Below, piece after piece: positions 1 to 64,000 of a stretch of DNA of 64,000 nucleotides. The stretch lies in NCBI GenBank assembly GCA_037176885.1, contig JAWWNJ010000010.1, positions 434,001 through 498,000 on the forward strand, written 5' to 3'. Source of the DNA: Favolaschia claudopus (lineage: Eukaryota; Basidiomycota; Agaricomycetes; Agaricales; Mycenaceae). A program made the translations under genes and the position numbers. The number at the start of each line of letters is the position of its first letter. Positions within the stretch are counted from its first letter, which is position 1. The notes under the pieces are model-generated. The model saw nothing but the letters and a program-made list of their open reading frames with translations. It was not told the origin of the DNA and ran no database searches.

Positions 1-1127
1 ATTCAGATTTGTTGCTCTTTAACATCCTTTTCCAAGGACCACAACACTGTGCGCAAATGTGCGTCTCTTACTAAGATTCTTACGTGCAAAGAACGCGTCG
101 CGTTGACGCGTCACTCAATGCACGTGATGGGTCCGTGCGCATCATTGACGGGAATGTTGGACATTTGATGGGCTTCGTCTCCATCCTATCCTTTCCCTCT
201 CACCATCACCTTCCCCCCTCCACCGTCAACGAGGACCGTCAAGCCAGCGTCCGCTCTTCAACTTCCAAGTACCTGCAACTCCAGTGTCCGCCACCCTCAA
301 GTCATCTCAACATTGACAAACCTCTTGACTCGAGCAAGACACGCAAGTCCATTACTTCAAGCAAAGCTCTGTTCAGCAAGACTTCAAGGGTCTCGAGTGT
401 GGCAAGATATCAATTCAAGAAAAACATCAACTCAAGAAGGCATCGCAAGCTACGCAAGTCTCTCGCGCGTCATCCAAGTCACTCAAGGAGTCAAGTCAAG
501 ACCCCGCAAACCATTCAAAAAGTCCACAAAGCCATTCAAAGTCCACTGAATCAACGCGCAAGTCGTGCCTAGCGCCTTCAAGGCTCAAGCTCTCAATATT
601 GGCAAGTCGGGTGGTGGTATCTGGTGCGTCATCCCTTTTCTGTGTCGTTGTCCATCCTCTTTCCTAGTTCCCCCCTCCCTCCGTCTCCGTCTGCACCGTT
701 TGTAGTAGATACTTGAACAATATAACACTTTCTTTTAACTCTGCGTTGTGATAATAAGCCCCGTGGGCAGGAAAGGGAGCAAATGCGAGGAGCAGCAGGG
801 GAAAGGGCTTGCTTTGAGCCTAACACACAATGCTGACAAGAGTCTGACGCGCAACTGGCGAAGTAACTGAGTGGCGAACTGGTAGTCGCCAGCGCGCATC
901 AGGTTGCCATCAGCAGTACTTGATCTGATGCTGCGGATGGGAGATCATCCGGCCAGACCCGCGCGGATCCGGGATCCGCAAATTCCCTGATGGGGGAGAG
1001 GCGAAGAGAAAATACGCGATGTCGAAGCACGTGCTTGTGGGACATCATCAATGATCTAGGAACGCCGCTCGTGTCTTCGCTTTCTTTCCCACCACCACCA
1101 TCGTTTGAGGAATGACGAAAAGGGTGT

Positions 1128-1708
1128 GAGTGGGACTCGGGAAAAGCTCGGAAAAAGCCCTACAGTGGGACTCGGAAGCTCGGATGAGGAGATTTGAGCT
1201 TCAACAGTGGGACTCGGCATTCCGGCACATCAGCACATTTGATTTGGATCAATAGCACGAAATTAACTTGAAAATACGGCCCCGACGCTTTAAAATAATG
1301 TCTGGCTCCACGCAGTGGGCCTCCGCGGCGAGCGGTAGCACCACGCAGTGGGCCCAGCGGCGAGCGAAAGCCCCACGCAGTGGGCCTAGCGGCGAGCGTC
1401 AAGGGGGGTCCGCGGGGGTCTCCCCCGCGCTACATGAATGAAATTCTGAGTATAAACAGCAAAATAAAACGAAAATACCTAGTTAAACTTCTCAGAAATG
1501 CCGTCAGGCCAAAGGAGGGGGGTCTGGGGGGAACAATGTTCCCCCCAGTAATTATTTTGCCCTACAATAACTCAGAAACACTTGGAAAAACAATTGCGGC
1601 TCAAAATGCCGAATTTTGATGAATCGATCAAATAATGATCGCCAGCTGATAGCAGCTGATGCGACAGACATCAACAGTGGGACTCGCTTAAATAGCCGAG
1701 TCCCACTC
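1128..1708. repeat. Block bounded by a 13-base inverted repeat, possible MITE-like element
   Basis: GAGTGGGACTCGG at 1128-1140 is matched by its reverse complement at 1696-1708. The core GTGGGACTCGG recurs in direct orientation near 1166, 1209 and 1677, and the right end forms a hairpin with a 9-base loop. No clear target-site duplication is visible, so calling it a transposon is an inference. It contains the GC-rich tandem repeat at about 1310-1399. Confidence 0.35.
1310..1399. repeat. Tandem repeat, about three copies of a roughly 34-base GC-rich unit
   Basis: The phrase CCACGCAGTGGGCC followed by AGCGGCGAGCG (with small changes) occurs three times in a row. It is non-coding and lies inside the inverted-repeat block. 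Confidence 0.6.
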
Positions 1709-2691
1709 CCACTGTTCTTGTATATACTCCCATCGTTTTCTTCACCGTCTCCCTATGCCTTCGTCCTGCTCAAATAACCGGTTCCCCACGTCTCTGCAGT
1801 CGAGTCAACGGACGCGTATCCTGAGGCCTTGCTGACAGAAAGGAAGGTTGCGTTCGATGCTCGATCCCCACAGCGATGCTGTCTAGGAGCGCCCAATGAG
1901 TCTTTTTTATTCGTCTTCCTGCTTGTTTTGCGTTCCATCAATATTGACTCAGATTCTGGGAGCGGGACCCCTATTCTTGTCAGGCTGTCGTGCGTGAATT
2001 CTAGGATCTTTTCCCTGCCTTACCTGTCCTAATAACTTGATTGCATTCCTTTCAGCGGTAATACCCACTCGCTACCATCGAATATATTGAACGTTGGATG
2101 GAACGAGAGACTCATGCTCATTGAATAACCCTTCTCGTCCGTGGTTCGAGGACCTGGGTTCGGCCTCCACCGGAGAATAACGCCTGCGCTTTGCTTACGG
2201 CGTTGTTTTTGCTCGCTCAAGCTTCGCCCCAAGTCTCGCATAGGCCTGTTAGTTATGTGCATCTCGCCATAATATCTTATGGTATCTGCCAACCAACGTT
2301 GTCTGCCTCGCCTGAACGTATCCCCAAGCGTCATTCAAGCATCAACATTCTCAAACTCAGTTAAATTCACCGGACGCGACGTTGTTTCCAGAGTCGTTAA
2401 TTTGCTCAGCGACCTGTTCTCTTTCGACGACGCTTCCGTTCGCAAACTCCGAAGAGTGTGTTCGATGCCCCGGACTTCAAGTCCCACTTTTCCTCTCCGC
2501 GTTCTCTGTCTCGATGTCAGGTACGTTATTGCTACTTGACCCATCTTGAAGAGACAAAATTACGGGTTGATTTCAATGTTGATCAATCACAGAATTTGAA
2601 TGGCAGAATGTGGCGAGCTCTAGATCCGTTTTCGTCCCAACACAGCCCTCGGTGGGAACGTCTGCCCTCTTTTACCTCTCCCCTTCATCTC

Positions 2692-4057
2692 ATGGCCCGA
2701 CGCAGTCTACCCCTACCCGAACTATGGGACCATATCCTCGCTTTTTGCTCCCTAACTTCCGCCCGGGCGATGGCCCTCGCCGGTCGATCATTCGTCGTGC
2801 CTGCACAAAAGAGCCTCTTCCGCGAAATATTCATCCGCGACGACATCCTACAAACTTACTACCATCCCGGCAACACGTTATACATTACACCGTCAGGCTC
2901 AGACAAGGCTACCCGCCTCACGCATCTCCTCTCCTCCTCTCCTCACCTCCTCGCCTACATTCACAAGCTCACGATCACAACAAACTACGAGCCATCTTAT
3001 ACGATTCTCTCTCAAATACCTTGGTCTCATCTGCAGGCGGTTTCCCTCAGAATTCAAACCAACGTCTCGGGTACTGTCGAGGAATCAATCAAAATCCTCC
3101 TTCGCACCTCCTCGCTTCGCAGCGTCCACCTCAATCTCAAAAACGGACCAGGCTTGTGGAGCAACGAATCAATTCTACAACTCGTAGAGCACGTTCTGAA
3201 CTCCTTCTCCTCAAGCATCGAGTCGCTTGAATTGACCTTGTGTGGATCTGAGGAAAGCCCCTTCACCTCCCTATCACCGATTTTCACCATTCCAAACACC
3301 ACCCGCCGTCCAAAAATCCGCGAGTTGCGGTTGCGTGGTTGTCATGGAATTGCAAACGTTCTCGTCCGCGCCCTCGATTTCAGTTTGCTCGAGACTTTCG
3401 GGTGCGACGGATGCTGGTCGCCTGATGTCCTGCGCTTTGCACATAGATACAGTGTGAGTGTTCAGCGTTTAGAGATATCCCTCGCTGGTAAGTTCCTTTC
3501 AGTTTTCGAAAGAATTCAGAATTCGGTTGATGGTAATCCAAACAGATTCACAACTCGATGGACTCGACCTCGCCACACTCTTCCCTTCTCTCACAACAAT
3601 CGCAATAACCTCCCTCCCCTACCATACATCTCCCGTAATACCCTGGTCAGCTCATTTTGCGCACACCCCAAGCCCGCCGCCGCCGCCCGCCTCCTCACCT
3701 CAGTCAAAGCTCACCGCCATGCTCAGACATTTGCCGCCCAACAACACCATCTCGCGCATCATATTTGCAACTCTCCCGAGGCACCTGGTATGCGCCACAA
3801 TGGATGCCGGTTTTCAGAACTGCATCACGGAATTCGAGAGGATTGCTCTCGACCGACTTCCCCCGCTGAAATCGGTTGAGCTTCATGTTGAAGAAGAAAT
3901 GAAGTCGGGTGTAACTCAATTTTCACCACATGTGTCAATGAATCTTAGCTACGACTCGGATGCAGTCGTGGTTCGGGTCAGCTCCCGCGGCTACATGAAA
4001 GGAAGCTTTTGTCTATCAGTTTCACCGAGTATGTATGAAGAAGTTGGAACTAGTTAG
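2692..4057 (+). CDS. F-box-like protein (hypothetical)
   Basis: Two exons, 2692-3487 and 3546-4057, joined across a 58-base GT-AG intron; the predicted protein is 435 aa. The start codon puts a LPELWDHILAFC segment at residues 8-19, followed by a Ser/Ala-rich helix and a Phe/Leu-rich stretch. This is the usual look of the divergent N-terminal F-box in basidiomycete proteins. The rest is Leu/Ser-rich with spaced LxxLxL runs, as in degenerate leucine-rich repeats, and ends in an acidic segment. F-box proteins usually act as substrate adaptors of SCF ubiquitin ligases; no substrate can be inferred. The frame shift across the intron is restored exactly by the splice, which supports the model. It could also be an F-box pseudoparalogue, since this family is large and fast-evolving. 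Confidence 0.65.
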
Positions 4058-5638
4058 GCATGGTCGGTGTCTGTACCTCGATGGAAGCTTGTCTTTGACG
4101 CTGTCGTGCCTTAGATTGCTGGAATACCTATCGCAAAAATGGGTTCAAAAAATCCCTGTAGAAGATCTGTGTCTTTCGTCGACCCACGTTTTATTCTCAT
4201 TTTTTCTTCCCTAATTGTTCGGCGCGGGAAGTTCCTCTCGGCTCTCGCTCACCCGTGTTCAAATTGCCTCTCCCTTCTCCTGTATGAAAACTTTGTAAAC
4301 AAGATAAGAGTTCTGATCGGCTCATCCTCCAAGCTCCCCAAAAACTCAACAAAAACTCGGAATCTCGCCCTCGACGAACAGCCATAGTTCGAGGGCCGTC
4401 GACAGCCAGATAAAATGTTGAGAGGAGTGAAGCGAAAGGCAGTTAAGAGCGCCGGTCGGCAGTAGAGGGGGGAGCGGAAGTTGAGCGGAAGGACAAGAGA
4501 AAGGGAACAGTTCCGTAAAAAGCGTTGTGTGGCCGCACGTGTTCGTGCAACTCAATCTGTCATCTCGGAAAGATCCGACCATCCTTGCTTTCGTACCGCC
4601 ATCGCCATACATACACCGAAGTCCTGTGCTCCCGTGTCCCCCTGTTCAAAGTCACCCGGGGACGTGCCTAGTGTTTGCTTCTTTGCCGTTTCCAATGGTT
4701 CGGCCTCGCTTCGTTCCGACGCCTCTATCCTGAAAAAATTCCAAAAAGTCCTCGCCCTTTAGGCTTTTTCAAGGCTTTTTGTTCAACGCCGAACGGTTCT
4801 GTCGAATTTCCGGTGCATTCCATTGCTTCAGACAGAAGCCAAGCCAGGTTTTCTGCTTGCAAGGTAGCAGGTAGCAGTCGGAGGTGCTTTTATTTTTTTC
4901 GATCTATCTCACTGACATGCATCACAGATACCAAAGACATCGGCGTACTTGAGAATTGAAGGCAAGGATTTGTCCGCCCCTCAGGCTCCCAGGCAAAACC
5001 TGGACTTGCATAGAAATCCCTTAGGTCTCAATGGAAGCCCATGGTTCGTCTCTTTTCTGTGCTTCTTCCGATGTGACTCGGACATTCTACGAGTTCATGT
5101 CGAGTATTGCTCCTTCTTCTAGGACCTTCCGAATCCCAGACACTTCGTAAGGCCGTGTGCCATTTATTTGGACTCAATTGCAGAGCTTCGCACAGAGGCC
5201 GATCAATCGGCTGAGATCAAAGTTCGACCCTGGTTCAAATTTGCTTCCCCCAACCCGATTTCGACCCGGTTTGATTCTCCCTCGATTCGACAGAATGCAG
5301 TGTGTCAAGGACGGCCGCATAACTGAATCGAAGGGAAGTTTTGAGCTTTTCTCTCAAGTAGCCATATACTTCACTAATTCGTTGCGGCTGTCTACGTTTA
5401 GGAAGGGTAACGGTCCAGGAATACTGCATCATCAAGACATACGAAGGCATATGGCTAAGATGACTATCAATTCTTTTGAACCTGACAGATTGCCCTTGGA
5501 CTTCGCATCCGGGAAGAGGAGCTCACAGAGGAATGAGCATTGTAATTCGCAAGTTCAAGTATTATGTAATATTGTGTGTTTTTAACGTATAAAGCGGCTC
5601 ATTTCCTGTAGACAAACCATTGCCAGCTCACCTCGAGA
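4058..5638. other. Intergenic, no gene seen
   Basis: Only short overlapping frames without domain signatures are present on both strands. I could not chain any of them into an exon series. No repeat with clear ends was found. Confidence 0.5.
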
Positions 5639-6328
5639 ATGGTTGCCCTCAAATATGCACTCAGCTTCGTCGCTCTCTTCGTTACCGCTACGAAAGCGGC
5701 GACGTTCCAGGTATACATTTCGTGAAAAGCATTCCTCATCGCTAACGCTCTCACCCCCTCCAGCCTCAGAACATGCTCATCATGAACGGCCTCCCCAACG
5801 GCATCTACGCCTACGCCTTCGCCAACGGAAGCCTCGTCGAGCTCCGCTCGCCCGCTACCACCGCCAACGCCAGCGCCGCCAACACCTGGCTCCTCAACCG
5901 CGACGCCGCCACCATGGCCAGCCTCGGCGTCGTCAACGTCTCCCCAGCCACCACCATCGCAGGCTACGGCTACCTCACCGTCCAGAGCTCCCTCAGCGCG
6001 CTTGCCCAGCGCTTGTTCTACCAGACTACGAACGGCAATATCATGTCGGCGTATCATTCCGGCTTAACGGGGTCTGCGGGGTGGGTCGTCGACACGACGA
6101 TTGCGACGGGGATTCCGCTTGGGGCGCCGATTACGGCGGTGATCGCGGTACAGCAGAATACGCGTCAGGTAGGTGTCAATGTTGATTCTATTCGAATCGA
6201 GCGACCACCTAACTTTTGAATAGCAAGTTGCGATTGTTCAGTACACGGATGCAAGCGGATTTTTGAACTCGCGCTTCTCTGTGTTGGACCAGGGCGGATG
6301 GAGCGCACCTATCGTTGTCACCACCTGA
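5639..6328 (+). CDS. Small secreted protein, weakly lectin-like
   Basis: Three exons (5639-5710, 5764-6168, 6224-6328) separated by 53- and 55-base GT-AG introns give 193 aa. Residues 1-20 are a clear signal peptide: a Lys near the start, a hydrophobic Leu/Phe/Val/Ala core and an Ala-rich cleavage region. The mature part is Ala/Ser/Thr/Asn-rich with aromatic-strand segments such as LFYQTTNGNIMSAYHSG and a terminal GGWSAPIV. These spacings recall the beta-propeller blades of fungal fucose-specific lectins, but the resemblance is by eye and weak. No catalytic motif is visible. It is most safely called a small secreted protein. The codon use is GC-biased at third positions, which suggests good expression. 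Confidence 0.65.
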
Positions 6329-7006
6329 TTTTCGTTGAATTCAACATCTGCTGGGTAGAGATGGGGGTCTTCGTTTCTTTGGTTCTTAATGGTCGTACCT
6401 AGGGTTCTTTCATATGATGTGATGGTTCGTTTTCCGAGTGTCCCTTCGACAGTGCACCTAGCTGTTGAAGCTGTACAAGTTCGAAGCCCAAAGCCGAATC
6501 CAGATCAGGGGCATACGCACAGACACCCATCGCGGATAGTCTGCACCCGTGCCGAATATCCACCTATCCATGGCCTGGGTTTCTCGTTCGATTCGGGAGG
6601 CGATTTGCGCTGCGAACGATTCTTTTTAAGCCCGACGCAGATTCTGACTTCATCCACCCCAGAGTGAATATACCATAGCACCATACACCGACTCCCTATG
6701 ACTTCATGTCTATTCGGACCCATCGCAGATGGCTCTTCACCCCAGTCGAGTAGCTAATCGTTGAACAACAGGATCGCTGTATTCCTCGTTCGATTCGAGA
6801 GTGGATTTTGATCTTCAAAAGATGTCCTTTTTTGCATATTCGAATTTCAATGCTCTAGGTATCTCTATCTTGATTCAGTCCTAGTTGTGATCTTGTTATT
6901 ACGATTATTATGATAACCCTGGACTGATCAAGTCATGGACGATCCCGTTCCACACCCGCGACTCAAACTAATAATTATTCGGAGATACAATTTACTTCTA
7001 TCGACT
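6329..7006. other. Intergenic between convergent genes
   Basis: This is the 3' region shared by the secreted-protein gene (plus) and the P450 gene (minus). It holds no supportable frame. AT-rich stretches near 6,830-6,970 are compatible with 3' UTRs. Confidence 0.5.
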
Positions 7007-10000
7007 TCACGCCGGCTGCACATACGGCCTAACAAACACAGGCATCTGACTCCCCTTCTCCCTCTCACTCCGCACCATCGGCAACTGCACAATCGCAGTC
7101 CCAATCCGCCCGACTTCGTCTGCCGGGACAGCGAGCTCGAATTCGCAGGAACGGACAAGGGTGAATAGCAGTGCTTTCAATCTAACGATGATTTCTGTTG
7201 AATGGAAAGAGCAATAGAGACAGGCAGGAAGCGCACTCGATGATAGAGAACCTAAACCCAATACAAGCCCTCGGCCCTCCAATGAAGGTCAACATCTGAC
7301 TCCAAACTCCGGGTACTGAGGTTGAGATGGCAGGCGTGCGTTGCCATCGTTCGGGGCTACACGTTCATGATGTCAGTGCTGAACGCTGCTGGTCGAGAGA
7401 GGAAGGATCGAATGAAGAGACGAACATAAATTCCAGCGCATCAGAGCCCCATATCTTTGGATCGCGGTTCACCGCCAAAATCGGCATAATTACCGATTGT
7501 CCTTTGCGAATGCTGAGGTGCGAGTGAATTTAATCAGTGTCGAAAGAAGAAAGAATAGGAAATAACGGACTGAATAGTATCCTGCACCACCCCATCCCGA
7601 TCCGTGTACGGCTTCGCCAGCGGGATAACGTCGTCCGCCATAGCTATACGGGCTAATAAATCGTCAAATATTGTCCACATTTCGAGGAAGAAGAGGAATA
7701 GAACTCACCAGTAACAGGCACAGGCGCATGCGCCCTCATCGTCTCACGCACCACACAATCCAAATACGTGAGCGCATTCAAATCGTCCATTGACTGTCGG
7801 AAAAATCTGGTTTTGCTTGTGGCGGCTTGGGCTGGGTCCCAAGCCACTACAAGGTCGTAAGCGGAGCGTGGCTTATGACGCATAGTTTTGGGATTATGGA
7901 GTCTCCCAATCCACGCGGTGGCTTCTAATCCACTCCAACGGATTACGGTATTTCAAGCCGCTGCAAGGTCGCAATCCACCTCCCCCGTCCGATATCGCCA
8001 CCTTTGGGCACATATTTGCCAGGTACTCACAACAAGAACAATGGTTTGAACGAACATTTATATGACCTCTACGAAATCGAGACAATAATATATTATTTAC
8101 CGTACCGTCCCTCTCGGCAAATTCAGTCGCTCGATGACAACACCACTCTGCGAGACAACGGGTGAGCAGAAGATTCTAAAATGACGCTCGAGCAACTTAC
8201 CACATCTACATGCTGGAATGCTACACCTATCGCAAGTAAGAGAGGGGAACACTACATGTTTAAGTCGCTCACCAGATGCATCTTGATTCTTCATCAATGC
8301 GTCGATATGACGCGCGGAAACGCAAGATGAAGAAGACACCGCTCGACTTCACTTACCTCAGGTACTAAGACAACCTTCTCTACAGCCTGTTCCTCTGCTG
8401 GGCTCAACACCGCACATACGATCCGTCATCGAGTCATCGCCCTCGACGCACTGGAGGATTTTTGAGATCTAGGTATTGAGACTCGGAGGGGACAAGTTGG
8501 CTAAGATGGAGCAGAAAGTGGCCGAGTCGACGACGAGGGGAGTCTTGTGGGTGAAGATGACTTGTGCTGGCGAGAATGGACATCGTAGTAGGAAGAGAGA
8601 AGGGTGGTGGTTGTGTTTGGCGCTCCGCAGCACCTTTGTGGGGCGTTGTCGTCATCGTGCCGTAATGCTTGAGGGTCGGTTCTGGTTGAGCTTGGAGTAC
8701 TTTTGCGCGACTGGGACCTGCAAACGAGGAGTATGAATGGCTCAGAATTCAGGGAAGGTAAGTATGATCTCAGGATGTAGCATGCTTAGAGCTTCATATT
8801 GTGCTAGGTCTTACCTAGGCAAGTTACAAAGGATTTGAACAACTTGAAGCGGCTTATAATCCACCCCGCCAACCGGTTGCAAGACGTCTCAAGGCTCCAC
8901 AAGGCCGTAATCCAGTTCAATCCGTTACAAGCAAAAGCGTGTTTTTCCGACAACGGTGTGTCCGTCTCAACTGCGAGCAGTTCCTCGCGGAGCCGCGTTT
9001 GCAGTTCGGGGTTTTTGGCGAGTTCGTACGTTGTCCAGGAGGCGGCGGTGCTAGTGGATTTGGTTAAGATGAATTGCGGGAGGGGAAGAGATAGAGGAGC
9101 TACCTCGTCCTGCACACATAAAGGAGACCAATGAGAAGAAAAATCGAATAAACAAGGGAAAGAATACGAACGTCTCATGTCCCGCAACCAAAAACGTCGG
9201 CACCTCTACGCAAAATTAGCTTCACCCACCCAAATGAAACACCAAAAGAAAAGCCACTCACGCGCCAACACATCATCGTCCGAAAGCCTCTGCCCCTCCG
9301 GCACGTCCTTATCCATATTCGCCCTCACCAACAACGACAACAGATCCCTCGACACGCGGCTCTCTCCCCCACTCGCGATTATTTGCTTCTTGCTGTCCTC
9401 GAGGAGACCGAGCCCGATGCGCCGCATGGTGGCTTGTGCGTGTTCGATGGTTTTGTCGATTGCTGTCTTTGGCTGGAAGAAATCGAGCAAGTTGAAAAGA
9501 GGATGCATAAGATAGGTAAGGTTGAGGTGAGCAATAGATGTGTATGGAGGGTAAGATATAAACGCACCAGAAACGGTCTCAAAAACGGTACCGATATTTG
9601 CAACAACCCCAAAATATTCTTCTGTAAATCTCCCGCAGCGGACACCTTGACAAAAGCTTCGTGCAGTTCGTCGCGCACGCCGACACCCGAGTCCGAGTGG
9701 GCGGTAAGGGAGTTGAAGTCGTAGTTGAATCCTATCCACATCAATCAATGAACAATCAATCGGGATACGAAGACGATGTGAGAAGAAAAGCGCGGAACGG
9801 AAACGACGACTCACCAGCTTTCCCGATGATATCCAACGCAGCGGTGCTATACTCGGGGATGACGTTCAGCTTGACGGCGCCGCCGTTTTGAGAGGCTTTG
9901 GAGAGCCAGTTGTCACGGAGCTATCGGTCGAAATTGTGTCAGTATGTGAGAGTTGCGGGGAATTGAAATAGAATGGGACAAGGGAGAGGAGAAAAGGAGA

Positions 10001-10720
10001 GGGAAAGGGAAGAGAATCACCTGCTTTGACTTCTCCACGAAAATTTCGGTCAGTGCGCGGAGATGTGTTGGGCCGAAGGCGGGGTTCTGTACGATGAAAA
10101 ATGAATGAGATGAAATTGCGAGGTGATGAGGGTATGTATACCATGATTTTGCGCTGAACGTATCGACAGGTCAATTAACCGTCAGAATGATTTAGCGAGC
10201 AGTCGATATTCACCTGTTTCTTATGCTCATCTTCCTCAACAACGAGAACGCCAGGACCGACGATACGGCCCAAGACATACCGACCCGCCGGACTTCTTTG
10301 GTAGAGGTAGTGGTTGGAGAGAACGTGTTGAAAGGCTTTGGGGTCGGAAGTTTGGAGTTGGCTGAACTGGATTCGAGGAGCTCCGTATCAGGCTGCAGTT
10401 CCGAATAAGAGAGGGAGGAAGAACTCACACCTAGGAACGAGTTTAATCTGAATGAGGGTCCGAACTCCTGCCTCCAGAGATTTTCTTTGCTGTCGAGCTA
10501 AGTGATAATATTCAGAGACGAAGGATCTAGCAAAAGAAGGTGATGGACGCACATTACTCAGAAACTCCATCCTGTCTCCTTGAAGCCAATGGTGCGATTT
10601 TGGGCCAGGCATTTTGCGCAGGGGGGAGGTCCATTCGTTGTAGAATAGCCGCAGGATGCTGTAGATCGCGTAGGCGGCGAGGGCGGCTGCAACTGACGCT
10701 GCAGGAGATAGCGAGAGCAT
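7007..10720 (-). pseudogene. Cytochrome P450, split by a 1.16-kb transposon
   Basis: Minus-strand, many-exon monooxygenase. From the N-terminus: a hydrophobic anchor (residues about 5-25); the proline hinge with MPGPKS; the B-C region with QHVLSNHYLYQRSP; EDEHKKQRKIMNPAFGPTH around helix C; the ExxR region in YLDCVVRETMRAHAPVP; the PERW motif; and the haem loop FIGGPRACIGFRF with its Cys ligand. The C-terminal exon ends at 7007. All introns are short with usable GT-AG ends. The frame is broken only at 7795-8952, where a TIR element sits between the segments encoding ETDTP and MDDLNA. Deleting it and one copy of the flanking dinucleotide gives an in-frame ETDTPSMDDLNA, typical for this region. 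The likely ancestral role is oxidation of a small lipophilic substrate at the ER; the CYP family was not assigned. As it stands it is presumably non-functional, unless the insert is removed or spliced. Confidence 0.85.
7795..8952. mobile_element. Non-autonomous TIR DNA transposon inserted in a P450 exon
   Basis: The ends are TGTCGGAAAAA and its reverse complement. The similarity continues imperfectly for about 35 bases: TTTTGCTTGT and a CGG-TTG block are shared after a 4-base mismatch. The element is flanked by the dinucleotide AC at 7793-7794 and 8953-8954. Excision to one AC restores the P450 frame, so this is the probable 2-base target duplication. Subterminal copies of a CAAGG-CG-AATCCA motif occur near both ends. 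No transposase frame is present, so it depends on a partner element. The superfamily is unassigned. Confidence 0.8.
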
Positions 10721-12557
10721 TCAGTCTTTGTGGAGGGTGTAGAGTCTGAGAAAAGGAGGGTCTCACCATGGCGCCACGGTGGATGCTTTTAAGGAAGCGA
10801 ATCACGGGGATGGTCTCCGTTGAGACGGATCGGAGGTTGTGTCAATCTCGCTGACCGTCGTGAGAATTGTATCGCGGCAAAGCGGATGCGCGGAAAGCAG
10901 GTGGCGGCACTGTGGCGGCAGGTGGCGGCCGGGCTGCGCACGCTAGTCGTCATGACGTGGCGGCATGGCATTGGGAAACAGCGATTGCAACGAAGAATTG
11001 ACAAAGTTGGAAAAGGATCGACGGAAAGATTCCACCGCGGCATCTCTCTTTGTGGCTTTTTACATCACGCGGGAGCTGGCTGGGATCCGGGAAAGGCTGA
11101 CGGCCTAAGATAACTTCGACGGAGTCATCGTGGAGGGCGGAAGAGTTGAGAAACACCACGTGCCTCGTGGGACTTGATCTGAGCCCTGATGGCGGAAAGA
11201 TCCGGCATGACTTGTTTTCGTACAACCACCATCTCTCGCCACTGGGGGCTCGGCGCGACAGGCTACGCAGCGGTTGCACTTTCTTGGGGTCAAGAACACT
11301 CGCTTGCCGGCTTTGAATCCTTTCGGACTTCATTCGGGTCACGATTCGCGACCACCTGGCGTTCTGGGAGCTGAACACTTCTTCGACTTCTCAATTCAAG
11401 CTGTTTGCTCTCATGAAGCATCGTCAATGCCCTCATCATCTGCGATCCTGTTTGCGACGTTTCCTCGACTAAATCTGCTCAACAACCCTGTCTTTCCTGT
11501 GAAATCACCGGAGCTCCCTCGAGAGCCGATTGTTCTCTCCCGCATGCAGCTCCACCGTAATTCGTCGCTCAACTTTAACAGCTTTCTGTGGCTCAAGGCG
11601 GCAACTTTCACTTGCGAAAGAAACTACGGGCCCGAGTTCTAGCACATAGGCATAGATGCTTGAAGCGCGTCGTCGATATTTTCTCTTTCTTTCTCGATCT
11701 CAGTACGTTCCTTTGAATGTTCGTTATGGTCGGCTTTTAACGCTGAAACTGCAACTATCCGCTGTGTATGAGCACTCGCCGTGTATCAGGGGGAAGCTTC
11801 CCTCGTATCTCGTCGATCGTCTGTAGATGGCTTCGATGCCCATTCAAGACATGCATGCGGTTAAATTTCTCTTTCCTTTTTCCTCCTCTTTTTTCTGTTT
11901 CCTCTCACTCAACGGATCACTCCCAGCGCAACTTTCTTACTATTCTTCTTAAGTTTCTACTTACTGCCAAATGTGCGTTTTCAATTTGTTGGGGAAATGT
12001 GAGTCTGCGCATGTTTTTTTTGTTTTGCTGTCGACTAACTGACTAACTGAAAGGACATCGCCTAGATCCTAAAATCTGGTGCGTGGCTCATCGATATCAT
12101 ACGTCGGGTTGAGTTCATTTGCTTCAAGGACTCGATTTCAAACCATTCAAATGCGGCACGGAGCGTCGGAGCGGCGATCGCGCAGTGATTCGGTTCATCT
12201 GTTGCAGATGACTGCGAGAAAACTGACTTTCGGTCGACATTGCTTGCCTGCAGCCTAACAGAACATCTCGAGGAAATTCGAACTACACAAGAATCGTAAG
12301 TTAGCTCTTGTTCTGCTCCGGTCCGGTCATCCGCCGTGCTCACATGTTCACGTGATGGATGACGTGGCTTTTCCCAAGCCCCGACCTTGCCCTCCCACCC
12401 CATCTGCGCCGTCCGCATCCGACTGAGAATATCTTTGCTCGTGACGGCTCGTTTGGGATGTGCCTCGTCTGAATGCAATTATTGCCGTCGCTGATGTATG
12501 GAATGCGAACAAATGTGAGTCTAGGTCTATCTACTTAAAATTGAAATGAAGCATATC
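10721..12557. other. Intergenic, no gene seen
   Basis: Short frames only, on both strands. Around 10,840-10,930 there is a CGGCAGGTGGCGGC-type low-complexity patch. No exon chain, domain or bounded repeat could be supported. Confidence 0.5.
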
Positions 12558-12560
12558 ATT

Positions 12561-12850
12561 AGGGGAAGTCAAAATTCAGTTTGGGAGTCGATTTTCGACT
12601 CGATTCTGGAGTCGATTCCGACACCAGATTTTCGAAAGAAAAATTCATCAAAGTCGATTCTGACAGTCGATTCTGTTGTAGTTCCTCCTCCAGAGTCGAA
12701 ACAGTCGATTCAACTCGATTCTGAGTCGATTCTGTCCAAAAGTCGATTCTGGGACAAGAATCGACTAGAATCGAGTCGAGAATCGAAACCAGAATCGACA
12801 TCATAATCGACTCCAGAATCGACTCCCGGATTTGAATTTTGACTTCCCCT
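12561..12850. mobile_element. 290-base MITE with 18-base perfect TIRs
   Basis: AGGGGAAGTCAAAATTCA at the left end is matched by a perfect inverted copy at the right end. The flanks carry ATT on both sides (12558-12560 and 12851-12853), a plausible 3-base target duplication. The interior is almost entirely GTCGATTC and GAATCGAC words in opposite orientations, so the whole element can fold into a long imperfect hairpin. It lies 18 bases beyond the stop codon of the hemerythrin-like gene. Confidence 0.8.
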
Positions 12851-12867
12851 ATTTAATTACTATCCCA

Positions 12868-13823
12868 CTACGATTCAGTATTCGGCAACCTGGGCTTTCC
12901 CGACATATCTAAGGGTCCAAACTCCCAAGATGCGCTATACTTCCTCGAGAACCACCAGCGAATTGCCCACTTCAGTGGTGTAGGGAACGGTGGGAACCAC
13001 GGTGTGGCGGGATTCCCGCAGACGACACTCAAGGGAAGCGTCGTGTTGAAGTCAATCTTGGCAAGCGCCTGCTTCATGAAGGCGCTGTCGATGTCCTTCA
13101 GCTCTTTCTCCGTGAACACAGCACGCATGCGGCTTGATTCGAGGACGGGAATTTCCTAGAGTATTTGCCGGCGGAAGGACTTTGTGTGAGTGCATTGTCG
13201 ACGAATTGGGCTTCAAATAGACTCACCGCGTTCAAGTGCTCCACCATAATATCGCTGAAGGATTGTATTTTCTCGACAATTAGTGCTCCGTCGTACTTTT
13301 CCTTCCCCGCTCTGACGTCTTCCAGATACGATTTCAGTTGCACGAGTTGCGGAACGAAGGTGTGATGCTGCTCTACGCTTCCAGCTAAGGCGCCCTTCCC
13401 CAATTTCTTCTCCAACTCGCCAAAGTAGAAAGTCTCCTCCAAGTCGTGGTGGTGGTGAATACTGTCGACCTGAAAATACTCATATTATTATATCTCTTCT
13501 GGTGAGCGAATGAAATGCATACCACAGCAAGACTGAATATCACGAAAGGCTCGACTTTCTCCCCAGCAACGGTCGGCGCATAAAGGACCATTGCGTTGAT
13601 GCCTTGGATGAAGGCGTTGTGCGCTGCCGCCATGTTTCTGCGCCGCGCGTTCAGTCGAAGTCAGATGCCGACGCGGAGGTCGAGTGGCTCACATAGCCTG
13701 GTAGTCAAACATATTCTTGAAGTCGCCGGGAGGCAGTTCTAGATATCGTTTCGGAGTCAACGAAGAGGCCCTCGTGGAATCGACTCTGTATCACCCACCG
13801 AGCAGAGGGTATGGAGCCGGCAT
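12868..13823 (-). CDS. Hemerythrin-like HHE-domain protein
   Basis: Five exons on the minus strand (13823-13799, 13738-13693, 13637-13523, 13469-13227, 13155-12868) encode 238 aa. The HHE four-helix pattern is clear: His30 in AAHNAFIQGIN, the HHHHDLEE motif at residues 67-74, HHTF at 97-100, and EHLNAEIP at 139-146. These are the His and Glu/Asp ligands expected for a di-iron or other divalent-cation site. Hemerythrin-like proteins bind O2 or metals; in fungi their cellular role is mostly unknown. The C-terminal part is Pro/Trp-rich and more variable. The start codon lies 15 bases from a 203-base sequence (13839-14041) that is repeated at 15431. The 5' region has therefore been rearranged and the promoter may be altered. 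All splice phases join cleanly, so the coding region looks intact. Confidence 0.85.
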
Positions 13824-13838
13824 CGTGGTGGTCGACTG

Positions 13839-14041
13839 GCAAGGTAGGTCGACGTACTCGTCAGATTTGTAGGAGATGAGGAGGAGGAGATGGGTTTTTG
13901 GGGTGTGTGCGGGGAATGGCCGCCCCGACCGACGCGGCTGGGGCCGGGAGCGATTCGCTCCGGCGCTCCGCGTGGGCTGCAGGAACGGCCAAACCGTACG
14001 CAAAGGACACCGAGGGTCGGAATGAGACCCAGAGCGACCCA
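13839..14041. repeat. 203-base direct repeat, copy 1
   Basis: GC-rich sequence starting GCAAGGTAGGTCGACG and ending CAGAGCGACCCA. It is repeated without a length change at 15431-15633. It abuts the 5' end of the hemerythrin-like gene and may contain its promoter. Confidence 0.9.
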
Positions 14042-14088
14042 GCGTAAAGATAGAATGAGGAAAAGAGCATGAGCGAAGGGTGGGTGGG

Positions 14089-15430
14089 TGACAAAAACAC
14101 CGGTGATAGCGCGAGCGAGGACGGTGCGCTGTCGACGCCGCAACGGACGCGAGAGCGGAAGGAAAAAGAGAATGAGAATGACAGCTGTCATCGCGGATCA
14201 GCTGTCAATGACAATACCACTCTTACGTCACTACCTCACCACCGTTTGTTCCGGACCTCCGGAGGACGTTTTGACAGATGCTGTTAGCTGACATCTCCGA
14301 AACATTCCCTGGAGACCGAAACATCGATTCCCAGACAATCCGTCGGCGATGATGTCCTGGGGACATTCTGCGCTGAAGCTCTCCAGGACATTAGAGCCAG
14401 TTTGCTGACGGCGCTTGCCATAAATAATATTTGAATTGCTTCTTAAATTCGATCAAAATACAAATAAAAAAATGGTATTGCAAGCAACAAAAGTATACAT
14501 TGAGTGGCTACACAAATGATTCTAGGAGGGAGAGGAGAAGAGGAGGGAGAGGAAGTAAATGATAATTTTCCGGAAGATGGAGAGAAAGAGAGGTGGGGAG
14601 AGGGCCGAAGCGTGTTGATGAGAGAGGCTTGGGGAGGACGACGGCAAGGACTTTGATGAAGGTTTGCATGGGTTACACTCTTGAGAAGTTTTCAGCTTGC
14701 GGCCTTGGACTCTTGCGACCGTTGTCTTGCAGTCTCAGCCTTGCACAGTGAGGTTCTTGGATCTTGCGGACTTGCGACTCTTGCCTGAGGTGGAGAGATC
14801 TTCGTGCCACAACGGACTTGAAGAGGCTTGAAGATTGAAGCTTGAAGGGATGTTGAGGAGAGATGACAGTGTCAGAGGCTTCGAGCTTCCTTCTGGGGTG
14901 TCGTGAAAGACGAGGAGTTTGGAGGGGGGATGAGGGAAGAAGACAAGAGAGTGACGTGGCAGCGGAGACCGTAATGACAAACATCACCATTGAATGATGC
15001 CACGTCATGATGCGATGTGGGGACTTCATCGTTTTCTCGAGTTCGACGCCAAATCCAGCAGCAAAAGGTTGCGTCCGCTCGAGGAACTTCATGAACTTCC
15101 TTGGAATACATTGTGCATTCAATACTAAGTCACAAGGAGTTTATTGGGGGATATAGCTACTCCAAATACAGTACTTGTTGAATCAGACGAGCTTAAGATT
15201 CCAGTATATATCTTAAGATTTGAACAACCTTCTAGGATGTCCTTCAACCATCCACAGACTGTCCCAACCACGCTTCTGAGGACATTTCGAAATTGAGAGC
15301 TGTTGGAGCTCGCAAATCATGGTTCCGAGGACATCACACCTCGGACATTATTTTGACATTTGAATAAAATGGTGGTGTACCTTGCCTATCACTCAGCCGC
15401 ACTCGCAAGCTCGTCACGACTGAGCTTGCA
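14089..15430. repeat. 196-base LTR-like repeat, interrupted by a nested element
   Basis: The left part (14089-14236, starting TGACAAAAACACC) and right part (15383-15430, ending GAGCTTGCA) together equal the uninterrupted sequence at 20745-20940, with identical part lengths of 148 and 48. The unit begins TG and ends CA. The interruption is the 1,141-base element at 14237-15377. Confidence 0.85.
14237..15377. mobile_element. Non-autonomous TIR element with 5-base target duplication
   Basis: The insert begins CACCACCGTTT and ends with the near-inverted AAAATGGTGGTG. It is flanked by TACCT on both sides (14232-14236 and 15378-15382). The empty site is present in the same window at 20888-20892 inside the second copy of the host repeat, which fixes the ends exactly. 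Copies of a GAGGACATT/TCCGAGGACAT-type word cluster at both ends. It contains no transposase; short frames inside are not convincing as genes. Confidence 0.85.
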
Positions 15431-15633
15431 GCAAGGTAGGTCGACGTACTCGTCAGATTTGTAGGAGATGAGGAGGAGGAGATGGGTTTTTGGGGTGTGT
15501 GCGGGGAATGGCCGCCCCGACCGACGCGGCTGGGGCCGGGAGCGATTCGCTCCGGCGCTCCGCGTGGGCTGCAGGAACGGCCAAACCGTACGCAAAGGAC
15601 ACCGAGGGTCGGAATGAGACCCAGAGCGACCCA
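15431..15633. repeat. 203-base direct repeat, copy 2
   Basis: Second copy of the 13839-14041 sequence, immediately following the LTR-like unit. Sequence diverges right after the shared CGACCCA end. Confidence 0.9.
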
Positions 15634-18590
15634 ATGGAGCGAAGCTCTAAGAGTCAAAGACTCGCGCGAGGGAAAGAGACGAACCCGAGGTCCCAAAAAG
15701 AGCTGAGAGAGGAGAAAGAATCAAGAGAAAAGGAAGAAAGTGGAAGGCCCGGACTGGAAAATAGCACTAGGATATGTAGCCAAGTTACCGTTACTGCACC
15801 ACACTGCAATTCATGCAAAGGTGGTACATACTGCGGAGGCGAATCATAGATTGTAGAATGGAGGTCAAACGCGAAGGTGTGTCGACGGGCATCCAGGCAA
15901 AAGGCGTGAGAGATCCTTTTGCAAACCGGAAGAATTGAGAGATCAAATTGTCATGCTGCATGGAGAGTTCTTGTAATTGGCCGGCACGATCGTCAAGGAC
16001 AAGCGATGAAGTTGCAGTCGATGCTGAGATGAGTGCGGCGGCTGTTGATGGTTCATGACTTTCATGAACCACGATGAAACAAGAAAGGTGAAAGACTGTG
16101 GATCCTGCGAGATTCCAGCTCGTGCTGATGGAGAATGGCCTCGCAGTATACCAGGAGACACAGGTACAGGTGACAGAGGCGGAGGAGCGCTAGACGCGAA
16201 AATCTGGAGTTGGTGGTGGATATGATCGGCGAATCTACCACGAGTTGTGGCGTGAATCAGTAATCGAGATGGAGGCGTAGACAGAGCTGAAGGAGTGAAC
16301 GATGAGAGCTGTAGGATAGCCAGAGAATTGATGTTAAAAATGGCGATTGGAGCGTCCCAAGCCACGAAATCGAAGGAGGGAGAGGCAAGTTCAAGCAGAA
16401 ACAGATGTTCCGCGACAAGATGGCGAAATGAAAGCATGAGATGGAGGTCCAGGATAAGAGATTGGTGCCTAGAAGTGAAGAAAAAACGAAAAAACGATGA
16501 TCAAGTATTGGTAGCAATGAACACCGAGCTGTCGAGGCGATGAAACGGCCGACAAGAGGAGGAAACTTCGATGGGACGCGGCGTCCTTTAGTGGCACAGT
16601 ATTTCTGCTGCAAGCACAATGAAGAAAGAGGATAAAAATCGGAAGACATGATGCGAATAGAGTGAGTCAGACATCTCGGATGCTAGACTTTGAATCAAGT
16701 GCGACGGTCAACCGAAATATCGGATGATGCGGACATGTCGTCTAAGAGTAGTATTTTAGCCCTCGCGGAGTCGAGCGCTACGGAGGTGTAGAGCGCTGGC
16801 CCGGAATGCAACGGTATGAGGGAAAGGATGTAACAGAGAGAAAGAAATCCGAAATGAAGAACTCGTGATATGAGCCCCAATAGTGTAGCTAAGCGTCCCG
16901 TCGGAGGCAAGCCCGTCGAACTCGCCGTTACAAAATAATGGAGGTCATAAATTGAGATCCAATGCAGCCCTATGAAGCAGTCTGACCGTCTTGACGGAAG
17001 AACACAATCAACTCGCCAACGGTCCGGCAGAAAGTTCAATGAAATTGACGAAGATGCAACTTAATGCAATATGATCGCTGGGTGACCGCACCATCGTGAC
17101 AGTACAAGTGTCTAGTTGAGAGTCTCGGGAAGAGCGGAGGTCGAGAGAGAGAAGAGAAGAAGCGGCCAAATACCAGGTCGCGGGGAAAGCTGACCGTTGC
17201 AACCTAGCCATCTCGACAGATGTTACTCTATCGGGCTGGCGGTTCGCAAGGAGATAAAGATTGAGAGAAATAGAATGAAGTGAGACTGAATACGTGTCCG
17301 ACGTCGACAAGCACCCTAACCGTTCGGTAGAGGTAATTCCTTCAACCCGTGTCCGTGAAAGAACTGGGGAAATAGAAAAATGCGAAGTGAGGAGTGAAAT
17401 GATTCAGCAGCCTAGAATTCGGGAAATATTCCACATCGAGCACAACGGAATGGCACGAAACCAGCATGCGATTGGAAGGAGAAGATCCCGGGAAATTGTA
17501 ATCGCATCAAAGCACGAAGGGATTGGAGGTTGAGCAAGACCGAGAAGTGACGCGTAAAGCGATCCCCAGGAAACTAAGGGAAGCAATACACGCAGCACGA
17601 CATATCTCGGTGACCCAACAATTTGAGAATGATATCGGGCCAGCGCGATAGCCTCAAACCACTCCGAAAAAGTGAACAACAAGAAACCACAAAATTAGCC
17701 AGCCCATTCGCCCGTAAAACCTGAACACGGAGGTACGCCGGCGCAAAATATTCCAGACCTCGGACTGCCTCGACGAAGATATCTCCCCTGAGGCCTGGCG
17801 CGATGCCTGAGAAAGAAGAGGTTGCGGAAACGAGATGGCGCGGGGCTCAACATCGAAACGGACGTGCCGAGCGCAACACGGGCCAGCAGCCTAATAAACA
17901 TCTCGACGGAGTCATCTCCGTTGAGCCCATACAGTAGCCTTGAGCCACTAAGAAAGAAGAGAAAATTGAACGAAACGTGCCGTCTCAACGATTGGGGTTT
18001 CGGCGAGTCAACATGACAGCCCCAATCGCCCAGGCGCCCAGGATTGATGAAGAAAAAGAGAAAAAGAGAATAAGAAAATGAAGACGCACCGCCACAAGAT
18101 TAATTGGCTGAGCAGAGTTCTCCGCCGAGTTGTTGCCAGAGTCGTCTCGTATAGAGACAATAAGTAGTGGGAGCTGAGGAAGAGGAGGAAGGCATTGTGA
18201 GTCCCTGGACAGAGGCCATGAAAGGGTGATGAAAGGAGAATGAAGTGAATGTGGATGGTGTATGAAGATTATCATGGGATAGATGGAATGACGATGTATC
18301 GCTGGGTAAAGGCGAATGAACACGGCAGAAGAGAAGAAGGAGAGGTGATGAAATGGATTTCTGGAGAATGTATCGAGCATGAAAATGAAGAGAGGATGAG
18401 ATAGATGTGTCGCAAAACGAGGATGATGAGGGTAGCATATCAGGATGTACACGTCGATCACGAATGCGTCTGTACTAGCGACAATGTTGCACGATTGAAT
18501 TGGGGATAAGAGAGGATGAAGGATCCAGGATAGAGGATACAGTGGGATGCACGCCGTGAATGCGAGCGCACCTGCACCGCAGAGGATAGA
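15634..18590. other. Gene-poor stretch, no gene supported
   Basis: The minus strand has several short hydrophobic frames (for example at 16695-17039 and 17404-17682) that look like single membrane segments. I could not join them into a protein with a recognisable family pattern. Decayed membrane-protein exons are possible. No bounded repeat was found. Confidence 0.4.
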
Positions 18591-19181
18591 GTATAGATGG
18601 GAAATGAGATACAATGAGAGCCGCCGTCCGAGGACAAACAAATCTGCACCGTCAAAGGATAGAAGATAGATTCTTTCAGTGAGATCGCCGTCGAAGACGA
18701 ACGAATCTGCACCATCAGAGAATAGTGGTATGATAGAGGGTCGAGAATGGAGCATGTAGAATGATGGAGGATAGATCGTTGATTGGGGATGTGAGATACG
18801 CGTCGTCGATGGCAAGCGCATCTGCATCGCAGCGGATAGAGGAAGGTCATTCAATGAGATAGGTCGCCGAAGACGAACAAACCATGCAAGATGGGCGGCA
18901 TACCGCAGTGGATGATAGAGTACGGAGGCACGAGATAGGGTGCATCGTCATGCGAGGAAAGATGGGCGGCGTCCCGCGATGAAGGATGGAGTGCCGAGGC
19001 ACGGGATAGATTGTTGAATGGGACCGTTGTCAAAGACGAACGCATCTGGATCGACGAGGATGGAAGATAGATCTTCAGGTGAGATCGTCGCCTAAAGCCG
19101 ACGCATCTGCACCGTCAGCCGAAGAATAGTTCAGTGTGATACGACGTCAAAGACGAATGTAGCTGCACCGAGGAAAATAGC

Positions 19182-19485
19182 GATGATAGAACAGTTAGTT
19201 GGGCGCGGGGTCAACCGGCCAACCTCACTGCGATGATGGAACAGTTAGTTGGGCGCGGGATCGACCGGCCAACCTCACTGCGATGATGGAACAGTTAGTT
19301 GGGCGCGGGATCGACCGGCCAACCTCACTGCAAGTGATAGAACAGTTAGTTGGGCGCGGGATCGACCGGCCAACCTCACTGCAAGTGATAGAACAGTTAG
19401 TTGGGCGCGGGATTGACCGGCCAACCTCACTGCGGCGATAGAACAGTTAGTTGGGCGCGGGATTGACCGGCCAACCTCACTGCAG
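19182..19485. repeat. Tandem array, six copies of a 50-52-base unit
   Basis: Each unit contains AACAGTTAGTTGGGCGCGGG followed by a CCGGCCAACCTCACTGC segment. Copies differ by only a few bases, mainly in the linker and at one C/T site. Confidence 0.9.
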
Positions 19486-19490
19486 AGCGA

Positions 19491-20000
19491 AGATAGAGGC
19501 TTGATTGTGCCGTCAAGGACGAACACAACCTCACCGGGATAGAGGCTACGTTGCACCGTCAAAGACAAGTACAATTTCACCGAGATAGAGGCTAGGCTGC
19601 ACCGTCGGAAACGAACACAGCTTCACCGGGATAGAGGCTAGACTGCGTCGTCAAAGACGAGCACAATTTCACCGAGATAGAGGCTAGGCTGCACCGTCGG
19701 AAACGAACACAGCTTCACCGGGATAGAGGCTAGATTGCGTCGTCAAAGACGAGCACAACTTCACCGGGATAGAGGCTCCATCGCGCCGTCAAGGACGAAC
19801 ACAACTTCACCGGGATAGAGGCTAGGTCGCGCTGTCAAGGACAGACACAACGTCACCGAGATAGAGGCTAGGCCGCGCTGTCGAAAGACGAACGCAACCA
19901 CACCGAGATAGAGGCTTGATTGCGCCGTCAAGGACGAACACAACCTCACCGGGATAGAGGATCCGTCGCGCCGTCAAAAGACGAGCACAGCTTCTCCGAG
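19491..20000. repeat. Tandem array, about eleven copies of a 46-base unit
   Basis: Each unit starts GATAGAGGCT, passes through a GCGCCGTCAAGGACGAACAC-type block and ends CTTCACCGG or CACCGA. Copies alternate between two subtypes, consistent with higher-order duplication. Confidence 0.85.
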
Positions 20001-20744
20001 GATAGATCTTTAAGTGAGATCGTCGTCAAAAACGAACGCGTCTGCACCGTCAGAGGATAGAAGATAGATAAATGATATATGGGATCGAAGAGGAACGCGT
20101 CTGCACTGAGAATGATAGAGGCTACACTGCTGAAGATAGAATATAGATTGTTCCGCAAGATGCGCCGTCAAAAACGAACATCTCTGCACTGAAGGTGATA
20201 GAAAATCGATCGTGACGTGTACACCGTCCATCGCGGGCACACCGCGACGACTATTCCAGGACTCTGATGTACAACATTGGAGTGCCAGAAGTGTCGCCAG
20301 AGTGGTCCAGCGAGTGGAAGGAGGGCGAAGAAAGAATGAAAGAAAAGGAGAGTGAATGGATAACACACTATTAGCATATTTTCCCGTGTTCTATTAACGA
20401 GTTACGGGCCCGGCAATCCCATGCTTTTTGACGAACAAACGGTGGTCGCTGAAACAGATCTTGGGGAGATCGCCATGGACGAGACAGAGGTAGAGCAACG
20501 AATGAACGTGAAGAAGGGAGAAGTATCATTCAGTCATGAGCCAGAATGTGGTAGAGAAGCGCTGAGGGGTCGGTTCCATCCCATGTGAAGCTGGAATGCA
20601 CGGGAGAGTTGAGAACGGGAGCTGGTCCTAGATCGAGTACCCTGTACGACGAGGTCTGACATGAAGTCGAGACATGCCCGACATGAAGTCAAGGGCCCGA
20701 GAGAGGATGGGCTATGAGAGAAGACCGAAGAGGTCCGAATGTCT

Positions 20745-21049
20745 TGACAAAAACACCGGTGATAGCGCGAGCGAGGACGGTGCGCTGTCGACGCCGCAAC
20801 GGACGCGAGAGCGGAAGGAAAAAGAGAATGAGAATGACAGCTGTCATCGCGGATCAGCTGTCAATGACAATACCACTCTTACGTCACTACCTTGCCTATC
20901 ACTCAGCCGCACTCGCAAGCTCGTCACGACTGAGCTTGCACAAAGCTTGTTTAGACGCCCGGTATATAAGTCAGTCCCGGTTTGTCCGCGACTAGGACGC
21001 GGCCATCAGGAGACAATTTTGGGACAGGATTGAGATCGAGACATCTATC
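20745..21049 (+). repeat. LTR-like sequence, uninterrupted copy (possible solo LTR)
   Basis: Bases 20745-20940 equal the LTR-like unit found interrupted at 14089-15430. The sequence then continues through a TATATAA box at 20963-20969 to a CA-ending CATCTATCA near 21049. A TG...CA form and an internal TATA box fit an LTR, but no target duplication could be confirmed and the true right end is uncertain. It lies about 300 bases upstream of the prenyltransferase gene. Confidence 0.5.
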
Positions 21050-21258
21050 AGTGAGTACTCTCTATCACCGACGCGACCCTACGCAGAATCTAGAGATTTT
21101 CTCTGCCGAATGACCGAAGCTTCATCTGCCGGTCACTCACCGGCCAGGACGGATGATGAGACGAACGGAGGGACATTTCCTGATTTCGTGTCGCCTTTCA
21201 TGATCCTCTCCAGGGCCATGCTTGTCACAGCTAGGTGGTTGGGGTCCTCGCGTCTTTT

Positions 21259-21264
21259 TATAAA
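21259..21264 (+). promoter_or_regulatory. TATA box candidate of the prenyltransferase gene
   Basis: TATAAA follows a T-run, 91 bases upstream of the proposed start codon at 21355. It lies downstream of the LTR-like repeat, so the gene appears to have its own core promoter. Confidence 0.35.
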
Positions 21265-21354
21265 CCTGTCGGGTCAAAATCCGTACTTTTCAAACAGACT
21301 CGTTTTGCATTCGCTCTGCCAGTGCTGATCATATTTGCCCTTTGACTCTCTCCC

Positions 21355-22825
21355 ATGCCTAGCGTGTCGACTCTGGTATATCTATCTTGACTCATCTACA
21401 AAGCAGAGATCATCTGAACGCCGACGTTCGGTTAGATCGAGCTCAGTCGTGTGGATAGATTTGCGGGAACGATGATTCTTTTCTGGCCGTTTGGTGAGCG
21501 TTGCATATCTTCATGGACCGCCGTTTCTCAGTTGGGCTTTTCAGCGTGGTCATTGACCATGTCCGCCACGCGCCATGACGCCCCCCTCGAAGATTATCTA
21601 CTGGCCCTTATTTCCGGATTCGTGGGGGCATGTCTTTTACATAGGTGATTTCAAAAATGCGCACACTTCTTCATGGTGCTCTTCACTTATCCTTTTCTCC
21701 TCAGTAAGTCGCCATCCGAGCGATTCTCTGATTCAATCAACGGAATTACTTTCACTAGGTGGCGGTTGTATTTGGAACGATATAATCGATATGGACTTGG
21801 ATGCTCAAGTCGGTTCGTATTGCAACTGTGGTTCTTGACCGTTGAATGACGAAAGCACAGAGCGAACTAAACACCGGCCTTTGCCCGATGGTCGGATTAC
21901 CGTACCACAAGCCCTGGTATTTTTGTCGATCCATGTCTATCTGCTGTTTGCCATGAGTCGATATCTGAATTCCACCGCGTAAGTAGCATGCCCTCAGTTA
22001 TCTGGCAGCGTGAACTGAGACCGATCTAACAGTTGGACTCTTGCCTTCCTGACTGTCGTCCCGTTTACAGGGATCTATCCGTTCATGAAGGTGCGAAATA
22101 CCATCTGTTCATTTAATTCATTCAGTTTAACATTGATAATCTACCAGCGTATTACTTACTTACCGCAAGTCTGGCTCGGTCGGTTATACTTGTATATTTC
22201 GCAAGAAAGAGGAGCTTGATTCAACACTGCAGGAATCACATTGAACACCCCTATCCTGATCGCGGCAACAATATTCACTAACAAGACGCCAACTGCAGCT
22301 TATATCCTGGCAGCCGGCGGTTGGAGGTATGTGTTTGATCGGAGAATCTTCCGAGACTTATCGCTTCTGGCAGTTGGACAATGTGGTATGGTGTGTGTTG
22401 AGTTTACTTGAAGAATATCTGTTGAATCCGAAGCAGACACTATATACGGCAGCCAAGATAAGAAAGACGACGTGAAAGCCGGGGTCAAGTCGATTGTACT
22501 ATTACTGCAGCGATACACCTGGCTAGCTCTGCTCACTTTTTCTTCTGCAACAACAACGTCTTGGTTGATTTGTGGCCTACTCAACGGCAGCGGCACGCCT
22601 TACTTTGTCGTCAGTGTTGCCGGAGGTGGATTTCTTTTGGCTCGCGATTCATTTACGGTGAACTTGGATGACCCCAAGAGCTGTCTCCGAGCGGTATGTT
22701 CCCCCATTCCCCCAGTGGTCCGTGAGTGAGTTGTGCACTGACTCTCAGAAAAGTTCCAAAACAATGGATTCACGATTGGTCCGATTGTGTTTGCTGGATG
22801 CTTGTTGGACTATTTGTTGCGATAG
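21355..22825 (+). CDS. UbiA-family membrane prenyltransferase
   Basis: Integral-membrane aromatic prenyltransferase with up to eleven exons (21355-21375, 21436-21493, 21545-21644, 21759-21812, 21861-21978, 22033-22090, 22148-22178, 22233-22326, 22374-22390, 22437-22693, 22754-22825). The two Asp-rich diphosphate/Mg sites are present: WNDIIDMDLDAQVERTKHRP (the NDxxDxxxD motif) and MWYDTIYGSQDKKDD (the second DxxxxxxD region). Hydrophobic helices separate them, and DRFAGTMILFWPFAW is the usual first helix. The family moves a polyprenyl chain onto an aromatic acceptor, as in ubiquinone synthesis (COQ2) or fungal meroterpenoid pathways. With a short N-terminus and no obvious mitochondrial presequence, a secondary-metabolism role is plausible. 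One problem: joining exon 3 (ending ...CLLH) to the GGCIWND exon with canonical sites leaves a one-base frame shift. Either a non-obvious splice is used or the gene is damaged there. The first exon is the least certain. Confidence 0.8.
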
Positions 22826-23250
22826 TTGCACACCGAAGAATCCTATAGCTACTTTCGATTCACTCAATTTTCAATTGAAAGTTCGTCCCCATGCTCGGGG
22901 TAGCAGCAGACAGCAGTCCTAGTCGTTGAATCTTTCTTGATCTCGCGTCTAGCTGTCTCACAACCTTGTACCTTGGTTTCAGATGAAGTAGCAACGAACA
23001 CTCAGGCCGTCGTCAAATGATTCCCTCTCCACCACGATTCTTTTCTGCCACACACATGTTCGGCAGTTGCCTATGGGTTTCCCTGTTGGTACCACGCTTC
23101 GGGGGCTCGGTCTCGTTTCGAGTCAAGTAGTTCTTTTGAGATGAAAGCTTGGTGGAAAAACATCAGGCGTGGCGCAAACGTAGATTGAATTGGGGGAAGG
23201 CATTAGAATTTCATGATTAACATATAATACTCGTTAACTCTCTGTTTGCT

Positions 23251-25016
23251 TTACTCAATCAAGCCACCGACGGTCATTCCAAGTTCAGCTGTGAAGCACA
23301 CATTGAGTTTTGGATCCGCTGACAACAATACTCGTCGAATTACCTCGCTTCCTTTCGACTTTACGGTCGAAGTATCCATAGATTGAGAAATATTGACTTC
23401 TTGATCCACGCGAACGCCGTCCCTGGTCGCAGCACGGAACTTGGAGAGCTGCAAAAATGTCCCTCCTCTGCTGTCTGACCCCCCGCTGCGAGTTGTTGTC
23501 GATTCGTTCGAGATATATTTTCGATTATTCAGCATTAGTAGCAGACTGTTTGAATAGCTGCAAAGCAATTAGGCGAAATCCATGGGCAAATCATGCAAAG
23601 CTTACATTTTTCCGAGCATGATCGAACTGCAGCGCCGGTGAGTGAGAGGGCACAAAGTGCAGAAGAATCACTCACGGAGCGGTGAAGTAATTAGTGCCCT
23701 GGATCCATGAAAATGATACGATGGTCAATTTCGGAGAAATTACCCAGACGAGGGACGTACAGGTACGCCTACGAGAAGGATAACGGTAAGGACAGCGAGG
23801 GTACCTATTTTGCGCTCAGTACAAGGCAACCTCGATGCTCGCAAAAGTCTCACTGGAAAGTAAGTTGGTTTCCACAGTTAGATTTATGATTTTCTTGACA
23901 ATGAATTTGGTATGGGCGTGAGCGTGTATATTTGACCGCGATCTCATCAACTACGGAAATTGAATGAATAAGACCAGACATGTTGAATTCTTCTTACAAT
24001 TATTGTCATCGTGATTGCGATCAAAACATCCACTGCGGCAGCTCCAATAAGTATTCACCACCTGAGATGGAACGGTGATTAATAGAGAATTCGTACTGGA
24101 ACAATATGCAACGTACATAGGCAGCATTGAGGACCCTCGGACCCGCAGCAGCAAAGGTCACGGCCCTGTGTGCCTTATTCAACACACTCAGTGTTGTACA
24201 AAGGTAGCGACGAAGTCGAACACGCACAAGGACGGCGCCATAAATTCCCGCAATGACTTGCGCTAAAGCACCCTGTATATATCGGCTGAGAACAAGAATC
24301 AGGTGGAAGGAGTGGATCACATACTCCGACCACAATGATAACGACCGGCAGTGTGTATTTATTGATTGTCCAGAGCCTATAGGCGTAGAAACATTGCACT
24401 ATTGCTGCGAGCCACGCTCCGAGCATTGGAGTGTCGAAGCCAGACAGCCATATGTCGTTGAGGGCGAGGAGATTTCCGTACCCAGAAGCAAACCAATGGT
24501 ATGCGTCCGCGAAACACATCACGGTAGCGGCGAGGTCTATGGTGAATACCGAATAGACTACAAGATTTGAGTTCGAGCCATTGTAGCTCATACTCCGGCA
24601 ATGGAATCACATACCGAGAAACTTGATGTACGGCGTATCTCTCAGAAAATTCAGGTGGTAGAGGTCTTTTCAAAGCGTCAGCGACCTCGAAGAACCGAAA
24701 GAAAAAGCGTACATAGTTGGACCGTCAATATACCAAATAGATATGTGCCCAACAGCTCCCCAATTACCTAGCATCAATGAGTCTCTGCGCCAATTCTAGG
24801 AGAAGATTCGAAGCTTACGAGAGGTGCGGTTCTGTGAGAGATGCATGAGATTGAATAACACTATCCCGAAGTCTGAATGCATACTCACAACTTCTCGATG
24901 TGTGGTGGAAGGGGCGGGAGTGGCGAAGGGCTCGACATCGTTCTTGACTGCTGTGGGGAGCCGGAGGACAAGCGTTCTCGCGGCATTGACGGACTATAAG
25001 CTTTGGAAGTATCCAT
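23251..25016 (-). CDS. DUF6534-type multi-pass membrane protein
   Basis: Minus-strand, many-exon gene. Clear exons include 25016-24889, 24831-24819, 24767-24713, 24665-24615, 24557-24325 and the last, 23557-23251; several more lie between. After a Ser/Pro-rich N-terminus (about 40 aa) comes VIGELLGTYLFGILTVQLY, then a second helix with FADAYHWFASGYGN and a third with LAAIVQCFYAYRLWTIN. Further on are GAAAVDVLIAITMTII and LGKIYSNSLLLMLNNRKYI. This order of helices and the YSNSLL-LNNR end are typical of the DUF6534 seven-helix proteins that are expanded in mushroom genomes. Their function is unknown and any receptor role is speculative. The cytosolic tail is Ser/Thr/Arg-rich. The middle exons (about 24290-23640) are less certain, but I saw no definite break. 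Confidence 0.75.
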
Positions 25017-27258
25017 GGCGCTCTCTCAACGGATCAGCCACACTCATCCGAGTTTCACTAGAATCAGGTGTCAGGAACAGTGCACACTGTGGGGAGGGAA
25101 TCTACTCAGGCCGAGTAGGTGCAACACGGAACATAAAGCGATGAATTGTGGGTTGATGTAACGAAAAGATCCGTCGAAAGACGACAACGACAAGCGCATA
25201 GGGCCTATGGTAAGACCCAGCGCGCTTTGCAGCCGACTCCGGATGAGATGGGAGGTAGGTATGGGAGAGGAAGGGGGAAAATGGGGGTAACAAAACAAAA
25301 CGACAGAGAATGAGAAGCTGCGACTCACCTGGTGTTCCTAGCAGATCTCGACCCATATAGACTCCTTCCACAACTACCACAATACACGAAGAAGCGAGGT
25401 TGAAGGGTCAAAGACCGTGGGATTGAGAGCTTAAAAGGTGGAGGGCAGAAGGCGAAGTGGTTGCGTGAGCCCGCGTGACAAGGGAAGAAGCGGAGCTTCG
25501 CGCACATTCGTCACCATCTCAGACTGAGCTCGTCGCCGGCGCATCGGGGAATGGTGGTGAGCAGGCGAGGAGGTGGGAGGTGTGCTGGCAGACTTGACAG
25601 ACGTGTTGTCGGCGCTGAGCCGTATGGTGGGCCGCTGGAGCTGAAGGGAGGTCGGTGAGACCAATGAGATGTAGAGAATGAAGAAACACACAGCTTAGAT
25701 CGGTATGTAAGGTTGCTGGAGGCGTTGAGGAGAACACCATCAATGTTCTTCGTGCAAAGATCCGGGGAACAGCTCACGGTCATAACACGTCCCTCGCGCG
25801 AGTCGAAGAGAGGCGCGAGGGGTTCGATAGCAAGCTTGAAGGGGCTAAAAAGGTTTCATAGTCGTCAGAGCAGTCTCAGAAGACAATGGAACGCGTACAA
25901 CGCGTGCAATGCGGCGATGTTGGTGGGGGACGTAATCAGCCTCAGACGCCGATATCTGGGCGTTATTGGGGCATTTCAGCGGCGCAGGACGTGTCAAAGG
26001 CCTTTACAGGGTGTTCTATATCGTCTTCGGGCGCGTAGAGGCACGGGACGGCACGGGACCAGCCAGGAGATGAAGGAAGAGGGAAAGGAGCGATGTGTTA
26101 CATGTCACGCAGTAACGCATCACATGACTGACGCGTCGCGTTTCGAACGACTCGGCCGAAAATTCTCAAAAATTCGGATAAATTCCAAAATTATTTGTCC
26201 GCTAGGCTGATGGGTCAATCACGTCTGCTACGATACATTGTCTCATAACTCGGTATTGAGTCGGACGGTCAAATCTCAAGAACTAAAAATTAAAACGGTG
26301 CCCGAAGCAAAGCAAGTGGCAAACCAGTACATCACACTGTGAGCTAGGCCTTGTACGATCATTCACTGAGTCATTTTTTGGAAGGAACTGTCGTGCATGA
26401 GCAGGCCGCTCAATCCTACGGGAAGCCTCAACGTTGAACTTTGCTCGAGACGGCGCAGCATCGCCGCATCACATATGATCGCCTGGGATGTGCCGAAGAG
26501 GCGGGCATCAGCTCGGAGGCCGTGCCGGTCGATTTTCGGAAACGCACTCATGATGAGTGGATTTGAGCCGAGTGGGTTCGGCATACTCGGATTGAGTAGG
26601 TCAAAACCTACTCAGAGCGGGACCCACTCGCGCCGAGTAGGGAAATCTCGGACTGAGTAGGTCCCTACTCATACCAAGTGGGTTTTCTCCCCACAGTGAG
26701 TGGAGGTCATCTCAAGTGGACAAGATCGGCACGTCTTCGACCGTTAACCCGAAGCATAGCATCCCTGTCCTCACGAGGGCCATCTATCATGCCTATTGGT
26801 GTTAGACTCGCCATCTTTCCAGAGTCATGCGAAAAACAGGGAAGGAAAAGGACATATGGCTGGACATACCCGGTAAAGCCGGCTGGAGAGATTTTTTGCA
26901 TTGGAAAATAAAATTGATATCCGAGCTCAATTCGGCGTTTGAATGAAGGAAACGGACTTTTGAGTAGACCGGAGTACACCGAGTAGATGAACCGTCTGTT
27001 TCAACGGTAAACGGGAGCCTGCACTCATACGCAACGTCCTCTCCAAGCCATGAAAGACTCTGAGAAATTCGGACATTGAGCGAAGGACGAATTCGCAACA
27101 AAACCCGCACTGTAAACTCACATTGAATTGCAGCCTAATTTTACCACTTATGTCCTTGTAGTGGCGTTTCGAAATCCTGCAACAGGAATTTGAAATTCCA
27201 CGGCCGGCTGGTACGTATCAGAGCGAAAAGCGGGTTCTGGCCAATGGAATAAATCTAT
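25017..27258. other. Intergenic, no gene supported
   Basis: Short frames on both strands without family features. Near 26,570-26,700 the words GAGTAGG and CCTACTC alternate, forming small hairpins such as GAGTAGGTCAAAACCTACTC. These may be the remnant of a small inverted-repeat element; no ends could be fixed. Confidence 0.4.
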
Positions 27259-27323
27259 ACTAAGTTTGATTAAACAATGGCCGTCTCATCGTTAATCGGC
27301 GATTAAGCAATGCTTTCATTAAT
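27259..27323 (+). repeat. Left terminal inverted repeat of the 16-kb element
   Basis: It starts ACTAAGTTTGATTAAAC and ends AATGCTTTCATTAAT. It is followed by subterminal GTTTAAAC palindromes near 27,362 and 27,410. Confidence 0.85.
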
Positions 27324-27966
27324 TTCGCTCTGCGATGCACAGAACGACGCGAGCCGGCCGGGGTTTAAACAGAGAAGAAGAATGAAACACTGATTAAACG
27401 TAAACATGGTTTAAACGAGGAGAAGGTTTGATTTGGGGGTAATACTGTTGCATAATTATGGTCAATTTCAATCGAAATATACGCACCTTGTCTCAAAAAA
27501 ACACACCCCCAAACAACAAAAAGACACACCTCTCTACTGTGCCCCAAAACTTCACGGCTACTAAACTACAGCATTTAAACTGCTGCCCGCAGATTTTGAC
27601 CCTCTCACACACGCATCAAGGAAAAAACACACACGTTGAATTTTTGTCCCAAGTGCTCAGCCTCAAACTTCACGTTTAACGCCTCGGCAGAAAAAAGCCC
27701 CCACCCTCCAGACCGAAAAAGAAAAAACACACACCCTATCAACAGGGCAAAAAAAACGCGCAGCAATTTCAGCTTGAAACAAAAATACACAGCTTGTAGC
27801 AGCGGAGAAAAAAGGACACCTCCCACATTAATTGTAGGTCCCACAGCCAAGCACGAGTAGGTAAGTCGGTTCACTGTTCCGGACCGATCCGATTTTAATC
27901 TGATCATCATCAATCTTGATCTCAATCCAATCGTCTTCATATCTATTCTGCCTCTACTCTCCCACT

Positions 27967-29632
27967 ATGACCAACGACGCGGTCCATACATTCCTCCTGG
28001 AAGCTCATAACATCTGTGTGCAAGCACAGTTCATCATTGACTCTCTTCCCAACGCTGAACTTCCCGCCGTCGAACGCAGCGCGCATCAGCTTGGAGCCGT
28101 GCGCCAAATCGTCGTCGTACTCGAAGACTTCTCCGTCACAGAAGAGATTCGTGAGACCCTCCTGGCCGATGTCGACAAACTGCTGGCTCCTCTCGAGGAT
28201 TTCATCACCAACCCACCTCCTCCAGCCAACACCACTCATGCTAGACTTCGGACCGGGCGCCCTGGACGCCCCAGCTATGTACTTGACCTGCCCCGCGCTC
28301 GCCTCCTCCATGACCTAGGAAATACATATGAAGAAATCGCTGCTGCTCTTGGTGTCAATCGGACGACAATTTGGCGCCAATTCGAAAGGGCTGGCATCCC
28401 CACCGCTCGGCGGGCCTTCACAGAAATCACTGACGACGCACTCGACGAGATCGTCGCCGAAATCTCGTTGGCGCATCCGTTTGTTGGCTCTGTGATAGTT
28501 TCCGGTCATCTGGAGGCTCGGGGAATCCACCTTCCTCGCCTTCGTGTTCAAGATAGTTTGAGGAGAGTTGACGAGATCGGCGTCCTTGTTAGGTACGTTT
28601 CGATGTTTCTATTTTACTTTCTTTCCTTCTTTTCCAATCTAACAAATCAAAATGCTCATCTAATTACAGGTGGGCCGGTATAATCAAGCGTCGTGTCTAC
28701 AAAGTGCGCGGCTCCAATGCACTGTGGCACCAGGACGGCAATGAAAAACTGCGTCCTTGGGGATTCTATGTACACGGCTGCGTCGATGGCCATTCGCGGC
28801 TTATCATCTATCTGGCTTGTTGCTCCAACAAGAGAATGGCAACAGTAGCGGAGCTTTTCCGAGCTGCAGTTGCTGTTTTTGGATGGCCTAGCCGGATGCG
28901 GGGAGACTTTGGCACTGAGAACAACGAAGTTGAGCGCCTCATGATCTTGTACTGGGGGATCCTCCACCGCGCATATCTCAGAGGACGGTGAGCCATTCCA
29001 ATATCTGTGTATCAATATAACAACTTAATAACAACTTAATCCCCTCCAGCTCCCGCCACAATGTACGCATTGAGCGTCTCTGGCGTGATATTCGCAAGGA
29101 CGCGCTAGAGACATTCCGTCAAATCTTCGATTATCTCGAAAAGAACGACCTGTTGGACATGGAAAATCCTGTTCACAGTGCGTGTTTATTTCTGGTCTTT
29201 CAGCCTCGAATTCAGGCAGCGCTCGACCGCGCGCGCGATGCGTGGAACCATCACCGTCTCCGCACCCAGCACGACAAGACTCCAATCGCTATCTACGAGC
29301 TCAGCCGGACCGCTGCTATCACACGTGGGTACTGGACTGGGGATCCCGGGGATGATTTGAATGCTGCTTCCGATCCACTGTATGGGTTTGACGGAGATGC
29401 TCCACTCCCTCCTTCTGGGCTTGATGAGCCGCTCGAACGCGCGGAACAACCCACAGGAACGGCAGAAGAGCGGGCAGGGGGGATCCTTGTAAATGGGGAT
29501 GAAGACCTTGCTGCTGCTGCAGAGCTGCTTGGGGATTTTGATTGCGGCCGAGACGATGGAAATTGGGGGATTGAGGTTTATTGTGAGGCTGTTGTTCGTA
29601 TGATCTCTGTACTTGGTGGCGAGGCACCTTGA
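27967..29632 (+). CDS. DDE integrase/transposase-like protein with HTH
   Basis: Three exons (27967-28592, 28670-28987, 29050-29632) give 508 aa. The N-terminal 90 residues are helical. A GRPGRP hook (residues about 97-102) precedes a helix-turn-helix around residues 110-140, containing TYEEIAAALGVNRTTIWRQF. An integrase-core (RNase H-like) domain follows, with Asp231 in WHQDGN, the CVDGHSR strand at 246-252, Asp288 in RGDFGTEN and Glu323 in RHNVRIERLW. These form a full D-D-E set. The tail is acidic. This resembles the integrase-core proteins found in many eukaryotic genomes, including fish and fungi, that are related to IS3-like or retroviral integrases. It would cut and join DNA ends. Lying 640 bases inside the left terminal repeat, it is a good candidate for the enzyme acting on the element. 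No defect is seen. Confidence 0.8.
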
Positions 29633-30834
29633 TTACCTTGATGGCTGAAAAGATGTAACTGCTCAAAACGAATGTGCCGATGATTTGCGCAGATCGCGCA
29701 GATCGTGCGGGCATTTTTCGCCGCCTTACTCAGACCACCTCCTGGATTACTGTAAGAAATTCACGTTATTCCGTGAAGAAGCGGAAGATACAGGGATCTA
29801 CGGCGCCCTACAAAGCCAGATCTGCGGAAACTTCTCCGTTGCTCCCACAGCGCACATGTTAAAATGACTGTCCTGTATTACAATGTTGCGGAGACTCAGC
29901 CGGCGCTGATCCTATACGGTGAAGAGGCTGTAGCCACCCAAGGTTGCTGGGCTAACGGATATGGTGCACATAGACGAGATCCTTGGTATAGTAAAAGGCC
30001 TTCAACAGCATTTCAGCTATCCACAAGTCACATTCCTTGATAAATCTCGCAGCCAAAGGAAAAAGTGTGACATGAATGTCACATCAGTCACTCTGCCACG
30101 TCCCACGATCTATCACTATCGCAGCTTGCTCTTGAATTCATTAGCCTCTGCTCGAAATCTGGGTCGGGACTGGGTAACACGGAATCTTGGCGCCACACTT
30201 TAGGCTACTACACTGATCGCAACTGCTTGCCCTTGTATAGAATCCATGCCATCAGGATTGATCTCGCCTACTTGAAGGCTGCTACCCAGACACTCTTGTT
30301 TTATCTGTGCTGGCTTCTCTGCCGACTCAGTACTCTGTCTGACGCTATTCTGGCTATTCTGTTCTCCTTCTGTGTTTCAGAGCTCATAGTTCTTGTACTA
30401 ATGCATTGATTACAACTTGGAAAATTCAAAGAAAGAGAATCCGCACATTGAGGTGAACTGCATTCAAACAACAGCTAATAATCGGAGTTTTAAATCATCA
30501 GGTTTCAAAGCTTCGAAAGCGTATGAACCGAGGCTACGCAGATCTATCCAAATATTCTGTCGCCTAATGCAAGACTCCACTGGAATCCCAATTTTGCGGC
30601 GATCCGGCGTAACCATCCATGCCTGGCGATAAGAGATGCATGTGGAGATTTTCTCCTTGGCAAAAAAAAGGTGATCATTCTTCCGTCTTCTCGTGCGTTC
30701 GGTTTCGTTCTATTCTATAAGTCGATCAATCACTTTTTTTCTTGTCTCCCTCTCTCCTTTCCCCTCAATTCTCTTCTCATTTGTTCTTTCTCTCGCTCTT
30801 TTTTCTCGTTTTTTTCCCTTCTCTCTCATCCGCG
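29633..30834. other. Spacer inside the 16-kb element
   Basis: No supportable gene. A pyrimidine-rich stretch at about 30,730-30,830 (CTCTCTCC, TTTCTC runs) just upstream of the next start codon looks like a promoter/initiator tract of a fungal gene. Confidence 0.45.
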
Positions 30835-31679
30835 ATGAGAGATCTTTCCCTAGACGACCTTGCTGAGTGCAACAATCGCGGGTGCGAGTTCGGGTGTGGC
30901 CTTTTCGAACTCCCCGACGACTTCCAGCCGGGTATGTCCATTGCCCGAACCCGCTGCGGACTTTGTAGTTGCAAGGGCTCCCAGCACTACCGGCGTTCGA
31001 ATGTTCCGACCCAGGTAAGAAGGCATATTCATTCGCAGAATCATTTATCTGACCATGCTCACCCAGGGTTCAAACCATGGACCCACAAGTTCGTCTACTA
31101 CTACGGCGCCTGCGGTATGTGTGCCGACTGTATATCCTGTATATCATTTTATTGACCCGTTATTGAGGCGCCCAATCCTGTCCCTACTCCGAATCCCATC
31201 CCCTCTCAAGCTCAACCGCCACAGGCTGGTGTGTTTTCTAGTGCATCTAATCCAATACCGCAGGTTCGTTCACTTGCCTTCCTCTTTGGTTTTCGAATTT
31301 CTCATTTCATCGCAGAGCACTTTTACTTCTATCCCTCACACAACACAGTCTACATTCGGCTCCGGATATTCAGTACGTCCTGGTTCCGCTCAATTTCAAC
31401 TTGATCTGTACTCACTTTTGGCGCACTTCGAAGGCTGGGTCTGCGACCGCCAACACCATGTTTAATTCGCGCCCAGAGGCATCTACCCGTTCAAGCCATG
31501 CCGGCCTTCAAGGATCGACGGCCGCACCATCTGCCTTCAGAAACCTCGCAGGCAGTCGCACTCGGGACATCTCGGCTGCCATGGGCGGTATTGCGTCCGG
31601 ATCGGGACTAAGTCAGGCGGCGAATAGACCAAGTGACGGGGCGAAGAAGATGTTTCATCCTGCGCTAAAGGTGTGTTGA
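30835..31679 (+). CDS. Cys-rich, Ser/Thr/Pro-rich protein of unknown function
   Basis: The first exon, 30835-31014, encodes 60 aa. It has a compact cysteine set: C-x4-C-x3-C, then about 20 residues, then C-x2-C-x-C-x4-H, which may bind zinc. Likely later exons start near 31068 (GSNHGPTSSSTTT), 31169 and 31317. They encode Pro/Gln/Ser/Thr-rich low-complexity sequence, and a last Ala/Ser/Gly-rich part ends at a stop at 31677-31679. The exon chain beyond the first is uncertain. The 3' end overlaps that of the convergent minus-strand gene by about 15 bases. I do not recognise the family. A Cys-cluster head with a disordered tail suggests a DNA-, RNA- or protein-binding accessory factor of the element. 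Confidence 0.45.
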
Positions 31680-33965
31680 GTTCTGTGAAGTCAGATTCAG
31701 TCGTCTTGAGCGTGTTTTTAGGCCCAGCTTGAAGCAGACCTCACTCGAGACAAAAATCGGAAGCGCAAACGGCGTGCATCCCCTTCCCCTGCTCGCCAAT
31801 TTTGCCGAAATGCGGTCCAGTCCTCTGAGAACACGTTCTTCGAGATGCTGAGGAACCCAAGGATCCCCTTTGCAAACGGCCATACTAGACAAAATAAAAG
31901 TGAGCATATTGGACATCAAGAATATTAACAGAAAACTTACAACGAAGACGTTCCAATGGTGACAATGTGCCCATTACCGCAATATTCTAATGGGCCAATC
32001 GAAACCCCTTGACTATTCAGTACTTTGGACTTAAAGAGCATCGATTGGCGAGCTGAACCGGATATTTCGTCGATGCGAGGAATTTGTGAGTGGTGGCTGT
32101 ATGTGAAATTTGACGTCAGGGAATGAAAAAGACGAATCGAAAGAGGCGACAACGAGTACAGACTTTGGATTACTGCTCCAATGCAGTGTTGCGGGAAACT
32201 TGCGGAAGACCGACCACATTTCCTTCTTTCCGTGATATGTGAAAGTGTCGCGGCGAGCGCGTTTGAGGTCCGAAGATTCAAGGAATAGAGGTGAGTAGAA
32301 TTCGGCGCTGCGTAGATGCGTCGGTTCAGAAAGCAACCCTGCTCACATGTAAAGACTTGCAAAAAGGATAAACGGTAAGAGTTGCGTTACGTACCGTGTT
32401 GACGATAAAACTCGGTGAGAGGATCTGTGGACATCGGGTCATCCCCAGAAAGAGATCTCCAACCGCCCTCCCCGAAGATCAGGCTGCCCCAGGTCGGGTG
32501 CGCTTCGAGCGCGGGCGCAACCAACGTTGGTTCGAAAACATCGAAAAGATCGGCAACGTCATCGCGACGGGTTACGTCGGAGGCGGTACTGAACTTCTCC
32601 AATATGCTCTGGGATGCGGTTGCGTTGATAAGGCGGAGTACTCTGCAACCTATCATAAAGAAAACTCACATGATATGAATCCAATAGTTGACCCATCCGA
32701 GTGGACATGTAAACTCTCTCCTTACCCCATAGGTACAGCCAGTCCGTGTAGCGCAGGCGTTGCTCAGTCGTGGGGGCCAAGACGCCCTCATGAATACAAG
32801 GATTAATCAATCGCCTAGAAACGATGTATGAGAATGAATATTTGGAAAAAAAGCCATCGAAGTAGACGCACGCGAGACCGGTCTCCCCAACGTGTATATA
32901 ACTGTAATACGCAGCTAGGAAACGGGCAGTACGAGAGGGGCTGCCGAAAAGCTCGCACGCCGTGATGAAAGGGGACAGACCTAACGCAAATGATGAGCCA
33001 TCACGTTCGAGTCGATGAGAACGAACGTACCGGCGAGGAAAAACAGCTCCATGACCGTATAGACTCCAATGCCATAGAACATCTTGTTGGCGCCGCGAAT
33101 CGCATCGCAGGCGAGAACATAACGTTTACCATCCAACCAGTTTTCATCCGTGATCCAGTTTGAAAGGAGGACCAAAAAGTTCACCGTGTCGGTGTATATA
33201 TCAGGCGGGATGTTGAAGTCCCTAGCAAACTGTTTCCAGATGGGCTAAGAAGTATGCCGACTCAGACTCAGGGAGTATCAAGCCATAAACATATACACTT
33301 ACTTGAAATAGGAGATCAATGGTCACGAACGCCAGAACATACTCCTTGAATACCAGGGCCATGCCGACATGGAATTTACGAACCTAGCAGATAGATAAGC
33401 CAGCGAACCGAAAGAGTCAAACAAACGGATATGACGTACACCATGGGTAACGCACATAATACCGTTGTCCCAACGAAGACGCGTGTACCACTGAACGGAG
33501 GTGTGCGTCAGGTAGGAAACCTAGCAAGTACGGTACGGTACGGTGGGTTAGCTTGATTTGCTGCACATGGAGTAGACTCACCATCAAGTGGAGCATTCCG
33601 AAGTTCAAAATCAAAGCGCGATGGGTTGCCTGTACACCAGTCAAGACGAGAGATCGCAATGTCGGCGGGTACGGGAGCGGGGGGTAGTTAACGTCAACGG
33701 GAACTTTCTCCATAGCCTCTTTCATAACCTCGGGGTAGATGGGAGTCTGATGGCTCTTGCTGCCACGCACCACTGGGGACGAAAAATGGAGCTCGTATAC
33801 AAGTCCCGATTGAGCGCGCTCCGGCGCGTCGTCGCGCTTGGCTTCGGCAGCTGATGCGTCGGCGTAGATGCCTTCAAGAGCCAGATCGGCTTCGGCGTCG
33901 AGTGCTTTCTTGATGCCCTGCTCAGCTACTTTGCCAGAGGATGCGGTCTCGCGCTGCTCCGGCAT
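31665..33965 (-). CDS. Unrecognised large protein, paralogue A of a divergent pair
   Basis: Minus-strand gene with about ten exons. It starts with MPEQRETASSGK at 33965 and runs in parallel with the plus-strand gene at 34698. Shared landmarks in order: DAPERA near residue 50, THRALIL-FG, YLTHTSVQ, a VRKF-GMA segment, FYGIGVYTVMELFF-AG, LSPF, GVLAPT-EQRLRY-DWL, DLFDVFEPT, a DP-T-YR-HG region, KEMWSV and CKGDP-P. Overall similarity is moderate, yet exon borders match, so the pair arose by an old duplication. One hydrophobic stretch lies around FYGIGVYTVMELFFLAG, but a membrane protein is not certain. The C-terminus differs: it lacks the basic, NLS-like tail of its partner and runs into the 3' end of the neighbouring gene. 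I do not recognise a domain. Confidence 0.6.
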
Positions 33966-34697
33966 GGTGGAAGAGGGAAAGAGGCGGAGATTGGTATCAA
34001 ACTATCAACATCCCAGGATCATGTGGGCGTGGTGCACCCGCGGACTTTGATGGGGTGTGTAAATTAGACACCGGTGACATTTGTTGGGGCAGTTTTTCAC
34101 CGGAGTAATTCTGTGCGCTTTAAATCAGGTGTGTGTGTTTGTGCTTGCGCTGATGGGAGCCGTGACTTTCTTTGCGCTTGAGATCAGACCTGTGTCCAAG
34201 TCCAAGACCAGCGCAAATTTGGATTTTCGAAGGGCTGCATTTTTTTTCCCTGTACCGGTTGACCGGTGCTTAATTTGGGATCACTCTTTTCCCATTTGCT
34301 GGGTCTTTTTTGAGTGACAGAGGGCGGTGATATCTGGTAAACTAAGGTAGTGCTTTGTTTCTCTCATAACTAATGAACCAGCGACAATTTAGGTAACAAT
34401 AACCCGGGTGGTGCGAAAAAGTGGAGAACTTGGGTCAAGATATTTATGCAACAGTATTACAGCCATAGTTTGAACAACCGCTGCGCAAAAGAGACAGCAC
34501 TAGGAAGAATCGAACCCCCAACAACTCGGTGATGGTATTATATTCAGGAAACATGCATTCCAAGTAGAACACACAAGACTTACAGAGTGTCGTATTCAAA
34601 GAGCTATAATATGGCTGCATTGAGCCCAATCAATCACGAGAGTGGCACGCGACAGTTTGTTGATTGATTGATTAAACACCTTTCTTCCGCATCCACC

Positions 34698-37021
34698 ATG
34701 CCAGAGGTGCGAGAATCTGCCTCCTCGGGCAAACAAGCGCAGGAGAGCTTCAAAGCTGCTCAAGAGGCCGGCGAAGATTTCGTTCTTGAAGACATTGCTG
34801 CGGATGCGACGGAAAAAGAGGCTAAAAGAGCAGACGCGCCGGAACGCGCCAAACAAGGGCTTGTGTATTGTCTGGACGCGACATCCAACATTCAACGGGG
34901 GCAAAGCAAACACCAAACCTCTGTCTACCCCCCTTCTCTCCGGCCGACGACGGACAACCCGACTCCAAAGCCCCTGTCGACTTTGGTGCTTCAGAATGTT
35001 ACGTATACACATCGTGCACTCATCCTCCACTTCGGCACCCTTGTTTGCATGGTACGCGATACTCATTCTCACCTTATCTATTGCTGATTGTTCGAAGCTA
35101 CAATATTTAACTCATACTTCTGTGCAATTCTATCCCCGCGACATGTGGGATAACTCCATCGTGAATGTTAGCAAATCGGTGCGTCTTGTCTGGAACTTGA
35201 TTCGTTTAATACGAGGTGGTTACAGGTCCGGAAATTCCGCATTGGGATGGCGTTCATATTTGCATCCCATGTGCTTGCGTTTCCGACGATTGATTTAGTC
35301 TTTCAGGTGCGCTACCTTGTCTCTGATTTTATGTCATTTGCAAAAATTTCTCCCTCAAGCCAAACTGGGCAACGTCTGCATCCGATTTTATTTATCCCCC
35401 AAACATTTTCCCTGCGCCCCCGGACTACTTCGCTGTTGTAGCCGACTGGATCGAGGGAATCTTGCTCAAACCCGACCACAAGCGCGCGTGCGATTCAATT
35501 CGTGCCCTGAATAATATTTTCTATGGCATCGGTGTATATACTGTGATGGAGTTATTTTTCATGGCCGGTGAGTTCAGTGATCTAACTCTTTATTGTTGTG
35601 CCGATGCCGTCGTTTTCTAGGCCTATCCCCGTTTCTGACCTTGTACGAAGTTTTTAGCAACCCGTCAAGAGCAGCTCGATTCCTTATCGCATTTTATTGC
35701 TACGTTGAGCGGACTGAGAATGACGTATGGTACGTTATTCTTTTATTTTGTATTTCTTCGCCTTCGCTGTCCCTGAATTATTTCGTGTTGATCTTACGCA
35801 CACTAGGAGCCTTCTCAAACCTTGTCTCCACGATGGAGTTCTTGCTCCAACGATCGAGCAACGGTTGAGGTACGCAGATTGGCTGTTTGTTTGGGCCAAG
35901 GATCGGACTTCAATGCCGAATCGTGTGGCTCTGCTTGTGGACGAATATCATGTATCATTTTCCCCTCATCCTGAATCTTCCGACTCATGAATACCCCAGG
36001 CTACCATCGATGCAAATGGAGCGCTGGATGAGACGTGGTGTCGTAATTCACCGTCGATTGATCTGTTCGATGTGTTCGAGCCCACATTTTTGGCCGCCGG
36101 CCTGCAAGCCGATGTCAACCTTGGCCATCTTATCTTCAGTAATTCAACCTGGGGATCGCTTGGTGGACAACGGCCACCGCGCGACGATCCCATTACAGCA
36201 ATTTATCGCAAGCATGGTAAGCTATGTTTTTATTTTGTGCCTAGACTTTGATTCGTTCTCCATCAGGATTGCTCGATACTCCCACCAAGCTCAAACCCGA
36301 CTTCTACACGTCCTTATATCTCCCCCACTCGGAGTTCCGAGGCAAGAAATCTGCGCATCGCCCAACTTTCACCCTTCGAGGTCCGAAAGAGATGTGGTCT
36401 GTGACGCGGGATTTTCCAGTTAACTGTCATTGGAGCACCGATCTAAGGTGCGTGGTATTTGTTTAATTTATTCTCGAAAGGATCTGTTTATCATTCTTCT
36501 CTTCTTCTCCCGTTTGACCACCATAGACTTCAACGCACACAGATCACACACCCTCGCCTACTCGATGGCTCGGAGCGCGAAAGCCTCCTAATCAAAAACA
36601 TCATTACCACCTCTCTCGGCGTTTCAATCGGGCCGTTGGAGTACTGCGGTATCGGACACACTGTATATATTGGAGGAGTCCCTCAGTAAGTCGATCGTTT
36701 ATTTGGTGTTCACTGACTCATGATGCCCGGAATAGCATTGCTGCCTGCAAAGGTGATCCGACCATTCCCAGATACCACGAAGAGCGGGTTCTTCGGGGCT
36801 TAAATCGAGTTTCAGCACATCTCGATTCCTCTGGCAAGCGCAAGCGGGGACGCAGCAACAAAGAAAATACCTCGCTCACCAAGAAACTTACAACTCTCGA
36901 TGCAGGTTATGACAGGTTTCAGTCTACGATGACTCCGAACGAAAAGGAATGCCCTCCACCTGCTTCTAAACGTCGTAGACTCAGTGCTGATCAGAAGCTG
37001 GCACTGCTGGGGCATTCTTGA
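34698..37021 (+). CDS. Unrecognised 606-aa protein, paralogue B of a divergent pair
   Basis: Ten exons (34698-35051, 35098-35178, 35226-35306, 35360-35567, 35621-35729, 35807-35951, 36000-36216, 36267-36447, 36527-36685, 36736-37021) join in phase to 606 aa. The N-terminal 60 residues are charged and helical. The centre holds IFYGIGVYTVMELFFMAG, LAPTIEQRLRYADWLFVW, SIDLFDVFEPTFLAAGL and LGVSIGPLEYCGIGHTVYIG. The last 80 residues are basic with KRKRGRSKNKEN and SKRRR, likely nuclear-localisation signals. It is transcribed away from its paralogue across a 730-base shared upstream region, so the two may be co-regulated. A nuclear protein that works as a complex with its paralogue is a reasonable guess, because transposons rarely keep two intact copies of one gene without need. 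The family was not recognised. Confidence 0.7.
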
Positions 37022-38295
37022 GTTCGGGTTCGACTGCATGTTAGTTTTATCGTGTAAATACTTTTTCTGAATCTTTTGTACCCTGATTGATTCGCAATAC
37101 CTAGACGACTCGAATTAATACTCATAGTGTTCATATTGCATCTGACCCCTTGAGCTTCTGTACCAAAGAAAAGGCCATGGCCAATGTGCTGATTCGGGAA
37201 TGGGCGGGGAGTCGTCACGCAATGTCACACTGACTCACACCGTCATTGAACCGGCGTCACGGGTCGCTGCAAAAAGGATTTCGAACAGTTTCGATTATTA
37301 TATTATATACGTTCAAAACTTCTTGTTCATTCAACATTGCCTTAGGTACATACAGCTGCCTAGCATATTTTGGGTGAATATTCTCTCCGCCGCTCTTGAG
37401 TCGGACTCTGCCGAACTTGAAGTTGATCCGACATTACGGGATCCTCTCGCTTCTTCTTCACGACGTTCATCAAGGGGGAACAAAGATAAGAAAAATGCAC
37501 ATCCTGTACAAAAGTTTTTTTTCAGGCCTCGGCTGACCCCCCCCTCTATCCCTCCTCCTATATCGGGAAGGAGATTCCCACGATTTAGGCGGCCCGCTGG
37601 CACCGGTTACCGTAACTGTACGGAATATTTATTATTTGCTGATCTGCATGCGATTCTGTTTTCTCGCCTGTTTCTCAGCCCACCTGGGCCACCCCAGCCC
37701 CCAAACATCCCTCCCGAGTTGCTCCCAAGTGTTGTCCTCAACTCATCCTCGGAGAATTATGACAGTTGTACTACCTTGTCCATTTTTTATCTATCTGTAG
37801 AGGTGCGATGTTTTTCTTCGATCAGAACAATGACCGGCCAGCTTCCCGCCGAGTCGGCACAACAGTGCTTGGGACAGATTCCCAAACGACAGGCGGGAGA
37901 CGGAGGGAGAGATCAAATTTTGATTGAATGATTTCACGCAGGGGTGGCTGCCGGATAGCCGAGGCCATGCCAGAACAGCTGAAACTATCGGCATAAGCCC
38001 AGGAGACTGACCCCAGATCACCTCGGACCCGCCCAAGCCGAGAAAACTTTTGACATACAAAAGTTTTTTGAAACTTTTTTCTCCAAGCCTCGGGGACCCC
38101 CCCCCTCCCCAACCTGATGTCATCAATCCTTATCTTTGACCCCCCTTGACGTTCATCTTGGTCTTAACTGGACTTTAACTCAGCTCCTAGCATAGTGAAC
38201 AGCCTTCCCACCCTCCTCTATAAAATCTTCACTATTCTGTTCACGCACTTTGCTTTTACACCCCGTCGGAGTCAAAAATCTGCGTTACATTTCAA
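37022..38295. other. Spacer inside the 16-kb element with a repeated C-run signature
   Basis: No supportable gene. A 243-residue frame at 37200-37931 is low-complexity and unsupported. The sequence ACAAAAGTTTTTT followed by CCTCGG and a CCCCCCC run occurs near 37,510 and again near 38,055. This marks a small duplicated block or a nested fragment of another element. Confidence 0.45.
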
Positions 38296-40954
38296 TCAAG
38301 ATATCGACATAGCCTTCGCAAGAACCCTCTCCTGCTCTTCCCTCTCCCGCTGAATCCGCTCCACCAAACTGGCATCTGGCTCGAGCAAGTCGCTGTATCC
38401 AATGTCTGCTATCAACTTCTCTGCCAACTCTGCACGTTTCCGGTACATCACAGCTTTCTGTCGGGCGTACGCTGAGTAGCCCACTCGACTTTCGCTTGGC
38501 TGTGCAGCTAGAGTGGTCCAGGTCTGATCCATTCTCTTGAAACTGCGACGTGTCCTTAAGAGCTCGGCTAGCTTTTGCTCATACTGCTCCTGCCAGCGCT
38601 GCATCTCGGCCTCCGCTCTAAACCACTGAACGCGATCACCTTGTGTATTCTTGTAAGCCAATTTCGACCTTCATCGATTTCGCAAGATCACTTACCTTCA
38701 CTTGACCATTCTTCCATCTCAGACGCTGTCAATTTTGTGAGTTTCCCGAGCTGCCACAACCATCCATCCGGTCGATTTTCGGCGCTGGTCATCTGCTTGG
38801 GCTGCCCTCCTTCCGACTGCTTGTGAGGGCCTGTTAAATTGAGAGTCAAGAAATCTGTTTGGTTGTGAGTCAGCTTCGGCGTACCGGCTTTCCGCTTTTG
38901 AATTTGTGTGCTGCTGCTGATTGATGTTTTTAAGTGATTCACTTTCGCGGTGCAAAGGTCAGTCAAATTGCGCGTAATATTTTTTGGCCGTACCTGGGTT
39001 GTTTGCAGATATGATTGTTGTCGATACAGCTTCTGCTTCCTCAACAGGGATCGCGGCGGGGTGTCGCCACAGTGCACCATCCGTACGGTGAGAGTCTCCT
39101 ACACGTCGTTTATCCAGAACTGGCTTCATGTATAAATCAGATTCCGTGAGGAGGGGGAATTTCGTCGGTCCATTCAGTGCGATAAGTGCTTGCCGCGCTA
39201 TTTCATATAAATCCATGTGCTGATCTCGCAGTTTGGTAGCCTCCAGGATGTTGTCGACGGCCCTTGTGTTCTGTTTTTGTTGGCGATCGTTTTTGATTTT
39301 GCGGCCCCGCAAAGCCGATATCGTCTTCACGATATTCTGGATTGCCCGCAAAGCGTCGAATGCCTGAGCTTCCCTCCACCGTATTTCCTCGGCCGCTAAA
39401 TTCGCAATGTCCAATTCCAGCCGCTCGTTGTCAGATGAAAAGTCGGAGGGTAGAAGCAGTTTTTCGTCGTGAATGGCTGGAGCTGACAACGTTTGCTCAG
39501 CGATCCTGTCACCGACCCGGGGCATCAGCTCCTTTTGAACTTTGCGCCAGGCTTCCATTCGCATTCTCAGTTTCGAGGTGCGCACTGTGATTTCTTTGCG
39601 TCGAGCTTGCAGATCATGTTCATTTGTGTCCGATATCAAGTCTCGGACCTTCCGCCTAAAATCTGTGAGTAAAAATACCGTATAATCCTTGGAGAAAACT
39701 CACTGCAGGTCTTGTATCTTCAGACTTTCGTCCATGAACTGAGCTACTCTGTTCTTAGGAACCATTGTCTGCGAAAATGTACCAGTATCATTCAGCATTT
39801 TTTGGAAAATTGCAGACTGCGATGGAACTGTTCATGGGAATGAGTAATGATCTTGCATGCGAAACAAAGGTTACCTTTAGTTTCCCTGTGCTTATAAACA
39901 CTAACGGCTTCTTTCCCGATTTTAGACACCACTCTAGGCATCGCTCTCCATTTCTCGACACGGTCTTTGAAGGACAAGCTCAGACCGATAAAATGATTGC
40001 GCTTGGCTATGTATTTTTTCTTTGCGTCTAAAATTTCAGCTGCTAGATCAGACGCTGCAACGAAGCTGGAATCAGCCAGAAGTAAGACAGAAGGAGGGAT
40101 TTAAACCTAGCTGAGCTGTTTTCTTATAGTTCCAGTCACCGTGGTGCACGATCATCGTATCTTGACGATGGCCGTTGTTCATTTGACGAACATGAGGCCC
40201 CAGCTGGTTCAGTCCAGGCCAGTATTGCTCCGCTGTTTCACCATGAAAATGACCGACACACTCCATGTAGGCGGTTCCAAAGAGATATGTGCATGAATCT
40301 TGATGTCCTTGAACATGCAGGGCAGGGATTCCCCATCGCATTCTCTGCAGGCGAGGTACAAGATGCGGGAAATGGGTTTTAAAGCGCTCTTCCAGATTGA
40401 CAAAATATTCGCAGGCAATATCATAGGTGGTCACCTCGTCGATGTCCTCTGTTTCGATCCGAAGAGTAAAGTCGAATTCTTCTGCGCCGGGTCCATGTTG
40501 CTCCAATTCCATTGCGAGAGTTTTGTCGGCATTAGCAAACCTGTCCGTCGCGCTATGTGAGCCTCTCTGATTTCTCTGAACATGGACTTACTTTTCGCCA
40601 TAATGCAGATCAACGCAAGAAAGGACGAAAACGTGACTGCATTGGCAGTTGACGGTCCCGGTGACTGCCATGTTTTTGAACTTCCTCTTGTCCTGTTTAT
40701 TGACGGCCTTTAAATAGCTGCACGTTGATTTCTTGCAAATCAAGATCAGTTTCTGGCTCGGTCAAAACAAGAAAAAGGATTACCTCAGTGGAGTTCGGAA
40801 TTTTTGCCAGGTATTCTTTATATTCGGATTCCAGCGGGAAATAGCCTTTGCCGCCACAAAGAACCCGAACACAAACACAAAAATTTAAACCGGAGGGGCT
40901 GATTGGCGGTTTCTGGGCACCGAATTTGAAATGAGAGCACATGGAGACCCTCAT
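38296..40954 (-). pseudogene. KDZ-type transposase, 5'-truncated
   Basis: Minus-strand, multi-exon. From the 5' side: CGGKGYFPLESEYKEYLAK; then, after an intron, QDKRKFKNMAVTGTVNCQCSH and VDLHYGEK; then TTYDIACEYFVNLEERF; GIPALHVQGHQDSCTYLFG; HFHGETAEQYWPGLN; NNGHRQDTMIVHHGDWNYKK; a long helical region with ESDLYMKP and GDSHRTDGALWRHP; and a coiled-coil end with QKAVMYRKRAELAEK. The order and spacing match the KDZ transposase core and its C-terminal helices. What is missing is everything before CGGKGYFP: the cysteine cluster and the first catalytic Asp segment (normally several hundred residues). The adjacent sequence is the promoter of the divergent HMG-like gene, so the 5' half is deleted rather than hidden in introns. 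It is probably not an active enzyme. The splice model is approximate. Confidence 0.75.
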
Positions 40955-41052
40955 GTTTGTGTTTCATGAACCCCGAAATTTTAACCGATCCATACCAAAG
41001 AAAATTTCAGGCTGGACTTTTCTCCGTGCACCACCACTCCTTGACCCAAACC

Positions 41053-42930
41053 ATGCGCAAAGGACAATTTACCGCAGCGCAAGACGCGCATCTGAAGAGC
41101 TATCTTGAAGAAATGAACAAGGAACTAGCGGCAGGGACTCGTGGCGTAGCCCTCACTCACTGGAAACAATCGACAGCAGCTCGAGCGTTGGAGGCTCCGG
41201 AATTACACGACCTGGACTTCTCTACCCATCCTAAAGCTACCTGGTTCAAGGTATCATCACTCGGTTCTTGTTTCCGATTTTTCTTTTGTTGAATTGTTCT
41301 TCTACAGCTTATTGTTCGGAGGTTCACCAACTACTACAACAATGTCTGGAAGAAGTCGCATCCCGAAGAGCCATCTGCCGCTTCGTTGATCAAAAACAAC
41401 CCTTTACTAAAGTTTGCGACAATTCTCAGCGGACGACAGACCTTCGCCCGCGACCAACATGACACCATTCTCAGTCTATCGGCCCAGCGTGTTGTGGATA
41501 CTTCAATCAATGAAGCCGCTGCTTACCAGATTGTTCTGAAGGAGATGTGGGATGCCTTGTCACCGGAAGAAAAATGCGAGTGGGATAGCCAGGCCGAGGA
41601 CGAAGCCTCTGATATTCAACTGTGAGTACACTCACACTCATGCAACTGCTAAGTAGCCTATCACTCGTAACAGCAACCAGAAAGATTTCGTCGCAAACCT
41701 TCACCTCGCACTGCACAGCCTGTGCAAAGGCGGCCTACTTGGGGACGCAGAAATGGTCTTGTTCTACGGTTTTCGAGACGCCAATAACGGGGACCTCGTT
41801 GCTGGGACGATTCACGGACATTCGAAACACAACAAGGATAATTTCGGTGGGAACGACCTGGAGAAGGACTTCGGCATCCCTTGGACAAAGTTTGCTGACA
41901 GCGTCATTCCTCGTAAGTGGTAAATTTCGCTCATCTCGTTCATTACTCAGACCTATGGGCAGACACCACCCTTCTGAATCCTGCCTTGGCTGCGGTAACA
42001 AATGACGGGGCCGTGCTCTTCCCAACCATCGATCTCGAACATATGCCTGTTGTTGACATCCGAATGGTTCTCGTTGATTACCTGCAAAAATGCTGGAGTG
42101 AGTGGTTTGTTTAATGCTTACATTGCTCTCATTTTCCCTCAGTTCACAGAATGTCAGGTCATCTCGGAGAACTTCCTATCCCCTGGGCGGATATTGAAGC
42201 GAATCCGTCCGAGTTCTATGATGGGAAGGTGCTTGACTTGCCGCTTCCCCTCAAGGACCCGCTAGGAATGGATACTGTTGAAACATTGACGTTTGCCAGA
42301 TTCCTGAGCGTGAATCGGCTGTCTCGGCCATTTTACTTCAAGGACACTGAGCCTGAGGCGACTGAGGGAGAAATCCCGAAATCTCCGATTCCTCCGAAAT
42401 CTCCGATTCAGATTCTTCCGAAATCCCCAACACCCGTCGCTTCGACGCCACCACCTTCGCCTCCGCCTTCGCCACCGATTCCTCCGAAATCTCCAACCCC
42501 TGTCACTTCGACCCCAGCCCCTTCGCCTCCACCTTCTCCGCCCACTCCTTTGCCCCCGGCGAGAGACAAAAAGCGTAAAAGGTGAGATCGTCTAACATCT
42601 ATTTACTTTTGGGCGGAAAATTCACTTTACACTATGCTCTACTAGCAAATCCAAGGCGGTTCGAGAATCTAAACGGTACGTTTTATATTACAGGGCACAT
42701 TGTTCGCGGCTAATCCTGTCCTATAGGCTCAAAGAGACGGAGGAGCCTTCTGAGTCGCGTAGATCTACACGTTCCAGGGCCCCAAAGATCATCACCCAGG
42801 CTCCCAAATCAAATGAAGCCACCAAGGTGAAAGGTTGGAAGTGAGTGTCCCAGATTCCGTAGCATTGCCAGCTTATCTATCCCTCGGTAGAGGATATGTG
42901 TTGGTCAGCGAAGACGAGTTTGAAGAATGA
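41053..42930 (+). CDS. HMG-box-like, Pro-rich nuclear protein
   Basis: Eight exons (41053-41250, 41308-41621, 41674-41912, 41951-42097, 42143-42581, 42646-42675, 42727-42840, 42891-42930) give 506 aa with all phases consistent. The N-terminal 75 residues are helical, with WK, TWFKLIVRRFTNYYNN and KKSHPEEPS. Around residues 150-165, EMWDALSPEEKCEWDSQAED resembles helix 2-3 of an HMG box. The centre has conserved-looking IDLEHMPVVDIRMVLVDYLQ and ELPIPWADIEANPSEFYDGK. Residues about 360-430 are tandem PPKSP and PPPSPP repeats, followed by a basic KKRKRSK stretch and a SRRSTRSRAP tail. It is likely nuclear and DNA- or chromatin-associated. Its start faces the truncated transposase across about 100 bases. 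Proteins of this general type accompany KDZ elements in mushrooms; the exact role is not known. Confidence 0.65.
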
Positions 42931-43218
42931 TTAAACACAGACAGTGATTATTCTCATCTGATTCCCCGTAGTCCATGGTTTGAAGGTGGCGAGGCAGTGT
43001 TTCATCAGTGTTTTATTTCACTTTGTTTAAACTGTTTGGATATTTTCTTGGAACACTGATTAATCATTGGCGGTTTAAACCTTCGTTGCTGTTTAGACAC
43101 CCGTTTAAATCATCTCAGCCTGCCTGAAAGCACCAAGTGAATAGTAAATCAAAAAATCAATAATCAGGTTGAAACCCTTGTGTCTCGTGGAAGGTACCGC
43201 ACTCATACAGCGGGTGGA

Positions 43219-43283
43219 ATTAATGAAAGCATTGATTAATCGGTGATTCACGATGAGACGCCTCAAGTTTAATCAAACTTAGT
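43219..43283 (-). repeat. Right terminal inverted repeat of the 16-kb element
   Basis: Reverse complement begins ACTAAGTTTGATTAAAC and ends AATGCTTTCATTAAT, pairing with 27259-27323. Subterminal GGTTTAAACC and GTTTAAAC palindromes lie near 43,025-43,105. Confidence 0.85.
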
Positions 43284-43550
43284 ATGGTTACTGCAATGGA
43301 AGCGTTCCTTCCATGTTCTGATTGTCATGGTGACTGGAGAAACCCGCGAGTTATTTAGAGACCCTTTCGCATTGGAGTTTATGTTGCAAGCGAACCCGGG
43401 TACTACGGTTCTAAGGAAATCATTGTGGTTAGGCATCATGAAGAAGAGCATAGAATTGATTCAACGAATAGACCACGGCCAAGCAATTGAGTGAAACTTC
43501 ATGTCGAATTTCAGAACACTTACACCAGGTATCTACAGCACACAACCCAA

Positions 43551-46234
43551 TTATAGCGTCGACGGCACGCGTTCCGGCAACTCGCTCGCAACCATCTGGA
43601 GAAGGTGTAGCGCATCGGGCGATCGGGGTTCGATATTGCATTTGAAGGGTTTAGGATGGCTGGAAACATATCCGCATCAAGGCCGTTTTTCTGGGCGGTA
43701 AATGAGAAAACATACCAAACGGCGCCCGAAATAAATTCATCCCTCGCCTCATCGGCTTTCCCAACGTCGCCTTTGAGAGGAGAGAAGCGAAACACTGCCA
43801 AGAGGGTAGCCATCACAATGAAGAGTGTGGATTCAGCGACTTCGATGCCCGGACAGCGCCGTCGCCCAAAGCCGAAGGTAAAAGTGGTCGGGTCGAGTTC
43901 GGGTGTGGCGCCGAGAAAGCGCTCAGGGTCGAATGACATGGGATCATGCTGTCTCGGTAACCCAGACGTTCTGAGAGCACAGCGGACCTGCGGTCCGCAA
44001 TTGATCCGTACCACGCGAGTTCGGGTAAATTTGATGTGCGGAAGTGCTCTCAGAACGTCTGGGGCATTTGGTACCGTAACACCGCACATGCTGTCACATC
44101 ACGCTGTGCCTCCCCGTCCATTAACTGTGCCCTTAATGGTTTCCTGCACCCTTATAAAGCTGACAGAATGTGTTGTGTATACCTACATATGATCCTCAGC
44201 GACTTACAGCTTTTTCTGAGCAGTCCTTGCAACCCATCACATATCATTCAGCCAAATTGCACAGAAAAGTGCCGGTTTTGAGTGGTCCAGAACAACACAT
44301 AATGCACCAAAATGAATAAAATAAATTGTGAATATCAAAGAATGGATGCCCTTCTGTGTTCTCAAAAAAATTTGGACCCAAAATCGGCGGGGAAGAGGTA
44401 GAAAAATGGGTGTGACAGCATGTGCGTGTTGTGGCACCAAATGCCCCAGACGTTCTGAGAGCACTTCCGCACATCAAATTTACCCGAACTCGCGTGGTAC
44501 GGATCAATTGCGGACCGCAGGTCCGCTGTGCTCTCAGAACGTCTGGGTTACCGAGACAGGGGATCATGGTAGTGGGTTGGATCGTGCGCAATTGCCCTGA
44601 GAAGTGGTGGCGGCGTTCGAATAAGATTGATCAAGAGTTAAGTGAAGGCGCACCACAAATTATTGATAATGATAGTGCCCTTTCGAATGTAGAATCCATT
44701 GAATATGTCATCCTCAGTCGCAGCGTGAGGCACTCCTGTAGAGCCAGAGAAAGAGCGATTAACCCGGGTGCCCGTTTACGATCGCGATGAGAACCAACGC
44801 CACAAAGAATATAACGAACCTCCCGGTACGGTTGTCCGCCACCTGTAGATTTCCTTCTGAAGGGCAGCCATGTAGGGAAGGTGCTCTTGGTCGCGGATAG
44901 TGGGGAGTCGGCTCGTTCCGATGACCTTTTCGAGTTCTTGCTGCGCCTTAAGTTGAACGTCGGGGAACAAGACCATAGCGAGAATGAAAACGGTAGAGGC
45001 TCCCGTTAGCTACGGAGATATAGCGTCAAGTACAGAAGCATTCGAAGGCACAAAGCAAACCGTATCCAAACCGCCACCGTACAGCGCAGCCGCGATAAAT
45101 TTTAAGGCGTATTTCTCTTCCGCGGTCATGTCACCGCTGCGTAGCGCATTTGACGTGAATGAGGGAAGAGCAGTGTTATTGTTCTACAGCAAAAGTTGAT
45201 CGACGGTATTCGACAAGTATTGGACTTTCGTACCATTTCTTTCAAGACGAAGTTGTACGGGAGATCCGTTTGATCGACATTCGTTTTTAGATATTTAGCC
45301 CCAGTTCGCTTGAATCCTGCGCCGGGCATCCAGGACGGAACATATTTTACTCGATCAAGGTCAGTACATATTCGAAAGTCGGTATAGCTTGAAGGAACAT
45401 ACACCAAGGTATGATGTCGACCAGCCATGCGCCGGGTTTCGTGGCTTGGTAGAAGTCTTGAGACGCTATCTCAACTAAGTTGACGATAGGGTCGTTTCCG
45501 TCAATATGGGTTGAATAGCCGTGAGACATTCGCAGAAGGATAGCGCCGATTGAGATGTACAATTCGATGGGTATTGAGAGAGAATGACATTAAACTCGCG
45601 GAATGATAGCCTACATGCGCAAGTTTTTCACAAAGTCCGATTCAACGCGAAGCCGAGTGATGAGATACTTCATCTCAGTTTCTTGAACATGATGATAGGC
45701 GGATGCCGCGACTTTGGTACCGAGGTGGTGGTGTGCAAGCTTGCGCATGGTGCGAAAGTGTTTACCGTACGTGCAGAGAAGAAGTTGTTGGTCCCATCCG
45801 ACGCTAGACTCGCCAAGGGTTAGCTATTATAGATTCATGCTTAGCGCATAGGAATTAACGACGTACATTCCTCCAGCAAAAGGCATGATTGGCCGCCCCG
45901 AATAGACCGAGGATCGTTTATCCAACATCTCATTGCACGCCTCCAGAGTGTTGAGAATCACAATATCCTTTCCGAGCACGGTCGTGCCGCTTACGGGACC
46001 TATGGAAAAGTAAACAAAGCTGAGGAATAGATGATTGACTGAGGATGTACCGTAGATATCTTTGAACCTCTCCCAGTGAAGCCATTCGAATTCGGTCGGC
46101 ATATCGAGCAAGTTGCCGATTATTGGCCATCCTCGAGGTCCGGGTGGTTCAAGATAGCGAGCGGATAAAAACCAGTACGAAAATCCCAGACTCAGAGCAG
46201 CACCGGAGACCAGGAGAGTAATGCGAGAGTCCAT
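43551..46234 (-). pseudogene. Second cytochrome P450, split by a MULE-like element
   Basis: Minus-strand, many exons. The start at 46234 gives a hydrophobic anchor and the hinge EPPGPRGWPIIGNL. Then come SSVYSGRPIMPFAGG, a WDQQLLLCTYGKHFRTMRK helix-C region, the I-helix segment AAALYGGGLDT and the K-helix region HLPYMAALQKEIYRWRTTVP. GVPHA and AIAHDP follow, then the PERF motif and the haem loop FGFGRRRCPGIEVAEST. The gene ends with HPKPFKCNIEPRSP and a stop at 43551-43553. Family resemblance is to the basidiomycete enzymes annotated as O-methylsterigmatocystin oxidoreductase-like; the substrate is unknown. The only break is the 611-base insert at 43949-44559 with a 9-base target duplication. 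Removing both insert and duplicate gives AIAHDPTHYHDPMSFDPERF, a normal P450 sequence, so the insertion looks recent. Confidence 0.85.
43949..44559. mobile_element. 611-base MULE-like MITE with about 150-base TIRs
   Basis: The ends begin CTGTCTCGGTAACCCAGACG and are inverted copies over roughly 150 bases, nearly identical. The 9-base GGGATCATG flanks both sides (43940-43948 and 44560-44568). Long TIRs plus 9-base duplications are typical of Mutator-like elements. Each TIR also contains its own internal palindrome (CCCAGACGTTCTGAGAGCAC and its complement about 85 bases further), so each arm can form a separate stem. There is no transposase inside. Confidence 0.88.
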
Positions 46235-46660
46235 CGTAGCAGAGCCCAGAGATTCCCCACCGTAACAACTCAGAGTATCAAACCGGTAACTTGAATTGGG
46301 AAAAAGGGCAACTCGTTATTTGCGGTACGGCCGTTTGCGCCGACCTGTGCGGCGAGATGGCACTGATATGCTATCGAAACGAGGTAGATCTTTATTCGTT
46401 GTGTTGATTCCAGGCACGGCGGGTTGCAGACTTCGAAAACCCAATGAATGAGATGGAGAACATAGTGGGAAGTGACAAGGGGCGCCATCAACTTTTGATC
46501 GCTGCGCTGATTTCTTTCGGAGTTGAGCGCGGACCTCTGACACCCCCTCCCGCAGAGCTGTAGAGTCTCAAGAAAACATGCGGATAACCCGAGAAGAAGA
46601 AAATGGGCACTGGGATTGTATTGCTTTGAGGGAAGAAAATAAAATTATATACATCCACAG

Positions 46661-49600
46661 TTACGTGGATTCTATGTTGTTGAATCTGAACGCTGGATTT
46701 GTTTCATCGAGGAATGCCCAAACCAACGCTTCCTTCAATCCGTTTTCTTTCCAAGCGTCCAATAATCTCGGCACCTTACCCACAACAGAAATCAATGACT
46801 CGTCGTGCCCGCAAACAACAAGAACATCCGGATTCATATCGAACGCGCGCATCTCATGAATTGCTTTCCTCGCCAACTGCGGGTCCTCGAAGTAACCGCT
46901 TTCCGCAATATCAAGAAGCGGCTCTGTGCGCGCGGTGAGATCGAACTCGGCGCCGTTGGGGCCAGATGAAAAGTGCGTGGCGGAGATGGAACGACGAGTT
47001 GAGGTGATGAGGTTGCTTGGATATGGGTAAAGATGGTGGAGTTCCTCGGTGGGACGAAGTAGACCGGGGTGAAAACATGCGTCGCCGGCGAGGAAGAGAA
47101 ATGTAGTTGGAGTTGCGCGTGCAAGAGCGCAAATATGCCCTTCGAGGTGCTGCAATAGTAGTTGAGCAAATGTATTTACCGCAGTAAAAAACTGAATCTA
47201 TGCTACACCTGGAACATCCAGCAGGTAAAGACTTCCATCGCCGAAGTAATCGAGTGACTTGAACCCCCCGATTACAAGCGGAGAATTGGTGAAATCCAAT
47301 GGGACAAGTTTTCTGGTGCTAAAAACGTTTGGGAACCGCGAGGAAACGGTCGTGTGGAATGAGGCTTACGCAGTATCGCTAGGCTGAAGCTGAACCTTCG
47401 GATCTGAAATACTTCTGTTCATTTCTTGGCTGAAAACTAAATCGATCGATGGCGGGAACTTGGACATATCCCCTATGAGAATCAACTTGTCAAGGAATTT
47501 AGATTAAAATAAGCAGGGCACACGAACCAATATGGTCGAAGTGAGCATGGCTGCAGAGAGCGAAAATAATCAGCGAAGTCCGACTCATAACCAGCAACTC
47601 ACCTCCAAATCACCGCATCCAGGGTCCCCAACTCGACTCCCTCGTCCTTGAGCTGCTGCACAATATCCCTCTTCACAGGCATCGCAACAACCCCAGCCTT
47701 CACTGCCTCAGCAATCACCGGCGCCGTATTCTCCAAATCCGCGCGTGGTCCCAAATCAAACATGACCCGCTTTCCTGTCGCATGGTGCTCGATGAGGAAT
47801 GCGAAGACGGTGATAGGGCCGCTCAGCGGCTAGGCATGAAATGCCCGAAATTTATCGATTTTCGAGATCTATCAGCGGGAGAAGTGAGGCTAGGATAACA
47901 GAAGGTATGCCCGACCTCGCGGGCAGTATCTTATTGCTGTGGATAGCCGATAAGCTGGCAGGCCACTAACAGGTAGCGGCGGCTTAGCGACGTTTCCCTA
48001 AACATGGGTGCGAGACTCTGCCGCTGACTATTTCTACTGCCAGGCCGAGAGACTTAGTGGGAAACTACTATCTCAAGGTGCTGGAGGCGACCAAGAGGAA
48101 CTACCGACCTCCCTGAGGTTAGGCGCTCACCCGCCGACCCACATGAAGAAGATCTAGCGGGGGACCATCTGAGTTCAACTTCGAACTCAGGACGGCCGCC
48201 ACTCTACCGACGAACATCATCACCGGCAGACTCTAGCCGAGCGCGCCGGCCGATCGATCACAGACAGCCGGGACTTAACCGACTACCAGCGGGAGCACCG
48301 CGGAGCCAGCGGCTACCCAACCAACGGCTCTGTCAGCATGATGAGAAGGACATGGCGAGTTGCCGGGGGCATTTCCCGCTGATTGCGGACAACCCGAACG
48401 GCGAGTGGCGAGCCGCTCACGCGGCCCGGCTCTCCCTATTTCCCCTGGGACTTAGACTGTTCTGAAGATAGGAGACGAGACGAACTTGACCGCTGTCGAG
48501 CCGTTGACTAACTACTCAGCGGGAAGCCTTTTCGACTTCAACTCGACCAGCGGCAAGACCATATTATGAAGGAGGAATTTCGTGTCTCCTCCCGGGGACA
48601 TGGCAACCAGCACGCCATTGCACTGCAATAAGGCGCAATACCCACCCGCCCGCATGGACTTTCTCCGGGAGGCAGTCTTTTCACTCACGACTCGCAATCC
48701 TGAATATACCATTGGTTCCCAGCGGGCGCGGCATCAAACTTGGACACTCTCTCATCATGATTTTATTTGGTTGTTTCTGCTCCCGCTGCATGTATTTAAT
48801 CTCCCGGTGTACTTTTTGTTACTCAGTCAATTACCTACCCGTAGACAAGGGCAGTTTGTAGCGGACTCTAGAATTTGAATTGGAACTTTGAAAGAGACTA
48901 GACTTGATATCTGAGAGAGACTCGAGTGATACGGAAAGACTTGTGGCATACCGAGCCGCCAGAACTTTGAGAGCCCCGCCAGCCTTTGAGCCCGCGCCCT
49001 CCTGAAATACGAAGCCCCGTCTCTTGCAGTTCCGCGGTATAACCAAGACCCCCGTTCGTGCTTGATTCCGCGCCGTCAACGCCCCGTGTGCCCTGCCGTT
49101 CCGCGGTATTCAAAGACCCCCGTTCGAGCTCGCCGCCGCGTAGTGGTGTAAGTGCCCCGGCCACTGTCAGTGTCCGCGCCATCGACGTAAGAGCCCCGCT
49201 CCTCGCCAGAGCCGCGCCAGTTGAATAAGAACCCCGTCCCGCTGAGCCGCGCCTTCTGCCCGCCGGTTGTCATCCAGAAAGCTTCTTCCCGGTTGACGAT
49301 CCACTACCGGGCGACACTTTTCTATTGGCACGGAGACCCTCCCCGCTAGACTCAGAATTTCTCATTTCGAAGTCTCAGAAAGAGTGACTCTTCGCTTCTC
49401 CCGCTGCGAATCGTTGTGCCCGCTACGTTCTCGCTAGACAATCTAGTAGTTCGTCCTGCTCAAACGTAGCGACCTTGATTGACTGAAGCTTGCACAAGTA
49501 TTCTGAGGGACGATACGTGCTCCCGCCACCCCGAACACACACACACACACACACGTCGTATTGGATTAGATTTAGTGATTTTATATTTCGGTATATTTCA

Positions 49601-49790
49601 CGCCTACACCCGCACGCACCGTTTCAACGGGGAAGCCGAGGTTTTCGTGCCCGGGGAGGACGGGGCTCAAGAATACTGCGGCGGGGACTTTGACTGTGTG
49701 CAGGGTGGGCTCGTCGACAATGTTGAAAATTTTCACGGAGACGGTGGATGAGGAGGGTGGGATGCCTAGGTCAAGGAAGGAAGAGGACAT
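46661..49790 (-). pseudogene. Metallo-beta-lactamase-fold hydrolase, split by a 1.8-kb repeat
   Basis: Minus-strand. The first exon starts at 49790 with MSSSFLDLGIPPSSSTVSVK and ends at ENLGFPV. After the insert (47811-49626) the frame resumes with FAFLIEHHATGKRVMFDLG. Family motifs follow: HAHFDHIGD (HxHxDH metal site), LDVPGHLEGHI (third His region), FLAGDACFHPG (bridging Asp) and CGHDES (last His). The stop is at 46661. The family includes lactonases, thioesterases and other hydrolases; a short fungal member like this often sits in biosynthetic clusters. Removing the repeat plus one ACGG copy gives an in-frame LGFPVFAFLIEH, which is normal for the family. The gene therefore was intact before insertion. 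The last protein part (about 40 aa after CGHDES) is also complete. Confidence 0.85.
47811..49626 (-). mobile_element. 1.8-kb TG...CA repeat (solo-LTR-like) inserted in the hydrolase gene
   Basis: Read on the minus strand, it begins TGAAACGGTGCG and ends GCGGCCCTATCA. The 4-base ACGG flanks both sides on the plus strand (47807-47810 and 49627-49630). A second, inverted copy lies at 52795-54605 and is nearly identical apart from small indels and a (CA)n length difference. TG...CA ends, a short target duplication and absence of terminal inverted repeats fit an LTR. It is rich in AGCGGG/CCCGCT hexamers and contains a degenerate GGCGCGG-GGGGCTCTT repeat of about 300 bases. Confidence 0.75.
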
Positions 49791-50619
49791 GGTGAGAGGC
49801 AGTGTCGAAATCAGAATATGAAGGTGTGCGGAAAGATAGATAGACGGTGATGATTGCCAGTGGTAGGGGGTAAGTCCCGAGACGTTCGGAGGTTATCTGT
49901 TTCCCTTTCGCGCTGTTTGAATACTGAAATCTGGTTCCTAGCCGATTGATCGGACAACATCTTGAAAGGGGTGGGAGTTCATTTATTTGGCTCCCTGTGA
50001 ACGAATATGCGGGAACAGATCACTGTCATGCACTACCGAACAAGTTGAACAAATAGCTCTGAGCCGACGGCTAGCCGCAGCTTCAACAGCTGGCTGCGAC
50101 GGGCTCACTTCGCTTGTCAGCTAGCCTTAGCCAGCCAAGCCCCGCAGCAACACTACTACTTAGTCACTGTTGAGCACGTCAATCGGGTGCTTCGGGGACT
50201 TTGCCTACCCCTCGGGAGGCGCGGAAGCTTCATCAGTTGCCGCTATTAAAATGATGACATTCGGCTGATGCGGCCAGCATTTGCCGATAATGTGAAGATC
50301 TACTTGTTTGCCTGCAATGTCCCAGAGTGTTTACAGTACATATGATCCACAGCGACACATTGACTAGGAAATTTATCTTATGTTGAGGAGGAACACAATC
50401 TAAGTATCATGAGGGGTTCCAGGCACCGTGCGCCACGAATTCAGCACGGAATCCAGCACAAAAGGAAACTGCACAGGGTTTAGCCCCAGCAAGCTGTGCA
50501 CTCGCCATAGATAGGGACACGAACAGAGCAATCCAGCCCTGCTGAAGGCGGGGTGCTTACGCTTTTTGTACAATTACGTTCGAATTGTTGATCGCGTGAC
50601 ACACCACCTCTGTCGAATC

Positions 50620-51850
50620 AGGACCCACGAAAATCCCTTATGAGGTTTGATACCAAAAGCTGTCCACGGGCGATTCTTGTCCGGACTTCCTGCTCTCGAC
50701 TGGCTCAATTTCTTGTCCGGATTGCGGCCTAGACCTCCAAAATTTGCCCATTTCTTGTCCGGACCCCGAAATGAGATCAAAAATTGCTAAATTGCTAAAT
50801 TTGCCCGAAAATTGCTATTTTTCCCCCCCATGCGTCTACGGGTCTTGTCAAGTTCAAATCTGCTACTTGAGGCACTGAGACCAAATTTCAAAGGTATGCC
50901 CTCGCCTTTTATGCATCGCGCTTGCCATCACATCGCTTGATTGCCACCTACGGCCTGTTCGATGGGTTGATTCAGACAATGTCGGAACAATGGATGAATT
51001 GCAATCAACGGAGCAATCAAGGCGGCTTACATAACGGACAGTGCAGTCAGTGCAATCTAGGACCCCTGGTAATCAACTATGATGCCTGCCCGCGAAAAAA
51101 TAATTCGGATAAAACATGCCCCAAAATCGCGCGAACTCAGGACGAATTCGGATGAGAAATCGAGGTCCCGGGCGGCCCAGCCTGGCCGAAAATTCGGGTA
51201 ATGCATGGGGACTGCCGACCAGCCCTGGGTGAGGTTCGGATAACGTCGGGGCTCGGCCGGCAAATTGAATGGCTCTGACGAGAAATTGCAGCCGACTGTG
51301 GACCAAATCGGCACACTGTCTGGCGGAATCACTGGCAACCAGCGCGGATTCAGGCGGATTATCAGGTCAAAAATGCCGACTGTCAATCTTACCAATTGCA
51401 AACCGGCCGAGGACTTCTAGCATTGTCAGACTCGCCGGGGCTAAATAAAATGTCTTTCGGCCGAAGACGGCAAAGGAGAAAAATCTCGATTTTTTCTTCA
51501 TTTTAGCCGATTTTCTAGGGTCTGGTCGACAGTTCGGATAAAACATCGACCTGGGTGAGGCCAAGTTCAAATTCGGATGAGTTTCCCGCTTTCGGGGTTC
51601 GGATAAGACGTCCCAAAATTCAAATTTTCCCGGGCAGACATCGTAGTTGATTACCAGGGGTCCTTGCATTTTCCATGAAGCCGAAGGCTGCCGGACCTTA
51701 GTTTGTCTGGTCTGTTGCCACCCACCAGCCTTGTCCGGACGTGCGACCACAAGTTGTCAGGCTGAGGGTCGTTTTCTGAGGTGGCAGTGTTTCCGGAAAA
51801 ATTTGTCCGGACCTTCTGCTCAAACCTCACAAAGGATTTTCGTGGGTCCT
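50620..51850. mobile_element. hAT-like non-autonomous element
   Basis: The ends begin AGGACCCACGAAAATCC, and the inverted match continues through TGAGGTTTGA. Flanking octamers GTCGAATC (50612-50619) and GTCAAATC (51851-51858) agree at 7 of 8 bases, fitting an aged 8-base target duplication. The subterminal word TTGTCCGGA occurs several times near both ends. No transposase frame. Confidence 0.7.
51059..51664. mobile_element. Second hAT-like element nested in the first
   Basis: TIRs begin AGGACCCCTGGTAATCAACT, with the match continuing for about 35 bases. Flanking octamers TGCAATCT and TGCATTTT agree at 6 of 8. The first seven bases of the TIR are the same as those of the outer element, so both probably answer to the same transposase family. 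Confidence 0.65.
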
Positions 51851-52794
51851 GTCAAATCCATTTTCAACCTGTGTCACGCCTCACACGGGCTGTTGTCAAA
51901 TAGGCTGTATGGTTGCCAAAATTCCTTCAAAATGCTATTGTTCTCGAACAATCACCTTGGAAAGTAGTAAGAGCTTCTGGTGCATATCCTCAACTTCTGA
52001 TGTTCAACCTCTTGTGAGTGTTTCAGTTGAGTAAATTTTAATCAGATCCTCGGGGCAAAGGGCAAATTCTTTGCTCAAACCAAGTTCAAGCTTTAACTTC
52101 AAAATAGCTACACTGAATTTCAATGCCAACAGAATTGTACAGCAATACAAATAGCAGGCTCAGAATATTCAACTATATATATACCCAACTTTATCAACAG
52201 CAACCATCTCCTAGTTTACCCCAAACCAATTTTTATGTCAAAACACTTGTAGTGCTAGCAGGCCCTTGAGACCAACTTGCCAGCGATCAAAGTTTGAGGG
52301 TCCGGCTCTTAGCATATTCAGCAGTTCATGAACAAGACCTGATATAGGGTCCGTGCACTGCTGTTGAGCTCCCTCTGTAGATGTTGCAGTCAGCATCACA
52401 GTTTCTGAAGCAGTGGTTCACTTACGGTACTTGGCAAATTCCCTCAATATTTCCTCAATTATAGGGAACACGTGTGGAAGGTTTAATATGGTTGACCAGA
52501 CATTAGATGTCAGAATTTGCGCCCGAAATTTTGCTGCCATGCGAGAACAAAGACACAATCAACTTGTGAGCGAGGTCAGAATGAGATACATACAGTTTGC
52601 GGCAAAATGTGTTATAATGGAACCAGCACATCTCATAACAGCAGGCTTTGGACTTAGAAGCAGGGTTGTCAAGTGCACTGATTCTTTGAAATCCATGGTG
52701 AAGGTACTAAGTTTGTTAGATTTGGGGCCAGAGACTGAAAACAAGAGCCTCTCACTTGGGTAAGCTGAAGATGAGTTCAAGATATGAATTCCGG

Positions 52795-54605
52795 TGAAAC
52801 GGTGCGTGTAGGTGTAGGCGTGAAATATACCGAAATATAAAATCACTAAATCTAATCCAATACGACGTGTGTGTGTGTGTGTTCGGGGTGGCGGGAGCAC
52901 GTATCGTCCCTCAGAATACTTGTGCAAGCTTCAATCAATCAAGGTCGCTACGTTTGAGCGGGACGAACTACTAGATTGTCTAGCGAGAACGTAGCGGGCA
53001 AAACGATTCGCAGCGGGAGAAGCGAAGAGTCACTCTTTCTGAGACTTCGAAATGAGAAATTCTGAGTCTAGCGGGGAGGGTCTCCGTGCCAATAGAAAAG
53101 CGTCGCCCGGTAGTGGATCGTCAACCGGGAAGAAGCTTTCTGGATGACAACCGGCGGGCAGAAGGCGCGGCTCAGCGGGACGGGGTTCTTATTCAACTGG
53201 CGCGGCTCTGGCAAGGAGCGGGGCTCTTACGTCGATGGCGCGGACACTAACAGTGGCCGGGGCACTTACACCACTGCGCGGCGGCGAGCTCGAACGGGGG
53301 TCTTTGAATACCGCGGAACGGCAGGGCACACGGGGCGTCGACGGCGCGGAATCAAGCACGAACGGGGGTCTTGGTTATACCGCGGAACTGCAAGAGACGG
53401 GGCCTCGTATTTCAGGAGGGCGCGGGCTCAAAGGCTGGCGGGGCTCTCAAAGTTCTGGCGGCTCGGTATGCCACAAGTCTTTCCGTATCACTCGAGTCTC
53501 TCTCAGATATCAAGTCTAGTCTCTTTCAAAGCTTCAATTCAAATTCTAGAGTCCGCTACAAACTGCCCTTGTCTACGGGTAGGTAATTGACTGAGTAACC
53601 AAAAGTACAGCGGGAGATTAAATACATGCTGCGGGAGCAGAAACAACCAAATAAAATCATGATGAGAGAGTGTCCAAGTTTGATGCCGCGCCCGCTGGGA
53701 ACCAATGGTATATTCAGGATTGCGAGTCGTGAGTGAAAAGACTGCCTCCCGGAGAAAGTCCATGCGGGCGGGTGGGTATTGCACCTTATTGCAGTGCAAT
53801 GGCGTGCTGGTTGCCATGTCCCCGGGAGGGGACACGAAATTCTTCCTTCATAATATGGTCTTGCCGCTGGTCGAGTTGAAGTCGAAAAGGCTTCCCGCTG
53901 AGTAGTTAGTCAACGGCTCGACAGCGGTCAAGTTCGTCTCGTCTTCTATCTTCAGAACAGTCTAAGTTCCAGGGAAAATAGGGAGAGCCGAGTCGCGTTA
54001 GCGGCTCGCCACTCGCCGTTCGGGTTGTCCGCAATCAGCGGGATATGCCCCCGGCAACTCGCCATGTCCTTCTCATCATTCTGACAGAGCCGTTGGCTGG
54101 ATAGCCGCTGGCTCCGCGGCGCTCCCGCTGGCAGTCGGTCAAGTCCCGGCTGTCCGTAATCAGCCGGCGTGCTCGGGTAGAGCCTGCCGGTGATCCTGTT
54201 CGTCGGTAGAGTGGTGGCCGTCCTGAGTTCGAAGTTGAACTCAGTATGGTCCCCCGCTAGATCTTCTTCATGTTGGTCGGCGGGTGAGCGCCTAACCTCA
54301 GGGAGGTCGGTAGTTCCTCTTGGTCGCCTCCAGCACCTTGAGATAGTAGTTTCCCACTAAGTCTCTTGGCCCGGCAGTTTAGAAATAGTCAGCGGCAGAG
54401 TCTCGCACCCATGTTTAGGGAAACGTCGCTAAGCCGCTGCTACCCGTTGGTGTCCCACCAGCTTGTCGGCTATCCACAGCAATAAGATACTGCCCGCGAG
54501 GACGGACATATCTTCTAGTATCCTAGCCTCACTTCTCCCGCTGATAGGTCTCGAAAATCGATAAATTCCGGGCATTTCATGCCTAGCCGCTGAGCGGCCC
54601 TATCA
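52795..54605 (+). repeat. 1.8-kb TG...CA repeat, copy upstream of the Zn2Cys6 gene array
   Basis: It is the inverted partner of 47811-49626, here in plus orientation, beginning TGAAACGGTGCG and ending GCGGCCCTATCA. Flanking bases (CCGG before, TCTC after) do not form a target duplication. This copy is thus not a simple solo insertion and may be the 5' terminal repeat of a longer element whose body is the gene array to its right. Hexamers AGCGGG/CCCGCT occur about twelve times within it. Confidence 0.75.
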
Positions 54606-55296
54606 TCTCCCCCTTTCTAGATTTCAACTCTCCCGAGTTGACGACTTGTGATCGCCCGCTAGAGGTCTTATCCATCTTCCCGGGGAAGGGGACTTCAAGA
54701 CAAACTTCTGTCTTGGAATAATTTTAGACAACGAGCGGGCCGCCAGTGAGGCCCGGTTCCCGCTCGTCCCCTTTGGTATTTCATGAGAAAAACCTTAACG
54801 AAGGACTCGTGGCGACCTAATTTTAGATCCCACTCTACCTCCGTTGACAGTTTCTGGACTCAACTCCTCGCCGCGGCCGGCGATGCCGTCACTTTCATTA
54901 TGAGGCGTCATTCCTGCCTTTTTCGGAAGTACATCAAATTAGAGAAGCGCTCGAATCAAACTCTAACCCTGCGCTCTCTAAAGCCGTCCTATTCATCCGC
55001 AGTTTGGAATGTTTGGGATCAAAGAAGCCGCGGGGACCCCCCGCTTCTTCATTCAAATGTTTTTCTCGGAAATTTTCTCGAGAATCCCATCAAACATTCA
55101 AACTCCGACTCCTCAGGGTATAAAGAGTCGAGAGGTTTCTGGGTGGATTCCCCACCGATTCCCCGATTGGGTACCCCCTTGCCCTCTCTTCTCCTCATTT
55201 AATCTTTCTGTCTTTCGCCCGCCAACCGGATTTCTGGCGCTTTGCACCGGGGAGCTCTTCCTTTCTTTGCTCATTCTTTGACGCTACACCCGCGGC

Positions 55297-58200
55297 ATGT
55301 CCTCCAAACCCAGCGGCGGCTCTGCCTCTCGCCCTGAATCTCGCTCTTCTCGTCGCGCCCCGGCAGCTTCGTCTCCACCGCCGCTCCCTCGAAAACAGCT
55401 TTCTGGACCTGGTCAGCCGCCCGCCGCTTCGTCCTCGAAGTCGACCAAGCTCCCTCCACCGCCGCTGGAGCCTTCGAGTGTCGACTGGTTCTCCGTGTGG
55501 CGCGACAAGCCGGAGGAATGGAAGACTCTGCAAGAGTTGCTCGTCCCGTCGAAACTCGCGAACTATTCTCAAGCGGGGGTCGGCAAGATGTTGCGTGCCA
55601 TTCAAGAGCCGCTGGTGAGTTTCCACCGGTCATTTATTCTTTCAGTTCTTAATTTTCTTTCTAGAGAGAGCACCGGGCGATTTTGGGGGTTGCCCAGAAA
55701 GGCCTCGAGCCGCCCCCGATGGCCCTTGCCATAAGCGTCCACCTTCAAAAAGCCATACAGACGTACGACCCGGAGGAGCACCTGCCCGATATTCAGGCCC
55801 TTCGCTACCGCAAGACCGAGCTCAAGCAAAAGAAGGTGCGCCCCCACCGGTAACTTTCTTGGCTCCGCCGCCGCTGATCGTTCAACCAGCTATTCTTCCC
55901 CCCGGCCCCGACCAAAACTATGGAGGCTTTTCCCATACCGCCGCCGCCGACGACTCAGTTCTTCGTCGACCGAAAGACCAAAGCCGCCCAGGTGAGTTTT
56001 GTTAACATTTTTCTCTCCCAGGCCACTCTGACTAGACGCTCTTTTAGTCTGCGTCTACATCTGGCAAAGTTAGCGGCAAGGCCGCGACGGCCCCCAGCGA
56101 CTCTGGAAAAGTCAGCGGCAAAGCCGCCACCGCGGCCGCTGAGTCGGGAAAAGTCAGCGGAAAGGCCTCCGCTAAGGTGAGTGGCCATTGCCGCCTACTT
56201 ATTTTCCTTTCTGATTTTTTCCTATAGGGAGAGGAGACGCCCCGCCCCAGGAAGCTCCCGGATTTCAAAAAGACGGTAAGCCCTTCTTTCTAATTCATTC
56301 TTAATTCTCCCGGCTGATTGATCTTATTTAGACCACCGCCTCCACCACCGACAAGCCAAAGCCCGAGCGGGTCAAGGTAGTCACCAAGACCATCAAGGTC
56401 CCCGCCGACACCCCAGCCGCCAGCGGCAGCGGCACCAAGCGCAAGGCCTCGGGCGGCGCCGAGTCGTCTCCCTCAAAGAAGGTGAAGGAGGATAAAGCGG
56501 CCAAGAGCAAAGCGGCCAAGGCCCCGTCTCGTAGTCAGGTAGTTGTGGCCCGCTGCTGTCCCCAATGTAAGGCCGACATAGAATTAACAATAAACTTCTC
56601 GTAGTCCGTCATCAGTGTCCCGAGCTCCGGCGACGAGCGCGTTCCCGTCCCCGACTTCGAAATTCGTGAGTCGAAGCCGCCTCCCGCTTTAGAAATTCTG
56701 ATGCTGAAATCTTTCTTAGTGATAGAGACCAAGCCGCCCGCCGCTCGGAAGAGCAAGAAGACCAAGCCCGCCACCGTCGACACGGTGCCTTCTCTCAAAG
56801 GGTTGGGCACCCGCGCCGCCCAAATCGCTGCCTTGGAGGGCGTTGGTATCAAGCCAGCCAAGCCGGTGAGTTGTTATCAGCGGGGGATTCATCCGCTAAC
56901 ATTTTCGCTCCAGCTCCCCGAGCAGCCCATCAGGTCAATGGAGCCGACCAAGAAGAAGAACAAGCCCCGCCCCGAGGGCAAGTTCAAGGTGCCGAACAAG
57001 GATGTCGTGAACAAGCTGTTCACCAACTATCCTCAAGCCGCCCGCCGCCAGGACCTCCCGTACGACGCCGAGAGGGAGCAGTTCGCTTTGGCCGCCCCAA
57101 GCCTCATCGGCAACCTCGAGCTGAACGTCGCCAATGTAAGGCGGTTTCTTTCTCCTTTTCTTATCTTTCTCAACTTTTTCTATCTAGAACGGCCCCCGCT
57201 GCTTGCGGTGTATTGCCTGCGGTAGCAAGTGCGAGTCTACCGGCGTCCCTGGCGAGTGCACGGCCTGCGCCAGCCGCAAGTCCACCAAGGACTGCACTTT
57301 CCTCCTCGACGGCGAAAAGCTCAGCTCCATGGGCTCCGGGCTGAAGCAGTGGGCCTCGATGACCCGGCCCGGTAAGCCAACCATTACTTTCCTGTTTAGG
57401 CCCGCTGACCGTTTCAACAGAGTGGTTCGACTTGAACGCCGATATCAACGCCGCCGCCGCCACCTGCTTCGCTATCCAAGAAGCCTTCGAAAAGGCACGC
57501 TGGAATTTGAACCAAAAATCCTTCAAGATGCTTCACTCGGTCTTGGTCACCCGCCGGGAGATCCAGCGGGAGGATTTCATCAAACGCTTCGCCGGCGAGA
57601 CCCCCGAGGAGCAGGAGCAGAATATGGACCAGGTCTTGCGCATCGCCATGACCCAGGGGCTGACCGCCGCCTCGACGATCACGTCGAACCGCTGCTGGCA
57701 ATACTATCCTTCTGAGGTCATCGACAAAGTCCCCATCCCCGGCTTCACGGACGCCTACGCCTTCTACGAAGCCAAGGACCGCCAGGACCAGAACGTCCCG
57801 CTCGCCTTCTACCTCATCCCGGCCGAGCCTGAGCTCTCGATGCCGACACAGTGGGTCGAAGTGCAGGTGAGTTTTCTTCCTTTACATTATTTTCTTTCTG
57901 GGCCGCTGACCCTCCTTATTCCCTAGCCGGAGGACTGCGTGGACCTCTTCCACGACTTGAAGGGAGAGGACGCCGCTGAAGAAATCCCCGACGGCTCGAA
58001 GGTCCGTCAACGCCTTTTCATAGACGGCAAAGGCCCGGTCAATCTTGACCCGAACGACGAGGACGGCAACACCTTGCCCTACAGCTGGGAGCACAAGAGC
58101 GTCCCCGGCTTCTTCAAGATGTTGTACCGCAAGGGTACTTTCTTCGAGATCCCCGACCCGCCGCCACCAGAGCCGAAGCGCAAAGGCAAGTCCAGCGGGA

Positions 58201-58758
58201 AGGTGAAATCATCTTCCGTGGTTCACGACGACGCCGACGACGAGTTCAAACCCGACCCGACTTCCCAAGAGGAAGACATGGGCGAGGCCCCGGACGACCG
58301 TACGTCGAATTTTTACTTCTTCTTTCTAAATTCCTTGCTAAAGTCAACTTTCCCCGCTAGCCATGGACATCTCTCGCCCGCCGACTCCTGAAAAACGCCC
58401 GAAGGGCAAACAGCGGGCAGTCGATCCGCCCATCCCTTCATCTAGCGACGAAGAGGAAGGAGAGTCCGGCGAGGTGGGTGCACCCGCTTTCGACGACTTC
58501 TTAGCTGAGTCGTTTGCACAGGACGAGTCCAGCGGCGAGGAGTCCAGCGAGGCCGAGGTACGCGGCAGCGTCCAGGGTGAAGCCGACGAGGAAGACGACA
58601 GCGATCTCGAGGAAGTCCAAATCCCCGGGACTGCCGATTTCGCAGCCAGCGGCGAGGAGGACCTTGGGCCAGAAGACGATGCAGTGGGCGAGGAAGATGT
58701 GGATGTCCATCTTCCCGATCATCCTGCTCCTTCGGGCGACGACGCGGTCGAGAGCTGA
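55297..58758 (+). CDS. 934-aa Zn2Cys6-cluster protein with acidic tail, unrecognised family
   Basis: Thirteen exons (55297-55614, 55665-55835, 55890-55991, 56048-56176, 56228-56275, 56332-56538, 56605-56665, 56720-56865, 56914-57135, 57188-57371, 57421-57866, 57927-58299, 58361-58758) join in phase. The N-terminus is Ser/Pro/Arg-rich and contains DWFSVWRDKPEEWKTL. Exon 4 encodes repeats of SGKVSGKA. Residues 240-400 are Lys/Pro-rich with KKKNKPRP. Exon 10 carries Cys473, Cys476, Cys483, Cys492, Cys495 and Cys504: C-x2-C-x6-C-x8-C-x2-C-x8-C, the spacing of fungal Zn2Cys6 clusters. A helical domain and a Pro/Lys linker follow. The last 130 residues are Asp/Glu/Ser-rich. A basic middle, a metal cluster and an acidic tail suggest a chromatin or transcription factor. 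The cluster lies internally, unlike typical Gal4-type factors. I see no frame damage. Confidence 0.72.
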
Positions 58759-59544
58759 GCGGGTAAGCACACTCCCCCTTTCTTGAGTCTTTATCTTCCC
58801 GCTGACCATCTTACAGCCTTTCCTCGTGGGTGGGCGGGCGGCAAGTAAGCGATTCGCCCGACCTCCCGCTGTCTTCGACTTCTCGCTGACGTCTTTCTAG
58901 AAATTTTTCTGTATTCATAATCGCGGGGGCCGAGCGGCCCCCAATATCATCAAAAGCTACGGGTACGGGTCCCATAATCCCGCTAGATGCGAACTGTCTG
59001 GCCTGGTGGAATTCCACCCGCCATGACCCCCAAATAAAAATAAATTGCCCCATAGTAGTAGCATCGTGTACCGGCCAAAGAGCCGATGAAGCGCAAAAAT
59101 AAAAACTTTTACGATGCTCCTTTTCATGTGTGAATCAACTTCTAAGTTCTGTTTGAGTTCCGAAGTCAGAATCCCCGGCTAAAGCCTCTAAGTGATTTAT
59201 AAGAGCCTGAAGCGAGAGATTCTGGCTGAGTGCTGCGCCCGTCGGCTGAGTACGACTTAGAGAGCGAGCTGAACGTTGAACTTCTCGAGTTTTCAACATG
59301 CCGAGCGGCAACGGCGCTTATCACCGGGGTCATCAGATACCGGGGATTGCCCGTGGTACTTCATCTGCTGTCAGCGGCTGTCCTCGGACTCCACCGGGTG
59401 GCTAGTTCCTCATTTCTCCCGCTGGTCTCGTAAGAGTGATAACGTAGAGTAGGACTGGCCCGGCGGCCCGAGCTGCCCGCTACCGTACTTGTATAGTCGA
59501 TAGGGGTAGATAGCCAATCAAACCATCTTTTTCCTTCAATCGTC
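58759..59544. other. Intergenic spacer within the gene array
   Basis: No coding sequence. AATAAAAATAAA-like A-rich stretches near 59,030-59,105 are probable polyadenylation signals of the upstream gene. Three CCCGCT hexamers occur here. Confidence 0.5.
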
Positions 59545-60287
59545 ATGCCTCAGCCTATAGGTGAAGTCTTAATCGACTACCATTCCTTCCCGGTGGTCAG
59601 TCAAGACTTTGTGCGCAAGATCTATACTGTGGTAGGCTGTCCTCAACACATTTCTGCGCCAAGTCCAACCAGCCGCTAGCCGAATCTCGTCTGCACGCCT
59701 TGTAGTGACGCCGGCGAAGATTGTGAATTTCTTCACTGGGGCTCGAAGTGCACTCGGTGCCGGGAGGCGAAGGTCCCCAAATGCTTGTTCGCCGGGGTGG
59801 ATTGGTTCAAATATACCTATCCCTCTTCAACCTTTCCGACACTTTTCATCTATCGCAGCGGTAAGTCCTGCCGCTCTTCGAATTCTCATCTTTCTTATTC
59901 TATCCAGGCGGCACGTTGTACGACCTTGCATTCCTCGAACTCTGGTACCACTTGCGCCTCGGCGGCTTAAGCCCCGATATGTTTATAGGTTCGGTGGACG
60001 GTGAGCCCGCTGACTTCTTGCGTCGGCGGGAGGAATTTGCTGGCGACCTTCGTGACTGGGACATTGCTCACGACCTAAACCACGCCGCTCACTCCAGCCG
60101 GCGGCTGTATTTCTACAACATCCTATCTCGAGTTTTACGCGAGTGGCGTACCCAGGATCGCTCGATCCATGCCCAGTGCGACGTCGACGCAGCTATCCTG
60201 CTCCATGATATCAGGCGACGGGACTCTAATGCTCCGACCGTCGTGCCCTTGGCCCAAGGCACGCGCCGCCAGACCTTCGAGCGGTAA
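59545..60287 (+). CDS. 215-aa Zn2Cys6-like protein, array member 2
   Basis: Three exons (59545-59631, 59680-59860, 59908-60287). Exon 1 gives a 29-residue head. Exon 2 carries the cluster Cys34, Cys37, Cys44, Cys53, Cys56, Cys64 (C-x2-C-x6-C-x8-C-x2-C-x7-C), with EFLHWGSKCTRC in the middle. Exon 3 is an Arg/Asp-rich helical domain with two LRDWD/LREWR-type segments. The same three-part build recurs in the next two genes, with a phase-0 intron before the cluster exon and a phase-1 intron after it. Transcription is in the same direction as the rest of the array. It lacks the long tails of the 934-aa protein. DNA binding is plausible from the cluster spacing, but the usual basic residues between the second and third Cys are few. 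Function unknown. Confidence 0.72.
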
Positions 60288-60459
60288 CCCAGGCTAGTAG
60301 CTTTTCCCCGTTAGGGTCAAATAAATCTCTTTGCCCGGTCGCAAGCCGTTATCGTGATGTCTGATTCCTTCTGAGCTTTTGGTCCGGCAGCCGGTGGTAC
60401 TCACCCGTCGGCTATAGGTTTTACTTATAGCGGCCGGTGCCCAGTGAGTCCTTCGAGCG

Positions 60460-61131
60460 ATGCCCGCCTTTTCTTTGGCAGCGACTTTTTACTCAGAACG
60501 CTTTAGGAGCTTCACCGGTCCCTCAGAGTACCAGCTCGTACTTCAAGCTCAATTTGTGGGTCTTTCGTTCTTTCTCAGTGTTCTCCCGCTGACGGGTGCC
60601 TCTTCTTAGCCGGAGTACGAATGCCAGTGCTGCCTCAAGAACTACCGCCATTGCATCTGGATTCAGTGGGGTGAAGCCTGCCTCAGCTGCATGTTCATAG
60701 GCCGCGCCGCCTTGTGCTGCTATACTAAGAAGTCCGTCTGGCAGGCCGAGAACAGCCGTCGTCGCGACACTCTCCTAGCCTCTCGGCCAGGTAAGTCTGC
60801 TTTCTATCTTTATACCTCCCAGCGGGGGCCTTAGTGAATTTTAGCTCCCTCCGCCGGACGGATCGCTCAGTTTGACTGGTACGCCCGGGCTGCCGGTGCC
60901 CGACTCGACGAGAAGAGGTACATTGACGTGCGTACTTGCACCATCCTCGCCGCCAGGTCCATGCTCGGCACCCTTGGGTTTGGCCAGCTACGCTTCTTGT
61001 ACGGACTGTGGTTTGACGCGAAGGGGGCGGGCGTACGAAAGGAAATTGTAGATCTCCTCCGGGATAGGTTAGACGCTGTAGCCCTCCAGTCCGGCGCCAG
61101 GCTCCCGCCCGTCATGTTCATCGGGCCGTAA
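60460..61131 (+). CDS. 187-aa Zn2Cys6-like protein, array member 3
   Basis: Three exons (60460-60555, 60610-60790, 60845-61131). The start codon is inferred from the clean phase-0 join to the cluster exon. The cluster is Cys37, Cys40, Cys47, Cys56, Cys59, Cys68 (C-x2-C-x6-C-x8-C-x2-C-x8-C), with IWIQWGEACLSC at its centre and two extra Cys (39, 69). The C-terminal exon is helical: QFDWYARAAGARLDEKRY and then LRDRLDAVALQSG near the end. Similarity to members 2 and 4 is clear in layout (the W-G-x-x-C-x-x-C core, exon phases) but low in sequence elsewhere, as expected for old duplicates. Function unknown. Confidence 0.68.
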
Positions 61132-61414
61132 GCGTAGTAGGAAATATATTCCCACTGTCAAACGAACTTGCATCTTTAAAACTCTGTTTCAAGCTGCCCG
61201 ATTAGGAAGGCTTCTTAGAAACCAAAGCTTCCTCGTGTTTTTGCCCAGCGGGAGCTCAGCACCTCGTTGGATATTCCACATGTATTGCGGATCTTCCGGG
61301 AGCGTCGGGTGCAATGAGCCCCGCTGTCGATCTCTCTGTTTTTGGGTCTCCCGCCAGGTCTCAGAGAGATATTTAAGCTGGCGGGAAGGTCCCATTTGCC
61401 TCAGTCGTCTACTC

Positions 61415-62043
61415 ATGTCTTTGCTGGAACATCCACTCTTTCCGAATGACCCCGTCGGCCCGCTCAGGGAGTACTATGTACGTTCCTGAACATTTTGCCT
61501 CGGGTAATTCCTCATCATTCGGCAGCCTGGCCGGGTATGCTCTGCGTGCCTCAACGCCCGTTCTCATTGCGAGTTTACTGAGTGGGGAGCGCCGTGCACC
61601 CGCTGTTACTTGCTGAAGCACAACTGCTCGTACACCCAGACCGCTGAGCTGGCCGATGAAATTGCTGCCCGCCGTCACCGTTTCAAAGAGGGTCCCGATC
61701 GTAAGTGACGACTTCTTTCTTATCTGTTGCGCCACAACTGATTCCCCGCTCGCTTCTAGCGGCTACGAAGGAACAGCTAGCTGCTTGGGACGTCCTTCAT
61801 GAGGGGACCCTGGCGCAGTTCCCATTCTGGCAACAATACCATTCTGTAATCGTCGGGCGGAACGTCGCAGAGGCAGCCCAACGGCTGTCTTTTTACTTCG
61901 AGGCCCGCTTGGTTTTCCATCTTCTTCAGGAGGCCAAAACGGCTAATCTCCCGGCCGCGTATGTTGCTGTTATCCGCGAGCGGTTAGACGTTCTCGCCAA
62001 TAATCTTTTCCTGGATCTTCCGGCTAGGATGCGGGCAGTGTAG
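61415..62043 (+). CDS. 173-aa Zn2Cys6-like protein, array member 4
   Basis: Three exons (61415-61477, 61526-61700, 61760-62043). Exon 1 encodes a 21-residue head. The cluster is Cys26, Cys29, Cys36, Cys45, Cys48, Cys55 (C-x2-C-x6-C-x8-C-x2-C-x6-C), a textbook Zn2Cys6 spacing, with EFTEWGAPCTRC like member 2. Exon 3 is a helical domain with AWDVLHEGTLAQFPFW and ends in an ERLDVLANNLFLDLP segment comparable to the DRLDAVALQSG end of member 3. Intron phases equal those of members 2 and 3. The small size and single cluster exclude a complete Gal4-type activator. It may work as a partner of the 934-aa protein. Confidence 0.72.
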
Positions 62044-62462
62044 ATACCGGCACATGTACTTTCGGATAGTTCGTTCCGATAACACACGCTCCCGCCCCAT
62101 GTGAGGCCTTGGAAACATTTATTTCTTGGTAAAGATGTGCCCGCTGCCCTCAAATGACGTGCTAGGTGACCCACCTCTCCCCCTTTCAGAAATCTCAACT
62201 GTCCCCAGTTGATCGATCAGAGGAAATTCAGGTTCCCCGGCAGCAAATTTTCGTGCCACGGAACGATCGGGTGCGTTTGAAATAATTTTCTGCGCCACCG
62301 GCGGGTACATCTACCATAAATGGTAATCCAAGTTCGGCCGTTGACCAAATTTCGTCCAAATTATCCTTACGGCGTTAATTACGGCCGCTCGAGTATAAGA
62401 AGCAGCGGGCGGACAGGTATACCCCCAGCCTCGTCTACTGTCTTTACTCTGCTTCCTCCAAA

Positions 62463-63707
62463 ATGTCTCAAAACGATTACAACACCGTCAAAGCCGATTT
62501 CCTCAAGGCTATGGACGTTGCCGCCAACCTCGTCAAGTATTCGCCGCCCGAGTCTCGCAAAAACCAGCTCAAGGACGTCGCCGAGATCCTTGTAAGAGCC
62601 GCCGGCTACATTGACCAGTCTCGTTTTGTTAACATTATTCTTTCGTTCGTAGGCGCGCCTTCCCCCGCTCATGCCTTTCATTTTGGAAGACAAGAGCGCG
62701 GTTCTTCGTGAGGCAATCTTCACCTCGCGTGAATATTACCACTCCTTGTACGACCCGGATGGTAAACGGGACGTGACCTTCCCCGCTGGGTACGATGCCC
62801 TGCGGCGGATCACCAAGGCCATTCACGAAGACCGTTCCAAGAAGGCGATCCCGCCCGTCTCCACCGTTTCTTCTTCCAAGGGGACCCGGGTCGGTTTCAC
62901 TAACTTTCATTGCCGTGCTCACCATTGACTCATCATCATCCCCCGCTAGAAGAGTACTCGCGGGCGGTCTCAGGGTGAACCCGAGTCTGAGGACGAGGAC
63001 GAAGGCACCGTTCGTGCTCCATCGCCCGCTCTCACCACCGTTGGTGCTGACGAGGTTCGTTCTTTCATTCAACAGCTGGCCTGTGTTGAGCTGACGATTG
63101 ACACTTCTATCATCGCCGTTGGGTGTTTGTTCACCCAGATGCTCGTTGACGATGAGCATGTCCCTGCTCCCAAGGCTCCCCCTACCGGTCCCAAGGCTAA
63201 GTCAGCCCTGGCGGGCAAGAAGGGTGTGCGCGCTGTAAGTCGCCCGTTATCTCTGCTTTTCAATTTCATTCATTCATTTTATTCTTTCAGCATAGCCCGG
63301 CCCCCGCTAAGAAGGGCAAGGGTAACAAGCGTGCCCGCATCGACAGCGTCCCGTTCCACGAGGACTCTTTCCTCACCCACGGTGAGTTTCCCGTTCACTG
63401 TCAGTGATTCCTCCCGCTGAGTGTTTTCGTAGCGACGGCTGAGTTTTACGCTTCGGCACCCGCTTCAGGTGCCGTTGTCGACGAGGCCGCTAGCGTCGTT
63501 GAGATGGGTACCGAGTTCATGAGCAACCACCTTGCCTTGCGCAAGCGGATGTATTTCATCATGGTCGAGCTGGCGGTCATCCACGAGAACCTTCGTAGCT
63601 CTCTGGCCCGGCGCGAGCAGCTCCTCGACGAAGGGGAGAAGATCTCGGCTCGCCTTCGCGACTTTCCCGAGTCCTCCTCTGCCGGCGTCGATGCTCATGT
63701 TCCCTGA
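62463..63707 (+). CDS. 338-aa helical protein without the Cys cluster, array member 5
   Basis: Five exons (62463-62591, 62653-62889, 62950-63234, 63291-63381, 63433-63707) join in phase. The N-terminal 120 residues are helical, with DFLKAMDVAANLVKYSPPES and DALRRITKAIHEDRSKKA. The middle is acidic (EPESEDEDEG) and then Pro/Lys-rich with KKGKGNKRARID, a likely nuclear-localisation signal. The C-terminal 70 residues form a long amphipathic helix, probably a coiled coil (LRKRMYFIMVELAVIHENLR through LARREQLLDEGEK). The gene is preceded by TCTCCCCCTTTC...CAACT...CCCAGTTGA, which resembles the sequence directly after the 1.8-kb repeat at 54,606. That points to a shared promoter module. The family was not recognised; it could be a dimerising nuclear partner of the cluster proteins. 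Confidence 0.68.
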
Positions 63708-64000
63708 CTCGTTCCTAAAGAGCTCCCCCAGCGGGTCCCCCTTTCTTCAGAATCCTCGGTACTGGCTCAATCGTTTCGGACACCTCACGGCTCATCCTTC
63801 TGCTGGCCGCCACACACTCCCCGGGTGCGCAACTTAGTCGCTGCTCACTGGCGGGAGATGCAGACAATCCAATTACTTAAAGACCTCGAATCCCGTTTCA
63901 AATTGTAACGTAGATATCGTAGTAGTAATTCATTTCCGCGCGGCGGCTTTTGTGGCAGAACGAGTCTTTCGTTTGAAAGGCAGCGGCTCATCCGTGTTAG
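63708..64000. other. 3' flank, continues beyond the window
   Basis: No gene seen. One more AGCGGG hexamer lies near 63,730, so the hexamer-rich compartment appears to run on past the edge. Confidence 0.5.

What the first reader, a model, noticed from the sequence alone, without database searches (positions are those of the whole stretch)
52795..63707. Possible undescribed large mobile element: 1.8-kb terminal repeat plus a same-strand array of intron-rich Zn2Cys6-like genes
Seen: a TG...CA 1.8-kb repeat at 52795-54605 is followed by five genes, all on the plus strand, with no recognisable reverse transcriptase, integrase or host housekeeping gene. A second copy of the repeat, inserted alone at 47811-49626 with a 4-base duplication, shows that the repeat is mobile. 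The right copy has no target duplication, as expected if it is only one end of something longer. The same unusual hexamer is dense in both the repeats and the genes. Known: LTR elements rarely carry spliced multigene cargo. Inference: the array is the body of a large LTR-bounded or otherwise terminal-repeat-bounded element extending past 64,000.
Basis: partly seen in the sequence, partly recalled or inferred. Interest (0 to 1): 0.9.

Follow-up and report, generated by a model that had tools for sequence, protein, structure and literature searches.

The report
Retrotransposon carrying five antisense spliced genes
A 20-kb retrovirus-like jumping gene in a fungus carries five extra intron-containing genes on its opposite strand, four of them resembling DNA-binding regulators, and its DNA is strewn with one short CGG-containing word, as if it marks itself for its own proteins.

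Summary
The 1.8-kb repeat at 52795-54605 has a 100% identical direct copy 22.8 kb further on, with a 4-bp target duplication (CCGG). It is a Ty3/gypsy LTR retrotransposon, about 20.4 kb without a nested 4.2-kb DNA transposon. The five plus-strand genes lie between pol and the 3' LTR, antisense to gag-pol, which would let their introns survive retrotransposition. Five further copies share the layout, 101 listed places carry gene B's last exon, and dN/dS is well below 1 in all five genes. Genes A-D each hold a six-cysteine Zn2Cys6-like domain; all 24 of 24 fold matches are Zn2Cys6 domains, none individually significant. The hexamer CAGCGG (wider word YRGCGGS) is 6.4-fold over expectation, on both strands and in synonymous codon choice, but not enriched in host DNA, a nested transposon or an unrelated Ty3 family. 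Best model: the antisense genes encode CGG-binding proteins that recognise the element's own DNA (VANC-like self-recognition). Structure and selection are shown; binding and anti-silencing are inferred.

The parts
52791..52794 (.). target site duplication CCGG, left copy (right copy at C10:511396-511399, outside the window)
52795..54605 (-). 1811-bp LTR; in the element's own (minus) orientation the 3' LTR; identical 5' LTR at C10:509585-511395
   Evidence: 1811/1811 identical
54606..54618 (-). polypurine tract AGAAAGGGGGAGA next to the 3' LTR (read by eye on the element-sense strand)
55297..58758 (+). cargo gene A, 13 exons, 934 aa, Zn2Cys6-like cluster in exon 10 (57188-57371); fastest-diverging gene between copies
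59545..60287 (+). cargo gene B, 3 exons, 215 aa, Zn2Cys6-like cluster in exon 2 (59680-59860)
60460..61131 (+). cargo gene C, 3 exons, 187 aa, Zn2Cys6-like cluster in exon 2 (60610-60790)
61415..62043 (+). cargo gene D, 3 exons, 173 aa, Zn2Cys6-like cluster in exon 2 (61526-61700)
62463..63707 (+). cargo gene E, 5 exons, 338 aa, no recognised domain
63930..64000 (-). 3' end of the pol gene (RT, RNase H, integrase), which continues to about C10:501961 outside the window; protease and gag follow
52795..64000 (.). dispersed array of the word YRGCGGS (core CAGCGG) on both strands, through LTR, exons, introns, spacers and pol; 147 sites in the 17.2 kb counted
47811..49626 (+). solo LTR of the same family, opposite orientation to the LTR at 52795, TSD ACGG at 47807-47810 and 49627-49630; also word-dense

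Best explanation
It is a Ty3/gypsy LTR retrotransposon of about 20.4 kb (24.6 kb here, with a nested 4.2-kb DNA transposon inside gag) that carries a five-gene, intron-bearing cassette between pol and the 3' LTR, antisense to gag-pol. Shown: element boundaries, gag-pol, cassette conservation in other copies, purifying selection, six-cysteine domains, and DNA-level selection for a dense CGG-core word over the element. Inferred: (1) the cassette has its own antisense transcription, and because its introns are backwards in the genomic RNA they are not removed and are copied intact; (2) the Zn2Cys6-like proteins A-D bind YRGCGGS sites along the element, so that it recognises its own copies; (3) the most likely use is to keep element chromatin active (anti-silencing, as VANC proteins do for VANDAL transposons) or to drive its transcription. 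My own odds: (1) about 0.8, (2) about 0.5, (3) anti-silencing about 0.35.
For: Identical LTR pair and TSD; RNase H and H2C2 integrase domains above Pfam cut-offs, RVT_1 just below; best PDB profile match Ty3 Gag-Pol, E 3.8e-46. Same layout in 5 of 5 further copies chosen by LTR spacing and, as far as fetched, in a diverged relative, C364; cargo and pol antisense at 10 of 10 loci where both are visible, two of them copies of one subtelomeric block. dN/dS well below 1 for A-E in pairs with more than a few changes; introns of A diverge about as fast as its silent sites. Six invariant cysteines in 4 of 4 cargo domains; 24 of 24 Foldseek matches and 4 of 4 PDB sequence matches at E up to 10 are Zn2Cys6 domains (family of some chains recalled), whose known half-site is CGG (recalled). 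Word: 82 against 12.7; 49 in coding sequence against mean 16.4, maximum 30, in 1000 synonymous shuffles; gene A of 6 of 6 copies exceeds all 500 shuffles; sites kept more often than other GC-rich CpG hexamers in 6 of 6 copy pairs tested; 6 of 9 single changes inside CGG at or below about expectation; no enrichment in the nested transposon, host part of the window or two copies of an unrelated Ty3 family.
Against: No binding, expression or methylation data. Pfam Zn_clus is matched only by D and below its cut-off (14.1 against 21 bits); no single PDB or Foldseek match is significant by E-value (best 1.1 and 0.25). The loops between cysteines 2 and 3 lack the lysine/arginine run that contacts CGG in Gal4-type domains (the rule is recalled). 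Gene A is only 24% identical in C364 although the word is the same, which does not look like protein-word co-evolution through A; B-D could be the binders. In coding DNA the surplus rests on A, pol, protease and gag; B, D and E alone do not exceed shuffles clearly and C has no site. The word in VANDALs is mainly non-coding and tandem; here it is in coding DNA too, on both strands and dispersed. Some changed words outside YRGCGGS are also enriched (CAGCCG 2.2-fold, CAACGG and CACCGG 2.0-fold, GAGCGG 1.8-fold). Introns of B and D differ less than their silent sites (B 0.08-0.09 against 0.25-0.30, D 0.01-0.02 against 0.13-0.16; 76-89 bases each).
Confidence: 0.5

Rival explanations
1. The word is a site for a host factor (transcription, nucleosome or boundary factor) that the element exploits; the cassette does something else, for example regulates the life cycle like retroviral accessory genes.
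For: The word is selected at DNA level on both strands, but nothing here ties it to the cargo proteins except the CGG core and the Zn2Cys6-like domain. Zn2Cys6 factors are common in fungal hosts (recalled). Gene A diverges to 24% while the word stays.
Against: The word is not enriched in the host part of the window (30 against 23.9) nor in two copies of an unrelated Ty3 family (3 against 3.4 and 4 against 3.3), so those do not use it.
Confidence: 0.3
2. The word acts in RNA: packaging, stability or Gag recognition of the genomic transcript.
For: It is spread along the whole transcript, LTR included. YRGCGGS is somewhat commoner on the element's sense strand, 81 against 66, a difference too small to count for much.
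Against: The core CAGCGG occurs 40 times on one strand and 38 on the other; an RNA signal should favour the sense strand.
Confidence: 0.08
3. The cassette is passenger host DNA captured by chance (transduction).
For: LTR elements are known to capture host genes (PMC7264820, abstract); the genes have introns and no recognised retroviral function.
Against: Same order in 6 of 6 full copies compared and gene B's last exon at 101 listed places; dN/dS well below 1; B, C and D share size, a three-exon layout and cysteine spacing, as after duplication inside the element; the word runs through the cassette.
Confidence: 0.05
4. The word is a by-product of base composition, codon bias or loss of other CpG contexts by mutation.
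For: The element is GC-richer (0.50-0.59 by part) than the host part of the window (0.50), and basidiomycetes lose methylated CpG (recalled).
Against: Exceeds dinucleotide and synonymous-shuffle expectations; equally GC-rich copies of an unrelated Ty3 family (0.58) lack it. Loss of other contexts cannot lift the density above that of random sequence (argument, not computed).
Confidence: 0.04

Closest known systems
Retand / Grande / RIRE2 plant Ty3-gypsy elements with antisense ORFs between pol and 3' LTR (PMC7264820 abstract, sections 5 and 7, passages; PMC11963269 abstract and passages)
   Same: Extra coding regions between pol and 3' LTR, antisense to gag-pol; conserved across copies; a DNA-binding or nuclear role suggested for the proteins.
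   Different: In Retand 97% of clusters have antisense ORFs with a TRP28 domain; here five multi-exon genes (27 exons), four with a Zn2Cys6-like domain, none with a TRP28 match. The word 'intron' does not occur in either paper's main text, and no element-wide word is mentioned in what I saw.
Boty / BcGypsy1 with antisense gene brtn in Botrytis cinerea (Zhao 2011, known to me only through PMC7264820 and passages of PMC8365987)
   Same: Fungal Gypsy element with an additional antisense gene.
   Different: One named gene in Boty; sequence relation to A-E not tested.
VANDAL transposons and VANC anti-silencing proteins of Arabidopsis (PMC5735166, passages)
   Same: Element-encoded protein; a short word dense in the element and rare elsewhere; proteins with highly variable parts.
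   Different: VANDALs are Mutator-like DNA transposons (recalled); VANC words lie mainly in non-coding DNA, in one orientation, often in tandem repeats; here the word is in coding and non-coding DNA, on both strands, dispersed. VANC binding and loss of methylation were shown there; neither is tested here.
Gal4-type Zn2Cys6 fungal DNA-binding domains (PPR1, Pho7, HAP1, Gal4, Leu3, Put3)
   Same: Six-cysteine spacing C-x2-C-x6-C-x8-C-x2-C-x6-8-C; predicted fold; CGG core of the word equals the known half-site (recalled).
   Different: Below the Pfam cut-off; basic residues of the recognition loop not conserved; only the domain is shared.

Membership tests
Ty3/gypsy LTR retrotransposon | two direct LTRs with TG...CA ends and a target site duplication | tested here: met
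   1811/1811 identical, CCGG; also C2 GCGT and C9 TCGG; C36, C268 and C95 lack a matching pair
Ty3/gypsy LTR retrotransposon | pol order protease - RT - RNase H - integrase | tested here: met
   protease ORF upstream; RNase H and H2C2 above cut-offs; RVT_1 28.0 against 29.6 bits; integrase core seen by PDB profile
Ty3/gypsy LTR retrotransposon | primer binding site and polypurine tract | tested here: inconclusive
   TGGAGCCCACCGCGAGG two bases after the 5' LTR and AGAAAGGGGGAGA before the 3' LTR; the search for the matching tRNA did not complete
Plant-type antisense-ORF elements (Retand/Grande) | conserved antisense gene(s) between pol and 3' LTR | tested here: met
   6 of 6 full copies, and C364 as far as fetched
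Plant-type antisense-ORF elements (Retand/Grande) | TRP28 domain in the antisense ORF | tested here: not met
   no such Pfam match in A-E with max E 10
Zn2Cys6 (Zn_clus) domain | six cysteines in two C-x2-C-x6-C halves | tested here: met
   4 of 4 (second half x6 to x8)
Zn2Cys6 (Zn_clus) domain | match above Pfam gathering score | tested here: not met
   D only, 14.1 against 21 bits
Zn2Cys6 (Zn_clus) domain | fold | tested here: inconclusive
   model pLDDT 71.6; 24 of 24 matches are Zn2Cys6, best E 0.25; rmsd 1.2 over 32 columns for Pho7
VANC-like anti-silencing | short word dense in the element and rare elsewhere | tested here: met
   (elsewhere = host part of the window, nested insertions, two copies of one other family; the whole genome was not scanned)
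VANC-like anti-silencing | word mainly in non-coding tandem repeats | tested here: not met
   coding too, dispersed, both strands
VANC-like anti-silencing | element protein binds the word and removes silencing | not testable with these tools
   needs binding and methylation experiments

The most novel reading that the evidence does not exclude
A self-marking retrotransposon: it encodes a set of four related Zn2Cys6-like proteins from a spliced antisense cassette, and has evolved some 150 recognition words spread through its DNA, coding sequence included, so that its own proteins find and keep every copy active. This would be an independent fungal, LTR-element counterpart of VANC anti-silencing, written partly in synonymous codons.
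Probability: 0.35. Interest if true: 0.92.

Novelty: new variant of a known kind. Interest (0 to 1): 0.78.

Why it matters
The function of antisense genes in LTR retrotransposons is not settled (PMC7264820). Here there are five, all with dN/dS well below 1, four with a domain type whose DNA target class is known, in an element whose DNA is selected to contain that target class. That makes a concrete, cheap test possible: does the protein bind the word? It would also be a case of a retrotransposon using synonymous codon choice to carry a DNA signal, and of introns kept through a retroviral life cycle because they lie on the antisense strand.

Tried and rejected
RT-less or new class of terminal-repeat element: rejected, gag-pol lies on the minus strand just outside the window. 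Tandem duplication as origin of the word: not supported, positions beside the core are near-random. Fixed dimer spacing of sites: gaps under 40 bp were listed by orientation and show no obvious preferred spacing beyond 3-bp self-overlaps; not tested statistically. Relatives elsewhere: the protein search with A residues 455-760 gave none of 2426 candidates, the B-C-D alignment none of the 7999 scored; both are weak tests for spliced genes. The pol search gave 1269 relatives of 6765 candidates, best 80% identical; among the 120 listed, the two that name an organism name Mycena species. IMG/VR scan with the pol alignment: 33 stretches matched a pattern, none a relative. C95 insert ORFs: no Pfam family in 4 of 4. 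Host name not established: the 5.8S request did not complete.
Full report
1. What is there. The window is bases 434001-498000 of contig C10 in an unnamed 264.6-Mb, 460-contig genome. The 1811-bp repeat at 52795-54605 has a 1811/1811 identical direct copy at C10:509585-511395, and the two are flanked outside by CCGG/CCGG. The element is therefore 24,601 bp. The inverted copy at 47811-49626 is a solo LTR with ACGG on both sides.

2. The missing half. From window 63930 onward the minus strand carries a 1344-aa pol ORF (RNase H, integrase zinc-binding domain; RVT_1 at 28.0 against a cut-off of 29.6 bits), a protease ORF, and gag ORFs without Pfam match. A profile of this pol and nine public relatives finds Ty3 Gag-Pol first in the PDB (E 3.8e-46) and an integrase core. 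Gag is split by a DNA transposon of about 4.2 kb (L009:6967 to L010:3207) with about 599-bp inverted repeats (95.8%) and a DDE_3 transposase. PBS-like and PPT sequences sit where a minus-strand element needs them. So gag-pol is read leftwards, and the five genes are antisense to it, between pol and the 3' LTR.

3. Other copies. I fetched five further LTR pairs chosen for their spacing among the 40 LTR places scored (432 candidates; other pairs, as on C66, C71 and C155, were not fetched). All five (C2, C9, C36, C268, C95) have LTR, gag, protease, pol, cargo, LTR in the same order, 20.3-20.4 kb, except C95 (27.3 kb), whose pol holds a 6.9-kb insert with 472-bp direct terminal repeats. LTR identity within the six pairs is 97.6-100%. 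Matching TSDs: 3 of 6 full elements (C10, C2, C9) and the solo LTR; C36 shares one flank with C9, C268 runs on into a further gag (tandem), C95 abuts another cargo fragment. A relative on C364 has B-E and pol like these, a gene A of only 24% identity, and an LTR that is 95% identical over its first 1081 bases and 78% over its last third of a kilobase; its gag side was not fetched. In other fetched loci gene A is 42-45% (C71, C278) to 99-100% (C164) identical over the parts held. Cargo and pol are antisense at 10 of 10 loci where both are in view (C10, C2, C9 twice, C36, C268, C95, C154, C19, C364; C19 and one of C9 are copies of one subtelomeric block).

4. The five genes. Models: A 934 aa in 13 exons, B 215 aa in 3, C 187 aa in 3, D 173 aa in 3, E 338 aa in 5. 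Introns are 47-66 bp with GT-AG ends in C10; in the other five copies intron 8 of A and intron 2 of C have GC donors. On the C10 model A is free of internal stops in 3 of 6 copies, B in 5 of 6, C in 4 of 6; D reads to its stop in 4 of 6. E was modelled one base off and corrected; its integrity in other copies was not recounted. dN/dS: A 0.15-0.18 in 13 of 15 pairs; of the other two, C2-C268 gives 1.22 on 10 changes and C9-C36 has no silent change. B 0.11-0.15 in 11 of 15 pairs, 0.30, 0.30 and 0.90 on 4-6 changes in three, undefined in one. C 0-0.30, D 0-0.21 (one pair without changes), E 0.02-0.16. Pol for comparison, C95 left out: 0.04-0.10 over 10 pairs. Introns differ from C10 by 0.25-0.37 in A, close to its silent divergence, by 0.09-0.11 in C and 0.04-0.07 in E, also close, but by only 0.08-0.09 in B and 0.01-0.02 in D, less than their silent sites.

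5. Mosaic. Silent divergence from C10 is 0.32-0.47 for gene A but 0.03-0.08 for E. C10-C36 has pol dS 0.024 and A dS 0.39; C2-C268 has A dS 0.003 and pol dS 0.053. Segments of one copy have different nearest relatives, so copies exchange segments (template switching or conversion; inferred). Part of this is shared ancestry of loci: C9 and C36 share a flank.

6. The cysteine domain. A, B, C and D each have one exon with C-x2-C-x6-C-x8-C-x2-C-x6-8-C; the six cysteines are the only invariant columns. Pfam Zn_clus is found only in D and below its cut-off. A profile of the four exons against the PDB returns 4 sequences at E up to 10, all yeast HAP1/CYP1, E 1.1-1.8; D alone gives one unrelated weak match. 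AlphaFold on the four-row alignment gives pLDDT 71.6 with short helices at both CxxC motifs; Foldseek returns 24 matches at E up to 10 and all are Zn2Cys6 DNA-binding domains (PPR1, Pho7, HAP1, Leu3, Gal4, Put3, AlcR and one titled only DNA-binding protein; the family of some is recalled), none individually significant. The match is consistent but weak, and the basic loop residues of the classical family are missing.

7. The word. CAGCGG is the most over-represented hexamer: 82 seen, 12.7 expected; CAGCGGG 42 against 3.5. By part: LTR 14 against 1.3, gene A 21 against 2.9, B-D 8 against 2.0, E 2 against 0.9, pol 15 against 2.3, protease 9 against 1.1, gag1 4 against 0.8; none in the 691 bases before gene A, where AGCGGG is present. 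Single changes: TAGCGG 3.1-fold, CGGCGG 2.3, CAGCCG 2.2, CAACGG and CACCGG 2.0, GAGCGG 1.8, CAGCTG 1.5 on 7 sites, CAGTGG 1.3 on 9; the others are at or below about expectation; a following G or C is favoured. I summarise it as YRGCGGS: 147 sites in 17.2 kb, 8.6 per kb, against 1.05 per kb in the first 47.8 kb of the window. Per kb of window, bins outside the repeats hold 0-5 sites and full element bins 7-13; the density also falls inside the two nested insertions. Controls: host part of window 30 against 23.9; nested transposon 1 against 0.4 and 2 against 1.3; C95 insert 4 against 4.1 (AGCGGG 6 against 3.9), 1.9 YRGCGGS per kb; two copies of an unrelated Ty3/gypsy family (25% pol identity, GC 0.58) 3 against 3.4 and 4 against 3.3. 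C364: 61 against 11.1; C19 subtelomeric relative 25 against 4.8.

8. It is selected in DNA, not through protein. With protein and codon usage fixed, coding regions hold 49 CAGCGG against a mean of 16.4 and a maximum of 30 in 1000 shuffles; single genes: A, pol and protease exceed every shuffle, gag1 is equalled or exceeded in 21 of 1000, B in 59, D in 251, E in 615, and C has none. Gene A in 6 of 6 copies exceeds all 500 shuffles; four of these six form two related pairs. Strands: 40 and 38. Site retention between copies of gene A is 0.74-0.89, against 0.50-0.70 for other CpG hexamers of equal GC, in 6 of 6 pairs among C10, C2, C9 and C95. Spacing is more even than random placement: 65 of 5000 as even for CAGCGG, 6 of 5000 for AGCGG, 200 of 5000 for YRGCGGS.

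9. Interpretation. An antisense cassette is a place where an LTR element can keep introns: they are reversed in the genomic RNA and are not spliced out (inference from the retroviral life cycle). Conserved proteins with a Zn2Cys6-like domain plus a selected CGG-core word over the element point to self-recognition. VANC proteins of VANDAL transposons do this for anti-silencing (PMC5735166, passages seen).

10. Known context. [quoted passage not shown] PMC11963269 abstract and passages; PMC8365987 passages). Bdelloid LTR elements carry extra ORF3s (PMC5408684, passages). I saw no description of a multi-gene spliced antisense cassette or of an element-wide word in an LTR element in the listings, which show titles and starts of abstracts; the library lacks most subscription papers. 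Two named pol relatives are from Mycena, so the host may be a Mycena-like agaric; this is not established.

Noticed in passing
junctions of 11 insertions (C10, C2, C9, C36, C268, C95, C174, C42, C155, C121, solo LTR at window 47811): The 4 bases next to the LTR are N-CG-N at 12 of 12 distinct junctions read (one search lists 13, of which C36's right end is the same site as C9), while CG makes up 6.3% of host dinucleotides: the integrase seems to prefer CpG-centred sites.
   Followed up: partly
C19, C66, C121, C420 at base 12384; C9 and C268 at matching distances from an end; also C34, C171 (ends not checked): Near-identical relatives of genes B and E lie at the same distance from several contig ends: a subtelomeric block holding a copy of the element (C19 read in part).
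   Followed up: partly
L009:6967-8000 and L010:1-3207: Nested DNA transposon of about 4.2 kb inside gag with about 599-bp inverted repeats, a DDE_3 transposase on one strand and further plus-strand ORFs without Pfam match on the other.
   Followed up: partly
L023:6629 to L024:3512: 6.9-kb insert in the C95 copy's pol with 472-bp direct terminal repeats (98.9%) and a 957-aa ORF without Pfam match: possibly an LTR element of another, unusual kind.
   Followed up: partly
27904-29632: ORFs with an HTH_23-like region (just below its cut-off) and an rva_4 integrase core domain, probably another mobile element.
   Followed up: no
51059-51664: About 606-bp stretch bounded by 40-bp inverted repeats (93%), perhaps a small non-autonomous transposon.
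   Followed up: no
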